DNA of 64,000 bases from Cinnamomum chago. Taxonomy: Eukaryota; Streptophyta; Magnoliopsida; Laurales; Lauraceae. Where the stretch lies: assembly GCA_038049695.1 (NCBI GenBank), contig CP142452.1, positions 29,128,501-29,192,500 on the forward strand, written 5' to 3'. The notes beneath the pieces are model-generated. The model was not told the DNA's origin. It searched no databases and was given only the letters and a program-made list of their open reading frames with translations. A program made the translations under genes and the position numbers. This document shows, in pieces, positions 1 through 64,000 of the stretch. Numbering within the stretch: position 1 is the stretch's first letter; the number at the start of each line of letters is the position of its first letter.

Positions 1-73
1 AACGATTAGAAGAAAAGATCGGAGGAATTGGGATTGCAAAGCAGATGGATCAAGAGTTGTGATCTGATACCAT

Positions 74-410
74 TATAACCAGATGAATCAAGGAATGGAG
101 AAATGAAAAATCATATATTGTATTGAGCTTTTACATATGACAGTATGCTAATGTATAATACAAATGAAGCTTGGTTTGTTACAGTAAAAGAAAGAATATG
201 TACAAAAAGAGAAAAAGGGATAAGACCGATCAGCCAAGCACCTAATGTTTGTTGCTATTGTTGAGACATTTAGGCATGGGCCTCCTGATGGGCCTGGGGT
301 AATGTTTCACATTGCAAAATTACACAACTAATGGGCTTTGTGAACCTCTTTGGATTTCCAACATGGGCTTGCTGCGAGTAGGTCCATGGCCTAACTTGGG
401 TCCTTTATCA
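74..410 (-). repeat. Copia LTR
   Basis: The minus-strand LTR begins TGATAAAGG right after the GAGGGGGAG purine tract and ends close to the iMet-type PBS at 63-72. The terminal CA at the low-coordinate end is not preserved, so that boundary is approximate (within about 10 bp). Confidence 0.55.
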
Positions 411-420
411 CTCCCCCTCA

Positions 421-600
421 AGCTGGAGGGAGGTGACATCACTCCAAGATTGAACTAAAGAGATTGAAAAGATGACTTTTCTTACGCCTTGGTAAATATG
501 TCAGCCAATTGATTTGAGGAAGAAACAAATCAAAGGACAAGCTCTCCACTGGTCTTACATTTCAAATGCTGGGCACAACCTAATGATGCCATCCTGATAA
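421..600 (-). pseudogene. Copia pol C-terminal (RNase H) remnant
   Basis: The minus-strand translation contains SSNQLADIFTKA followed by a FNLGVMSPP-like tail. This is the conserved C-terminus of Copia RNase H that precedes the PPT and 3' LTR. Stop codons interrupt the frame before and after ADIFTKA, so it is non-functional. Nothing further upstream in pol is recognisable beyond about 610. Confidence 0.75.
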
Positions 601-610
601 GTCATGTCTT

Positions 611-1934
611 TGTAGTGAGCTATACACTGTAGGTGTCAGTTTTTTTGTTAACAATGATGATGATGATGAACGAATCTGGACTTGATTAGATGATCCCAAT
701 AGAATGTATTGTGGCACAAACGAGATGTAGAGATTCACACTTGGGCGATCCTAACAATACACTCTGACCTTTCGAATTTGGACCATTTACCACTCTCATC
801 TCAATCATCTACTTAAAGGCCACAAATCGAACAATTATAGTAGTATTAATAATGTGATTTGCTGCCATCCTAGTTCATATAAATAACAAAGGAGAGCAAA
901 TTATTCAAAAGTAACAAAGAACACCAGATCTCAAAAAGAAACATGTATGATATATATACATAAACAGATCTACACACACAAACAAGCTGGAATTAACTAT
1001 ATTGATGCAAACATCAACTATGGAAATGTCTTATGAACTCAAATATCAAATTCTAGTTGCTAATGGCAACAAACCCATGGTTGCGTGGTGCGCGTTGGCA
1101 CCTTAATCGCACACAAATGTCCAAGGATCAATTCCTCGGTCATCATGTGACAAGGTCTTACTTCTAGGACCAGTAGCTCAGCATTGCCCCGGGGGGGGGG
1201 GGCGGGGCGGGGGGTGCTGACATCAAAATATTTGAGTTCTATTCTCTCTTTGAGATGGCTCAAATAGATTTATCTCTGATGATATAAACCATCCTATAGA
1301 CCCCCATTCAGTGGATGGATTTAGAATGAGACAATGAGATGTGGATTTCAGTCATGGATAGATGGTTAGGATCTTCCATTAGAGGGCCCTTCATTGGAAG
1401 CTTTGATGACAGTGATGGGTCCTGCAATTAAAAAGGTTGCTAGTTGATCATACAACATATGGAGAACTATAGGTGGTGTAAAAGAAACCCTGATAATCAA
1501 GTACTAGACAGCTTAAAAAGAAAATGCATTGGAGGTCAGCCTCCTACATAAGATAGGCCAAGGGTATGGTTAATTCCAAAATAGGAAGCATCTATGAGAG
1601 CGGGCCACCGAATGCACAAGTCATCATCTCAAAAAGTCAGATCATTGATCGGATTCATTTTTATAATTTAAATTGATAAACTTTTGTCATCGCATCATTT
1701 CTTTTTCTTATTCACCTGCATATTTGCTCCACAGGTTTCGCCTTTTACCTTTATTTTGCAAACACATAGTGATCAGGTCTAAACTATTTGGAACTTTGTT
1801 TAGTTGTGATTTTTTGTTGTTTTATTTCCCTTTGGTTTTAAAGATTTTATAATATTTTTAACCTTCCCCTGATCCAATAGAATTGCTTTTCTTTGTCAGT
1901 TGAGAACTTATTTCCTTTGCCGATAAATTATCCA
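611..1934. other. Gene-free stretch with a poly-G tract
   Basis: No coding region or clear mobile element is visible. A run of G broken by single C residues lies at about 1190-1215. The ORFs here are short and composition-driven. Phrases around 1290-1420 resemble dispersed intergenic repeats, but I could not find termini. Confidence 0.6.
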
Positions 1935-2130
1935 ATGACTTATCATAGGCATAAGGTGTGGGTTTGCTTCCCACGTCATGTGTTCGAAACTGCCCCACAT
2001 TTGCCCGGTGTGCGTTTGTGTGGGATTAGTGGGGCCACCAAGGGGATTAGTCATGTTGGGTCAAAGACCTTAGGAATACGGAATACCCACATCATCAAAA
2101 AAATAATAATAATAATAATAATAATAAAAT
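1935..2130 (+). mobile_element. tRNA-derived SINE with (AAT)n tail
   Basis: The stretch contains a pol III B-box match (GTTCGAAAC, about 1981-1989) and, about 35 bp upstream, an A-box-like TAGGCATAAGG. A family-specific body of about 110 bp follows, ending in an A-rich (AAT)n tail at 2097-2130. That order is the plan of a tRNA-derived plant SINE. No clean target-site duplication was found, so the 5' end is approximate and the copy is probably old. Confidence 0.6.
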
Positions 2131-2992
2131 AAATAAGTTAAGTTTCTTATGTTTTGATCATTCATTCCTTATTTGTGAACCATGCGATTGCATGGGTTCT
2201 TTCTTCAAGAATTATTAACAAAATGCAATGTTTAAGATTACACAATAACATAAAGACAGAACAAATTATAACAAAGCATGTTATTAGTTGATTTAATGTC
2301 AAAAGCTGAGTTAGTAACGCTGTAAAGATGAACAATCATTTACAAACGCCCTTGAATTCACTTTTCCACATCATGACATTATGCAATGATTTTCTTCTAT
2401 TTACATTTTCATCCAATATCACTCTTGAATGACTTCACACCAAAAGGCCAAATTAGTATTTAGCACCATTATCACAATGAAAACGTCAAATGATATGGCA
2501 AGGAAATAAGATTCCGCAATAATGCCTCCGTACCAACAAACGCGTTGAGTTGGATTTAAAATAAAAATAATATATATATTCCAGTTCAATTAGTACCAAT
2601 CTATTCATTAGGATGAACCAGAAGTACCAATCCCATTCTTCAATATCATTCAGTGCCACAAAAATGGACGATCTTCCTAAATTTAAAAAAAAAAATAAGA
2701 AGACGTGAACATTACATTCTCTCTTTCTTCTCCATCCAATTACAAATATCAGCAAACAACACTGACAATGGTATGAGATGGGAAAATCAGAAAAACAAAT
2801 AATTGCATGTAATAGATGACAGTTAGGGCGTAGCTTAATCATATATCAATTTCACTTGTCAATGATCCAAAAAAACAACAACAAATCCGAGTAAATGAAG
2901 CATGTCAAGATTTTCTGATATTCTCCTGCTCCAAGTAAGAAATTCAATTATCCCAAAAGTGCAGAAATTAAAAGGAAAGCTTTTGCATTTAC
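2131..2992. other. Non-coding DNA, probably intron of the minus-strand gene at 2993-3067
   Basis: AT-rich sequence downstream, on the minus strand, of a splice donor at 2991-2992. No second exon of that gene could be identified. The 118-residue minus ORF at 2486-2842 has atypical composition (W/F/C/I-rich) and no recognised motif, so I do not call it a gene. Confidence 0.4.
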
Positions 2993-3067
2993 CTCAGCTT
3001 CTGCAGCCCTTGCAAAGAAGGGTTTCAAGATTTGTTGAAGATCGCTGGAGTTCTGAGATCCCGCCAT
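2993..3067 (-). CDS. Probable first coding exon of an unrecognised host protein (partial)
   Basis: The minus-strand exon encodes 25 residues starting MAGSQNSSDLQQILKPFF and ends in ...AEAE at a good splice donor (GAG|GTAAAT at 2993/2992). An in-frame upstream ATG at 3151 would add 28 residues, but it overlaps the TATA element at 3151-3156, so transcription should begin downstream of it. I therefore prefer the ATG at 3067. The short N-terminus looks like the start of a small helical protein, but I cannot name the family. No following exon was found, perhaps because it lies before the window or has diverged. Evidence is limited to an ATG, a donor site and a plausible promoter. Confidence 0.45.
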
Positions 3068-3150
3068 TTTCAGAAACCCTAGCCTTTTGAAAACCGCAGC
3101 CTCTGCGGCGTTTATCTGCTTCTTACAAGCTGATGACCAAGAGACGGACA

Positions 3151-3156
3151 TATATA
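3151..3156 (-). promoter_or_regulatory. TATA box for the minus-strand gene, with upstream G-box
   Basis: TATATA on the minus strand lies 84 bp before the chosen ATG at 3067. A G-box core CACGTG lies further upstream at 3229-3234. Position and pairing are consistent with a plant core promoter, inferred from sequence only. Confidence 0.4.
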
Positions 3157-3560
3157 GGGTTAATCAAAGCGTCGGACAAAGACGTACGCCGGCGAGAAAT
3201 AGGCAACTGGGTCGGTCAAACCTAAATCCACGTGGCCCATCTCAATTTGAAGTTTTTTATTCTTGTGGTCCCCATTTGCGTGATTCAAAGTGTTCGAGTT
3301 CTCAAGAGAATTAAATACACTGCTGCGGCGAAAGATTAGGTCTTAACTTTTCATGGATTATGAGAAATTTGTAAAAAAAATTATAACAGTTGGATGGCGT
3401 TTTGTATAGATGGTAGGAACCCTCTTATTTCGGAACTCATAACTCTTCTTGAAAATCCACTTTGAGGATATCATGGTTTCGGAGAACAGGGGAATTCTCT
3501 GTTCATTTTTATTTACCAAATGTGTCCTTAGAGTTATAATTATATGAGCCCTACAATGAG
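3157..3560. other. Upstream region without genes
   Basis: This stretch probably contains the promoter of the minus-strand gene. Apart from the G-box, no feature is visible. Confidence 0.4.
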
Positions 3561-3564
3561 TTTT

Positions 3565-3835
3565 ATATAATTAGTTAGTACGGTCAGCCTTAGCTAACCG
3601 TCGAGTGAGCATTGATGCCCATCTCCAACTCCTCCGTCATGAGTCCCAGGGCCCATCTTTATATAATTAGTTAGTAGGGTCAGCCTTAGGTAACCGCCGA
3701 GTGAGCGTTGATGCCCATCTCCAACTCCTCCGTCATAAGTCCCGGGGTTTTGTTACCCCCCCCCCCCCCCCCCTCCCCCCCCCCCCCCCTCCAACTCCTC
3801 CGTCATGGGTCCTGGGGTTTTGTTACCCATCAAAA
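3565..3835. repeat. 96-bp tandem repeat with poly-C interruption
   Basis: A 96-bp unit beginning ATATAATTAGTTAGTA occurs at 3565 and again at 3661. A third, partial unit (CTCCAACTCCTCCGTCAT onward) occurs at about 3789. Between the second and third units is an almost pure C run (about 3756-3789). Confidence 0.8.
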
Positions 3836-3945
3836 TGAATTGGACTGTTAGGTTGAGTGTACACTTATTTTGGATGGTTAAAACTAAAAAGTGCTCATTA
3901 GGGGTATGTTCAAGTCTTGGGGGTTGAATAGGACTATTAACAAAA

Positions 3946-4478
3946 GAGGTTTTTGTATATACTCTCCTATGGTTTTAAAGATATGCACATAGGCTCATGT
4001 GGTTTCAGAATTTGTAAATAGGCCGCAGCCTGTGCATTTTAATACCTTTTGATCCCCTAATAAGTAGATTTTACGGTAAAAAGAAAGCAGTATTAGGTTT
4101 TTTCTTATTTTGACGGTTTGCCCATCTCTTTATGTATCATTAAGAAAACATTTCTCCTTTCTACTGTCCTTGTTTACCTTTCCACTTTAACTTTCTTTTT
4201 ATTAATTCAACCCACCCCCTTGATCATTCTTCCTACATAATCTGGCCATCACATGTACATCGTGAAGGTCTTCACAGTCGGTAGCCGACAGCATCCTCTC
4301 TTCTAACATCGAGTTATTTTCTCTATTTTTTTTTTTTCACATCAATGGTTTTCTTTTCTTGAAATATCAAGCCTCTTTTGCATCAGTCTTTTTTGGAACA
4401 AGGTAGACTAGAAATAACATTAATCAAAATGAAAAAGAGTTTAGATGTTGTTTCATGTCATCCCAGTCATGATTTGAT

Positions 4479-4537
<59 letters not shown>

Positions 4538-4921
4538 TAAAAAACTAACCAAATAAAATAGACCTCAATATTGGGATTCATTAGATTTTCTTTATTTTTT
4601 GTTGTAGACTTTCAAATTGCATTTACCTGTGTATTTATCCCCTTAATATAATGTGCTCATAAATATAATGAAATGATTATGTCCACCCATCCAACCAAGA
4701 AAAACTTGAAATACAAAAAAAAAAAAAAAATGGTTTTAAAGGCAAAAGTGTCATTTTTATAGAAATTGAGCAAAAACCTAACGACCCTTTCTCTTTCCGT
4801 CAAATCTAGTTATTTGAGGGATATGAAAAGTTATTAAAAGGGGCCTATTTACAAATTTTGAAACCACATGGGCCTATATTGCAAATTTTTGAAACCATAG
4901 GTGGGTGTATACAAAAAACTC
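3946..4921. mobile_element. Mutator-like MITE (long TIRs, 9-bp TSD)
   Basis: Imperfect terminal inverted repeats of about 85 bp begin GAGGTTTTTGTATA on the left and, reverse-complemented, GAGTTTTTTGTATA on the right. Both then share CCTATGGTTT and CATGTGGTTTCA blocks. The element is flanked by a perfect 9-bp duplication TTAACAAAA (3937-3945 and 4922-4930), the size made by Mutator-like transposases. It is 976 bp long with no coding capacity and contains the (TC)n tract. Confidence 0.88.
4481..4534. repeat. (TC)n microsatellite
   Basis: An uninterrupted TC dinucleotide run of about 27 units inside the Mutator-like MITE. Confidence 0.95.
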
Positions 4922-4930
4922 TTAACAAAA

Positions 4931-5334
4931 TCATGCTTGTTTAAAATTTACAAGTCCCAAACATACCTCAATAATCATTTAATCAAAGGACAAAATAAAG
5001 TATGAAAACAAGTGATCTATTGTGAAATAACAACACTTCATCCAGTATTTATGAAATAAAATCTAGCAAGTGCAATGCATGAATAAGTTGCTTGCCCATC
5101 CAATTAATATATTAGTTTATCACATTCATAAGCATAAATATAAAGCAGTGAAGCAGAGAGATAATGGGATGCAATGATTTATAGTGGTTCAGTCCTTTAT
5201 CCGCGCCCATTCAAACCATTCGAGCTAATATTATATATAAAAGGGGTAGGATTTGATTTCGAAATTGGAGCTCAACTTTTCAACTAATTAAAAAATTTGA
5301 AACTACAATTTTTATTTTAATTTGCGAAACCATT
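4931..5334. other. Gene-free stretch, possible LTR relic
   Basis: Contains ATTTATAGTGGTTC at about 5178, a phrase also present in the LTRs at 21271 and 27119. This suggests a decayed Copia LTR fragment, but no boundaries are visible. Confidence 0.3.
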
Positions 5335-5638
5335 CAACCCGTCTTTGCTATTAATCCCCAAAAGGCCCCTTGGGCAAATGGTTTATCTTCCGGTTTCTTC
5401 CAAAAATAATTTGGCATATACGAAAACTAGAAATAATCGATCGGGTGCATTTTTCTAATATAAACAATAAACTCCTAGAGACCACAATTTATATCTATTT
5501 ACCAAGGAGCTTGTGTCAAGGGGAGAAATGCCACTAATCACATAATTATATACAAAAAGGTAATCAATACTATGAAGAAAAAAACAAACATCTTGTGGCT
5601 ATCAAATTAGATATCCAGAAGGCCTATGATTTACTCTC
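5335..5638 (+). pseudogene. LINE reverse transcriptase relic, left part
   Basis: The plus-strand translation (two frames) shows INPQKAPWANGL, then VKGRNATNHIII, then VAIKLDIQKAYDLL. These correspond to the INP-KAPGPDG block, the FVKGR block and RT motif A (LD--KAYD) of plant LINE ORF2. Frameshifts and a deletion between blocks show it is dead. The reading is cut at 5638/5639 by the Harbinger insertion and resumes at 10252. Confidence 0.75.
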
Positions 5639-5891
5639 TTAAGGCATGTTTGTGTAGCACATTTCCATGGAATAGGAGGCAGTTTTCTGCAGAAAACCTA
5701 CTTTTCATTTGTTTGGTGCAGTAGTTTTTCATGGAATTACTTTTTTGCCATATCAGTTTTTTCCTTCCTCACCATGGAAATACACTTCCTATGGGGCGTA
5801 TGGGAAGTCTATTTCCTCTAAACCAACCCCACCCCCCCCCCCCCCAACACACACACACCCCTTTATAAACCTCGTTTCTTATTAATTTCAT

Positions 5892-6420
5892 ATGCAAAAT
5901 CCTAGCACCCCAATTCTCTCTTCTCCTTCATCGATGAGAGCTACCAGTGTGGAGGCCAGCCATCGCCCTCAAGGTAAAACCCCCCTCTCCCTTTGTCTCT
6001 CTTCTCCACCTTATGCCCCTCTCTATTCTCCTCCCAGTCCCAAAGAGTTCGCCCCAACCTCCATTTGGATGACACTACTAGCAGCTCCCCTGCAGCCGGC
6101 CAGCCACGGGCACCACCCCACCCCACCCCACCCCGCCACCTCTTTCTTCCCCCCACCCCCACCCCCCCTCTGTCTTTCTCTCTCTCTTCTCCACTCAGTC
6201 CTAGCAACAACACCCCTACATCCGGCCGCCACCCCACTCCGCCTAGCCCCCTCTTTCTTCCCCCTCTCTCTCACTCTCTTTTCCACCCTGTCCCGGCAGG
6301 CGTGTCCCTCTCTCTTCTCCACTCTGTCCCAACAGCCACGCCCCCCCACCCTTTCTCTCTCTTCTCCACATTGTCCCATCAACCATCGACTCCCTTGCAA
6401 CCACCACCACGCCCAGTTTT
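5892..6420. repeat. C/T-rich low-complexity leader region in the Harbinger element
   Basis: Strongly pyrimidine-rich on the plus strand, with recurring TCTCTCTTCTCCAC and CCCCACCCC words. It yields open frames on both strands that are composition artefacts (P/S/L-rich or G/E/R-rich). It may be the 5' leader of the ORF1 transcript, since a possible splice donor CAAG|GTAAAA occurs near 5974. Confidence 0.6.
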
Positions 6421-7357
6421 TTTTTAATAAACTATTATTTGATTATGTAAATATTATTTTTGCAATGGTTATTGTATTTGTGATTTGAGATTTATTAGTG
6501 TTGTAGTGTTGTTTCATCTCAATGTGCTTATCGTCCTGTTTTGCTTTTAGTTTGATAAATTTATAATATTTGTTGTCATTTATTAAGCTTAGAAGTTATG
6601 GAGAAGTAGATATAGTTTTTAATGTCTGTGATGAATTATTGGCAAACTAATCAAGTTGATCAATCTCTTTTCATTTCTAGTGTAAAGATTTAGATATCCA
6701 AGCCATTAGGACCATGGTTCTGTTTTTCATTTGAACTGTCAATGTGCTGTTGAGCTTCAGGCCCTACGGAAATTGAAATTTGATTAATATGGATATGGTC
6801 TTCTAAATCAATGGAATCCTTATGTTGCTTCTCCGTACGTATTTGTGATGCCTCTTTTGCAAATTCATGTTATGGTATTTTTCATAGTGTTTGAAGTTGG
6901 GTCTTTTTTTTTTTTTTTTTCATAGATCTTTAAAAGAAAGGAAACATGGGTCTGGACATGACAGCTCTTAGAAATAAAAGGATGTCTCATCTACCCACAT
7001 CAAAGTTATTGCAAAGATATACCTTGCAAAACTATCTTTAAATTTTCTTGCCTTGTATAATATCCAACTCAATTCACCAATCTCTATGCTCCGAAGGCTA
7101 AATGTGACAATTACAAGAAGCAACTATGCTTGATGTAAAATGCTGATACATGAATATGTTTCTTAGGAGCTTCATGATTTTGTTGTAATCCATACCGGTT
7201 TGAGCATCTATACCTTAATAATTATCATTTTTAAGGCAAAATACTGATTTCCAGATTTGACATACTATATATATTCACATCCTCACTAAAATTTGTAGGA
7301 ATGGTATTGTAAAATACAAATGATAATTTCGCTCCCCTTCTAAGAAATTTGAAATGG
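6421..7357. other. Non-coding part of the Harbinger element upstream of ORF1
   Basis: AT-rich, probably a first intron or 5' region of the ORF1 gene. No coding motif is seen. Confidence 0.4.
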
Positions 7358-8279
7358 ATGCCAATGCAAGATCACATGCTCATCCAACTTATGGTTGACC
7401 AATGTAAAGAGGGCCGCAACATAAAAGGAGGTTTCACCTGTGAAGGGTGGAAGTTATTGACAAAGGAAATGAAGACTCATCATGGTGCCTTTTTTAGTAA
7501 GGATAAACTGAAAAATAGGTTTAAAACATTGAAGAAGACTTATAGAGATCTGAAAGCAATTCTAGACCTTAGTGGATTTAGATGGGATAATACGAGAAAA
7601 ATGGTGACTGTTAAGCCGGAACTTTGGAAAGAATATGTGGCGGTGAGTCAATTCATACATCTACTTTTTTAATGTTCCTATTAATGTCGTGAATAAAAAT
7701 TTGTTACAAGTATGAACTATTTTTAATCACTTGCAGGCACACCCTAAGGTAGCTCTTTATGAGAACAAGACCTTCACAGACTGGGTTTCTCTAGCTATTA
7801 TCTTTGGTGGCAGCGTTGCAGATGGTAGAGATGGTATTTCTAACAATGATCCAAAACCTATAGAAACCCAAACTGAAGAAGAGATGCAACCTGATGATAG
7901 GGATAATGCTTACAATGATAATGTAGATGAGGATATTGATATGTCCATAGGCACCAATAGGAAGCAATGCCAGTTGAGTACTGCAACTACTTCTCGTTAT
8001 TTAGCGAGAAATCAACCAAATATGGACCAAGCTTTGATTGCTACAGTGGAAACGATACAATCTACAATGTCTGATTATGCAAACAAAAGAACTAAAGAGT
8101 GTCCAGACATGGATGAATGCATTGATGCACATGAACTTGGACTTCCAAATCTTATATATTTTAAAGCACTTAACGTAATAGAAATTGAGATGAATGCTGA
8201 ATTCTTTCTGGCATTGCCTCCTAGTGATCGCGAACCACGGATGCTGAGTCAACTTGGATTAGAGATCAACTTGGACTAG
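7358..8279 (+). CDS. Harbinger ORF1: Myb/SANT-like DNA-binding protein
   Basis: Two exons, 7358-7642 and 7737-8279, joined by a canonical intron (GCG|GTGAGT ... TTGCAG|GCA) give about 275 residues. Residues 1-95 match the plant Myb/SANT-like domain seen in PIF ORF1 and L10-interacting MYB proteins. Examples are the W-rich blocks around CEGWKLL, KNRFKTLKKTYRDLK, SGFRWD and LWKEYV; AHPKV and LALIFG-type blocks follow just after the splice. The middle is acidic (D/E/N-rich) and the C-terminus looks helical. Known relatives bind DNA and help the Harbinger transposase reach the nucleus and the TIRs. The frame is open across both exons, so the gene could still be expressed. Upstream untranslated exons are likely but not placed; the start ATG is the first in frame in this exon. 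Confidence 0.72.
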
Positions 8280-10251
8280 AGTGATGATGGAAAAGGTGGC
8301 GTTGTGAAGATTTTGGAACGTGGCAAATTTTTGGCCATGTGCTTAAACAAGATAGTTGTATAAACATGGCACTTTTGGAACCTAAATCTTTAGGGTACTG
8401 CTCTTTTGACCACGTTTATTTTTTTGTTTGCAGTGTGGCAGAAAACTATGGATATCCATTTAGAAGATGGATAGCATACAATCAGCCAGCTTTTTTGCCT
8501 CTCATTAAGAGAACTTTTCAACTATGGATATGCATGAACATTGCTTTTGCTATATACATTGTTCTATATGGTTATGTTTTATATGGTTGATGTGTTTTAT
8601 GTGGTTGATATGCTCCAAGATGATGACTATTATTAGGTTTCAACATATGATTGATTTAGTACAGGATCCCTCGCAATATTGCTTCTTTTATTGATAATGC
8701 AGGGACTGTTTTCACTGCTTTGTCATTCTCAATTTCTATACATCCACACATGTTGCATAATAGCTTTGTTGAGGTGCAATGTTCATCTCAATTTTTGTGT
8801 AGGTACATTATTCATCTCCTCAATTCCATAGGACTTGAGTTCAAGTACAAATAAGTACAACTTCGGTGGCCTAGACAATGTTATGTGTTGCTTTTAGTTT
8901 TTTCCCATTTTTATTTGTCTATCAGGATGGGGAAATTTACCTGTATTCAGGCACTTGTTTTACATGTACTTTATAAGTGATCTGTATGACATGATACTTA
9001 TACAACTAACATAGTCTATGTCATGATGTAAGGGATCCAAGTTGGGATTCTTGCATGACTAATGCTAGTTTATAATATGATTTCATTTTCTTTAACTCAA
9101 TATTTGTCAAATATTGACATTGCTTGAAATCAAACAGGTGTTAAGAGCTTTCGCCAACAATTGAAGTGTGGCATTGCAACAAGCTAAGTACGTGAAAGCA
9201 CCAATATAATGGATCCAACTCGTGCAAGTGTGTGCTAGATTTATAAACTACGGCAAAATGCCTCTCTGATTTTGTAGACAAGTTATGGCTTGATGGTCTT
9301 AGAGATCAGTTAGGAAAATCTTTTGGTTATTATAAAGGAGATAAATCTGTTTAAGTTTTAAGTGTAATTATATAGTGAGAACATCAATTGTATTAATGAT
9401 TTTTTTTTTTTGTATAAAATGTTAATCTGTATTTAAATATAGTGAAAACTGACTAAAGGGTCCTGAATATGGTGAGACCCTAAAATATGGTGAATAAACT
9501 AAAGTTGTTTATTAAAGGTATCCTGCTAATCGGGTACATGGTTAAAGAGGTATCGTACAAGGTAAAAAAGAAGAAGAGGGATAACAACATTAGTACTAAA
9601 GATGAATGGGTTGATGGAAAAGTCAAGGAAACAAGAGTATAGTATTTACCCAATTACAGATCTAGTAAATGAGAATTGACCTGTTTACCCAATTACTTGA
9701 ATGATCTGATCTTAATAAAAGAACTGAGCATGGACTACCAAGAATTGACTCCGATCACACAGCCAGCTATTCAGCTTTCAACAACATGAAACATCAATAT
9801 ATTTGAGAGACATTGATGATGAGTGATTATGTTAACCTTAGAGCTTAGGGTGGGTGATTGGTGCTCTTGAGAGAAATTTTCATGAAGATATGCCATCCAT
9901 TAACTTTGGAACAATAGATTTAGGTAAAGTTACTATTTACAGGGGTTTATACATATAGATGTGAACAAATGCGTAAATAGAAAGTAATTTACAAATGACA
10001 GTAGCACTGTATAATTATGTTATTTTTCCGTAGAAAATTGTTGCACCAAATAGTAAACATAGTTTTTTCGTAAAGAATCCATAGCCGTACCAAACAACAT
10101 TAGTACCAATTCATCAAGGAAAAACTTTTTGCACCACATATGAATTTTTGACTTTCGCAGAAAACCTTTGTGAAAGTATTTTAAAACCATAGAATTTGCT
10201 GATGTGGCAATTTCATCTTTCCATGGAATTTACCTCCACACAAACGTGCCC
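8280..10251. other. Harbinger 3' region without recognisable transposase
   Basis: Nearly 2 kb with only short ORFs and no DDE-type motif. In complete elements the transposase gene would be expected here. The sequence is AT-rich and ends in the TIR-proximal inverted repeat (about 10030-10251). Confidence 0.55.
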
Positions 10252-10470
10252 TTAGGGTTTTCTCAAAGAATGCTTGATGAATCTTGGCTTCTCTCATGAT
10301 TTTATAAAAAATAATAATGACTTTGTGTTTCAATTGTCAAGTATAGAATTCTATTAATGGATAGTTGTTATGTTCTATTGTTCATCTTGAGGTTTTAGGC
10401 AAGGTGATCCTTTTTCTTTTATAAACAAAAGAATTAGCAAACGGTCTGGCAAAAATGGAAATACAAATGT
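10252..10470 (+). pseudogene. LINE reverse transcriptase relic, right part
   Basis: Continues the LINE RT reading interrupted at 5638. It shows a FSQRMLDE segment, then a block ending GFRQGDPFSF (RT motif B region) and KELANGLAKME. Several stops and frameshifts are present. After about 10470 the similarity fades. Confidence 0.7.
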
Positions 10471-13400
10471 AGCATTATCTAGCAATTCGGATGCTCTCTT
10501 CTTCAAGTGCGAATTGTTAAGAAGGAGTAAAGCTCTCATGCTTTACTTGACACCCCAGGTGTCGAATGTAGGCAATACCAAATCCATAATACGTAAGCAG
10601 CTAAATATGTCATGCCACATGAAATTAACATAAATTTAATGTTCTCTCTCTAACCTTTTTTTCTTTTGTCTCTTAGCAGGAGCATACTTACCACATAATA
10701 TATATGTTTGTTTTATTTTTTAATTGATGGAATCCAGTCAAGTTGTATAATGTCGCTGGAGCAGTATCGCGACAATGAGGAAGCTAAACAAGATATAGGC
10801 TTGAAATTTTGAGTTTTGTGATGACATCCTCCACATTTTTTCTTATTCTCTTTTGCATAAGCTTTGTGTACTTCAGGAAGCTCCATCCTATTTTCTTCTA
10901 AAGGAAATTTCGCGTCAAGCTATTCAAATTTAAGATAAATTTTGCAAATACAAGGATTTATATTGAATTCCATACACGCTGGATAGTTTTCTACAAGATA
11001 GAACACACACAAAAAACTCATTAGATAAAAAGAATCAAATAAAAATCCCATAATACTATTTCTAATCATCTTACCTCAATGTAAGTGATGTGGTTAGGAG
11101 CTTCATTATTCGAAACTGAAAAACTCGACAATTCATTTGTGGTTCGGGCACCAATACGTTGCAACGTGGATAATAATTCTAGATGGATTTTATACTCGTT
11201 TCAATTTGGCCTCCAAATTGAAATTTTTGGTTGATTCAAAATTTCAGTGAATCATTTGGTGTTGAGTTTCGAAGAAATATAAAAACATCAAAATATATAT
11301 GTAAAAAAATGTCATATAAATAATTAAACTTTAAAATAACACCTAAATTGATGCAACCAATTTATTTTACTATATCAATATAATACTTTATTTCTATATG
11401 ACTTGAATTTGGGATTTGCCCCTCTCTTTTTTGGTAAATAGTTCTAAATTCCTAGGTTTTTCCTTTTACAAATGTTTTATAAAATTTTTATATTTAATCA
11501 ATTGATAGTGGGATCATTTCCAATTATTTTTCATTGTATTAAAATTTGGGTAAGATTCATTTCCTATTAAACATAAACTTGGTTGGAACCCTACTTATAT
11601 ATATGATTTTCGTGCGATTTCATTTGAAAATTGAGGCCCAACTCGAAGCAATTTAACTCTCAATTTCAGTAACTATTTTGATATTAATTTTCTTTTCAAA
11701 TGACAATAGCTTTATATAGATAGAAGATGAGTGTCAGATAAGAAGTGTCCTATATGATCTGGATTCCTTAACCTTTACCAAGGAGGGGTGATCATGAATC
11801 AGACCGGCCTGAGTCCGACCTATGCTAGTCCACTTTGGGCAGAGCCTCAACCTTAGATTTTGATACATGGGGCAAACTTGGATTTATAGGTAGAGAGTCC
11901 GAACTCCAGCCCGAATAAGATACACAGTTAAAGCAACAATTAGATCTCCTTTTTTAGGGCAAAAGTGACTTGACACATAGATACAAAACCCAACTAGTTA
12001 AGCTACAACTTAAGAGTTAAGACTTACCTTTTTTCCTATTCCACCCATTTCCAATTAAGGTTTTATGACTGCAATATAAAAAATAAATTGATAAATAATT
12101 TTATGATTCGTTTAAAAAATAAACTCATCGTATTTATGGAAGATGTTCAAAAGTATGAGATTAACAAAACTCAAAATAATATCAGCATAAATAAAAAAAA
12201 ATAGGTATGAAAAATGAACAAAAATATGTCAAGTAATTTTTCATATATAAGATAATCCTCAAAAATATAGTCAAGTAATTTTTCATATATAAAATAATCC
12301 TTTCATCATACTTCAATGACTTTAAAAAATATGTTCTATCAATAAGCCGGATTCGAGCTACATTTGTACCCTTAATGACTTCTAGTCTACATATTTGGGA
12401 AATAAAGAACCCGAAGTCCCTTTTGTTTAAAGGCAATTAATATACTTTAACTTGGATACTGCTAAAAAAATTTTTAACTTGGATCTAGTTATATGATTGT
12501 AGCTAGCCTAATTAAAAATTATAAGAAAATAATAAAAAAATATTTTCTATTATATAAGCATTAAACGAAATTTTGTTTTGTTAATATATGTATAATCTAA
12601 TACACACATAAAAAATAATGAGTAGAAGTAAAACATTTGAAAAGAAAATTGTTAAATAACTCATGTAGTCTTTGACATAGACTAGAGCACCCCTAGAGTA
12701 CGTTTTACTTAATCTGAGTAATACGATATAGTAACTTCTCAAAAAATGAAATAAAATGAATAGGAGTGTTTGAATTAAATGAAAGAGCATACCTTATTTA
12801 TTGGCTATAGGAGTCATAGATGATTGACAAGTATTATCTATGCAATTGATATTAGAAAAGTTGTGACTCCAAATGGCACTCAATTAAACTTCCACAAAAA
12901 AAAGATGACAACTTAAAAGAGTTTGTAAAATTCTCTCACTTTAGTTTGATTAGAAGGTGACCCACACCTTATCTAAACTTAAGTTGTTTCCATTGACCCA
13001 ATTTTATTTTATATTTTTAAATTTGTAGTGATCCTATAATAGCTATTTATCGAGTCCGGATGAAATCGACTCATACCAAATCCATTGAAAATGACTCAAC
13101 TTTGTTTAAACTTTATTTTTTGTTTAATGCATTTATTACTATTGGATTGACCAGACATAAACAATCCCCAATTGAATAATCCCAAGCTTCCAATCAATAG
13201 ATTTACTATGATTTATTAATAAATATGAACGATTTCAATCATTTATTTCTCAAGCACTATTATATTAATATTAAAGTTATTGATTTGGTGCAAAACAATT
13301 TCAATCTTGACTTCTAAATTACGAGTTTGTAGTATTATTCTGTTTTTTCTCCAATTATTTAGTTATTTAAGGGTAATTTCAGTCATTTTTGTTTATCAAA

Positions 13401-15074
13401 TATGGTTAAGATAACTGTCTTATTTGTTTTTGAATTTCGTTGATCAAAATGGATCTAAACAAAAAGAACTTTACTTTTTCACAAAAAAAGCTCATGTCTA
13501 TATCACTTAACAACTTAAAATTATGGTCAATATACTCCTTATGATTATATAATTGTATTATTTTGGCCAAAATAATCATATGAATTATGAACTTTTACAC
13601 TTTTTTTTTTTGTTTGTACATGGGCTCTAATTTTAGGCTCATTCCCTATAAATCAAATTATATCACTCCACTTCAAATTAGACACATCCAAAGATCAACC
13701 ATTCTTAAAGCATTTGATATAAATTAAAAGAAAACCAAAATATTTGATGTGCAATGAATAACATTCAAAATGACATAAGATTTGTACTAATTCCTTGCTT
13801 CTTATACGATTTTATAGTTTATTACCTTTTATTTTCTAATTTTCGAACATTGGCACTGATAAAATTTTAATTATAATTAATTTACATGCCTAAAATTGTA
13901 AACCCCCCCCCCCAAATCAATACTATTATAACAATCTTTTTATGTAGTTACATGTCCATGCTTTAAGCATTGGCCACGAGGTTAGTTTTTATTAAGGTGG
14001 TTCAATAACATTGGTCTATTCCATCGATCTATTTTATTAGAGAGATTCAATGATACAAATTTACTCATTTTTACAAGATTTAATAAAAAAATAAAAAAAT
14101 GAAAAATGCTTGTCTTTAGAGAAGACAAGTATGCCTTTGAACGTGTTCATTTAAATCCAAAAGGTAGACTTCACGCTTTTGGCCTCCAACTAATTATCCT
14201 TGGCGCTTTTGATGATATCCCAGTATTGCTCAACCAAGTGGAAATAAATGGTATTGGATCTAGGGTTTTCTAAGACGGTCCCGTGAAGATAATCAAGACT
14301 ATAGATTTGTATCTTTCCACGACACTTCTCTTTGATGAGCTTTGAATTCTTAAAGAATACCGATGAAGATCTAAGAGAGTGGAAATTGTTTTTGAATGGC
14401 TTAAGAAAAGGTCTCTTTATTTCTCACAAAGCTTTATCCAAGAGCCCTCTTTATTTCGCGTGTACAGATCCATATATGAAATCATATATTTATAGATTTC
14501 ATGCTTCGGACAACCAAGCTCTAGATTCGACTGCACGAATGTCCAAAATAGGTATGCACACTGAAGCATAAACGACTAGTTTGACCATATCTAAATTGGC
14601 TCGATCGTCTGAGGATCGGTCGCCTGAGACTCTAAGAGCCCAAAATAAAAAAATGAACTTGTTGGATTTTGACCCAAACGAGCTTTCAGGCCATGAGAAC
14701 AAGTCTTCGGTCCATCAAGGATCTAGCTTAAGACCCAAACTTCCTAACAAAAAACCATAAAAAATTCCATTTTGGATAGGCCACCAAAAGAAGAGTTTGA
14801 GTTGCGAAAATGGGTCTTCATTCTGCTAAACTCCCTAATAAATCTTCAAATCAATTGGCTTTTTTAGTCATTTTTTATACCTCATATTTTTACCAACTTG
14901 GTTTAAGGGCTTAGCGCCTATTCCTTGGAATTACTATGGTTTAATTTTACCTACCAAATTGGCACATATTGGAGATATCACTTGGTGTAGCATTTACATA
15001 AGACAAGGTTTTGAATTTGTCACGGAATTGACAATCAAAGAAAAGTGAAGATTTTACTCGGCACTAACAAAAGC
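10471..15074. other. AT-rich intergenic stretch without recognisable genes
   Basis: All ORFs are short and composition-driven. A 42-bp tandem pair (AAGTAATTTTTCATATATAA) lies at about 12229-12300 and a short C run at about 13904-13912. Around 14580-14700 the phrases GATCGTCTGAGGATCGG and CGCCTGAGAC recall the palindromic motifs of LTR elements elsewhere in the window, so a decayed LTR may be present, but no ends were found. Confidence 0.5.
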
Positions 15075-15079
15075 TTGTT

Positions 15080-18000
15080 TGTCACGACCCGAGTCCGAAT
15101 TACGATAACCCCGGGCCGTGAGCCCATACTTACTCCCGTGAACTGCGAATTAACCGAAGTTAAAACGGAATCTACAAGGGATAATATCTTCAATAAACCT
15201 ATCAAATACACAAAATCCATTTGGTAACAATTAATAGCACATGTTATAATACATATAATAGCACATGTTAATACATATACTGAATTCATTAAATCCATTT
15301 GGTAACAATTACCATTCTAGACAAATCTAGATAATTACTACAATGACAATAGGTAAACATAAGAGTTGATCAATAGACATTCACAAGATAATCACTATCA
15401 TAGCTTTCATTCATTCATTTCATTTCATTTCATTTACCATCTTTCCTTAAAGGAATGACCCATCTTCCGAATGGAAGACATCGATCAATATCCATAGATA
15501 TGATCGAAATATGTGAGACTTAGTAGTGTCTGGGCCAGGGACAACTAGCATCACCACGAAACTCCAGAAGGCCCCCAAATCCATCTACTGCAGTAGGATT
15601 ATTCATTTCATTGTTACCTTTAGTAACTGTTCATTCATTAATTCATTCATCTATTTTATTGTTTAGTTCAGCTCCGTAACGAGCTTAAGGAATTATTAAG
15701 TAGTGTCAAACTCGGAAATCGGACCATAGCTATTAACTCTATTTCATAATCAAATTCCTAAACCAAACAAATGGGTGAAACGCTTGTTATTTAATATATG
15801 TATTATTCTTGATGAACATCACTTGGATAATAGTTTGTACATTCAAATAACCTTAGCTAACACCTATGCAGGTTTAGATAATACATTTGAAGAATTAATA
15901 CTTAATTCATTACCATTCTTTTCTTTTAATTTCCTTTATCTTGATAATCTTATATTAGGGCATAATTAGTTCTAACACTAATTTATAGACCACTAAGACT
16001 CATAGAGAGCGTAATTGGTTCCAAAAAGGGCCAATTTCAAGGTCCGATCGATCGGCCTGAAATCATGTCCCAGTTACGGACTGTTCATGGTTCAAAATCT
16101 CGGTCTCGACGCGGTACCGGCCGAGCCAAAAAGCTAATATGATATCGGTATTGGTCGCGGATATCGGTCCGTCGCGGTCATCGCAGTATGAATTTTTTTT
16201 AATCCAAAAAAATTCGCAAAATTATCCAAAAAATCCAGAATATTAGAAAATGCTGGAAAACAATATTTGTTTCCATTAATAACAGCAATAAATCAAAATC
16301 TCGGTCACCTTAAGTTATGAGTCCTGTCTATGTCGCAGACTTGCAGTTCACTGTCTTTTTCAGTATTTCATTTAATGCAAACATCAATCATTTACACACC
16401 ATACAATGATCATGAATCATTAAAACAACATATTTATGATGAAATCCCCAAAAATGATAAATTATAATTCAAATATTAAAAAATCTGAAAATAAAAAAAT
16501 TGAAAAAAAGGTTCAAAATCATGTGTATGAGTAGATCTAGCATGAAAATATGTAGATCTAATTTCTAAATGAAGAAAACAACACAAGTGAGTAAGTGACA
16601 AACCTCTATACTTCATCTATAAAATAAAAAATAAAAAAAACATAATAAAATGCTTTAAGTTGATTTCCTCTTACCTTAGATAATTTTTCTTCAAAAAATA
16701 AAAGTGAGATTTGAAAATATGCAAGAGAGATGGTGGTTGCTGCTATGGCTAGTAAGGAGTTGAGAAAAGAGGAGAAGAAGATAAATATGGGGGAAACAAA
16801 TAAAAAAAATTAGGGTTCTCACCCTTTTTAACATATCTCGGCGATATTTTGAAAATATCGGCCGAGATATTGAAAAATCCGCTATGAACTTCATCTCGGC
16901 CGAGATGGGCCGAGATTTTGAAGAAAAAAACCAATACCGATATCTCACTGGGATATCGGTTCGGTATCGGCCGATACCGGTTTATATCGGCCGATATGAA
17001 CCGGTATCGGCCGGTTTTTAAATCCATGGGACTGTCCGATCGATTGTCTGTATGTCCGATCGATCGGCCCGAAAAACTTCTCAGTTAAATGACAATCCGA
17101 TCAATTGAACTGTATCTCCGATCAATCAGACCTAGGACGAGTTGTAGGTCCGAAAACCTGATTTTTCTCCCCTTTCCTTTCTTCTCTTTCATACATTCAA
17201 ATCATTCCCAACCTACAAGAAAATGGAACTTCATGTTCCCTTTTTATACATCATCACTATCCATTTCAATCAATCCATAAACAAATTTCCAAAACTTAAT
17301 GGAAAATACATAAACTCCAAATCCATGGAAAACTTAATGAACTTTTACAATGATTAACACTAATCACAAGCAAATGTATATACTTGCCTCTCTTGAAGTT
17401 TAGTTAACTCAAAGCCCTTTCTTTAGCTTGCTTTTGAGATAAAAAGACACCCCCAAATGAAACCCTAATTCCATGAAAACACAAAATACACAAATCTATA
17501 AGCCATTTGTGCGAAAAATCATGCCTAAGCACTCCTTATGACTTGTAAACTCATTAAAAACTCCAAACACTTACTTGTAGTTCAACTAGAGGAGCCCCTA
17601 GCTTTAATGAAGAGAGATTTGTACTTCCTCTCCAATGAACCAAAAGGGAAGGTGAAGAAGATGAAGTTGGTGAAGCTAGCACCCCTTTAATCACACATAC
17701 AAGCTCCCTTCTTGATGCTTGATAAGGAAAATGGAAGAAGATGAGAGGAATGAGTCCAGGGTTTGGTTGAAATGAGGAAATGATTCATTCCATTCTAATA
17801 TAAGACCCTCTTACACAAAAACCCCCTCTTAATAAGTCCAATTACATTTTGGGTCAAATGAAGTCTCATTTGGTCCATTTGAGGTCAAATGGAGTCGCGT
17901 CTATTATGAAAGTTAACGCACTACTCAAGATATACGCGATGGTATCAAGGATTTCCGTATTTGAAGAAATACGTGAAAACTCGTATTTACGGAAAAGTCC

Positions 18001-18202
18001 TTAGCCTACCTTGTTTGAGTCTAAACTCACTTTAACCAATTCAATTTCATCTTAGTCCATTCTATTATGCTTAATGCATCATTTGAGACTAATTTCTCTC
18101 TCTTTGGTCATTAACCTTCATTAATACGATTATTTATGCTTAATTAGCATTAATCTCAATTAATTAGCCTTAATCGTGATTAGTTTGGGTCAGGGTGTAA
18201 CA
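15080..18202 (-). repeat. Gypsy 3' LTR (interrupted)
   Basis: On the plus strand it starts TGTCACGACCCG and ends GGGTGTAACA. It matches the LTR at 43665-46098 over most of its length. It is longer because of a 943-bp insertion at 16086-17028, yet lacks about 400 bp present in the other LTR at about 43795-44190. It carries repeated GATCGATCGG-type palindromes near 16045, 17037 and 17056. Confidence 0.88.
16086..17028. mobile_element. hAT-like non-autonomous 'CATGG' element, copy 1
   Basis: Ends are CATGGTTCAAAAT at the left and, reverse-complemented, CATGGATTTAAAA at the right. An 8-bp duplication flanks it (GGACTGTT at 16078-16085, GGACTGTC at 17029-17036). The other gypsy LTR lacks this insert. 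The subterminal parts are full of ATCGGCCGAT palindromes (16100-16190 and 16835-17010). The 8-bp TSD suggests hAT, but the TIR is unlike the usual CAGGG start, so the superfamily is uncertain. No transposase is present. Confidence 0.8.
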
Positions 18203-18217
18203 TTCCCCAAACTTTTA
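18203..18217 (-). promoter_or_regulatory. Gypsy polypurine tract
   Basis: On the minus strand AAAAGTTTGGGGAA sits directly before the 3' LTR start (TGTTACACC). This is the primer site for plus-strand DNA synthesis. Confidence 0.75.
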
Positions 18218-18274
18218 GAACCATTCAATCCTCCGAATGCAATACAATTCGATAGTTAATTAAAATTAAAATTT

Positions 18275-21265
18275 ACTTGAACGAATAGCTCTGGATACTT
18301 TTGAGCCATTTGCTCTTCAAGCTCCCATGTGGCTTCGCTGGGGTCATGATGATCTCAAAGGACTTTAACCCATCTGATTGTCCTCGTGCGAAGGACTTGC
18401 TCCTTGGTATCAATAATTTGAGTCAACTTCTCAACATATATGGTATTTGGCAAAACTTGGACCTCTTCATGCTAAATGACATGCGAAGGATCGGCCACAT
18501 ACTTTCGAAGCATCGATACGTGAAATACATTGTGAATACCAAAAAGCTCCGGTGGAAGCTCAAGGCAATAAGCCACATCTCCAATTCTGCTTTTAATCTT
18601 GAAAGGTCCGATAAATCTCGGTGAAAGCTTGCCCTTTTGACAGAATCGGATAGTACCTTTCATTGGAGAAGTCTTCAAGAATACCAAGTCATCGATGGCG
18701 AACTCCAGATCACGCCGACGATTGTCAGCATAGTTTTTCTGCCTTGATCGAGCCACCTTTAATCTGTCTTGCACTTTTTGAACTCTCTCTGTTGTTTCAG
18801 CAATTATAGTAAGACCATGGAAACTCCTTGTTCCAACTTCTTCCCGGCTAACTGGAGTTCTACACCTTCGACTATACAGTGCTTCAAAAGGTGTCATCTC
18901 AATGCTAGAGTGGTAGCTGTTGTTGTACACAAATTCACACAACGCTAAGTATTCATCCCAGTCACTGCCAAAATCCATAACATTGGCACGAAGCAAATCT
19001 TCCAAAGTTTGAATAGTAATTTCCGATTGTCCATCTGTCTGAGGGTGATATGCGGTGCTAAACCGAAGTCTAGTACCCATTGAACTTTGAAAGGATTGCC
19101 AAAATGTGGAAACAAGCCGACTATCTCGATCTGAAACTATCGAGACCAGTGTTCCATGCAATCGAGTTATTTCCTTGACGAATAATTTGGACATATCGCT
19201 GAATCCCATATCTTTTCTAAATGGGAGGAAATGTGCGGACTTCTTAAGGCGGTCAACAATCACCCACACAGAGTCATGCTGCCTCCTCGTCCTTGGCAAA
19301 TTAGACACAAAGTCCATGGTCAAATGCTCCCATTTCCATCTAGGAATGTTCGGAAGATGAAGTAGACCAGGTGGTTTCTTGTGCTCAAACTTCACACGCT
19401 GACACGTTAAGCAGGAAAATACATAACTTGCTATCTCCCGCTTCATGTTATTCCACCAAAACCTATCCTTGAGGTTTCTGTACATTTTTGTACTCCCCGG
19501 ATGCATAGAATACCGTGTGTGATGAGCTTCAATCATTATTGCCTGTTTCAAATCCTCTTGTACTGGTACACATAATCTGTCTCTAAAATACAGAACTCCT
19601 TCCACCAGCACAAAATCTAGTCTAGTTGCAAGGTTGTCCTTGATCTTTACCAATTCAATGTCTTGAAATTATCTATCATTGATTTCCTTGATAAGCATTG
19701 GTTCAAAGACGGACATTGCTGCAAACATTACTCTATCGTCCACCATTTCGATGGACAAGTCCAAATCTCTGAATTCTTCAATTAAATCCCATTCACCGAC
19801 TAGCGATGTCAAGTCAGCAGATTTCCGACTCAAGGCATCCGCCACTACATTCCCCTTTCCAGGCACATATGTGAATGGAAAATCAAAATCCTTGATGAGC
19901 TCTAACCAACGACGTTGTCTCAAATTGATGTCCTTCTGAATGAACATGTACTGGAGACTCCGGTGATCACAATGGACATCAAAAGTCTCTCCGTACAAAT
20001 AATGCCTCCACTGTTTCAAGGCAAACACAACCGCTGCGAGCTCTAAATCATGTGTTGCATAATTCTTCTCGTGTTCCTTCAACTGATTCGAACTGTAGGC
20101 GATTACCCTACCATTCTGCATCAATACACATCCTAATTCAACTCCTGTAGCGTCCGAGTAAACCACGAATCCTCCTCTTCTTTCAGGCAACGCCAAGATT
20201 GGGGCTGAAACCAATCTCTGCTTCAAAATCTGGAAGCTAGACTCACATTCCTCATTCCATTGGAATGGAACGTTCTTCCGTGTCAACTTCGTTAATGGAG
20301 CTGCTATCTTAGAGAAGTCTTTTACAAATCTTCTGTAATAGCCCGCCAACCCTAAGAAGCTCCAAACTTCCGGCACATTTTTCTGACTCTGTCATTTGGT
20401 AATTGCTTCAATCTTAGCTGTATCAATAGCTATCCCATCTTCAGAAATTATGTGACCCAGAAACGTCACCTATTGCAGCCAAAAATCATATTTCTCTAAC
20501 TTCGCGTACAACTGATTATCCCTGAGCGTCTGCAAAGCTATTCGTAGATGATGTGAATGCTCTCGCTCTGACTTTGAATATACAAGAATGTCGTCAGTGA
20601 AGACCACAGCGAACTGGTCTAGATATGAAGTAAAAACCCTGTTCATTAAGGCCATAAAAACTGCAGGTGCATTGGTTAGACCAAAAGGCATCACTAAAAA
20701 TTCATAGTGGCCATATCGAGTCCTAAATGTAGTCTTCTGTACATCTTGATCTTTAACTCGAATCTGATGATATCTAGATCGAAGATCAAACTTTGAAAAG
20801 TAAGCTGCACCCTGGAGTTGATCAAACAACTCATCGATTATAGGCAATGGTTATTTATTCTTGATTGTCACTTGGTTTATTTGCCTATAATCAATACACA
20901 TACGAAGGATGCCATCCTTCTTTTTCACAAACAGCATAGGTGCTCCCCAAGGTGAGACACTTAGCTGGATAAATCCCTTGTCCAGTAAATCTTGTATTTG
21001 CTTCTTCAGCTCAAACAATTCTGACGGTGCCATTCTATACGGTGCCTTTGATACTGGTGCCGTACCCGGCACGAGTTTTATAGTAAAGTCTACTTCCCTT
21101 GCTGGAGGTAAACCTGGCACTTCATCTGAAAATACGTCGGGAAATTCACAGACTATAGGAATATCCTTTTAACTCATGCACATGCTTCTTCTCAGAAATA
21201 AATGCAATGTAGTCTTCATAACCACTATACATCAATCGTTCAGCCTTGAGTGCCGAAATAAGCTT
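18275..21265 (-). pseudogene. Gypsy pol: RT, RNase H, integrase, chromodomain-like tail
   Basis: Reading order on the minus strand: RT N-terminal part (21120-20851, with [14 protein letters not shown] and MCIDYRQIN), RT core (20847-20470, with [10 protein letters not shown], catalytic DD kept), RNase H (20376-19669, with [10 protein letters not shown] and NYATHDLEL), then integrase (19653-18472). The integrase shows the HHCC zinc-binding segment, DDE core positions in MDFVSNLP, VSDRDSR and QTDGQSE, and a GPFKI...YCLELP C-terminal segment. A chromodomain-like tail (IRWVKVL, EATWELEEQM) continues in frame to about 18280 after a stop. Four or so in-frame stops separate these pieces, at about 20850, 20468, 20385 and 19660. 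The domains are otherwise well conserved. The 5' side is cut at 21265 by the Copia insertion and continues as protease from 28851. Confidence 0.9.
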
Positions 21266-21270
21266 GGTAT

Positions 21271-23045
21271 TGAAAGTCCTTGGGAATCCTAACCCTAGAG
21301 GGGGGGTGAATAGGGTGAGCTACAACTATGACCAATTTAGACCAATTTTAATTTTTTAACATAAATTAGTCACATGTGATGATTAATCAAACAATATGCG
21401 GAAGCTAATACAAAAACAATCACCACATAGCAATCACCACAACACAATATTTATAGTGGTTCGGCCAACGTGCCTACATCCACTACCGGCTTGTGAATCC
21501 AACACCCCACCGGATTTCCACTAATTATGCTTTTTACTAGGCTAAGCAATAACCCTTACAATGTTGCTTTTCAAGGCTAAACAACAACCTCTCAATGTGC
21601 TTTTCTAGGCTTAGCAATAACCTTACAATATGCTTTTCTTAGGCTAAGCAATAACCTTACAATATGCTTTTCTTAGGCTAAGCAATAACCTTACACAATG
21701 CTTTTCTTAGGCTAAGCAATAACCTTTACAAATAAAGCTTTCTCTAAGAAAGTGTCTTTACAAGATCACTCTAAGAGATTACAATTTAAGCTCAAATGAA
21801 ATTGCCTCTACATAGGCTAATATGAAAGTGTAATTCAAATTACAAACATACACTAAATGAGCTAAAGTGTGTGCACAAGTGTATGAATGCTTTTCTTCAA
21901 TCGATTTTACAAATAAAGCTCTTAAATGAATGCATGATGCATTTTAAAATCAAAGCTTATAAAATGATGATTGAAGAGAAAGCTAATCACATAAAAGATT
22001 CAAACAACTTTGAAGAAATGAATTAAACAAGTTGTATGAATGTTAAAGTCTAAGAAAGCATGTGATTTAGTTAAGAGAGTTTGCAAACTAATCTAATTTA
22101 CCAAGGATGATTTAGAGTTTGCAACACAACTCTTTAAAAGCTAGAAATCATGCAAATATGAAAATACAAAGATTTAACCATGCATTGATTCTACTTTTAA
22201 TGGAAATCAAAATGATAAGTAAGGTCTACCTTTTTAAATCTCAAGCATTTGATTTCCAAATGGCCCTCTAGCCTTTCCAACTTCTTCCCCTTTGTTTGGC
22301 TCCAAAAATGGTCTCAAAGGTTTATGGTCCAAAAAAAAAAAAAAGTTGGAAATGAGTGGACTTTATAGCCAAAAAACAGTCCAACGGCTAGTTCTCGGTC
22401 GACCAAGAGGGGTCTCGGTCGACCTAGACAACACAACGGTAAAAAAAGTGACCGTTGGAGCTTCAGGTCACAGGGACCCTGCAGTGTCCTCGGTCGACCG
22501 AGACACAGGTCTCGATCGACCGACGACACTGCCGGGTGAGTGACCTGTTGGTCCAAAAATCCAACTTTTGCTCTTTTGAAGGTATTTCTTTGGGAGGATT
22601 TTTGGGCCACTAAACCAAGGTAGAATACATGTTTTAAGACATTCTAAGATGTTTAAAAACATGAAACACCCAAAGCCTAAAATGATTCAAAGTATTAAAG
22701 CCAAGGGCTAGCTTGATTTGAATACAACTCTTTTCAAATGAAAATGCATACACAAATGATTCTTTTTGTGATGAATGTATGCAAAGCTCAAACCTAAATT
22801 TACAAGATGATTTTCCAAATATAATGCACAAGGAATTAGGTTTTCAAAAGAGTTTTGGGTTCTAAAACCAATGCATCCAAGTTTAGAACCAAAACATGCA
22901 TAAAACAAAAACTTTTCCAAAACTTAAAAGCTATGCATGTATAAAACCAGATTTCAAGGTTTTCTAAAACAATGCAAGTGTGAACTATCAAATGATGCTA
23001 AAGTGCAAATGCATCCATCAAATTCCAAATACAAAATTCCTAACA
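21271..23045 (-). repeat. 3' LTR of the gag-only Copia element
   Basis: Nearly identical to 27119-28845. It has one more copy of a 34-bp unit (AGGCTAAGCAATAACC...) at about 21600-21730 and an extra 20 bp between two CTCGGTCGACC repeats at about 22395. Repeated palindromic CTCGGTCGACCGAG-type motifs lie at 22393-22525. Short ORFs inside are LTR sequence, not genes. Confidence 0.9.
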
Positions 23046-23490
23046 ATCTCCCCCTTTGCAATTTGATGGCAACTTACCCATCATTGAAATTTCACACCAA
23101 GTCTTCAGCTCCCCCTAAGCTGGACAAGTCTTGAAATCTTCTTGGATGCTCCTTCTCTTAGCTTGGGCTCTTTGGCTCTTTTCTTCAATCTTCTTGATGC
23201 TTGGAGCTTGATCATACTTCAAGCTTTCTTTCCATCTTCCTCTCTTTAGCCAAGCATCTTCTTTAGCTCCAAGCTTTCTTTCTTCTATTTTCTCTCCCCC
23301 TTTGTCCATGTCTCTCTCTTCCTTTGGTAAGATATGCATTCACTCCCTTTGTAGAAGATCATACACAACTCTCTCCTTAGGGAGCTTGGACATTCTCTTC
23401 ACCTTTTGAGAACTTGAAAGCTTTCTCCCCCTTTGATGGATAGGAGATCTTCGAGTACTTGAACTCTCGAACTCTCTCCCCCTTTGACAT
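23046..23490 (-). promoter_or_regulatory. Cluster of polypurine-tract repeats
   Basis: On the minus strand AAAGGGGGAGA occurs immediately before the LTR (about 23046-23056) and again at about 23291, 23425 and 23477, with a related AGGGGGAGC at about 23110. Multiple PPT copies before the 3' LTR are a reported hallmark of Sireviruses. Only the copy touching the LTR needs to act as primer. Confidence 0.7.
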
Positions 23491-25475
23491 TAAATTGCAA
23501 AGGTACCTACACACATGAAACAAGGAAAATACCTTTAGTAGCACCTGTTAACAAATGAAATCGAAAATGAAATTCATAACAGGTTATCATGTATGGAAGT
23601 TATCTCTAAGGGCTCAAGGGCAATCCAAGGGTCAATTTGATCAAAACTAATACTTCCTATGAAGGTTTACACTCCCCCTTAATCCATTCTCTTCTTTTGT
23701 CAAACTTTTGACAAGATATAACTATTTGGTTCAAGAAGTAGATGGTTTAACCAAGTGAGGGTCAACTTCAAGGAAAGGATTAGATTCATTTAACTATAAG
23801 GCTCATATGATCAAATTACCAAAAGAGAGCAAGGTCTAATGAGAGAAACGATCATGGATACCAATTGAAATAAACATATCAATTGAGATTAAAGGATGTG
23901 ACTATAAACTTAATCACTCTAAAATGGATTTAAAAGTAAAACTATTACGAGAAATCCAAATTAGAGCTATCCATGATATGGAGTTTACTCAAACATAGCA
24001 TCAATCAATATTACTTATGAAAATCATATGCTATGTAAGGTTTTGAAAATCATTTCATTCAATCAATAAATATGACTTATTAAAGTGCAAATTGAGTGAA
24101 ATGAAATTCAAACATGAAGCCAACCTCAACTAATAACCAACCAAAATTATGAACACATAAACATGTTGGTCATGAGATATACCTTTAAGAACAAGAAAGG
24201 TGGCAATCATGAACATTATGATGCTAATGGTGTGTGACATGGAACAATCATATTACTTATCAAGTTCAATCCAATGCACACAAGGTTTATCACATTCTCA
24301 AGAAATCAAATCAATCAAAAATTATACCAATAGAAACCAATTGAATTTGATAACATGATAAAGAGCAAGAATGTGGCAAACTCCATCAAGCATCATAAAT
24401 GCATATTCATCACTTATATAGATATAACTATTGAGCATAGTGATGAACAAGAGAAATTGCGATGCAAAAAGATATGACTAGGTAAAACATGCAATTCTCA
24501 AAGTGTCCAAATCATATGAATTCAACAACTAAGATATCCATCAACCAACATAAATGAAGGAATGGATTTCAAAGAAATTCATATGATCAAGAACACTACA
24601 TATGAAGTTGAAACATGTATAAGGATGACACCAAGAGAATCTACATGAAACAACATCATAACCATCCATAAAGAAATTACTATAATGCAAAAAGGATGGA
24701 TTTGGGTTCTAGTATGGTTTCTACAAATGTAACTAAGGTCACAACCATACATGGAACCAATTGTCATTTGCATATTAAAAGAATAATTAAATAAGCAAAG
24801 ATGCAAACAACATTCATTTCCATTTCTAAGATAATGAAACCAAAAGAAAAAGGAAATGAGAATCATGGAACATGCTTGAATGAATATAACTAGTGATGTC
24901 ATAGAGCATTTCCAATCAAACAATCTTCAAATCATTTTGGTAAACAAAATCCAACAATGAGCATAAAAAGAATGATTTTGAAGATCAATTATCAACATTG
25001 TATTTGAAAAGATATAACTTAATAGAAACACATACAAGTTGATTATTCAAAACAATGATTTTCCATATTAATGTATAACTTATAAGTCCATGGAAAAACT
25101 TGAATTGATTCAAATCATTTGATTTACAAAAAGGATCTAACTAAGACATCCATCAAATGATTTAACAACAATTGATCATGAAAAACCTAGCTATGAAAGC
25201 TTTTGAAATCACAATCAATTAATCATGTAGAAATGCAATGCAAAACATAAAACTAAATGTGTGCAACAAGCAAATCAAACATGATGAAATTATAATCAAG
25301 AGATTTTGAAAACCATGACATGTAACTAGAATGGTGCATGAAGACAAAATCAATTGATCATAAAGAAACAATGCATTTTAACAAATGTAACTATCAATGA
25401 ACAAAATGCAAAGCAACATGACCAACAAAAGGATTTAACTATTAAAGAATAGGTTGGTCAAGGAGGTTCAAGGCC
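23491..25475. other. Internal non-coding region of the gag-only Copia element
   Basis: About 2 kb of AT-rich sequence with no pol or envelope-like motif on either strand. It occupies the place where pol would normally be. Confidence 0.6.
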
Positions 25476-27011
25476 TTAAGGTTTGACTAAGTAGATAACT
25501 TTTGGAACCCACCTAAGGTCTTGGGAGGGTTGAACTTTGAGGTCTATTTTGGACTTCTCACCAACTATAGGAGATTTAACTTGATAAATTTTCAATTTGA
25601 ACTTATCACCATGATATTTAGATTTTACTAAATTTGGCTTAGAATGGTGATTAGTCTTTTGATGTTGGTGAGTTTGTTTCTTTGGGGATTGCTTCACTTT
25701 TCTTTTCTTCTTACTTTCTCCCTTTACTTGACTTTTGAATTTTAGATTTAACTTAGCAACTTTCTTCAAAAGTTCTTTCATGGGTTCATATAAGGGAGAT
25801 ATGTTGAGAAGCTTTTTGTTCATAGATTCTTTTAAGCTTGGTTTAACTTGATTAACCTTTTTAAAATCTATCTTAGGAGACTCCATTTTAAAGGATTTAA
25901 CTTGTTTAGTCTTTTTGGAGTTTTCCTTGATTTTTAGTGTCTTACCCTTCATAGATTTTGATTCTACCTTCTTGAGTTCAAAGATGGGTTTAGACACGTG
26001 GCTTCTTTTTCTTAGTTTGCACTCAAATGTAAAGTGTCCTTCAATGCCACAATAATTACATTTAGACTTGGGCAAAGAAGTGTGAGTGCTAGAGAATGAG
26101 GACTTACCTTTCACAAAAGTGTTGGTGAATTTAGGGTCATAAGACATATTCCTATTAAATCCAATACCCGTCCTATCTCCATGAGGTTTACCCAATTTAA
26201 ATAATTTTTCAAGTCTATCTTCACTTTGGGTAACCTTGCACTCATACTTTTGTTTATTGCTTTCAAGTTGAGTGACTTTGGTTATAAGGATTGAATTTTC
26301 ATTTTTAACTTTTGAAAGTTCATTTTAAATTTCCTTATATTTGATTAGCTCTTCATTGGCAAGTTTTAATTCATTAACAACTTTAGATCCAAGTTCTTTG
26401 GTTTTTAACTTACTTTTGATCAACTTGGCTTCTAAATTGTCAAAGTCTTCATCTTGTCTTTTAATTGTATCTCTTAGGTTTAAATTTTCATTTTTAAGCT
26501 CATCACAATTTGTCTTAATCTCATTTAATTCATCTTGAGCATTAGATAAATTTTCATTAGAGATAGTCAATTTAGATTCAAGATTGTTAAAGTCTTTATC
26601 TTGCCTTTGTAATTGATCTCTTAGATTTAAATTTTCCTTTTTAAGATTGTCATAATCCATCTTTAATTCTTTTAGTTCATCTTGAATGTTAGATAGATTA
26701 TTTAAAGAGATCATGAACTTAGAGTTTAGACATTTTATTACTTCTTCTTTCTCTCTAAGTTCGTCTTTTGAAGAGGCTAATTCTGTGGTTAGATTCATAG
26801 ATTCTTCTCTTAAACTTTTGTTTCTTTTATCAAGCTTCGAAGATAATGTATATAATTCATTATATACTTGTTGAAGATCATCTTCATCATACTCAATTTC
26901 TTCCTCTTTTGAGTCAAATTGATATTCATTTAATTGATGGTTTGAATCTCTAATAGAAGGAAGAGTGAGAGGTCTAGAAGAATCTACAAAATCTAGCATA
27001 GTGGAGTCCAT
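25476..27011 (-). pseudogene. Copia gag-like protein: coiled coil and CCHC zinc knuckle
   Basis: One 512-codon frame starts at 27011, 92 bp after the PBS, and is broken by a single in-frame stop at 26322-26324. The first part (about 229 residues) is acidic and then strongly coiled coil. It has an internal repeat of roughly 49 residues built on NLS-QDEL--K--(Y/C)D-LK-ENLNLRD. After the stop the same frame continues through LGKPHGDRTGIGF to a CCHC knuckle (CNYCGIEGHFTFEC), then a long lysine/serine-rich tail. The usual N-terminal capsid-like segment of Copia gag is not evident. Role, if ever made: RNA binding and particle assembly, inferred from the zinc knuckle. Whether the stop is read through is unknown. 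Confidence 0.78.
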
Positions 27012-27102
27012 TCAAATGATTTTCAAGTAGTGACAACTCTAGGGTTTTAACTCTAGGTTTTTACACCTAATCAAGATACACTTGATCCTAATATAGAGCA
27101 CG

Positions 27103-27118
27103 AGGCTCTGATACCAAT
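27103..27118 (-). promoter_or_regulatory. Primer-binding site (tRNA-iMet) of the gag-only Copia element
   Basis: On the minus strand TGGTATCAGAGCC lies within 2-3 bp of the 5' LTR end, complementary to the 3' end of initiator methionine tRNA. Confidence 0.88.
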
Positions 27119-28845
27119 TGAAAGTCCTTGGGAATCCTAACCCTAGAGGGGGGGGGGGGGTGAATAGGATGAGCTACAACTATGACCAATTTAGACCAAT
27201 TTTAATTTCTTAACATAAATTAGTCACATGTGATGATTAATCAAACAATATGCGGAAGCTAATACAAAAACAATCACCACATAGCAATCACCACAACACA
27301 ATATTTATAGTGGTTCGGCCAACGTGCCTACATCCACTACCGGCTTGTGAATCCAACACCCCACCGGATTTCCACTAATTATGCTTTTTACTAGGCTAAG
27401 CAATAACCCTTACAATGTTGCTTTTCAAGGCTAAACAACAACCTCTCAATGTGCTTTTCTAGGTTTAGCAATAACCTTACAATATGCTTTTCTTAGGCTA
27501 AGCAATAACCTTACACAATGCTTTTCTTAGGCTAAGCAATAACCTTTACAAATAAAGCTTTCTCTAAGAAAGTGTCTTTACAAGATCACTCTAAGAGATT
27601 ACAATTTAAGCTCAAATGAAATTGCCTCTACATAGGCTAATATGAAAGTGTAATTCAAATTACAAACATACACTAAATGAGCTAAAGTGTGTGCACAAGT
27701 GTATGAATGCTTTTCTTCAATCGATTTTACAAATAAAGCTCTTAAATGAATGCATGATGCATTTTAAAATCAAAGCTTATAAAATGATGATTGAAGAGAA
27801 AGCTAATCACATAAAAGATTCAAACAACTTTGAAGAAATGAATTAAACAAGTTGTATGAATGTTAAAGTCTAAGAAAGCATGTGATTTAGTTAAGAGAGT
27901 TTGCAAACTAATCTAATTTACCAAGGATGATTTAGAGTTTGCAACACAACTCTTTAAAAGCTAGAAATCATGCAAATATGAAAATACAGAGATTTAACCA
28001 TGCATTGATTCTACTTTTAATGGAAATCAAAATGATAAGTAAGGTCTACCTTTTTAAATCTCAAGCATTTGATTTCCAAATGGCCCTTTAGCCTTTCCAA
28101 CTTCTTCCCCTTTGTTTGGCTCCAAAAATGGTCTCAAAGGTTCATGGTCAAAAAAAAAAAAGAAGTTGGAAATGAGTGGACTTTATAGCCAAAAAACAGT
28201 CCAACGGCTAGTTCTCGGTCGACCTAGACAACACAACGGTAAAAAAAGTGACCGTTGGAGCTTCAGGTCACAGGGACCCTGCAGTGACCTCGGTCGACCG
28301 AGACACAAGTCTCGGTCGACCGGCGACACTGCCGGGTGAGTGACCTGTTGGTCCAAAAATCCAACTTTTGCTCTTTTGAAGGTATTTCTTTGGGAGGATT
28401 TTTGGGCCACTAAACCAAGGTAGAATACATGTTTTAAGACATTCTAAGATGTTTAAAAACATGAAACACCCAAAGCCTAAAATGATTCAAAGTTTTAAAG
28501 CCAAGGGCTAGCTTGATTTGAATACAACTCTTTTCAAATGAAAATGCATACACAAATGATTCTTTTTGTGATGAATGTATGCAAAGCTCAAACCTAAATT
28601 CACAAGATGATTTTCCAAATATAATGCACAAGGAATTAGGTTTTCAAAAGAGTTTTGGGTTCTAAAACCAATGCATCCAAGTTTAGAACCAAAACATGCA
28701 TAAAACAAAAACTTTTCCAAAACTTAAAAGCTATGCATGTATAAAACCAGATTTCAAGGTTTTCTAAAACAATGCAAGTGTGAACTATCAAATGATGTTA
28801 AAGTGCAAATGCATCCATCAAATTGCAAATACAAAATTCCTAACA
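27119..28845 (-). repeat. 5' LTR of the gag-only Copia element
   Basis: Partner of 21271-23045. It contains the same GGTCGACC palindromes and one fewer 34-bp unit. Few substitutions separate the pair by eye, indicating a much younger insertion than the gypsy host. Confidence 0.9.
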
Positions 28846-28850
28846 GGTAT

Positions 28851-29224
28851 CATACTTCTTTCATACTCCTTCAAACATCACACTGGCATGGGCCTCGTCC
28901 ACTTTAAAAGTGATGATTTTGCGGAAACAATCTAAACAAGCCATGTACTTCGCAAGCCAATCCTTGCCAAATATTACATCGAAATCATTCATTGTTAGCA
29001 ACACCAAATCAGTTGGCATTGACACTTCCCCAATTTTCACACTGTATTGGGGAATATACAATTCACACACTACTCGTTTTCCTAATGGAGTAGTTACAAT
29101 AAAATCATAAGGTAATTGCATTACTCGTTCTTGAATATCATGACAAAATGAGGGTGCTATAAATGAATGAGTAAACCCTGCGTCAAATAAAGCAATTGCA
29201 AGTCTATTGTCTACCAGAATTGTA
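28851..29224 (-). pseudogene. Gypsy aspartic protease domain
   Basis: The minus-strand reading has IEGTILVDN, then LFDAGFTHSFIA, then VIFGKDWLAKY, the pattern of the retroviral-type aspartic protease of plant gypsy elements. The catalytic triad position normally D-S/T-G reads D-A-G, so activity is likely lost. The 5' side is separated from gag by the solo-LTR insertion and the 3' side from RT by the Copia insertion. A stop lies just before the Copia junction. Confidence 0.8.
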
Positions 29225-29984
29225 CCTTCTATTAGTTTATGGTCTCAATACCAAGGGTATATGATGTAATAAATTGATTAATTTCTTTATTTATCAATAC
29301 AATTCATGTTTTTCCTTTCATGGGATGAATGCTGTTTTATATACTTGCACATAACTAATACAAATGACATAATGGTTCATGAGATAAACCAGAGTCCATA
29401 AGTATACTAGATGTAATACATGTGTATGGATGAGATCCACATACAGGAGATATGTATTACAAATCTTATACTGAAATATCTTCACAACCAGTGATGAGAT
29501 TGGACACCTCATCTGACAAGGTTACAGCTTTTGATCACTATGAGATAGTGTGATTTATCTCGGTCCTCAGAATGTAAGATTCTGGATCATGGTGCTGGTA
29601 CATTGGATGTATTGAAGGACCATGAGAAGCACCTTATATACACTGTCTTTATTTTAAGGTCTGCTCTCATAATTCCCTAGCAATAGGCTCATAATCCTGA
29701 GACATTAATGAACTCAAGTTTCTATCTATTCATTTGCATTGAGTCACCAATGAGTGAGGCCAATTGTAGGTCAACACCTCGGTGATTTGGGTACGTGGTA
29801 GTAGAGCTGTGGGAACATTCAATGGTCAAGACGGAATCTATCTTTAATATCCCCTTGTGCCAATTAATAGATTTATCATTGGTAAGTGCGTACCCATTCC
29901 AATTAAGAGTTAATTGCACTACTAGAGGATCGAGTATTCGCGACTCAAAAGGGCGGGCGACCGCCAATACATCCCCCACGGATT

Positions 29985-30415
29985 TTTTTCTTTCTTTTCC
30001 TTCCCTCCTTCTTTTCCTTTCCCTATTCCCGTTTCCCCATTTCCCTCTTTCCCTCCCGCGCTCTAGTTTCCTTCTCCCGCTCTCTCTCCCTCCTCGTCGT
30101 TGTCGTCGTCGTCGTCGGATCTCTCTCTCCCTCTCTCTCTCTCTCTCTGTGTTTCTCTCTGCAGTGAAGGAACTCCTCTGTTTCTCTCTGCACTGACGGA
30201 ACTCCGATCCCCTCCTGCCGCACCAGCACCAGCACGACACGCCCTCTCTCTCTCCCTCCCCCTCTCGTTGCTCTCTCTCTCTCTCTCCCCCTCCCTTCCT
30301 CTCCCTCTCGCTCTGCACTGTGCCCTACCGCCACCAGTTCTCTTTGTTTCTCCCTCCCTGCGCCGAAGCCGCCACAGGTACTCATTCTCTCCCTCCTTCT
30401 CCCTCTCCCTCTCAC
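29985..30415. repeat. Pyrimidine-rich leader-like region near the CACTA left end
   Basis: Dense CTCTCT/TCCC tracts and GTCGTC repeats, then CGCCACAG|GTACTC, which looks like a 5'UTR exon end with a splice donor near 30377. ORFs on both strands here are low-complexity. It may be a promoter and leader of an acquired gene. Confidence 0.5.
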
Positions 30416-31839
30416 TTTATTTATGGTTGTCTTTGTTACATTACTTGATTTTTGGTTTTTTGTGTTGTTTGATCTGTGAATGGGTGAGTGGATTATCGAT
30501 GAATGAATGGGACTTTGTTTTTATATAAATGTTTTGTTGATGGCAGGGAAATTGATGGGTTTTTTGGTTTGTGATTTGGTTGATGTGTTTGAGATCTGAT
30601 TTCATGGGCTGATATAACCTCTAATTAAGGTTTAGAGGAAATGTTATATTTTTGGGTTTCTGTTATTTAGTGGGCTTTGATTCAATACTTCCACAGGTTC
30701 TTCATTGAGTGGTAGAACTTCCACAGTATCGGGGCCTTATGTGGTTGTGTGGTTGTTGATGATCCAAATTTTGGGTTGGAGAATTTTGTTACTTGCACTG
30801 TTAGTTGGTTGTTGGATTTTGGGTTACTGCTGAAATATCTGGATTGAAAATGCTCTTGAATGTGAGTTTGTTTGAACAAGTTAAAAATCTGTTTAAATTG
30901 GTCTAAACTGGTCTGGTCTGGGATAATCTAAGATTGGTCCAGGTACGTTTGCTTTATTTTTGCAAGATATGGAGACAATTTTTAGAACAAAATGCAAGCC
31001 AAAAACTACAAATTGGGGGGGCATAGAAGGCATTACAAAAAACGTCAGGTTTATGCACACCAGATTTAGAGCCCTTTTGGGTCTATGAATGCAGGCTTGT
31101 AAGTTTGTAACACCTGGCCATCGATTAGAATTTAGATGTAAATTGGGTTATTGATATTTAAATTTAGAGCTTAATTAAGCACAGGGCAAATGAGTTCAGA
31201 TTATCCATTAGCGAATGTGGTGTTTGTTTTGGGTCCGTTGGATTATGAAATGGCACGTGTACAACTGCTGAATCGAGATTCTCATTCGGTTTAAAACCTC
31301 CTTTGACTCTGATACAATCACAGTAGTCATCTCTGGGTTAATGCAGGTTTATTTTTCCTCGTTTTTGTTATTTTCATGCTGTCTATTATCTGTTTGCAAC
31401 TTTGCATTATTGGATAGATTTTCTTAGGCTTGGTGAATGATGACATTGATGTTATTGAGATAATATGAAGTTGGGATCTAGTTGTTGTCTGAACTCATGA
31501 CTTCTGTTTTTTGTCTTATATGTTTTTTGAAAGGAAGAATTGTATTTGCATTTTTGATTGATTGATTGGGGTTTCATGTAGAAGTTAGGCGTGGTTTGGG
31601 TATTTCTGTGTTATGTTTTGTGGATGGAATTCCCGTCCCCCCCCCCCCGGAAGGCCCGCTTATGAGTAGTTAAGAGAAGAGATACAAGAGCACAGATTGT
31701 AAGATGGGGCGGTTCTGGGGTTCGATTTCGAACCATGATGACTTCGGGGTTGTAAATTGTAAAAAGGTAATGCCAATGCTTTATGCTTCTAATTTTCTTG
31801 ATCAATAGTTATTTTATTTTATTTATTTATTTTTAGATT
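30416..31839. other. Intron-like non-coding part of the CACTA element
   Basis: T/G-rich sequence resembling a plant first intron, following the leader-like region. No coding exon is recognised. A short C run lies at about 31637-31648. Confidence 0.4.
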
Positions 31840-31920
31840 CACTACTAGAAATTTAGGCATCCACGGTTGAAAAAGCGGGCGACCGCTTTACAGCGGTCGC
31901 TAAAGCCCCTAACGCCCCCA
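31840..31920 (+). repeat. Second CACTA-type terminus inside the element
   Basis: Starts CACTACTAGAAATTTAGG, followed by GCGGGCGACCGC and AGCGGTCGCTAAAG, the same subterminal motifs as at 29917 and 41077. The preceding triplet is ATT, which does not match TTG after 41077. It may be the end of another, related element or an internal duplication of the left end. Confidence 0.7.
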
Positions 31921-32081
31921 CCCCACTTTTACTTCCCACGATTTTTTCCACTTTGCCTTCCCACGTTTTTTTTCCCTCTCTTCCCTTTCCGCTTTTCCCC
32001 TCCCATGCTGCGCTCGATCTACTCTCCCGCCGCACCAGTGACGATTCCGCCGGAGCCCACCTGCGCCGGAGATCTCTCCCT

Positions 32082-32083
<2 letters not shown>

Positions 32084-32124
<41 letters not shown>
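32084..32124. repeat. (CT)n microsatellite
   Basis: A CT run in a pyrimidine-rich leader-like stretch (31920-32130), repeating the organisation seen behind the other CACTA left end. Confidence 0.85.
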
Positions 32125-32169
32125 GGGATGTTTAGATGGCTGTCTCCTTTGTGTGGAAGTTCAATGGAA

Positions 32170-32345
32170 GTTCAATAGCTTAATTTCAAGGATGTCAGCT
32201 CTATTTGTGTTCCCTTCTCCAACCGAACCAGATGAGGCAAGCACAATTTGACCCTGATTGCTTGTGATTCCTCCTACTGTATGACCTTCCTGGATTACCT
32301 TTGGAGCTGTGCCATCTATATATTAAACTTGTGAAGCCCCTTGTT
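32170..32345 (-). pseudogene. LINE-type RNase H fragment
   Basis: On the minus strand one frame gives SSKGNPG and another gives VGGITSNQGQIVLASSGSVG followed by NRADILEIKLL. Together these match the start of the RNase H domain in plant LINE or RVT_3-type proteins. A frameshift joins them and no further domain follows. Confidence 0.6.
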
Positions 32346-32465
32346 GGTGGGGACATACATAGAGAACCTCCACCTGGAGGGTGCATAATTTGATACCGTG
32401 GCAGTGTTTCATTTGATTGCTAACAATAGCCAATGCCTTGGTTATAAAATTAGTTCTTTGTCCAG

Positions 32466-34280
32466 AAAGACGAAACTGTAGAGTTTTATAGAGAAAAGTT
32501 TGCTGGAAGTCAAGCTGATAGAATTGTGAAAACAGAAGCTGAAGCACAAAAGCTTGCTGAGCAGATAAAGAAAACAAAAGTTTCTGGTAATGTTCTTTCT
32601 GTTTCCTGTGATCTCTTGTTAACTCTTTTAATATAAATTGCAGAATGGTTTCTTTATAAGTGAAGTAAGAACTTTCACCCTTTCATAATAGTATTGCAGG
32701 TTGACAGATATTGCCATGTGATAACTTTGTGAAGAAATATGTTCAAATGCTCGAAGGATCTTTAAATAAATAATTTGCGAGTGTTTTATGACGTGGGCTC
32801 TCCAGCTCTTGACACATCGATCGCTTGAAGACAAAACTGAATACAGAAGTCATTGAATCTTTTTTTGCTCTTTCTGATATGTCATTTATAATTGTAATCT
32901 TCTAAAAAAATGATGTCATTTATGATTCAAATTTGCATCAACTTTTCTAATCAAATGATGAGTTGCCGTGAGCCCATGACCATGCCTGAATTGTTGAAGT
33001 GTGAAACACACTGTCTAATGATGGTGATGAATGGACTCTTGCAAGAGAAAATTGATGCTTTATTCTAAGAGAGAATTTCTATTGCTCACTCAAAATAGAA
33101 ATTCGTTTTATTATATCGTTATATAAATGATTTAGTGTTATTTATCAATAAAGCTTATTCATCATTTTCTCTCATATATATTATTGTATTATATCATACA
33201 CACACACATTGGAGAATATTCTACTGTGAGTCTTTTGATGTATCTGTTTATTTATTCATTTATTTTCATTATTTGAAGTATTGACTTTACTTTGAGGTGC
33301 CTCTTTCGTCACTATCATTTTTTAAGAAGAGACTAGTTCCTCCCTCTTTTTATTGAAAATAAAAGTGAATCTTTGAGGTGTTGTTTGATCATATAGTGTC
33401 CAGGTGTTTCTTTTTAGTCCCCTGTGACCCCATTTTCTTTAAGATTTAAGATAGACAAAGTCCCTCAGAAGTCAGAAATTCTTTGTGCTAGAAGTGACAC
33501 TTTCTTTGATAGATTTTTTTTACTGCTGAATATGTAGGTCAGTCTAGGAGTTGCATCAAATATGCACATAGTTGGCACGATTTGCTCTCTCTAAAGAGAG
33601 AGTTGAATTGCTTAGTTTTAGGATTGTATTTTGGTGCAGAGGAGAGAGCTAATTAATTATGTCAAACACACACGTACCCGTTTAAAAATGAACATCTCAT
33701 AAAGCAACCTCAAAACAGGGGAAAAAGTAACAAATCAATATGCTTTGTTGTTGTTTTCTGTGGCAATAGCTTTTTATAAGAAACCGTGGAGGGATTGAAT
33801 CTTGGTTGGTTGGTGGTTAGTTTTATTTTATTTTATTTGTTATTGCATGGCAGATGGAACTGGAAAGAAACAATGTCAAAGTAAGCCTGCGGCAGAAGCT
33901 AAACCGAAGGCAACTGAATTGGAAGTTTTTGTTTCAAGGCTTGATATTCGTGTAGGACTAATCAAGAAAGTTCAGAAGCATCCTGATGCTAATTCTCTTT
34001 ACGTGGAGGAAATTGACGTGGGTGAGGAATTACCATGCACTGTTGTTAGTGGCCTTGTCAAGTACATTCCTCTCGAAGAAATGCAGGTTTGTTCATTCTC
34101 TTGGCCGACTATTAGATTTTCTTCTAACATTTTAGCTTTGTTGAGTATATAATATGCTATATATGAATCCATGTGCAGAATCGGAAAGTTTGCGTTCTTT
34201 GTAATTTGAAGCCAGCTACCATGAGGGGCATAAAATCGCAGGCGATGGTTCTAGCTGTGTCCAACGATGACCATTCAAAA
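32466..34280 (+). pseudogene. Methionyl-tRNA synthetase C-terminal fragment (three exons) captured in CACTA
   Basis: Exons 32466-32586, 33854-34086 and 34179-34280 have canonical acceptors and donors and keep one frame (phases agree: 121, 233 and 102 nt). The first encodes EFYREKFAGSQADR and AEQIKKTKVS, the linker of plant cytosolic MetRS. The second and third encode the EMAP-II/Arc1p-like tRNA-binding OB fold ([48 protein letters not shown]). In the full enzyme this domain binds tRNA non-specifically and supports charging in the cytosol. The catalytic domain and the final exon (after NDDHSK) are absent. Proteasome sequence begins about 210 bp downstream. The intact frame suggests recent capture or some constraint. 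Confidence 0.85.
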
Positions 34281-34490
34281 GTAAGTAGGAAAAGAACATC
34301 TATGCAGTTACCTTCCTCCTCCACCATCACCAACCTTTCTTTCTATGTTCTGTGAAATCTGTTTTGTCTTACTCTCTTTTGAATTCTATCTTTCTTGTTT
34401 GGTTGATGGATTTCAAATTACTAAGGATGGAGGCCTAGTGATAATGTCTTATATTTGCAAATATCAACATCCTGTTCATGAGCATCCTGC

Positions 34491-35091
34491 TATCACTATG
34501 ACATGTCAATTGAAGAAGCTGCTGAATTAGATAGACGATCTATTTATCATGTGACTTTTCGCGATGGAGCTAGTGGTGGAGTTGCTAGCGGTTTGTTCTT
34601 AATATCGCATATTATTATAAAGCATTATGATCTGGCGCCTGCTTTTGCATAATTGCTCTTTCCTTCTGGTTTTTTATCTTGTGGGGTCTATTTCTTTGCA
34701 TTTTCTTTCTTTTTTCGTCCATTGCACTTCAATTGTTTGATGCCCAGGTTTATATGGTTTTCAAAGTGTAGTTTTTTGACTGACAATGGGTTGGCCTCTC
34801 GCATTGTAGACACCAGATGGGGCATTAAATGCCAATGTGTGGATCTGTCTACTCACTAGTTGACCATTTATGCTCTTGAGAATCAAGTATAGAGTACATA
34901 ATCTCGAAAAAGAACTTTGTGAGTTTGCATGTTGGCATAACTTGTTATGATTTTATGTTTCGGTTTATTACGTTGGACCGGATGGTTGGAAGAAGCTTTC
35001 TGGGGATGATGTTGGAGAACTTCACTACAAATACTACCCAGTTGTTCCAAGCTCTGTTGAACAAGAAATGGCTAAGGTGGCAGCAACGTGA
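34491..35091 (+). pseudogene. Proteasome subunit beta type-5 C-terminal fragment captured in CACTA
   Basis: Two pieces: 34491-34590 encodes YDMSIEEAAELDRRSIYH and TFRDGASGGVAS; 34964-35091 encodes VYYVGPDGWKKLSGDDVGE and ends QEMAKVAAT and a stop. These are the last about 75 residues of plant beta-5 (PBE), the chymotrypsin-like subunit of the 20S core. The catalytic N-terminal threonine and the first two-thirds are missing. The donor (G|GTTTGT) is good, but the acceptor position reads GG where AG is required, so normal splicing is broken. Similarity starts abruptly at 34491, marking the capture boundary. It has the same orientation as the MetRS exons. Confidence 0.85.
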
Positions 35092-37771
35092 GAGGTTTGA
35101 TTATCGATGGGCATCCATTCCGCTTTTCTTTGCTTTCCCTTTTAACATTTGAAGGCAAACTTCAAATTGGGTTTTTTTTTTTTTTTTTTCTTTTAGTGGT
35201 ATCAGTATATGGAGTTTTTGGACTAAATTGGGTTTTGGATGACAAGTTCATAAGAACAGCTCCCTTGACAGAGGGATTGAGCAGGTCTGTCTTCTATTCT
35301 CTTTTCCGTTCAACACCCATTTGTTTTTCCTCTTTTGATGTCATGGAATGTCTGCTCTTGGGTTTCTTTCTCTGTTTTTTTTTTTTTGGTTTTAGCATAA
35401 ATGATCTGGGTTTTGGATGATAAGTAGTCCCATGGCTGTTGTTCTTCAGTTATTGGGAGTTTTTTTGGAAGTGGGGTTCTTGAAATGGTTTTGGAGTGGT
35501 GGAGATTCATGAGAAGGACTGGGATGACATGTTTGGATCCTATTGTTAAATGGATATCAGGTTTTTTTTTTTTTGGTAAAAAAAAAAGGGGTATCAGTTG
35601 GTTTTGTTTCCTTGCTGGGTGTATGTGGATCATGATGTATCAGTGAGGTTGAATTGAGTGATTCGATTTTTGTATGTTTAGAGTTGGTTTTCTGTTGGAA
35701 TAGCAATTCAGTGATTGTTTTGCTTTTGTGACATCTATTTGAGAATTTGACTCAAGTTATATCTCGATTTGAGAAACATAATTCTTTTATCCCATCCCGA
35801 CATAGTTGGGACAAGCTTAATTTAATGATGGTGGGAATGATAATTAAGTTACATGGCCGAAAGGAGGTTACAGCATATGAAGTGACAAAGGATATGCCTT
35901 ACATCTAAGAATTAGATGTGGTGATGTAGATGATGGAGATGAATTTTTTCTTTAGATTGATTCCTTTTCGACTATTAGTATGATCAAAATGTTTGGTAAG
36001 TTGTAGAATAAATGTCAAATCCATTTATGCTGGCCATTAAAATCCCTGTGCAACTTTTCCCAATTGGGTCCCTATGCCAGCAGGAAAAACGTGTGGACCA
36101 CAGATACCCATACTTCAATGGTCCTCATTTCCTTCTTACAATGAAGGAAGAAAAGTACAAGATGATGAGCAATGAGGGAAAAAAAGATGAACTGATGAAA
36201 TATGGAACACCCACATCAATGTTCAATATCCATGAATCTTATCAGAGCCAGATCAAAGATAGTACAATAATGGAAAGTGGACCCCCGATTGATGTTGACT
36301 TCCTCAGTCCATTCGATCAGCCAGATGTGGGACCGTAGAGCTTTTTCTTGTGGGGCATGTGGCCACACCTGATCATCATCCATCTGCCCTTGTTTTCCAA
36401 GTCCTTTTGAGTCCAAAATAGAGTAATGTGGTGGGAGTCCAACACAACAGGCATAGGACATCTCTTGATAATCTCTTGGGTACCCATTACTGGTACATGA
36501 GGTTACCCATGTAACTAGATTGGCAAAATGAGCTTTTTAGGTGATACTTCCATACAGATCCAGGGCAAAGGTGGGAAGAACAGATTACCTTCCCAATTCT
36601 GTTCTTGCCTTTCCAAAGAATCAAAACAGAGACCACCCCACTTATTCTAGTGCTTTGGTTATATTCCTACCACCAAATAGTAACATGGATATTGTTTGTC
36701 ATAGTGTTACTATGTTAGTATCAGGTGATGGAATGGCCCTAAATAATTGAGCTCTTACTGGATAAAGAAGAATTGGAACATTAAGAAAATTAAAGAAAAT
36801 TTCTTTCTTAATGGATTACTGGGTGTTTGGATAATATCAAGGTTTGTGCATCCTGAAAGTGACAGAACCACATAGCTGTTGCCAAAACTGAAGTGTTGTA
36901 CATTTTATTTGCAATACTTATGTATATGATTTTGATTGTTACTTTATGGATCATCTATATGATATCTTTTCAATGTTACATAGTTGATAAATGACAATTT
37001 CATTTTTTTTTTAATCATCAAATCTGTTGATGTGCATTTGAGTGAGAATTTGTGGAACTTCATTGACTTCAAAGGCAACTGAATGAATGCTTCAGTTATA
37101 ACCACCCAAAAGGAAGATCAAAGAATGGAAAGACACTGAAGGAAAAAAAAAAAAAAAGCAACAGGCACAGGCTCAGTGCACAGCTGAAACTAATGGTCAC
37201 ATGAGGTTACCCATGTGACATCTCTTGATAATCTCTTAAAACAGAATCTCTTTTAAAATAAGGAGTCCTATGTGCAAATAAGTAGAATCATTGGTTTGGT
37301 GTTCCTGGTGAAATCAAACCATTTCAACCTAATTCCGAACTTGACCAGATTGTTATTGAACATTTACTGAATTAAACTGAGAATTACTCAAATGAAATAT
37401 TGAAATTGTATCATTTGGACTGTCATGGGACAAATGTCGCAGCAACAGCAAAGGCAGTAGTAATGTAAATATTTCTAAAAATAATAAAATAGTAAACTCA
37501 TCTCAGTCCAAATATAACTATAGAGAAAAGGATAGTACAATTAACCCTAAAACAGGTTACAATTGAAACTAAAAGAACCCACAAAACTAAGACATCATCA
37601 ACGCACATACATGATAATAAACAACACATTATAAGATAACAAGAAAGATATTACAAGGTAAAGTGAAAGCTAAGACATCATTAACACCAAATTATATATA
37701 TATATATATATCTACACCTGTGAAAGCTGAGAGAGAGAGGGGGCTAATTAAGGACATTGTTGCTTAAGCTT
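35092..37771. other. CACTA interior without recognisable genes
   Basis: Includes T runs (about 35172, 35380 and 35563) and a phrase TCCCGACATAGTTGGGAC near 35793 that occurs in some plant SINE-like repeats. The 108-residue plus ORF at 36012-36338 has no motif I recognise. Confidence 0.4.
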
Positions 37772-37941
37772 CTTATGGTTTTATGCTTGAATTTGATTTT
37801 CATGATTGCGAAAGTTTCTTATGGTTTTATGGTTGAATTTGATTTTCATGATTGCGAAAGTTTCTTATGGTTTTATGGTTGAATTTGATTTTCATGATTG
37901 CGAAAGCTTCTTATGGTTTTATGGTTGAATTTGATTTTCAG
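37772..37941. repeat. 46-bp tandem repeat
   Basis: About 3.7 copies of a 46-bp unit starting CTTATGGTTTTATGGTTGAA, at 37772, 37818, 37864 and 37910, nearly identical. The last copy is cut at TTGATTTTCAG. Confidence 0.92.
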
Positions 37942-38029
37942 AGATTCATGTGAAATCGAATGGCCGATTCCTACCTATGTACTTTTTGTAACACACTAAT
38001 GGTATTTATTCCTTGTTAAGTTATATTAG

Positions 38030-38894
38030 GATCATAAGAGGTACTTGGCGGAGCGCGAGTTTGAGGCATTAAAGGATCGAATTGCTGGGAAGCGAATAGG
38101 ATTTACAAGGGTTTCTTGCATAAATGCAACACTTCCATTGTCACAAATATTAAGCTCTTCAGATGATTTATGTTCTACTTGTAAGGTATGAAGATTGCTG
38201 GTGTGCAGTATCCAATCATCCATTATGAGCTTGTCTTCGCACCTTAACATTATCGAGCGAGAAAGAGTTTCCATTAGTGTATTACAGGAGAAAAGAATAT
38301 ACAAAAGATGCTTATCATTGACATTGTATCACTATCTACATCCATCAGATAACACATCTTGAAAGCATTAAACATGTGTTAATTGTCTTTGAGCTTTGAA
38401 CCTTCACTTGAACTTTTTTTTTTTTTTTTGGTCCTCACCTTGGTGCATTTTTGGGGGTCCCTCACTGAATATTTGTTGAGTGAATTATTTATTTGTTCTA
38501 GTCATAAACATTTGCAGACACCCGATTTTCCAACTCTTAATGTTAGTGATCCTCATTGGTCCATGTGTGGTTCAATGTTCTAATTTGTTCTTACCATTTT
38601 GATATTTCAAAACGTCATCAAAATGTAATAAAAAGATTGTGATTGTTACCACTGCCTGATTCATAAGTTGGCTGATCTGAAATGGTTCTTAACGAACAGC
38701 TGATGAGGCCTGCACTATGTATTTTGCAGTGTAGGAGAAGAAATTGTATTGTTCACCTCTGAGTGACTCATATAAAATGTTTGTGGTGTATTATGTAGTT
38801 TTCTGAGAATGGAGAAGATCGAGTTGTGGTTGGGACGTTAGATCTTAACCAATGCTTGAGGCTGGCAGATGAAATAACAGGGAAGAGACCAGAG
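38030..38894 (+). pseudogene. Putative GNAT acetyltransferase fragment (two exons) captured in CACTA
   Basis: Exon 38030-38185 (ATTAG|G ... AAG|GTATGA) encodes 52 residues including YLAEREFEALKDRIAGKRIG. Exon 38799-38894 (TGTAG|TTT ... GAG|GTAATA) encodes 32 residues including RVVVGTLDLNQCLRLADEI. Both are phase 0 and fully open, so the pair reads through. VVVGTLDL resembles the beta-strand before the acetyl-CoA site in plant plastid GNAT proteins. The acetyl-CoA-binding loop and the rest of the domain are absent. The family call is from memory of the motif and is tentative. The exon structure itself is convincing. Confidence 0.6.
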
Positions 38895-40679
38895 GTAATA
38901 TTGGACATGTATAAGGCTATTTTTCCTAGATGAATATCAATAAATTGTAGGATCAAGCACGTAATCTTCCTGCATTTCTGGTTTTATGTTTGTAGTTTAG
39001 AATGTTATTGATGTGATTATACTAAGTATTGCCATATTGAAATTCTAAAATTGACTTGGAATTTCTGAAATTTCTCTGCGTTTGTCACCTTGATGCAAAC
39101 TTTTCCTTTGGAATAAATTACTCAAGTCTGGTTGAAACCCCTGGCAGGGTAATTGGGATCTCATGATCTAAAAAAAAAAAAACTTCTTTAGAACTTTTAA
39201 CTTCCCAATGATATTTTTGCATGCCATATTAGTACAAGAATGAGAAACATAACATGTATGTTAACAGTGTATTGGACAGCTTTTATGCGAGTAGAAGTTA
39301 CCTACTTTGGTTTGTTGACAAAAGGTCAGAAAACAAGACATATCCAATAATCTCAGTGATTCGAATATGAATATCAAATAGTAGCAACACCCCATTTCCA
39401 TGGATTGTGTGCACTTTATCTAGGGCAGGCCCCCTCCTCTGGATAGGTCCATGTGGATTAGACCCGGTTGTATAGATCCAAATATGAATATTAAGGGAGA
39501 GGATAAAGAGGCAGTGGAGTGTAGGTGAGCAGTTGTGATTTAGTTTGCTGTTCATTTCAGGGTGGGTGGGTAGGATGGCTGATGGCCTATTCATTTCAAG
39601 AGGTTAGACCGGCAAATGGTAATTGGAGAAGTAGCTGGTGGTCTTGTTCTATTTTTTTCTTTTATTGCTCTTCTTCTAGAAATCTTTGTCTTTTATTGCT
39701 AGTTTTTTTAGGAATACTTCAGGTAATTGGGTGTATTGGGCCCATTTGCCAACCTGATCCATCTTTCTTTTTTTGCCAAGAAATTCAAGACTACCCCTGC
39801 AGTAAAAATATTGGATGAACAAATTTTTTTGGGTGGTTGTAAGTTACTAGAAGTAGAAATCCCAGTCATTTAGGATAATGGTAAAAACTGCATTGTATTC
39901 ACCTTTAATTATTATAAGTTGGCAGATGAGTACTATCTTTTAAGGAACTGATAAACTCATCTTGAAAAGTCAGATACAATGAGGGATTATGAAAAGCCAT
40001 GTTTTTCTCTTGTTGCTTTTGGAATGAATGGAAAGGGAGTTGTTGGGGGGACTATGCCTTCCAATTCATCATCAACAACGGGGGTATTGACACTTAGGAG
40101 GATTACCCATACACTATGAGTAGTTCGGTGTCTTTCTTTCCTTTTTCTTATGTGCTCTTCTTGAGTTGGGATAGTTGTTCTAGCTACAGGATTCTTTGAA
40201 CCTCCAGGAGATTTTTCCCAACTAACAAGTTTGTATTCCAAGAACTGTCGGGACGAGATTCCGACTCCTAGATTGCTCGTAATGTTGAAACGTACGTTAA
40301 AATTTTAATTTTAATTCTTAACTTTTTTATATTTAGTATAAATTGCCAATTTTTATACTTATCTTTTAATATTTAGTTTTCTTTTTCTGTTTAGGTTTGA
40401 GAGCATCGGATATACCACGGCACCCGGCACGGAAAATTTTTCTTTTTCCTATAATTGTAATGGATATATTTTATTGAAACTTTTGTAATGTTTTGAATGC
40501 AATTAATATAAGACTTTCTTTTTTTATTTGTAATTTTAATTGATGGTAGTAGTTGTATATATTTAGGCTTTGTTATTTGTAATTTTAATTGATAGCAGTA
40601 GTTGTATATACTCAGGTACAGGTACAGGTATAAAAAAAAGGAAAAATTTTGAGAAAATACGGAATTTAAAAAAAAAAAA
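38895..40679. other. CACTA interior, unrecognised
   Basis: Non-coding by eye. The minus ORF at 39987-40241 has no motif I know. The AT-rich zone at about 40300-40620 with a repeated TTTGTAATTTTAATTGATGG phrase resembles the 3' untranslated zone near CACTA right ends. Confidence 0.4.
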
Positions 40680-41060
40680 TCTTACTGGCGGCCGCTAAAA
40701 GTACTTTTAGCCGTCGCTAATAGTTTCAAAAATTAAAAAATAATAAAAATTCAAAAAAAAAAAAAACAATGTATTAGCGACCGCCAGATGAGTATTAGCG
40801 ACCGCTAATACTTAAAAAAAATTCAAAAAAAAAATTCAAAAAAAATGAGGCATTAGCGACCGCTATATGTAGTATTAGCGAAAGTCCAAATTTTTTTTTT
40901 TTAATTTATTTGCGACCGCCCTGTAGCGGTCGCAAAAAGTATTAGCGACCGCCAGTTACCTTTAGCGACGAGGTTTTCGCGGCCGGCGCTTGGCGGTCGC
41001 TAAAGAGTATTAGCGACCGCTAATTGACTTTTAGCGACGGCAAGTGGCGGCCGCTAAAAG
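40680..41060. repeat. CACTA right subterminal repeat array
   Basis: About 14 copies, in both orientations, of a motif around TTAGCGACCGC or its inverse GCGGTCGCTAA. Examples lie near 40685, 40778, 40796, 40855, 40912, 40926, 40942, 41001, 41015 and 41048. Such arrays in En/Spm elements bind the TNPA-type protein. Confidence 0.88.
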
Positions 41061-41623
41061 TCAATTTTCTAGTAGTGTTGGATCGGTACCAAATTGTCAT
41101 TATAATTAATTGGGGCCCAAGGATAATAAGATATGGGACAGGTCCATTTGATCCATGGATATAGATGGAGGGGCCTACTTGTGGTACTGAGGAAGTTTAG
41201 GGTCTTCATTGTAATATATTCCTAAGACTGGAGTACAATTGCATTTATATAGTAGAGTTATTTGCAATTAACTGTGGGCCCGGATTGCACATGAGATGTG
41301 GGGTCGCATGTCCCAGTTGGAGCCAGCTTTCTAAGGAATCCTTAGTGGTCCCCACGCTAGCCCAATTTATTAGAAAGATACTAATTCTACTTGAACTCTA
41401 AAAGGAAGGTTACTATTTCTATTTGAAGTGAGACTTCTAATAGTGGTAATAGTAAACTACTAATTATTAATGGAAGTAGGACTTCTATTTTAATTAGAAA
41501 GGAGAAAGCTACTAATAGTTGTGGAAGTGAGACTTCTATGGCAATTAGCAAGGGAGATGTTTACTAATTTGTAATGGAAGTTAAACTTCTATTTCAAATA
41601 GGAAAAGAGGAGGATTGGAGGGC

Positions 41624-41630
41624 TATAAAT
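41624..41630 (+). promoter_or_regulatory. TATA box of the solo LTR
   Basis: GGCTATAAATAGAGG, followed about 30 bp later by a leader-like pyrimidine-rich stretch (41700-41760). It supports plus orientation of the solo LTR. The 76-residue ORF at 41824 lies in the R-U5 part and is not called as a gene. Confidence 0.5.
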
Positions 41631-42147
41631 AGAGGAATTATCCCCTCTTGGTCGTGCATCATACATAGAGCAACTTTAGCCCCTTTGTGCAAGTGTTGCA
41701 CAAGTCCTCTTCCTCTCTAAGTTCCCCTCTCTTTCACCTTTAGTTCCTTAGAGTTACTAGTTGGGTTTTCTCTTGAAGATTCCACCATCTTCTTGATAAA
41801 AGAGATCTAATACGGGTCATAGCATGGAAGATCAAAAAGGAGTTGGAGATTCTGAATTGGATAGTGAAAGTGTTTATCACCAAAGGAAAGAACTCAACTT
41901 CTCCATTAGAACACTACAAGGCTCCAAAGGTATATCTACATCCTTGTATGCTGTAGATTTCGTGGTTGCATGTTTATGTGCTATTTTCTATCTTCTAGAT
42001 AGGTTAAGTTGCTGCACATGGTTTATGAGATTGAGGGATTGCATCCTGGATTGAGTTTAATGCCTTCTAGACAATTGATCCCTGCGTCAAGTGGGTCAAA
42101 AGTTTTTGAAACCAGTCTGGAAGGCCCACCTATATTCCAACACCTTC

Positions 42148-43467
42148 AACCACATTAGTGGCAACTTCAGCTTATTCTCGATTCACCGCATAGGCCTGTC
42201 CCACAAGCTGTGGTCTATTCTGCTGCGGTTGTTGCCTTGGTTTCCATTGACGTTGCTGGCCTTGACGTTGGGGCTGCTGTTGTTGCCTAGGAGGAGCTGG
42301 TAAAGCCAACTGTCGTAGAGGAGCAGGAATCACTGCTTGTCCTTGAACAAGCGGCTGATATGGAGCTTTGTTATCTCTTCCGCCTTTAGGAAACTGAGCC
42401 ATTCTGTGTTCCAAAGAACCACAGACTAGACATGCTCCAGTGTTCCTCCAACATGCCTCAGTCCTATGAGCTTTGCCACAAGTCTCACAGACTGGCCTAT
42501 TCTCTGTTCTTGCAGCAAACTTTTGCATCTTGTTCTTATGCTACCCTCCTCCTTTCTTAAACCAGGAGCCAGTATTGCTACCACTGTTCTTCTTTGAATT
42601 TTCAGTCATTTCTTCTTTATGCACCTCTTCGGCCATAAAGGCTCTGTCAACAGCTTCCCCAAACGTAGTGGGCTTATTAGATGCCAGCACCATCTTTTTG
42701 TATGTGAGATTTAAACCTTGGAGGAACCCCTTCACCTTCTTTTCCTCGGTATCCGCCAAATCAGTGGCGTACTTGGACAATTGCAGAAAGGTGTGCATAT
42801 ATGCTGACACAGTCATTTGTCCTTGCTTCAGATTCAGAAATTCCAATTACGTCCTCTGTTGGATGCGTTCTGGCACAAACTTCCTTCTAAACTGTTCCTT
42901 GAAGGTTTCTCAGATGTCATCTCCTAGTGCTGCCAAGAGTGTATCACTGATATTCTTCCACCATGTTTTTGTTTCCTCTCTCAATATGAAAGTGGCAAGC
43001 AAAACCCTCTGCATTCGTGTGCAGACTATTGTCCCAAACACATCACCGGTGTGCTCTAACCATTCGTCTGCCAGTATAGCACTTTCATTACCGCGGAACT
43101 CAGTAGCTCCTCTTTTTCGGAACTGCTTATAAAGGACATTAGAATCATTTTCCTTAGACTGTACTACCACCTGCGTTCCCACATTAGGAGGTGGTCAGAC
43201 CGGTTGAGCTTGTAACTGAGCCTGCAGCTGAGTTTGCGTTTGCAACAAGGCAGCAATCTGAGCTTGCATACCCATTTGGGCCTCATGACTTTTGGCCATT
43301 TGCTCTCTATTGTGAGCTTGCATAGCCATTTGTGCTTTGTGGCTCTTTACTAATTGCTCTAGTATGGCAGTCATCCTAGTATCAGCATCCGTTATGGGAG
43401 GAGAAGGTGTGGTACCATCATTGACGATAACTTCAACAAAGTCATCACTCCCTGATCCAGATGCCAT
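42148..43467 (-). pseudogene. Gypsy gag with capsid-like domain and zinc knuckle
   Basis: The start ATG at 43465-43467 gives MASGSGSDDFVEVIV, then a Q/A/M-rich coiled segment. Next comes the retrotransposon gag core (ATEFRGNESAILADEWLEH, FLNLKQGQMTVSAYMHTFLQ, FLQGLNLTYKKMV), then CCHC-type knuckles (CETCGKAHRTEAC and CLVCGSLEHR). It is broken into about four pieces by in-frame stops near 43190, 42900-42847 and 42535. The second knuckle appears to lack its last cysteine. The frame runs on toward the protease but is cut at 42147 by the solo LTR. Role in an intact element: virus-like particle assembly and RNA packaging. Confidence 0.87.
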
Positions 43468-43641
43468 CTGTAAACAATAAGGAAAGGTAAGTTCACATCT
43501 ATACCATTCCGTCCCATACACATTACATGTAGTAAAAAGCAATAACACAAATCCAAGAGTGGATTTGTACGCAACTCAACGTTCCTCACAACGTGCTTAT
43601 AATTTTCTAAGTCTTTTAAGTTTTCCCTTGTTCTTAACTTC

Positions 43642-43653
43642 GTTCTGATACCA
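43642..43653 (-). promoter_or_regulatory. Primer-binding site (tRNA-iMet) of the gypsy element
   Basis: TGGTATCAGAAC on the minus strand, 11 bp after the 5' LTR end at 43665. Confidence 0.82.
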
Positions 43654-43664
43654 TACAATAAGTA

Positions 43665-46098
43665 TGTCACGACCCGGACCCGAATTATGATAACCCCGGG
43701 CCGTGAGCCCATACTTACTCCCGTGAACTTCGAATTAACCAAAGTTAAAACGGAATCTACAAGGGATAACATCTTCAATAAACCTGTCAAATACACAATA
43801 TTGCTGAAACACGTATATTTGACAATATCAAATTTCGATTTACATGTATACAAAAGAATAAGGTCCTTATACATGTATCATTCCCATCATTTTTTTATCA
43901 ATCGGTGTGTACCCAAAACACCATGCAGTAACAATTAATTACATATCAAAATGGTTAACAAAATAACTTTTCAAAACATTTCTCAAAATATTATAGTTCT
44001 TTCGCGCACTCGAATACCCATATCAAATGGTATTCCGTCCGTTCCATTCGTTCAGTCCTCCTGGAGGAAGCGGAGCGGTCTCCTCCGCTGGTGCCGGGGG
44101 CGCTGCTGCATCGGCAGTGGCAAACGGGCCTGTGATGTCATCAATAATACTGATGAACACGACGGTTCAACAATGTATAAACAAATCTTGTAATAGCACA
44201 TGCTAATACATATACTGAATTCATTAAATCCATTTGGTAACAATTACCATTTTAGACAAATCTAGATAATTCCTACAATGACAATAGGTAAACATAAGAG
44301 TTGATCAATAAACATTCACAAGATAATCACTATCATAGCTTTCATTCATTCATTTCATTTCATTTACCATCTTCCCTTAAAGGAATGACCCATCTTCCGA
44401 ATGGAAGGCATCGATCAATATCCATAGATATGATCAGAATATGTGAGACTTAGTAGTGTCTGTGCCAGGGACAACTAGCATCACCACGAAACTCCGGAAG
44501 GCCCCCAAATCCATCTACTGCAGTAGGATTATTCATTTCATTGTTACCTTTAGTAACTGTTCATTCATTAATTCATTCATCTATTGTATTGTTTAGTTCA
44601 GCTCTGTAACGAGCTTAAGGAATTATTAAGTAGTGCCAGACTCGGAAATCGCACCATAGCTATTAACTCTATCCAAGTTCATAATCAAATTCCTAAACCA
44701 AACAAATGGGTGAAACGCTTGTTATTTAATGTACGTATTATTCTTGATGAACATCACTTGTATAATAGTTTGTACATTCAAATAACCTTAGCTAACAGCT
44801 ATGCAGGTTTAGATAACACATTTGAAGAATTAATACTTAATTCATTACCATTTTTTTCTTTTAATTTCCTTAATCTTGATAATCTTAGATTAGGGCATAA
44901 TTAGTTCTAACACTAATTTATAGACCACTAAGACTCATAGAAAGCATAATTGGTTCCAAAAGGGCCAATTTCAAGGTCCGATCGATCGGCCCGAAAAACT
45001 TTCAGTTAAATGATAGTCCGATCGATCGGACCTGGGACGAGTTGCAGGTCTGAAAATCTGATTTTTCTCCCATTTCCTTTCTTCTCTTTCATACATTCAA
45101 ATCATTCCCAACCTACAAGAAAATGGAACTTCATGTTCCCTTTTTATACATCATCACTATCCATTTCAATCAATCCATAAACAAATTTCCAAAACTTAAT
45201 GGAAAATACATAAACTCCAAATCCATGGAAAACTTAATGAACTTTTACAATGATTAACACTAATCACAAGCAAATGTTTATACTTGCCTCTCTTGAACTT
45301 TAGTTAACTCAAAGCCCCTTGTTTAGCTTGCTTTTGAGATGAAAAACCCCAAAATGAAACCATAATTCCATGAAAACACAAAATACACAAATCTATAAGT
45401 CATTTGTGCTAGAAATCATGCCTAAGCACTCCTTATGACTTGTAAACTCATTAAAAACTCCAAACACTTACTTGTAGTTCAACTAGAGGGGCCCTTAGCT
45501 TTAATTAAGAGAGATTTGCACTTCCTCTCCAATGAACCAAAAGGGAAGGTGAAGAAGATAAAATTGGTGAAGCTAGCACCCCTTCAATCACACATATAAG
45601 CTCCCTTCTTGATGCTTGACAAGAAAAATGGAAGAAAATGAGAAGAATGAGTCTAGGGTTTGGTTGAAATGAGGAAATGATTCATTCCATTCTAATATAA
45701 GACCATCTTACACAAAACCCCCTCTTAATAAGTCAAATTACATTTTGGGTCAAATGAAGTCTCATTTGGTCCATTTGAGGTCAAATGGAGTCGCGTCTAT
45801 TATGAAAGTTAACGTACTACTCGAGATATACGCGTTGGTATCAAAGATTTTCGTATTTGACAAAATACGTGCTAACTCGTATTTACGGAAAAGTCCTTAG
45901 CCTACCTTATTTGAGTCTAAACTCACTTTAACCAATTCAATTTCATCTTAGTCCATTCTATTACGCTTAGTGCATCATTTGAGACTAATTTATCTTTCTT
46001 TGGTCATTAACCTTCATTAATACGATTATTCATACTTAATTAGCATTAATCCCAATGAATTAGCCTTAATCGTGATTAGTTTGGGTCGGGGTGTAACA
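43665..46098 (-). repeat. Gypsy 5' LTR
   Basis: Starts TGTCACGACCCG on the plus strand and ends GGGTGTAACA. It is 2,434 bp and is followed by TTGTT. It carries GATCGATCGG palindromes at about 44980 and 45020. It lacks the CATGG insert of the other LTR, providing the empty site. Confidence 0.9.
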
Positions 46099-46212
46099 TT
46101 GTTAGAATTGGATCAAGTGGGCCTAGTGATAATTTGAGCCTCCACACCATACATAGGGAGGGTTGGGGGGATGCTCAGGTGGGCCCCACAAGCACTCGCT
46201 CTTAGCAGAGGG

Positions 46213-47283
46213 CATGGTTGAAAAAATTAGCTGAAACCGAACCGATAATTTGATAATTATCGATTTTGACACCATATCCCCAAAATATCCCCAATTTATT
46301 GGCTGATAAGACCGATAATTTCAATTTATCAACCAACAACCCTAAAACCTTTTTTTTTCCCACTTCTCTAATTTTCTTCCTCATTTCAACCCATTTCCTC
46401 CAAACACTGGCTGCTCCTCTTTTTTTTTAATGCTTCCAACACCTCTTAAGCCATAAAAATACATATTTTTTGCGAATCGAGGAAGGAAAAATCACAAATA
46501 ATTTTACAAAAGTTTGTATTTTATATTTTGTTTAGATTTATTGAGAAATAGCTTAGAAATGATGATTGCATGTCCTTTTGTTATGAATATGTTTCATTCT
46601 CTTAGATCTAAACATTTTTTTTTATACTAGATCTATATATTGAGGGTTTTAGAAATGGGTTACTTGTTATGATCTGAAATAGACACAAGACTTGATTTGA
46701 AGCGTTCCATTAGTCCTAGGGCTTTTGGCGTTTTGGTTAGGTACATAACATTTGGTATCAGACCCGACCTCCACGTCTCAGGTTTAAGTCACGAAAAAGG
46801 CTACCTGGAGTAGAGGGAGAGGCATCTAAAAGAGATTGAGGAAATGGTTACCTACAGCCAGAGTAAACGCCATCGCGGAAATGGCTACCTGGAGCAGAGT
46901 GTGAGCCCTCCCAAGAGGGGAAAAGGGCTACTGCCGCATTGCCGAGGACGTCAGCCACAAAAATGTGGTGGTTTGTTAGGGTCCTTAATAGTTATGAGAC
47001 TTGTTTGATGTGTTCCATCAGTCTTGGGGCTTTTGGCATATTTGTTAGGTACATAACACTACTTTTTGTGGTTATATATTTTATAAAGTTCGTGATATTT
47101 TAACTTAGTTTGGTATGTATATCTAAATTTATTTTGTAAACAAAATTTATACAATTTTAAATAAGATAGCAATATAAGATGTTATGACTTAAGAAAAATT
47201 CACGTTGCGACGACCGCGACCAATACTGTATTGATTTTTAGAGTCGGCCGATACGATGACCGATACTACGATTTTGAACCATG
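46213..47283. mobile_element. hAT-like 'CATGG' element, copy 2, containing a TRIM
   Basis: Left end CATGGTTGAAAAAATT; right end, reverse-complemented, CATGGTTCAAAATCGTAG. The 8-bp flanks are GCAGAGGG (46205-46212) and ACAGAGGG (47284-47291), with one mismatch. The right subterminal part has the GTCGGCCGATAC motif of copy 1. Without the TRIM it is about 680 bp. No coding capacity. Confidence 0.78.
46665..47058 (+). mobile_element. TRIM (miniature LTR retrotransposon)
   Basis: Two direct repeats, 46665-46750 and 46974-47058 (86 and 85 bp), run TGTTA...GTACATAACA. A tRNA-iMet-like PBS TGGTATCAGA follows the first copy (46753-46762) and the second is preceded by a purine-containing GTGGTGG tract. 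Flanks TTACT and CTACT differ by one base. The total of 394 bp with no coding sequence is the defining plan of a TRIM. Confidence 0.85.
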
Positions 47284-48011
47284 ACAGAGGGGATCTCGAC
47301 ACTGACGCTCCTGTTATGGTGAATAGAGGTGGCAAACAACTCGGGTTGGGTTAAACGGGTTACAAACTCCTAATCTGCACCCGCTGCGAGTTAATCCGAC
47401 CTGACCCGCATTAACCCATACAACCCTTGTAGGTTACTGCGAGTCAAGTTTACCCACATAGCCTGCACCCAAACCTAAATTTATTAACAATCCTTTAAGG
47501 CATTAGCAATACCAAAGTTTAAATTAGAACCAAACCGGTAAGTTAATTTATAATAATGAGATAAGATCTAAAAGAACAATCCTTAACTTTCTAAATCCTA
47601 TTGGTGCAATTTAAAACCTAGCATGATAAGAAATACGGACAAGCTCTATTTGGGTTATGATAAATCTAATGTTAATTTGTTTTTAATATGATCTTATATT
47701 AGACTTAGGCTTAACTGAACTCTATTTGGGTTATGATAAATCTAATGTTAATTTATTTCGAATATGATCTTATATCAGACTTAGGCTCAACTGATTTTGG
47801 GTTGAGAATTTAGGCATGGGCCTGAGTCATGATATCATAATTCACCATTCTCTCAAGTTTGTGTTAGCGTAAGGAGAAAATAGTATGGTAACTTAGCATG
47901 AACTTAACTATTACTTGATTATTTTATTTTATTTATGTCATGACCATTATATTTTTTTTTCATATCCATAATCCTCCTAAGAGAGAAGAGCGTACAAAAA
48001 TATTCTTAAGT
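47284..48011. other. Gene-free stretch with GGGTT-rich repeat
   Basis: At about 47325-47480 the words CGGGTTGGGTTAAACGGGTT and CCGACCTGACCCGC recall termini of some plant hAT elements. Similar words recur at 50160-50290, so the two could be ends of one old element of about 3 kb, but I see no matching TIR or TSD. Confidence 0.35.
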
Positions 48012-49904
48012 GCTTGTTTGGCAATTCTATTCCCAAGCTCTTAATTACTTAAAGCTGATTGCAATCGGAATAAGAGTAAGGTGGTGTTTGGCTTTTCTAC
48101 TATACACCTCTTATTCTCTTAAAACTAATTCAATCAGCTTTTAGTTTGTTTGGAAAGTATTTTTTTCATGTCCATTTCAAACCACCTTAAGAGGAATTGC
48201 CTCTATTTGAAAACACTCAAGAAGTAGGCACAATTGAAATAGACAATAATGTCTAATGTGCGTAGACAGTGTTCTGCTACAGTGACTAACGGTCTTTTTT
48301 GGCAGATTGGTTTTTTCAATTTTTTAAAAAAGATTATGGACCCATAATCATGATCCAGGCTGTTAGGAATATTCAAAATATCAAATACGGCCATGTGCTC
48401 AAATTTCAGCCGTTGGATCTTCATATATTTTGATATATTTCCAAAATACTCCAGGACTTTTGATTTACATTTTTTTTACTTTTGTGGACCCCAAGCATAA
48501 GATTTGAACTGTTAGTTTCCTTTGTAAGTTCAATCATAGCTATGCTACCAAATCTTAATATTCTATTCCTCACGGATCTCAAGGAATTTAAGAAACATCA
48601 TGGACTGTTGGTTTAAAAAATAATTGGTGGCTACTTTTTTAAAGGGCCCACAAACAGTATGCTTTTTTGTATATTTTATAAGTTGTAGGACCATAAATCA
48701 TGATCCAAACCATTTGATATATTAAGAAGACCAGGCACGACTATGACCTCAAGTTCTAGCCGTTGGATCATCATAGAATGTGAGATATTGGCAAAAAAAA
48801 ATCCAGATATTTTTATCTATTTTTAAAAAATCAACGGCCCCCAAATGCAAGATCCAAACCGATAATTCTCTTTGTAAGACTAAACATGGCTATGGCATCA
48901 AATCTCAACGCTTAAATCCTTATGGATCTCGAGATCTTTATGAAAAACTTTCAACCATTGCTTTAAAAATATTTATTTCAATCAATTTTTTTGTGTTACC
49001 AAAAACACTATTTTTAAAACATCTATTTCAAGTGGGGCCATTTAAACAGATCTATTTCATGCAGATCTATTTCACATAAATAAGATTTGCCAAACAGGGC
49101 CAAGATTCTTCCTACCTCCATTTCAAAACGCCTAAAGACCCTTTACCTTTATTTCTCACGGCTTAGATTTCTACCCTGTTTCAAATAGACAACATTATCC
49201 GAAGCGGACAAAGGCACCTGGCTACAGTAATTTCAATGTGACTTTTCCAATATCCATCTCTCTCTCTCTCTCTTAAAATTTCTCAGCCACAAGTTTATGA
49301 TCCAAACTATTTGAATTGTTAAGCATACCTAAAACAACTATGTATTCAAATTTCAACCATTGACCTATCTTGACTCTCGAGATATTTGCAAAAGATCCCA
49401 GACAGTTAGATCTCCTACTTTTTTGGGTCTATAGCAATTGCTTCTAGTTATTTCTTGCCTGCCTAGTCTGTTCTTTTATTTAATACACTCATGCGCCATA
49501 CAATCACAATCCATACCGTTGGAAAAGTCTCTAAGCCCAAACATAGGTATGAGCCCAGATTTAAACTGCTGAACTATTTCAGATTTTGAGATATTTGCCA
49601 AAAAAGCCGAGCCTTAGATGTTTAATTTGGGCTTCTATGGGCCCCACAATCATGACCTAAACTATTGATCCTTGAAAGACTCAAAATGGCAAAGACTCAA
49701 AATGGCTTTGTGTTCAAATCTCAACCCTTGATTTATTATAAATGCTGAGGAATTAGTGTAAAACCAAGAGCCACCGTTTGATTCTTAAAATGTCTATTTC
49801 AACCAATTTCTCATCCAACCAGATGGTCAAATTGTAATTCATCTATTTCAAACCGCTATTTTTGAAATAGATCTATATCATACCGATAAGATTTGCCAAA
49901 CGGT
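48012..49904. mobile_element. Non-autonomous TIR element(s) with TGTTTGGC ends and internal repeats
   Basis: The left end GTGCTTGTTTGGCAA pairs with TTGCCAAACGG at the right. TTCTTAA flanks both sides (48005-48011 and about 49905-49911), suggesting a 7-8 bp duplication. A second pair of ends lies inside: GGTGGTGTTTGGC at about 48082 and GCCAAACAGGGCC at about 49103, consistent with nesting or tandem copies. The interior has at least seven diverged units of about 100-170 bp built on ATGATCCAAACCGTT ... AGCCGTTGGATC ... GAGATATTTGC. No transposase is present. The superfamily is unresolved (hAT is possible). Confidence 0.6.
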
Positions 49905-50724
49905 TCTTAAATAAGTTGACAAATGGTTTATATGAGAAACAAAGAAAGAGAATGAATTATTTATACATTTATACAATGAATATAGTGTATATATATATTT
50001 TAAATAGTGACTATAGAAATAGAATAACAAAATTAATAGAAATAAATTAAAGTTTTCATAAAAATAAAAAAAAACACTATATCAAAATAAAAAGAGACAC
50101 TCCATAAAATTAAGTATTGATATAAGTTTTAACTGCAAGGAAAAATAAATGGGTTATGCGGGTTAACCCTAAACCGACCTATTTAAATGTGGTTAGGAAA
50201 GTTTGACCCTTGACTAACCCGTATGATATGCGGGTGGGGTTGTGCGGGGTATATGTGGGTTGGGTCGGGCTGAATTGGGGGGCTCTTATTTATTGGTGAG
50301 CACTGCAACAATGCGCTGGAACTGTGGTGGAGCCCAATATTAATTAATCCATATGAGTGGAACATAAAATACGACCTCATCATATTAGTGGGTCCTAGGG
50401 TTTTGCACCCATCTGTATCGAGTGGGCTGTTGGTTTCGGTGTGCAATGGTTTCAAGTAGGGCCGCAGATCAAGTAGGGCTGTAATTAGGTCTAACGAAGC
50501 GTCACGTTCCAAGTTCTTCTGGCCACTGCGGATCCCCATCCATCCCTCGTCACTAGATCGTAGAAGCTAACAAAGAAAGGCCTAGTAGTGCTTCTCTATT
50601 CCTATTTCGCTCGGCCCCTTTCCCCAGCTTCTCTTGGTAATGTGACCGACGACTCTGACTGTCATCCCTGATCTTCCCGAACCCTTGCGTCAAACCAACC
50701 AAGCAACCACAACTCCTCTTCTTT
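49905..50724. other. Upstream region of the CHERP-like gene
   Basis: AT-rich to about 50160, then a GGGTT-rich repeat (50160-50290), then more balanced sequence leading to the promoter. No gene is seen; the 118-residue minus ORF at 50183-50539 runs through the repeat and is not credible. Confidence 0.45.
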
Positions 50725-50730
50725 TATAAA
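50725..50730 (+). promoter_or_regulatory. TATA box of the CHERP-like gene
   Basis: TATAAA in a CTTCTTTTATAAATCTCTC context, 53 bp before the ATG at 50783, giving a 5'UTR of only about 25 nt if used. Other start sites are possible. Confidence 0.4.
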
Positions 50731-50782
50731 TCTCTCATCCAGATCAGATTTCACCACCACCATCATCAAATCCCCAAAATCC

Positions 50783-53700
50783 ATGGACCGTCAAGTTCAC
50801 AACTACGCAGCAGCAGCCGCCATGGCCTTTGCGCAACAGCAGCAACAGCAACAACAACAGCAGCAATTCGGCTTCCATCCACAACCCCCCCAGCAATTCC
50901 CCCAGCAATTCCCTTTCCCTTCCCACCATTCTCTCCAACAATTCCCCTTCCCTCGCCCTCTCCCTCCCCAACAACAAAACCTTCCTCCCCATCCTCACCA
51001 CCCCCACCATTCCCACCCCCTCCTCCATCTCCAACAGCAGCAGCAGCAACAGCCCCCTTCTTCCTATGTCCCACCTCACCTCCTCCCCTCCCCCTTCCTC
51101 ACCCACTTCGACGCCCCTCCTCCCCCGGCCGCCCCTCCCCCGCCCGACCCCGACCTCCACAAGCGCATTGACAAGCTCGTCGAGTACGCTGCCAAGAACG
51201 GCCCCGAGTTCGAGGCCATGATCCGGGAGAAGCAGCAGGACAACCCCGACTACAGCTTCCTCTTCGGCGCCGAGGGCCACGCCTACTACCGCTACAAGCT
51301 CTGGCTCTCCACGCGCCCGCCCGCAGCCGGCTCACCTCCCTTCAACCCTTCCTTCCCTCTCAACCCCATGCTCAGCGGGCCACCATTGCAGCAATCGCAG
51401 TTCCCGCCATTTTATGAGCAGCACCCGCACCAGCCTTATCTGGGGCAGGCTCGAGCGGAGTATGAGGGGTTGGGGAAGACGTTTAAGGGTTTGTCGGGAC
51501 CGCTCCCTTCTGATGTTGCGGCCGAGCTCCATAGCGTACTGAATAATCTCACGGGCACCAAGGAGTCCATAAAGGGCGCTAAGATGTGGTTTATGCAGCG
51601 GTCGCCTTTCGCGCCTGCTCTGGCTGAGGCTCTCAGAGAAAGAGTCCTTGCTCTTGATGATTCAGAGAGGCAGTTGCATATTGTTTATTTGGCCAACGAT
51701 ATTCTTTTTGACAGGTTCTTTCGTTATTCACTCAATTAGTAGAAAGATTACTATTTTTTTGGGTACTGTTTCTTTTCAATTTGGATTCAATGTTTGGTTA
51801 CCACTGCTTTTTTTTCGTTGTTGATAAATTAAATGTAGGTATCATGATGTAAATCTCACATTCAAACTATAGACGTCTCTTCATATTTGGAAGATCTTTG
51901 ATAATTCTTAGTTCTTACCATTGATTTCTGAATCTGGTGATACTCTAGCGAGCAAAGATTGGAATTCCAAAATCATTCAGATTATTTCCTCAATCTTTTT
52001 TTCTCCATTAGTAAACACTATTAAGTAAAATATCTGCCCCCCTAAGTCATAATATCCTTTATTGTTGTCTTATTTGAAACGTTTTAAAGTTTGTTTATAA
52101 TTAAATAGATTTACATGTATATTCTAAAGTAAGTTGAAATATCATAAATTTTATAGACGTAATTAGGAGCTATCCATTAATGTTAAAGTGAGTTGCTTGG
52201 TTTTGTTGCGAAGAAATCTGTCAATATCTTATAATTTGGTTGAGTTTTAGTGGAAAGAGTGGTTGGAGGAGCTCAGGTAGCCTCTCACATTGATTTGGTT
52301 GTGTTTGGAAAGGAGGAAATGAAAAAGAGGGAGAAATAGGGTTTTAACAAATAAAGTGGGTTGTTGAAAATATTGGGCACTATATTGGTTTAGACCAATA
52401 TTTCCAATAAAGATTGATATTTTGGAAATATTTTGTATTCCTCAATCTCTGTACCACTATTTGCAAAATATCATTGCCCGATACCAGTTCAGATCGGCTG
52501 ATATGAACCGGTGTTGGCCGATATTTTGAACCATGAGTATCAGGCATGAATTTTTGACAACACATCTAATCTGGGGCTTAGTACTTTCGAGGTGACTCAC
52601 TTGCTGCCCCAAATGGAACCGGTGTTGGCCGATATTTTGAACCATGAGTATCAGGCATGAATTTTTGACAACACATCTAATCTGGGCCTTAGTACTTTCG
52701 AGGTGACTCACTTGCTGCCCCAAATGGCAGATATGGGCCTCTTAGGCTAAATGATGGTTGGGTGTTGAATCCTAAAATCGCTGCAGTGTGCTCTTCTCCT
52801 ATGGTTAAAACTTCCTCTACACCTAAATGCCCCTATACATACAATGATGGAGTGTCTCCCTTTCCACCCCAGAGAAGGCTCCAAACATGAAGTTGCGGTC
52901 AACGGGGATTTCTGTGAGCGAAACTGGTCGACCGTTGAATACTCCCCCTGTCCCAGTTTGGGAGGACTCCTCCCACGCCCCAGGTCAGATAGCCCAATGG
53001 CCATTGTAGATAATCATGCAATGTGGTCTTACAAGAATAATTTCAGTAGATAATACCATAGGGAGATGCCAAGGGCTGGTTGATTTTGCTTAGAAAGGAG
53101 AAGCAAAATATAGGAGATTTTGGGGTAGCAAAACCCAAGAGGAATGGTGCTTGAGAGTTACTTAGTCTGGCTTGCTCAATTATCTATGACAGAATCTGAG
53201 TGCCATTTGGAGGGGCTTCACTTTAGCAGAAGCACTAGGAGAATTTTGTGTGGGGGGGGTGTGGTGGGTTGGATGACCAAACCTTCAAATGAAGGTTCTA
53301 TCATGGAATGTGTGTGGTCTTGGGGATGTGGAGAAATGACTAGGCGATAAAAGGAGAACTTCAATCCATTCAAAAAAATAAAGGAGATCTTCAAAATTAT
53401 AACATTCAAATTGTCCTATAAAAAACAGCTCTATGTTTGATAAGCTGGCTAAAGTTCTTTTGGGCAGCAGGCGTGTTAACTTGGTGTGTTTGGAAGCAGT
53501 GGGCTCTTCAAGAGGCATCTTGGTTCTATGGGACAGTTGGCGTGTGGCGGTTTCGAGTAGTTGGAAATGGGAGTTTCCTGTTGCCGCATTTGGTCTGTAA
53601 TGAATGGGCTGAATATTAGTTAGGGGAAGACTTGTTCTCTGGAGTGAATTAGATGCTGCCAAGGGTAGATGGGACAGTGCTTGGTGCATTGGAGGTGATT

Positions 53701-54114
53701 GCAGCATTATCAGATTTCCAGGTGAAGAGTCTAGTGACTGTATCTCAGGGGATATGCGAGCATTTTCAATTTGGATCAACCACCATTCTCTTGTAGGCTT
53801 CGAGCTGAGTGATGCTGTGTTCACGTGGCCCAACTATCAAAATCCTTCTTAGATGTCAAGGATAGACATATTATTGGTTATTGGGGATTAGGTGGAGCCT
53901 TATCTTGAGAATTGCACAATTTCTCGCTAAGCCCATGTCTAACCATTGCATGATTATTCTTGACTCGAGATATGAAAGATGGGGCTTGTCTCCATTTCGT
54001 TTTGAGCTAATATGGCTTGAGGAGAAATTACTTTCTGCAGCCGATTTAGAGTTGGTGGTGGGAGTTCTCATTAGATGGTTGACTAGGTTCAGGCTTGCAA
54101 TCAAACTCAAAAAC

Positions 54115-54154
<40 letters not shown>

Positions 54155-54973
54155 GGCTTGATCAAGAACCACTCTGGGATGTTGGGGTTGCCAAATCCAG
54201 TCTTCTTGAAAATATCTAGATTCTTGATATAGCCATATAGGAGATATCTAGTTATCAATGATCCTTCATCATCCAATTGGAGGGACGGATTCCAAGCTAG
54301 GAAGGTGGCATTGAGATTCAAGCAATTTGGTTCAACTACGATTTGTGGGTTTAGCATCTCAAGCTTTACATCTTAGTAGAAGGATAAAAGGGTAGGTATT
54401 AGTCCATCTCATTTTACACCTTTGGAATTAGCAAATGTGACTTGGTTGGTGCTTGATGCTTTGGTTGTGGGCAGTTATCTTTTTCCTTGGCCGGGTTTGT
54501 TGGTTTTTTTCTTCATTTTCTTGACCCGATTAGTTGGTTGGTTTGCTTGTAGGGTTTTTGCCCGTTAGGTCTATCACCTTGCTGGCCTAGTCTTTGTTGT
54601 ATTAGGGCTCGTTTGGCAAATCTTACTAGTATCAAATAGATTTGTGGATAATAGATCCATGTGGAATCGACATTTTATAAATAGACTGCTTGGTAAATGA
54701 AATAGACGGTTTGAAATAGACATTTTATTAATTCGATGGTTCACATTTTTCTCAATTTCTTGAGAATTATGATGAATCGAGGGCTAAAATTTGATCCCAT
54801 TGATTTACTGCTTTATTGGGCCTGTTGACTAGTGCATGCAGCCAGACTGGGCCTGTTAGGGCAGATGTGGGCCTGGATTTGAGCCCAATCTACCCGGCCT
54901 GGTCCATGAGTCTTGTGCTGGATTAGATATTCTTGGTTACCTTGTTTTAGTTTTTCTTTCTTTCATTTTTTTC

Positions 54974-55017
<44 letters not shown>

Positions 55018-55344
55018 CTTGATCCATATTTGAAAACTACAGCTGTCTGCATCTGCCCTAACCACAGCCCTATTGCACTTGCAGCTTACAGCGGCGAATC
55101 AATCCTCGTGACCTTGACAATGAAGCCCTTGCCTTCAAACCTGTTTTAGGAACCATGCTTGCCAGAATTTACCACAATCCACATAACAAGGATGCAAACC
55201 AGTCTCGGTTGCAGAAAATTCTACAGTTCTGGGCTTCAAAAGAAGTTTATGATCCTGATACTATTTATAATCTTGAGGGTGAGATGATTGCAGGACCGCC
55301 TGGACTGCCAAAAGACTTGTCTGTCGCCACAGCTGATGCAGCAG
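50783..55344 (+). CDS. CHERP-like SURP/CID-domain protein, 5' two exons (partial)
   Basis: Exon 1 is 50783-51714 and exon 2 is 55085-55344. The donor GACAG|GTTCTT and acceptor CTTGCAG|CTTACAG restore the frame ([24 protein letters not shown]). The 397 codons present contain an N-terminal A/Q/P/H-rich region with two polyglutamine tracts (about 18-28 and 84-90), a SURP domain (about 124-178: [32 protein letters not shown]), and a CID domain starting near 240 ([32 protein letters not shown]) that continues through exon 2. SURP plus CID matches CHERP-type proteins. These are nuclear proteins linked to U2 snRNP splicing and to RNA polymerase II CTD binding. Exon 2 ends at GCAGCAG|GTACTA in phase 1. 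Later exons, expected to carry the rest of the protein, are not visible up to 64000. Nothing looks damaged, so this is probably an active gene. Confidence 0.88.
51990..52535. mobile_element. CATGG element, partial copy 3
   Basis: Ends ...TTGGCCGATATTTTGAACCATG at 52535, the family's right terminus. It shares the TTAGTAAACACTAT..., GATATTTTG and GCAAAATAT blocks with the copy at 62845-63078. The left end is missing, and about 300 bp of unrelated AT-rich sequence sits in its middle. Confidence 0.5.
52506..52727. repeat. 111-bp tandem duplication
   Basis: Two almost identical 111-bp copies (52506-52616 and 52617-52727), starting AACCGGTGTTGGCCG and ending CCCCAAATGG. The few differences include GGGGCTTA versus GGGCCTTA. 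Each contains the CATGG terminus. Confidence 0.93.
53290..54370 (+). pseudogene. LINE ORF2 endonuclease region relic
   Basis: The plus-strand translation starts [13 protein letters not shown], the typical N-terminus of plant LINE ORF2 (APE-type endonuclease). It continues with [36 protein letters not shown] and SRIDILLV. The linker toward the RT (SSLLENI) follows on the far side of an (AAT)n tract. Many stops and frameshifts occur and part of the catalytic core is deleted. The 182-residue minus ORF over the same region is an antisense shadow. Confidence 0.75.
54114..54153. repeat. (AAT)n microsatellite inside the LINE relic
   Basis: About 13 AAT units lying between the endonuclease part and the pre-RT linker of the LINE relic, apparently replacing part of it. 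Confidence 0.9.
54604..54790. mobile_element. Truncated TGTTTGGC-type TIR element
   Basis: Begins GGGCTCGTTTGGCAAATCTTA, the inverse of the ends at 49103 and 49904, followed by ATAGATTTGTGG and AAATAGACATTTTA blocks as in that family. No right end was found. Confidence 0.45.
54979..55014. repeat. (TG)n microsatellite
   Basis: About 18 TG units, 70 bp upstream of the exon 2 acceptor of the CHERP-like gene. Confidence 0.95.
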
Positions 55345-56035
55345 GTACTATTTCTTTTGTTTTTTCTTTTTTTAATGATGACGATATTTCTCTTTTCATC
55401 ATGCTATAGCATTTATGCACTCTGTCCAGTTTAACGGTTAGTAGCAATCATTGACCCCCGGATATCCATTGGATCTTTAGGCCTTGATTACATGCAAATG
55501 GGGTGCCATGATTTGTAATCCAACCCATTGGTCTGATGGTCCTCATTACGGATAGACTTATAAGGCCATTTACCAAAATATACCGAGGGGAAAATTGTAA
55601 TGCATTAGTTAATGGCCTGCTAATAGATTGTTCAGAAATCTTTACAGGATGTTTTGCACTCTTAAGTTAGGACCAGCCAAACATTGGCGCTTCACAAATA
55701 CCTTGTCCTTTTTAATGCATGGTTTTCCTACATCTGATTGATCAGGTCAATGGGCTTGGCCGCTGGCCCAGATGTATTGCTGCAGTCTTAAACCCGTGGA
55801 TATTTTACATATTCCAAGCATAAGGGTTAGTTTATTTTCTATGGTGGAATGCCAAGCAGTACAAAAGCATGAAAGATGTTGCACACATGGGAATGGTCGT
55901 GTAGGCATGAAGGACAAAAGAATTTGGGGGGCAGCATTATAGGTGAATAGGTGATTGATGAACAAATGGGAGATGTGTCATTTATGATGCCCAGATATGG
56001 ATATGGACACTGATACGGGGATACGACTCTTTTTT
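55345..56035. other. Start of the second intron of the CHERP-like gene
   Basis: Opens with GTACTA at the exon 2 donor. Non-coding. At 55992-56030 a GATATGGATATGGACACTGATACGGGG phrase is resumed at about 57883, on the other side of the LINE insertion. Confidence 0.55.
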
Positions 56036-57868
56036 TATTTATTTTATAAACGGTAAATTTTATTCAAAGAAAGAAGAAACAAATGAAGAACAACGAATAG
56101 GAATAAAAATAACACAAACAAAATCTCAACATCAAACGAAATGTGAAGCCGAAAAACTCCGTCTCTAGCAAGACCATCAGCCAAGAAATTAGCTTCACGA
56201 GGAATATGAAGAAAAGAAGCTCCTAGGTGAGATGAAATATCTTGCACCTCCTCCCCCAAATCAGTTAAAGTCCATAGATGAGAAAACTTCCCAGAACCCC
56301 ATTGAATCGCAGAGAAAGAACCGCCTTCCATAATTGCATGAAGATCTCCCAGATGACGTAATTCACGGCAGCCCACCAATAAAGCATACATCTCAGCTCC
56401 ATTAGAATCAACACAATTCACAGGACCCGCGAAGTTTTTGACAATTTTTCCAGAGAAGTCACGAATGACACCCCTTAATTCCACATATCTGAATATGCGG
56501 AAAATAACTGCCATTAAAATTTAGCTTAAGAAAACCATTCAGGGGGTTCCCACAATAGATTTTTTTTATGAAAATAGAGTGCCTTCCACCTTGAAAATGA
56601 GCTGGCCAAGATCTAGTAAGAGCTTCTAAAGAGACTCCAACAAATTCAACCTTCTTAATGGCCCATTCCGAAGCAACCCAAATAACGGACCGAACAGCCT
56701 CCTAAGGAGGTTTGCATTTATTTTTAAAAACTCTATTATTCCTCTCAACCCATAACTTCCAAAGACCAGCATATAAGGATAACCGCCACAGAATGCTCCC
56801 ACAAACAGATTTACCCCAGAAAATTTACTGCTAAAAAAACTCCTTAATAGAACGAGGCATGACCCAACACATATAAAAAATTCTAATGATAGACGTCCAC
56901 ACTATTTGAGCATAGTTGCAATGGACCAGAAGGTGGGTCGTCGTTTCCTCATCTTGTAAACGAAGTGGACACCCATTAACAACAGTAAAATTTCTCCCTC
57001 TTAATTGATCCATAGTAAGAATTTTATGTAAACGGGCTACCCAATAGAATACCAAGATTCTTGGAAGAACAATAGGGTTCCAAAATCTCTTCCAACCTAC
57101 CATCCGATCGCACACACCAATCAAGACATTATAAAAAGATTTAACTGAAAAATTTCCTTTAGCTTTTAGCCTTCCAAATCCTAACATCCCTTCTCCCTCC
57201 AGAGATACATGTCTTGTTAAGCAAAGAAAGAAAACTAACATACTCTATCACCTCATGATCGTGCAAATATCGACGAAAGTGGAAACTCCAAACTCTTGAT
57301 CCACCCACAAAATGAGAATTATCTGCAACAAAGGCCTAGGGGTTCCTGTCCAAAAGGAAAAGAGAAGGAAACTGACACCGCAGGTTAGCATTACCACACC
57401 ATTTATCATGCCAAAACTTAATTCTATTCCCATCATGAACCCTGTACCTTGTCCACTTATTGAACTCTATTTTCACAGAAAAAATTGACTTCCATAACCC
57501 CGAAGACTTACAACTAAGATCTGGAATGCACCATCCATTTCTTCTCACATTATACTTATCAATAAGGATTTGTCTCCATAACCGTTGATTCGAGTTACCC
57601 ATTCTCCACAACCACTTTCCAAGCAATGCTTTGTTCATATTTTCAATAGAACGGATACCCAAACCTCCTTGCGCAATAGGTTTGCAAATAACCTCCCATC
57701 TGACCAAATGATATTTTCTCCTCTCAACAGTATCATTCCAAAGGAAATCACGTTGAATCTTCTCCAATCTTCGCATGACACCTTTTGGACATCTGAAGCA
57801 AGACAAAAAATAGATAGGGATGCTTGAAAGAACTGATTTAAGAAGAGTCGATTCTTCACTTTTGAAAA
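56036..57868 (-). pseudogene. 5'-truncated LINE: RT C-terminus, zf-RVT and RNase H
   Basis: On the minus strand from 57868 downward: the end of the RT region (MSCFRCPKGVMRRLEKIQRDF, AQGGLGIRSIENMNKALLGK), then the linker to the zinc-binding reverse-transcriptase region (WKRFWNPIVLPRILVFYWVA, THLLVHCNYAQIVW). Then RNase H (GVIRDFSGKIV, EMYALLVG, IPREANFLADGLAR). Stops and frameshifts split it into five or more ORFs. The second RNase H acidic site looks lost (EGGS instead of ESDS-like). A T-rich stretch at 56030-56048 (minus-strand A-rich) marks the 3' end. The copy is 5'-truncated, as is usual for LINEs. Confidence 0.85.
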
Positions 57869-58229
57869 TCTAGGACATGGATATGAATACGGGTGTTCTA
57901 ATTTTTTTTTCTTTAGATTACTTTTGAATCAATGAAATTATCATTGTTTTCTTCCATTTCTAGCATTTTTTATTGTGAGAAGTAGAAATATTAAAAGAAC
58001 TATATGAAATAATGGACTTTATAAGTAGGATATATTAAACTTGTTCCCTAGAAGTATCGGTGCAGCATCGGGTGCCAATACAAGTGTCATATTGGTTTGA
58101 TACGGCTACGTTGGGCTTGTACAAATATTCGGGTATCAACTTGTCATCATCCTCAACCCTGCAACTGATATGGCCCCATATGGATCCATTTGTGGAAGCT
58201 CAAACATTTGTAGATTGTCTGCTAGGAAG
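57869..58229. other. Non-coding intron-like DNA
   Basis: Contains GATATGAATACGGGTG and GGTATCAAC phrases of a dispersed repeat. No gene. Confidence 0.4.
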
Positions 58230-58839
58230 TAGGGGTGCAAGTTGGGTTGAGCCAAACCCAAGCCCTCATGGTCTGATCCAGTGAAAAGTAAAAAAATTGA
58301 GTTGGACTTGTTTGGATTCAGCTCATGTGTGGGCCTTGAAATTGAAAGTCACATAGAATTTGGGTTTGGTTTGGGCTTTGAGTAGGAACATATGAATGTT
58401 AGTTGGGTTGACCCAAACCAAAACCCTCATAACCAAAAGTCAAATTTGGGTTGGGCTTGTTCAGGTACAGGTCGAGCGTGGGCCTGGAAACTGAAACTTG
58501 GAACTTGGGTTGGTTTCGGTTTGGGCTTTGGGATGTACCAAATTCAACCTGTATATCTGACTTATATACAAGGATGTATTTATTTTGTATATACATAGTA
58601 TACGCTCTAATACTATATATGAATTTCTAAAATTTATACCCTTTAAAAACCAAACCAAACCATAACATTTTGGTATCTGACCCAGTCCAAGCAAACCCAA
58701 CTCAACGAAAATTGCCCTCTGATGGGAAAGTCAAAATTCTGATTGGGTTTAGGTTTGGGGAGACCCGCATACAATTGTTGTCAGGGTTGGGCTGGGCTTA
58801 GCCCATAGCCAACCTGACACACCCAAAGTTGCACCTCTA
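58230..58839. mobile_element. hAT-like MITE with TAGGGGTGCAA ends
   Basis: Left end TAGGGGTGCAAGTTGGG; right end, reverse-complemented, TAGAGGTGCAACTTTGGG; about 610 bp. It contains an internal repeat (GTTGGGTTGAGCCAAACCC at about 58241 and a similar block at about 58402). The AGGGGTG-type end suggests hAT. A clean 8-bp duplication is not evident; only AGGAA is shared by the flanks. Confidence 0.6.
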
Positions 58840-59479
58840 GAAGGAATCTGAGAATATGATAGAGGTTTGAGAAAGAAGCAAGTTTAGCCTTTTGTCTGAA
58901 AAATCATATGCTGAAAGGGAGCAAAGTGGGTCAGTATTCAGTAACCTTTGATGGAAGTCTCGAGTATTGACTTCCAGTAGCTGCTTTTCCAGCAAGGGAC
59001 ATATATCTTCCATATGATTGTCTGGATCTTATTAATCAATTCCAAATGAGAAACTTCCAGTAGCTGTGAGGAGGGGTTTCATCTAAATTTTCACTGCTAG
59101 GGTGATGTAGTTGTTGGCCTTAGGGTCTCTCCAAGAGAAGTACTAGACAATAACTCAAGCTAAAGAGGGTTTAATTGTTCTTAGTTCAACTCAAACACAT
59201 TTAAACGTGCAAGAGGGGCAATAGCCCTTGTTTTTTAAGTAGCGTAGTTATATTCAGTGCAAGAATCTTAGTTCTAATTAGCAAAAAGATAGATTCCTAG
59301 TTTGCATAGGAGGGAACTGGACGATCAATTATAGGCGGTCGACCAGCCCATTGGTATATCATGTATTGCTGATTCAATTTTTTTGATTGGTGACAGGTAA
59401 GGCTATATTTAGTTAAAAGAGGTCCATAAAATAAAAGGAAAAAAAAATCAAATAGAACACCTAGGTATACGAGTGTTAC
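58840..59479. other. Gene-free stretch
   Basis: No coding motif or repeat structure recognised. Confidence 0.4.
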
Positions 59480-60460
59480 ACCCAATATAAAAGACCAATT
59501 ACATTACAAAAGGAAAAACTTTATCCACTCCCTGTTTGGCCAAGGCATTCATCATGCTATTAGCTGACCTCCTTATGTGACAAAACTCCACTTGTGGAGA
59601 TGAATACAAAAGCTTTGATTTCATTGAAAAAGAATGAAAAATAACTGCATTCTCATATGCTAGAATTCATGGTAATTAACCACAAGATAGCATTAGCTGA
59701 ATCACTCTCCACAATAAGCCTGTCCTGATAAACTTCTGAATATATTTGAAGTGCCTCCAAAATGGCCTTCACCCACTGACTTTGAAAACATAAAAATTTC
59801 CCCTTACTAATTTGAAGCACCCCTTCTGGGCACGGTTTACCCTCTAGCTGCTCCATTAACGTTAAAATTCAAAACATTGTAATGTGGAGAGGATCACCCA
59901 TATAGGTGTGCCAATTATTCAAAATATCATGAAGCTCTTTAATGTTAAACTCCTAATGAAAACCCATTTGTCCATACTTAAGACACCACATAAAAAAAAT
60001 CATCGATAGGAGAAGATGAACTCCACAATTCTTTATCATTCCTTGCTTTCCTAATGAACCAAATGATAGTAAATAAAATGATCCTTCACAGCAAAAGACT
60101 ACATCCATGGAAAGGGCATATAGCCTAAGCCTCCACCAAATCCTGTAAATGATCCCGGAAAACACCATGCCAATCCATATCTTTCCATAAAGTAATTCTT
60201 AACAGATTCCACAATCTCACAATGTATGAAAAGAAGATTGATTCCCCCTTTATGCAAATCAAACATCTGATATGTTATGTGACACAATGTAGTTCTCAAA
60301 TTATTCACTATTTACATTATACCAGTTAGTGCTAACCATCAACATATCTCCATTCAGTCTGGAAGACAGATCTAACTGATAATCTCCCAGAAGGGGAAAG
60401 CTTCCAAATGCGTGTATAAAATGCTTCCAAATGCAGGCGTCGTTTTCTTCTATGCAAAGA
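59480..60460 (-). pseudogene. LINE relic: zf-RVT-like segment and RNase H
   Basis: The minus-strand ORFs at 60308-60099 (LLFIHCEIVESVKNYF) and 60168-59953 resemble the zinc-binding region after LINE RT. 59856-59653 shows GVLQISKGKFLCF and AILEALQIYSEVY with VESDSANAILWLI, the RNase H core with its acidic residues. Frames are broken. It is separate from the LINE tail that begins at 60461. Confidence 0.68.
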
Positions 60461-60900
60461 AAATTAAATTTTTTTATATAACAGTGAGTTTTATTTCATC
60501 AGAAAAGAACAAGAAAGAGGACTAAGCAGAGAACTCAACGAAACAATAAAAGAAAGAGAGAAAAAACACTAGACATAAAAAAGAATAGAAGTGCGAAAAA
60601 CTTCCTCAGCAAGAGCATCTGCCATGACATTTGCCTCCCTATGAACATGATGAAATGAGGCTCCAAGCTGATTAGAAATATCATGCACTTCCTCCGCCAA
60701 ATCTGCTGGTCTCCAAGGATGAGAAGCCTTCCCAGAGCCCACCCCCATTGAATGGATGAAAAAGAATCACCATCAAGAATTGCATTGTGACCACCCAAAC
60801 TAGGCAACTCCGACAACCAATCAACAAAAACTTCAGTTTCATTAGCATTCGAAGAATTCACATGCCCAAAATAGTTTCTAATCACCGAGCCCTTACAGTC
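60461..60900 (-). pseudogene. LINE RNase H tail, severely 5'-truncated
   Basis: On the minus strand: VIRNYFGHVNSSNANETEVF, NAILDGDSFSSIQWG, then AEEV-DISNQLGASFHHVHREAN in shifted frames. This is close in pattern to the RNase H at 56100-56500. A T-rich stretch at 60462-60478 is its A tail. It apparently inserted beside or into the LINE at 59480-60460. Confidence 0.7.
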
Positions 60901-61067
60901 CCGAATTACAAAAAGGACTCATGTTGGACCTCATATTAACTAACGTAAGACACTCATGTAAGACACTGGCCATGACATAGCCCCCTCCCCCTCCTTTCCA
61001 ACGCATAACATTCCCTAATTGAAGAGGATGATGTGTAGAAAGGTCTGAAAAAAACCTAGAAAATATC

Positions 61068-61070
<3 letters not shown>

Positions 61071-61134
<64 letters not shown>
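61071..61134. repeat. (GA)n microsatellite
   Basis: About 32 uninterrupted GA units. Confidence 0.95.
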
Positions 61135-61138
<4 letters not shown>

Positions 61139-61339
61139 ATTATATAATTACAAAAATCACCCTGGGGTTACTACAAATTACAAGGTCCTTTGGACTGTTT
61201 TGTAAATATTGGAAAACTTGTCTCACACCAACCAAGGCCTTCTTGCATGAATCTGCAATCTCCACCCTTTCTTGAACATTCATCTTTTTTCTATTCTAAT
61301 AAATGGTCAATAGAACTGTACTTTTATATCCATTTAATA

Positions 61340-61757
61340 AACATGACATGTGCTCTCTCTTTTGCTCTTATAGTCTATTTGCCAAACAAGTTCACTACTC
61401 AATATCTAGTCTAAAGAGCATTGTTCTCTCATATCCAAGAGGCAGATGACATGTGCTTTGGTTTTGGTGTATAAATTAATAAAATACTCATTCTTAGATG
61501 ATGTGCAATGAGATGCTTCTTTCTATGTCGGTCAAAATTTTGTTTCCATTTTAAAACTTAAAAGAACTTCTTCCCTCATTCCAATGTGCCTCTCTTACAC
61601 TCTATCAGTCAAACAAGCAAAGCACTCAATATTAGCAATGCCTCTCTCATATCCAAGAGGCAAATGAAATGTGCTTTTGTTTTGGTGTATAAATTAATTT
61701 AAAAAATATATACCCTTGGATGATGTCCAGTGAGATACTTCTTTTCATATCTCAATC
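61340..61757. repeat. Diverged tandem duplication, period about 227 bp
   Basis: CAAACAAG at 61383 and 61610 starts matching blocks. Both copies share CTCTCATATCCAAGAGGCA, ATGTGCTTT, TTTTGGTGTATAAATTAAT and GGATGATGT-CA-TGAGAT. Substitutions and indels are frequent, so it is old. Confidence 0.75.
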
Positions 61758-62844
61758 AATTAATAAGAATTATTGTAATTGACTGCAATTAAGGGCAAAG
61801 ATAATATTTTTTAATGGAAGAGTAGTCTCTCACTTTGAGGACACAGTTCCACCCTCAAACATTGCGAATTCTCTTTAAAACCTCTTTCAGCGTGTATGTA
61901 TTTTTTCAGCTTCTATTATTATACTACATTATTTACTAAATTAAAGCCATTTGACCGATTCTATATTCTATATTCTAATAGTCCATGTATATACTTAAAA
62001 TAGAAATGTAGAGTATAACATGTTAAGTGGGAAGGAACATGGGGCGTGATATGGTGCGAACTTGCTGTCTGAACCAACTGTGGGGCCCACTGTGGGTACG
62101 GTTTGGGGATGGGACCCGCGGGGGGGGGGGGGGGGGGGGGGTGCGGGTGTGGAAAGATTCAAGTGGGACCACCCCAAGTATCACGTTTGAAGTCAGTCCC
62201 ATGCCTCTAACCCCTCATCCATGGCCCACAAGTTTAACGGCTTCATATTAAAAAAAATTAGCCTTTGATCCAATGCTCCAATCCATTTGGATGGGTGCCA
62301 GACCCCTGGGATTAGTGACTATCCTTGGGGGCGGGGTTTCCTTGTTTGGTAATTGACTCAGATTGAAGATAGGTGGGCCCCACCATGTGGTTCACACGGT
62401 GAGAACCCATGCGAACCAGATGTACTGGAATATCCTATATGGGCCCTGATCCTAACTAATCATGGGTGGGGGATCAGAAGATCCAGGTGGGATTATCCCA
62501 TATAAAATTCCAAGCCCGATCAATCATCCTAACCTCTTGATTTGTGGCTCTCCTAGTTTCAATCCAACGGTTAGTCCCATTCGAAGAGGTTAAAGAACAA
62601 AAGATTCGTGACATTTGAAGGAGTTTTATTTTGGCCTTTCTTTTTGGTTTGGGGGTGGGGTCGGGAGTGGACCGGCGGCGGCGGTTGTTGTTTCATTTTG
62701 GATGGTGAGGTTGGACTGATCAAGTGGGGCCTCACCAGTTGTCTCCATGATTCAACATCGTGATTGACCACGAAAAGCAATGACACTGTGTCGCAGCTTG
62801 CGGTTGATCTTTTGAGTTTTCTTTACCCACCCCCCACCCTCGAA
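61758..62844. other. Gene-free stretch with poly-G tract
   Basis: A G run at about 62119-62141. GTGGGGCCCAC-type words (62080-62450) are typical of dispersed intergenic repeats. No credible gene. Confidence 0.5.
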
Positions 62845-63078
62845 AATAAGAAAAATAAAAAATATTAAAAAAATCTAGAATATTGTAAAATGCTAGAAAA
62901 CAATGTTTTTTTTTTTTCTTGTTAGTAAAGACTATAAAGCAAAATATTGGCCAAGAAGGACTGATATTTTGTATTGCGCAATCTCGTTATGATATCTGCA
63001 AAATATTGTTGCGGTAGGGATTGATACTGGTTCATATAAGCCAATATAAACTAGTATTGGCCGATACTTTGAACCATG
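62845..63078. mobile_element. CATGG element, partial copy 4
   Basis: Shares ATCTAGAATATTGTAAAATGC and GAAAACAAT blocks with copy 1 (about 16225-16270) and ends TTGGCCGATACTTTGAACCATG at 63078. The left terminus is not found. Confidence 0.6.
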
Positions 63079-64000
63079 GTTGTCTCACACGGTGTGAAAC
63101 ATCGCCACACAAACAAAACCGTTTGTGTATATATAGCATATGTCTAGCACAAAGTTACCATGCGAGACAGCATGTGGGCCCACTTCTCTCTCTCTCTCTC
63201 TCTTCTTTTTCACCTATACATCATAGATCTCATGGGGTTTACGCCAATCTGAATTGACTGGACAATTGGATTGAGCGTGAATGATTTTTTTTAACCGTTA
63301 AAACTTGTGGGCCACAGATCGAGGGGTTAGGATCATTGGATTGACTTGCAATATCATATTTGGGGTGGTCCCACCTAGTTCTTTTAATCCCACCTCCCCC
63401 ATGCCTAGGGCCCCACCATTTTTTTTACATGTTGCTTGCTATCTTTTTCTCCTTTTGTTTTTGGTTGGGAAGATAAGAAGACTTTTAATAGAAACAAGAA
63501 GTATAAACTGATACAAGACAACCCACACGTCCAATTTGACAAGCCGTCCTTAGCTTTGGTTAGGTGACCTGCTATGCAGTGCATAGGATGGCCTGCAGCA
63601 AGCAAGCGGAAAGCAAAGTGAGAAAGGAGGAGAAGGGAAAGAGTAAACAAAAGCGACCAGAATCTCTAATGGAGGTTGGGATGAAAGAACAACAACAACA
63701 ACGATCTGTTGGTAGGATCATGCCATTGCCAGAAACTTAGAAGATATTCAATATTATCTGCTTACACATGAAGTCGTGTGACACCTACTACAAGTAATGT
63801 TCAACTTGTCTCTTCTGGAATCAGGTTAGATTTTTTCGTGGATCAACTAATATAGAAAGCCAATAAACGACATTGAGAAGCTCTAGCAAAACTCTATGGC
63901 GTTCCTAGGCACTCCTATGCCTGGTGCACACCTAATTTTGGGCTATCACCTAATCTCCACGTGAGGTGCAAAGGGTCCTTGGAGCATTGAGGCCTTGCCT
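63079..64000. other. Gene-free end of the window
   Basis: A short (CT)n tract at about 63186-63204 and GGGCCCAC-type words. No exon of the CHERP-like gene is recognised. The last 100 bp contain CCTAGGCACTCCTATGCC-type repeat sequence. Confidence 0.4.

Follow-up and report, generated by a model that had tools for sequence, protein, structure and literature searches.

A composite Pack-CACTA element with captured MetRS, proteasome beta-5 and GNAT7 gene pieces in Cinnamomum chago, very probably built by nesting of CACTA elements

Pack-CACTA elements were reportedly the subject of an earlier study by Catoni et al. in 2019, which is cited here through later papers. That study is also covered by a review (PMC13317346, in the part available). 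In Arabidopsis, rice and maize, Pack-CACTA elements are described as CACTA ends around pieces of host genes, and they have been proposed to gain new DNA by the fusion of adjacent insertions (Gisby and Catoni 2022, PMC8903248, in its available sections). The target duplication is given as 3 bp for CACTA elements in one source (PMC8978399, in the portion available) and as 5 nt for Pack-CACTA in another (PMC8903248, likewise). No paper was found that joins CACTA gene capture with an aminoacyl-tRNA synthetase, and none on Pack-TYPE elements in Lauraceae. Among the titles listed, nothing relevant was found on CACTA gene fragments in avocado, and the sole match for CACTA in Lauraceae genome assemblies is, by its title, on Citrus.

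The window analysed here is a stretch of 64,000 nucleotides from Cinnamomum chago. It contains a non-autonomous CACTA element with captured gene pieces, i.e., a Pack-CACTA (Table 1). Exactly three copies of CACTACTAGA are present in the window, at 29917 and 31840 on the plus strand and at 41068 on the minus strand. The first and the last form the terminal inverted repeats expected of the CACTA superfamily, and TTG stands beside both 29917 and 41077 as the 3-bp duplication; the chance of a matching 3-mer at the flanks of the element within the host LTR is about 0.02. In the last 420 bp there are 14 matches to GCGACCGC/GCGGTCGC with at most one mismatch, at only 12 places because two are palindromic; 200 shuffles counted in the same way gave a mean of 0.4 and a maximum of 4. 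These subterminal repeats are weak at the left end, with one match near its start. A search of 29917-41077 in six frames found no transposase family in Pfam at E up to 1, and Rfam gave no match in the window at gathering score. The open frame at 36080-36340 was considered as a gene and dropped: it has no Pfam match in the plus frames, and a frame of 84 codons is expected by chance by a hand estimate. A preliminary description had placed CACTA ends and a TTG duplication at these positions and had seen no transposase; both claims hold, and its interpretation as a Pack-CACTA capture is supported.

Table 1. Coordinates of the features in and around the element (positions in the window)
Feature	Position	Strand	Detail
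Ty3/gypsy element enclosing the solo LTR	15080..46098	-	duplication TTGTT; LTR divergence K=0.0446
Solo LTR holding the CACTA element	29230..42142	+	1,749 bp without insert; duplication CCTTC
Left target-site duplication	29914..29916	.	TTG
Composite Pack-CACTA element	29917..41077	+	11,161 bp; ends, TTG/TTG, paralogous empty site
Outer left arm (L1), 5' end of transposase-encoding CACTA type	29917..31839	+	93-96% to three loci
Inner left end (L2) of Pack-CACTA nested in outer arm	31840..32123	+	target ATT; CACTACTAGAAA intact
Captured MetRS piece, three exons and introns	32178..34303	+	donor gene on C9
MetRS exons	32466-32586, 33854-34086, 34179-34280	+	
264 bp with first PBE exon	34362..34625	+	missing from siblings A-C and D-J (ten elements compared)
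Proteasome beta-5 (PBE) fragment	34491..35091	+	exons 34491-34590 and 34964-35091, with stop
Last stretch common with siblings C5 and C2b before right end	37188..37418	+	98.7%
Captured GNAT7 piece	37760..39217	+	exons 38030-38185 and 38799-38894; donor on C8
Papain-type cysteine protease scrap	40050..40112	+	in-frame stop
Right end with subterminal repeats	40236..41077	-	
Right target-site duplication	41078..41080	.	TTG

The element sits in nested retrotransposons, and a paralogous empty site is available: the copy of the host LTR next to sibling element G, elsewhere in the genome, lacks the CACTA insert. The capture reading had been staked on the absence of an intact methionyl-tRNA synthetase (MetRS) gene continuing at this locus. 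None does; MetRS is encoded on a different contig, C9, and a solo LTR surrounds the element here.

MetRS, PBE and GNAT exons are present as first described, and a fourth fragment, from a papain-type protease, had been overlooked; all recognised pieces are in the plus orientation, as had been claimed. Two of the four pieces can be traced to donor genes in the same genome. The MetRS donor on contig C9 is collinear with residues 241-799 of the Persea americana protein, and comparison with it sets the capture breakpoints at 32178 and 34303 and gives K=0.0172 over the 2124 bp compared. For GNAT7, a search with 37950-38950 finds two matches in the genome, the window itself and the donor on contig C8, from which the piece differs by K=0.0183 (37945-39217); its left edge at ~37760 is approximate, as it falls in a tandem repeat. 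Both pieces are internal parts of their genes. Both also keep introns when compared with their donors, and the capture was therefore from DNA; the earlier claim to that effect, as against mRNA, stands against two donor genes, introns included. The proposed alignment to host genes has given divergences and extents for MetRS and GNAT7. Donors of the PBE and papain pieces were not traced; 66 pieces match the PBE stretch. By identity, the nearest named proteins are those of Persea americana, to which the MetRS and PBE cargo are both 95% identical and the GNAT cargo 98%. In the PBE search, a protein from Artemisia had a higher bit score than that of Persea, at 79% identity. An earlier idea from the Persea proteins, that the GNAT capture is younger than that of MetRS, was dropped: the real donors give K of 0.018 vs. 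0.017. The host GNAT donor gene differs from the Persea protein.

The same MetRS piece is found in at least 12 other elements of the genome, some of which also carry DnaJ or CTP synthase fragments. Its right junction is common to 12 siblings, and 9 of the 12, with broad flanks compared, have both CACTA ends and a matching 3-bp duplication; the consistent ends on which the capture reading had been made to depend are thus present. Two further loci (L030 and L031) bear only 33787-34074 of MetRS and lack the shared junction. In A, B, D, I and G, the 264 bp with the first PBE exon are missing at a junction that is the same to the base. The MetRS-PBE cargo can, by these comparisons, be assigned to an element family. 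Siblings D-H and J are six copies with six duplications of their own, 0.07-0.19% apart, and such nearly identical copies suggest that the family moved very recently. Mobility is thereby documented for the siblings; for the GNAT-bearing form, the search with 37950-38950 gave no second copy of the element. The sibling data also bear on whether a Helitron or Pack-MULE brought the gene pieces before being absorbed into a CACTA element, given that such elements also carry gene fragments (PMC1947982, in the part available). In nine siblings, CACTA ends enclose the MetRS piece. Of 142 pairs of internal inverted repeats, the 25 longest do not exceed 40 bp and are for the most part A/T tracts or subterminal repeats of the CACTA type. 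A strict scan found no Helitron-like 3' end (hairpin plus CTRR), though it gave none in shuffled sequence either. We consider this origin very improbable.

A feature beyond the preliminary account is the composite nature of the element. A second intact left end stands inside it at 31840. The arm to the left of that point (L1), which by inspection is promoter/5'UTR-like and intron-like, diverges over 30400-31830 by K=0.0084 from loci K and M and by 0.0149 from locus N. Locus K (L041), the one tested of these three relatives, encodes a tnp2-type transposase, with Transposase_21 (PF02992, E 5e-91), DUF4218, Transpos_assoc and DUF4216 domains; it has an in-frame stop inside the DUF4218 stretch and unmatched flanks (GAA/ATG). 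All three loci run uninterrupted across the position matching 31839 of the window. Sibling C5 begins with an end of the inner type (L2), whose first 10 bases have one mismatch; the duplication that flanks this sibling is ATT/ATT. There are then a relict end inside the element and separate relatives of both parents, C5 on one side and K, M and N on the other. From these alignments, the window element is taken to be a nested composite whose fusion point is located to the base.

The origin of the right end is the point at which two accounts of the composite diverge. At its right end, the window element shares 95-96% identity with siblings A and C and with locus K, with A and C closest and K nearly as close, and 88% with C5 and C2b. 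The right-end tree groups it with A and C (0.85) and puts C5 and C2b, on a long branch, on the window's side of locus K (0.73). In the last 60 bases, locus K and C5 each differ from the window at 13 positions, those of locus K because of an indel. C5 and C2b have the type expected of the inner element, but the tree does not identify the window right end as one of the outer element. It may be that nothing was deleted and that the transposase used L1 together with the nested element's own right end, still intact, and moved all that lay between. Such a pairing needs one step only, and the window does not group with locus K alone; moreover, L2 is an intact 12-bp end and a better match to the right end than L1 is. 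The right-end identities, 88% to C5 and C2b but 95-96% to siblings A and C and locus K, lean the other way, and we regard the pairing as plausible but somewhat doubtful.

The preferred reading is that the window holds, very probably, a composite non-autonomous Pack-CACTA built by nesting or fusion of CACTA elements, with MetRS-PBE and GNAT7 as cargo. A CACTA lineage took in an internal stretch of MetRS as DNA, beside a PBE piece, and spread. In the window, one member of the lineage has its left end at an ATT within the 5' part of a CACTA element of transposase-encoding type. The unit now bounded by TTG consists of the arm from that outer element, the left end nested in it, MetRS-PBE, the GNAT7 piece and a right end most like that of A and C. 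The inner right end was probably deleted before the composite moved, presumably as a single unit by transposase supplied in trans, and the GNAT piece appears to have been acquired in the window lineage alone. Points that speak against this reading are the 88% right-end identity to C5 and C2b, the stop and unmatched flanks of locus K, the two MetRS loci without the shared junction, the few GNAT exon changes and the untraced PBE donor.

Whether the cargo serves as anything more than DNA can be judged from its exons. The preliminary description took the splice sites as retained, and 11 of 13 exon borders across the cargo are canonical; the acceptor of the second PBE exon, however, is lost in the window element, which has GG where C5 and C2b have AG and no AG at the start point of PBE homology. 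The MetRS cargo looks to be without constraint. Nine changes in 456 bp of exon give K 0.020, vs. 0.016 for introns; the codon changes from the donor are six nonsynonymous and three synonymous; and siblings carry stops (D and I) or a frameshift (C5). For GNAT, two exon changes in 252 bp vs. an intron K of 0.021 would be compatible with constraint. With the residue that Persea shares taken as ancestral, five of the six nonsynonymous MetRS changes are on the captured side, and all five are C>T or G>A. A methylation mutation signature was nevertheless dropped, 14 of the 36 changes in the piece being of that type and 12 the reverse; the donor comparison also replaced an earlier Persea-based tally (seven clear captured-side changes, six of them C:G>T:A).

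Conceivably, the element is expressed and acts as an exon trap, its left arm giving a promoter and a 5' splice donor to a chimeric in-frame MetRS-GNAT mRNA. The sense orientation of every recognised fragment suits this, the end of MetRS exon 3 and the start of GNAT exon 1 are both in phase 0 and would give 236 open codons, and in soybean the cargo of Tgm-Express1 is spliced into chimeric transcripts (PMC1947982, in the part available). The disrupted frames in D, I and C5, the MetRS exon divergence that is not below that of the introns, and the missing PBE acceptor make it unlikely. A shade less likely still is the specific proposal that nesting in the 5' region of a transposase gene would provide a Pack-CACTA with a promoter and first splice donor in sense to the cargo. 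Were it so, fusion would make a mobile, promoter-driven exon trap, and derepression of the transposase gene would yield an in-frame MetRS-GNAT7 chimeric RNA. It is improbable that the cargo is kept as protein; passenger DNA is its most likely status, with carriage by working ends as the sole selected property.

The fusion model of Pack-type gene uptake is difficult to observe in finished elements. This one genome has two donor genes with breakpoints, siblings with swapped cargo, a relative of the inner element with an L2-type end, transposase-encoding outer relatives and an internal end, and with all of these in one genome, the order of capture, fusion and movement is directly testable. The divergences to be placed are ~0.017-0.018 for the captures, 0.008, 0.008 and 0.015 for the left-arm relatives and 0.045 for the host retrotransposon LTRs. 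The steps of gene capture become readable almost letter by letter.

The kind of element is already known; what is new is the resolution of a nested composite to the base. Like the Pack-CACTA elements of PMC8903248, as far as the available sections describe them, this one has non-autonomous ends around pieces from several host loci; unlike them, it has relatives of both fused parents in one genome and an insertion point known to the base. For the outer arm the relative is a transposase-encoding element, and for the inner part it is a Pack element with MetRS cargo, of the kind whose left end persists intact within the composite. The 3-bp duplication agrees with the available portion of PMC8978399 and differs from the 5 nt of PMC8903248. 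The grapevine CACTA transduplications likewise captured gene pieces, the examples in the accessible text being a ULP domain and a single fragment of a PPR gene next to a transposase frame (PMC2528002); unlike those, the window element has four gene pieces and no transposase. Tgm-Express1 (Zabala and Vodkin 2007, PMC1947982, in the part available) similarly holds exons and introns of several unrelated genes with splice sites kept. That 5.7-kb soybean element occupies an intron of a flower-colour gene, from which it is transcribed, whereas the window element is in a retrotransposon.

The window is plant DNA, and its composite Pack-CACTA element is bounded as the preliminary description proposed. 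The element opens with CACTACTAGA and closes with TCTAGTAGTG, TTG flanks it on each side, and the terminal 10-mer occurs three times in the 64 kb, at both ends and internally at 31840. The right 420 bp hold 14 matches of the GCGACCGC type in 12 places; shuffles give 0.4. No transposase had been visible, and a six-frame search of the element found no transposase families at E up to 1.

Three gene fragments had been described, MetRS, PBE (proteasome beta-5) and GNAT (here traced to GNAT7). All three are present, but a fourth, a papain-type scrap, had been overlooked. Spliced in silico, the MetRS cargo gives 152 stop-free codons, PBE 75 codons and its own stop, and GNAT 84 codons. By identity, the nearest named relatives are proteins of Persea americana, at 95% for MetRS, 95% for PBE and 98% for GNAT; the Persea MetRS paralogue stands at 85% to the MetRS cargo. 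If spliced together, MetRS exon 3 would join GNAT exon 1 in phase 0. Splice sites are retained, as had been stated, at the MetRS and GNAT exon borders (10 of 10 canonical) and at the PBE splice donor, but the second PBE acceptor is GG, and the element has no AG at the start of the PBE homology. That acceptor is AG in C5 and C2b, two of the sibling elements that carry the same MetRS piece elsewhere in the genome, and therefore its loss is confined to the window among the three copies compared.

The MetRS donor gene lies on host contig C9 and is collinear over residues 241–799 (1–240 fall outside the stretch examined), with homology to the element bounded at 32178 and 34303. The GNAT7 donor, on contig C8, possesses an N-terminal exon missing from the element; the homology runs from ~37760, inside a tandem repeat, to 39217, and residues 177–269 were not found within the 6 kb examined around this donor. 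Because introns are included in both pieces, the source of capture was DNA and not mRNA, as first suggested. Donor and element differ by a K of 0.0172 for MetRS (2124 bp) and 0.0183 for GNAT (1272 bp, 37945–39217). The PBE stretch has at least 66 matching pieces in the host genome (40 of 64 candidates scored), so its donor is not singled out. The MetRS exons have diverged from the donor at least as fast as the introns (0.020 and 0.016), and of their codon changes 6 are nonsynonymous and 3 synonymous; the GNAT exons, with 2 changes in 252 bp, offer too few for judging constraint. Among siblings, the MetRS cargo is interrupted by a stop in D and I and a frameshift in C5; the family therefore spread independently of a MetRS-coded product.

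The 22 host-genome matches to the MetRS piece comprise the window, the donor, one 76% match that is presumably a MetRS paralogue, and 19 others, of which 12 were examined together with broad flanking sequence and 2 with only short flanks. All 12 broad-flank siblings share the junction of MetRS with 34304, which points to a single capture; the two others contain only 33787–34074, short of that junction. Consistent CACTA ends recur in other copies: two ends with matching 3-bp duplications were found in nine of the 12 (A, C, D, E, F, G, H, J and C5), and in B, I and C2b one end is not recognisable within the stretches examined. The sibling groups differ in their other cargo. One consists of A, B and C, with a DnaJ piece in A, and the other of D–J, with a CTP synthase piece in D; A and D show no similarity to each other over their left halves. 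The first PBE exon is missing from both groups via an identical junction, resolved to the base in A, B, D, I and G. Six copies, D–H and J, are 0.07–0.19% apart in substitutions. The GNAT stretch has two genome matches, the element and the donor, and because of this we would place GNAT uptake within the lineage of the window element. Siblings A, D and C5 (loci L010, L016 and L035) have several tandem copies before the right end, at ~178 bp spacing, related to window 40236–40321; self-comparison of the window found no such array there.

For 30400–31830 the host genome has three other full-length matches at 98%, loci K, M and N, and all three match the whole outer left arm at 93–96%. After 31839 they continue into GTTGTGACTTGTG; the window instead has CACTACTAGAAATTTAGG, directly after ATT. 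Sibling C5 (8,954 bp, ATT/ATT) starts with the end seen inside the window at 31840. The locus tested, K, codes for tnp2 transposase, DUF4218, Transpos_assoc and DUF4216; M and N share 96.5% and 98% identity with it across 5.2–5.6 kb. From this continuity, the C5 end and the transposase of locus K, it follows that a Pack-CACTA carrying the MetRS piece landed in the 5' region of an element that encodes transposase. The fusion product would have moved as a single unit, with transposase presumably acting in trans. Left-arm divergence from the window element is 0.0084 for loci K and M and 0.0149 for N. Locus K (L041 464 to L044, composite position 11297) has CACTA ends, but the 3-bp flanks do not match, and its DUF4218 stretch contains an in-frame stop. 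For 30400–30648 there are at least 30 further host matches of ~250 bases at 97–98% (40 of 125 candidates scored), and therefore a large family of such arms.

The right-end block, 40236–40632, shares 95–96% identity with A, C and K, 92% with D and I, and 88% with C5 and C2b. In its tree the window joins A and C (0.85), and C5 and C2b, on a long branch, fall on the window's side of K (0.73). The simplest reading would be a loss of the inner right end.

Excising 29230–42142 plus one CCTTC copy rejoins a gypsy gag/protease stretch in frame, save one stop; therefore the element sits inside a solo LTR. An insert-free copy of this LTR adjoins sibling G on another contig (halves 95% and 90% identical), and its junction is the expected empty site, one base off. 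No intact MetRS gene continues here, and the possibility that one resides at this locus is ruled out.

Features of the window and of the DNA around the composite element
Feature	Position	Strand	Remarks
Ty3/gypsy element around solo LTR	15080-46098	minus	duplication TTGTT; LTR K=0.0446
Young LTR element between gypsy protease and reverse transcriptase	21271-28845		duplication GGTAT; LTR K=0.0094; minus-strand zinc-knuckle frame
Composite Pack-CACTA	29917-41077
Outer left arm	29917-31839
Two short blocks	36452-36515, 37199-37237		each present twice, order reversed, resembling template switching
46-bp tandem repeat	37755-37984		left edge of GNAT piece; matching units in donor
Papain-type scrap	40050-40112		21 codons, contains stop
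Frame with SURP and CID domains	50672-51739		probably first exon of host RNA-processing gene
Similar pair (~70%)	56044-56520, 60535-60918	minus (frames)	first matches RVT_3

Pack-CACTA elements with pieces of several genes, and the fusion of such elements, are already known (PMC8903248, PMC1947982). The window element follows the same course as the tandem-insertion and remobilisation scheme in section 9 of PMC8903248, with its internal left end still intact, and is a new, unusually well-resolved example of a multi-gene, fused Pack-CACTA.
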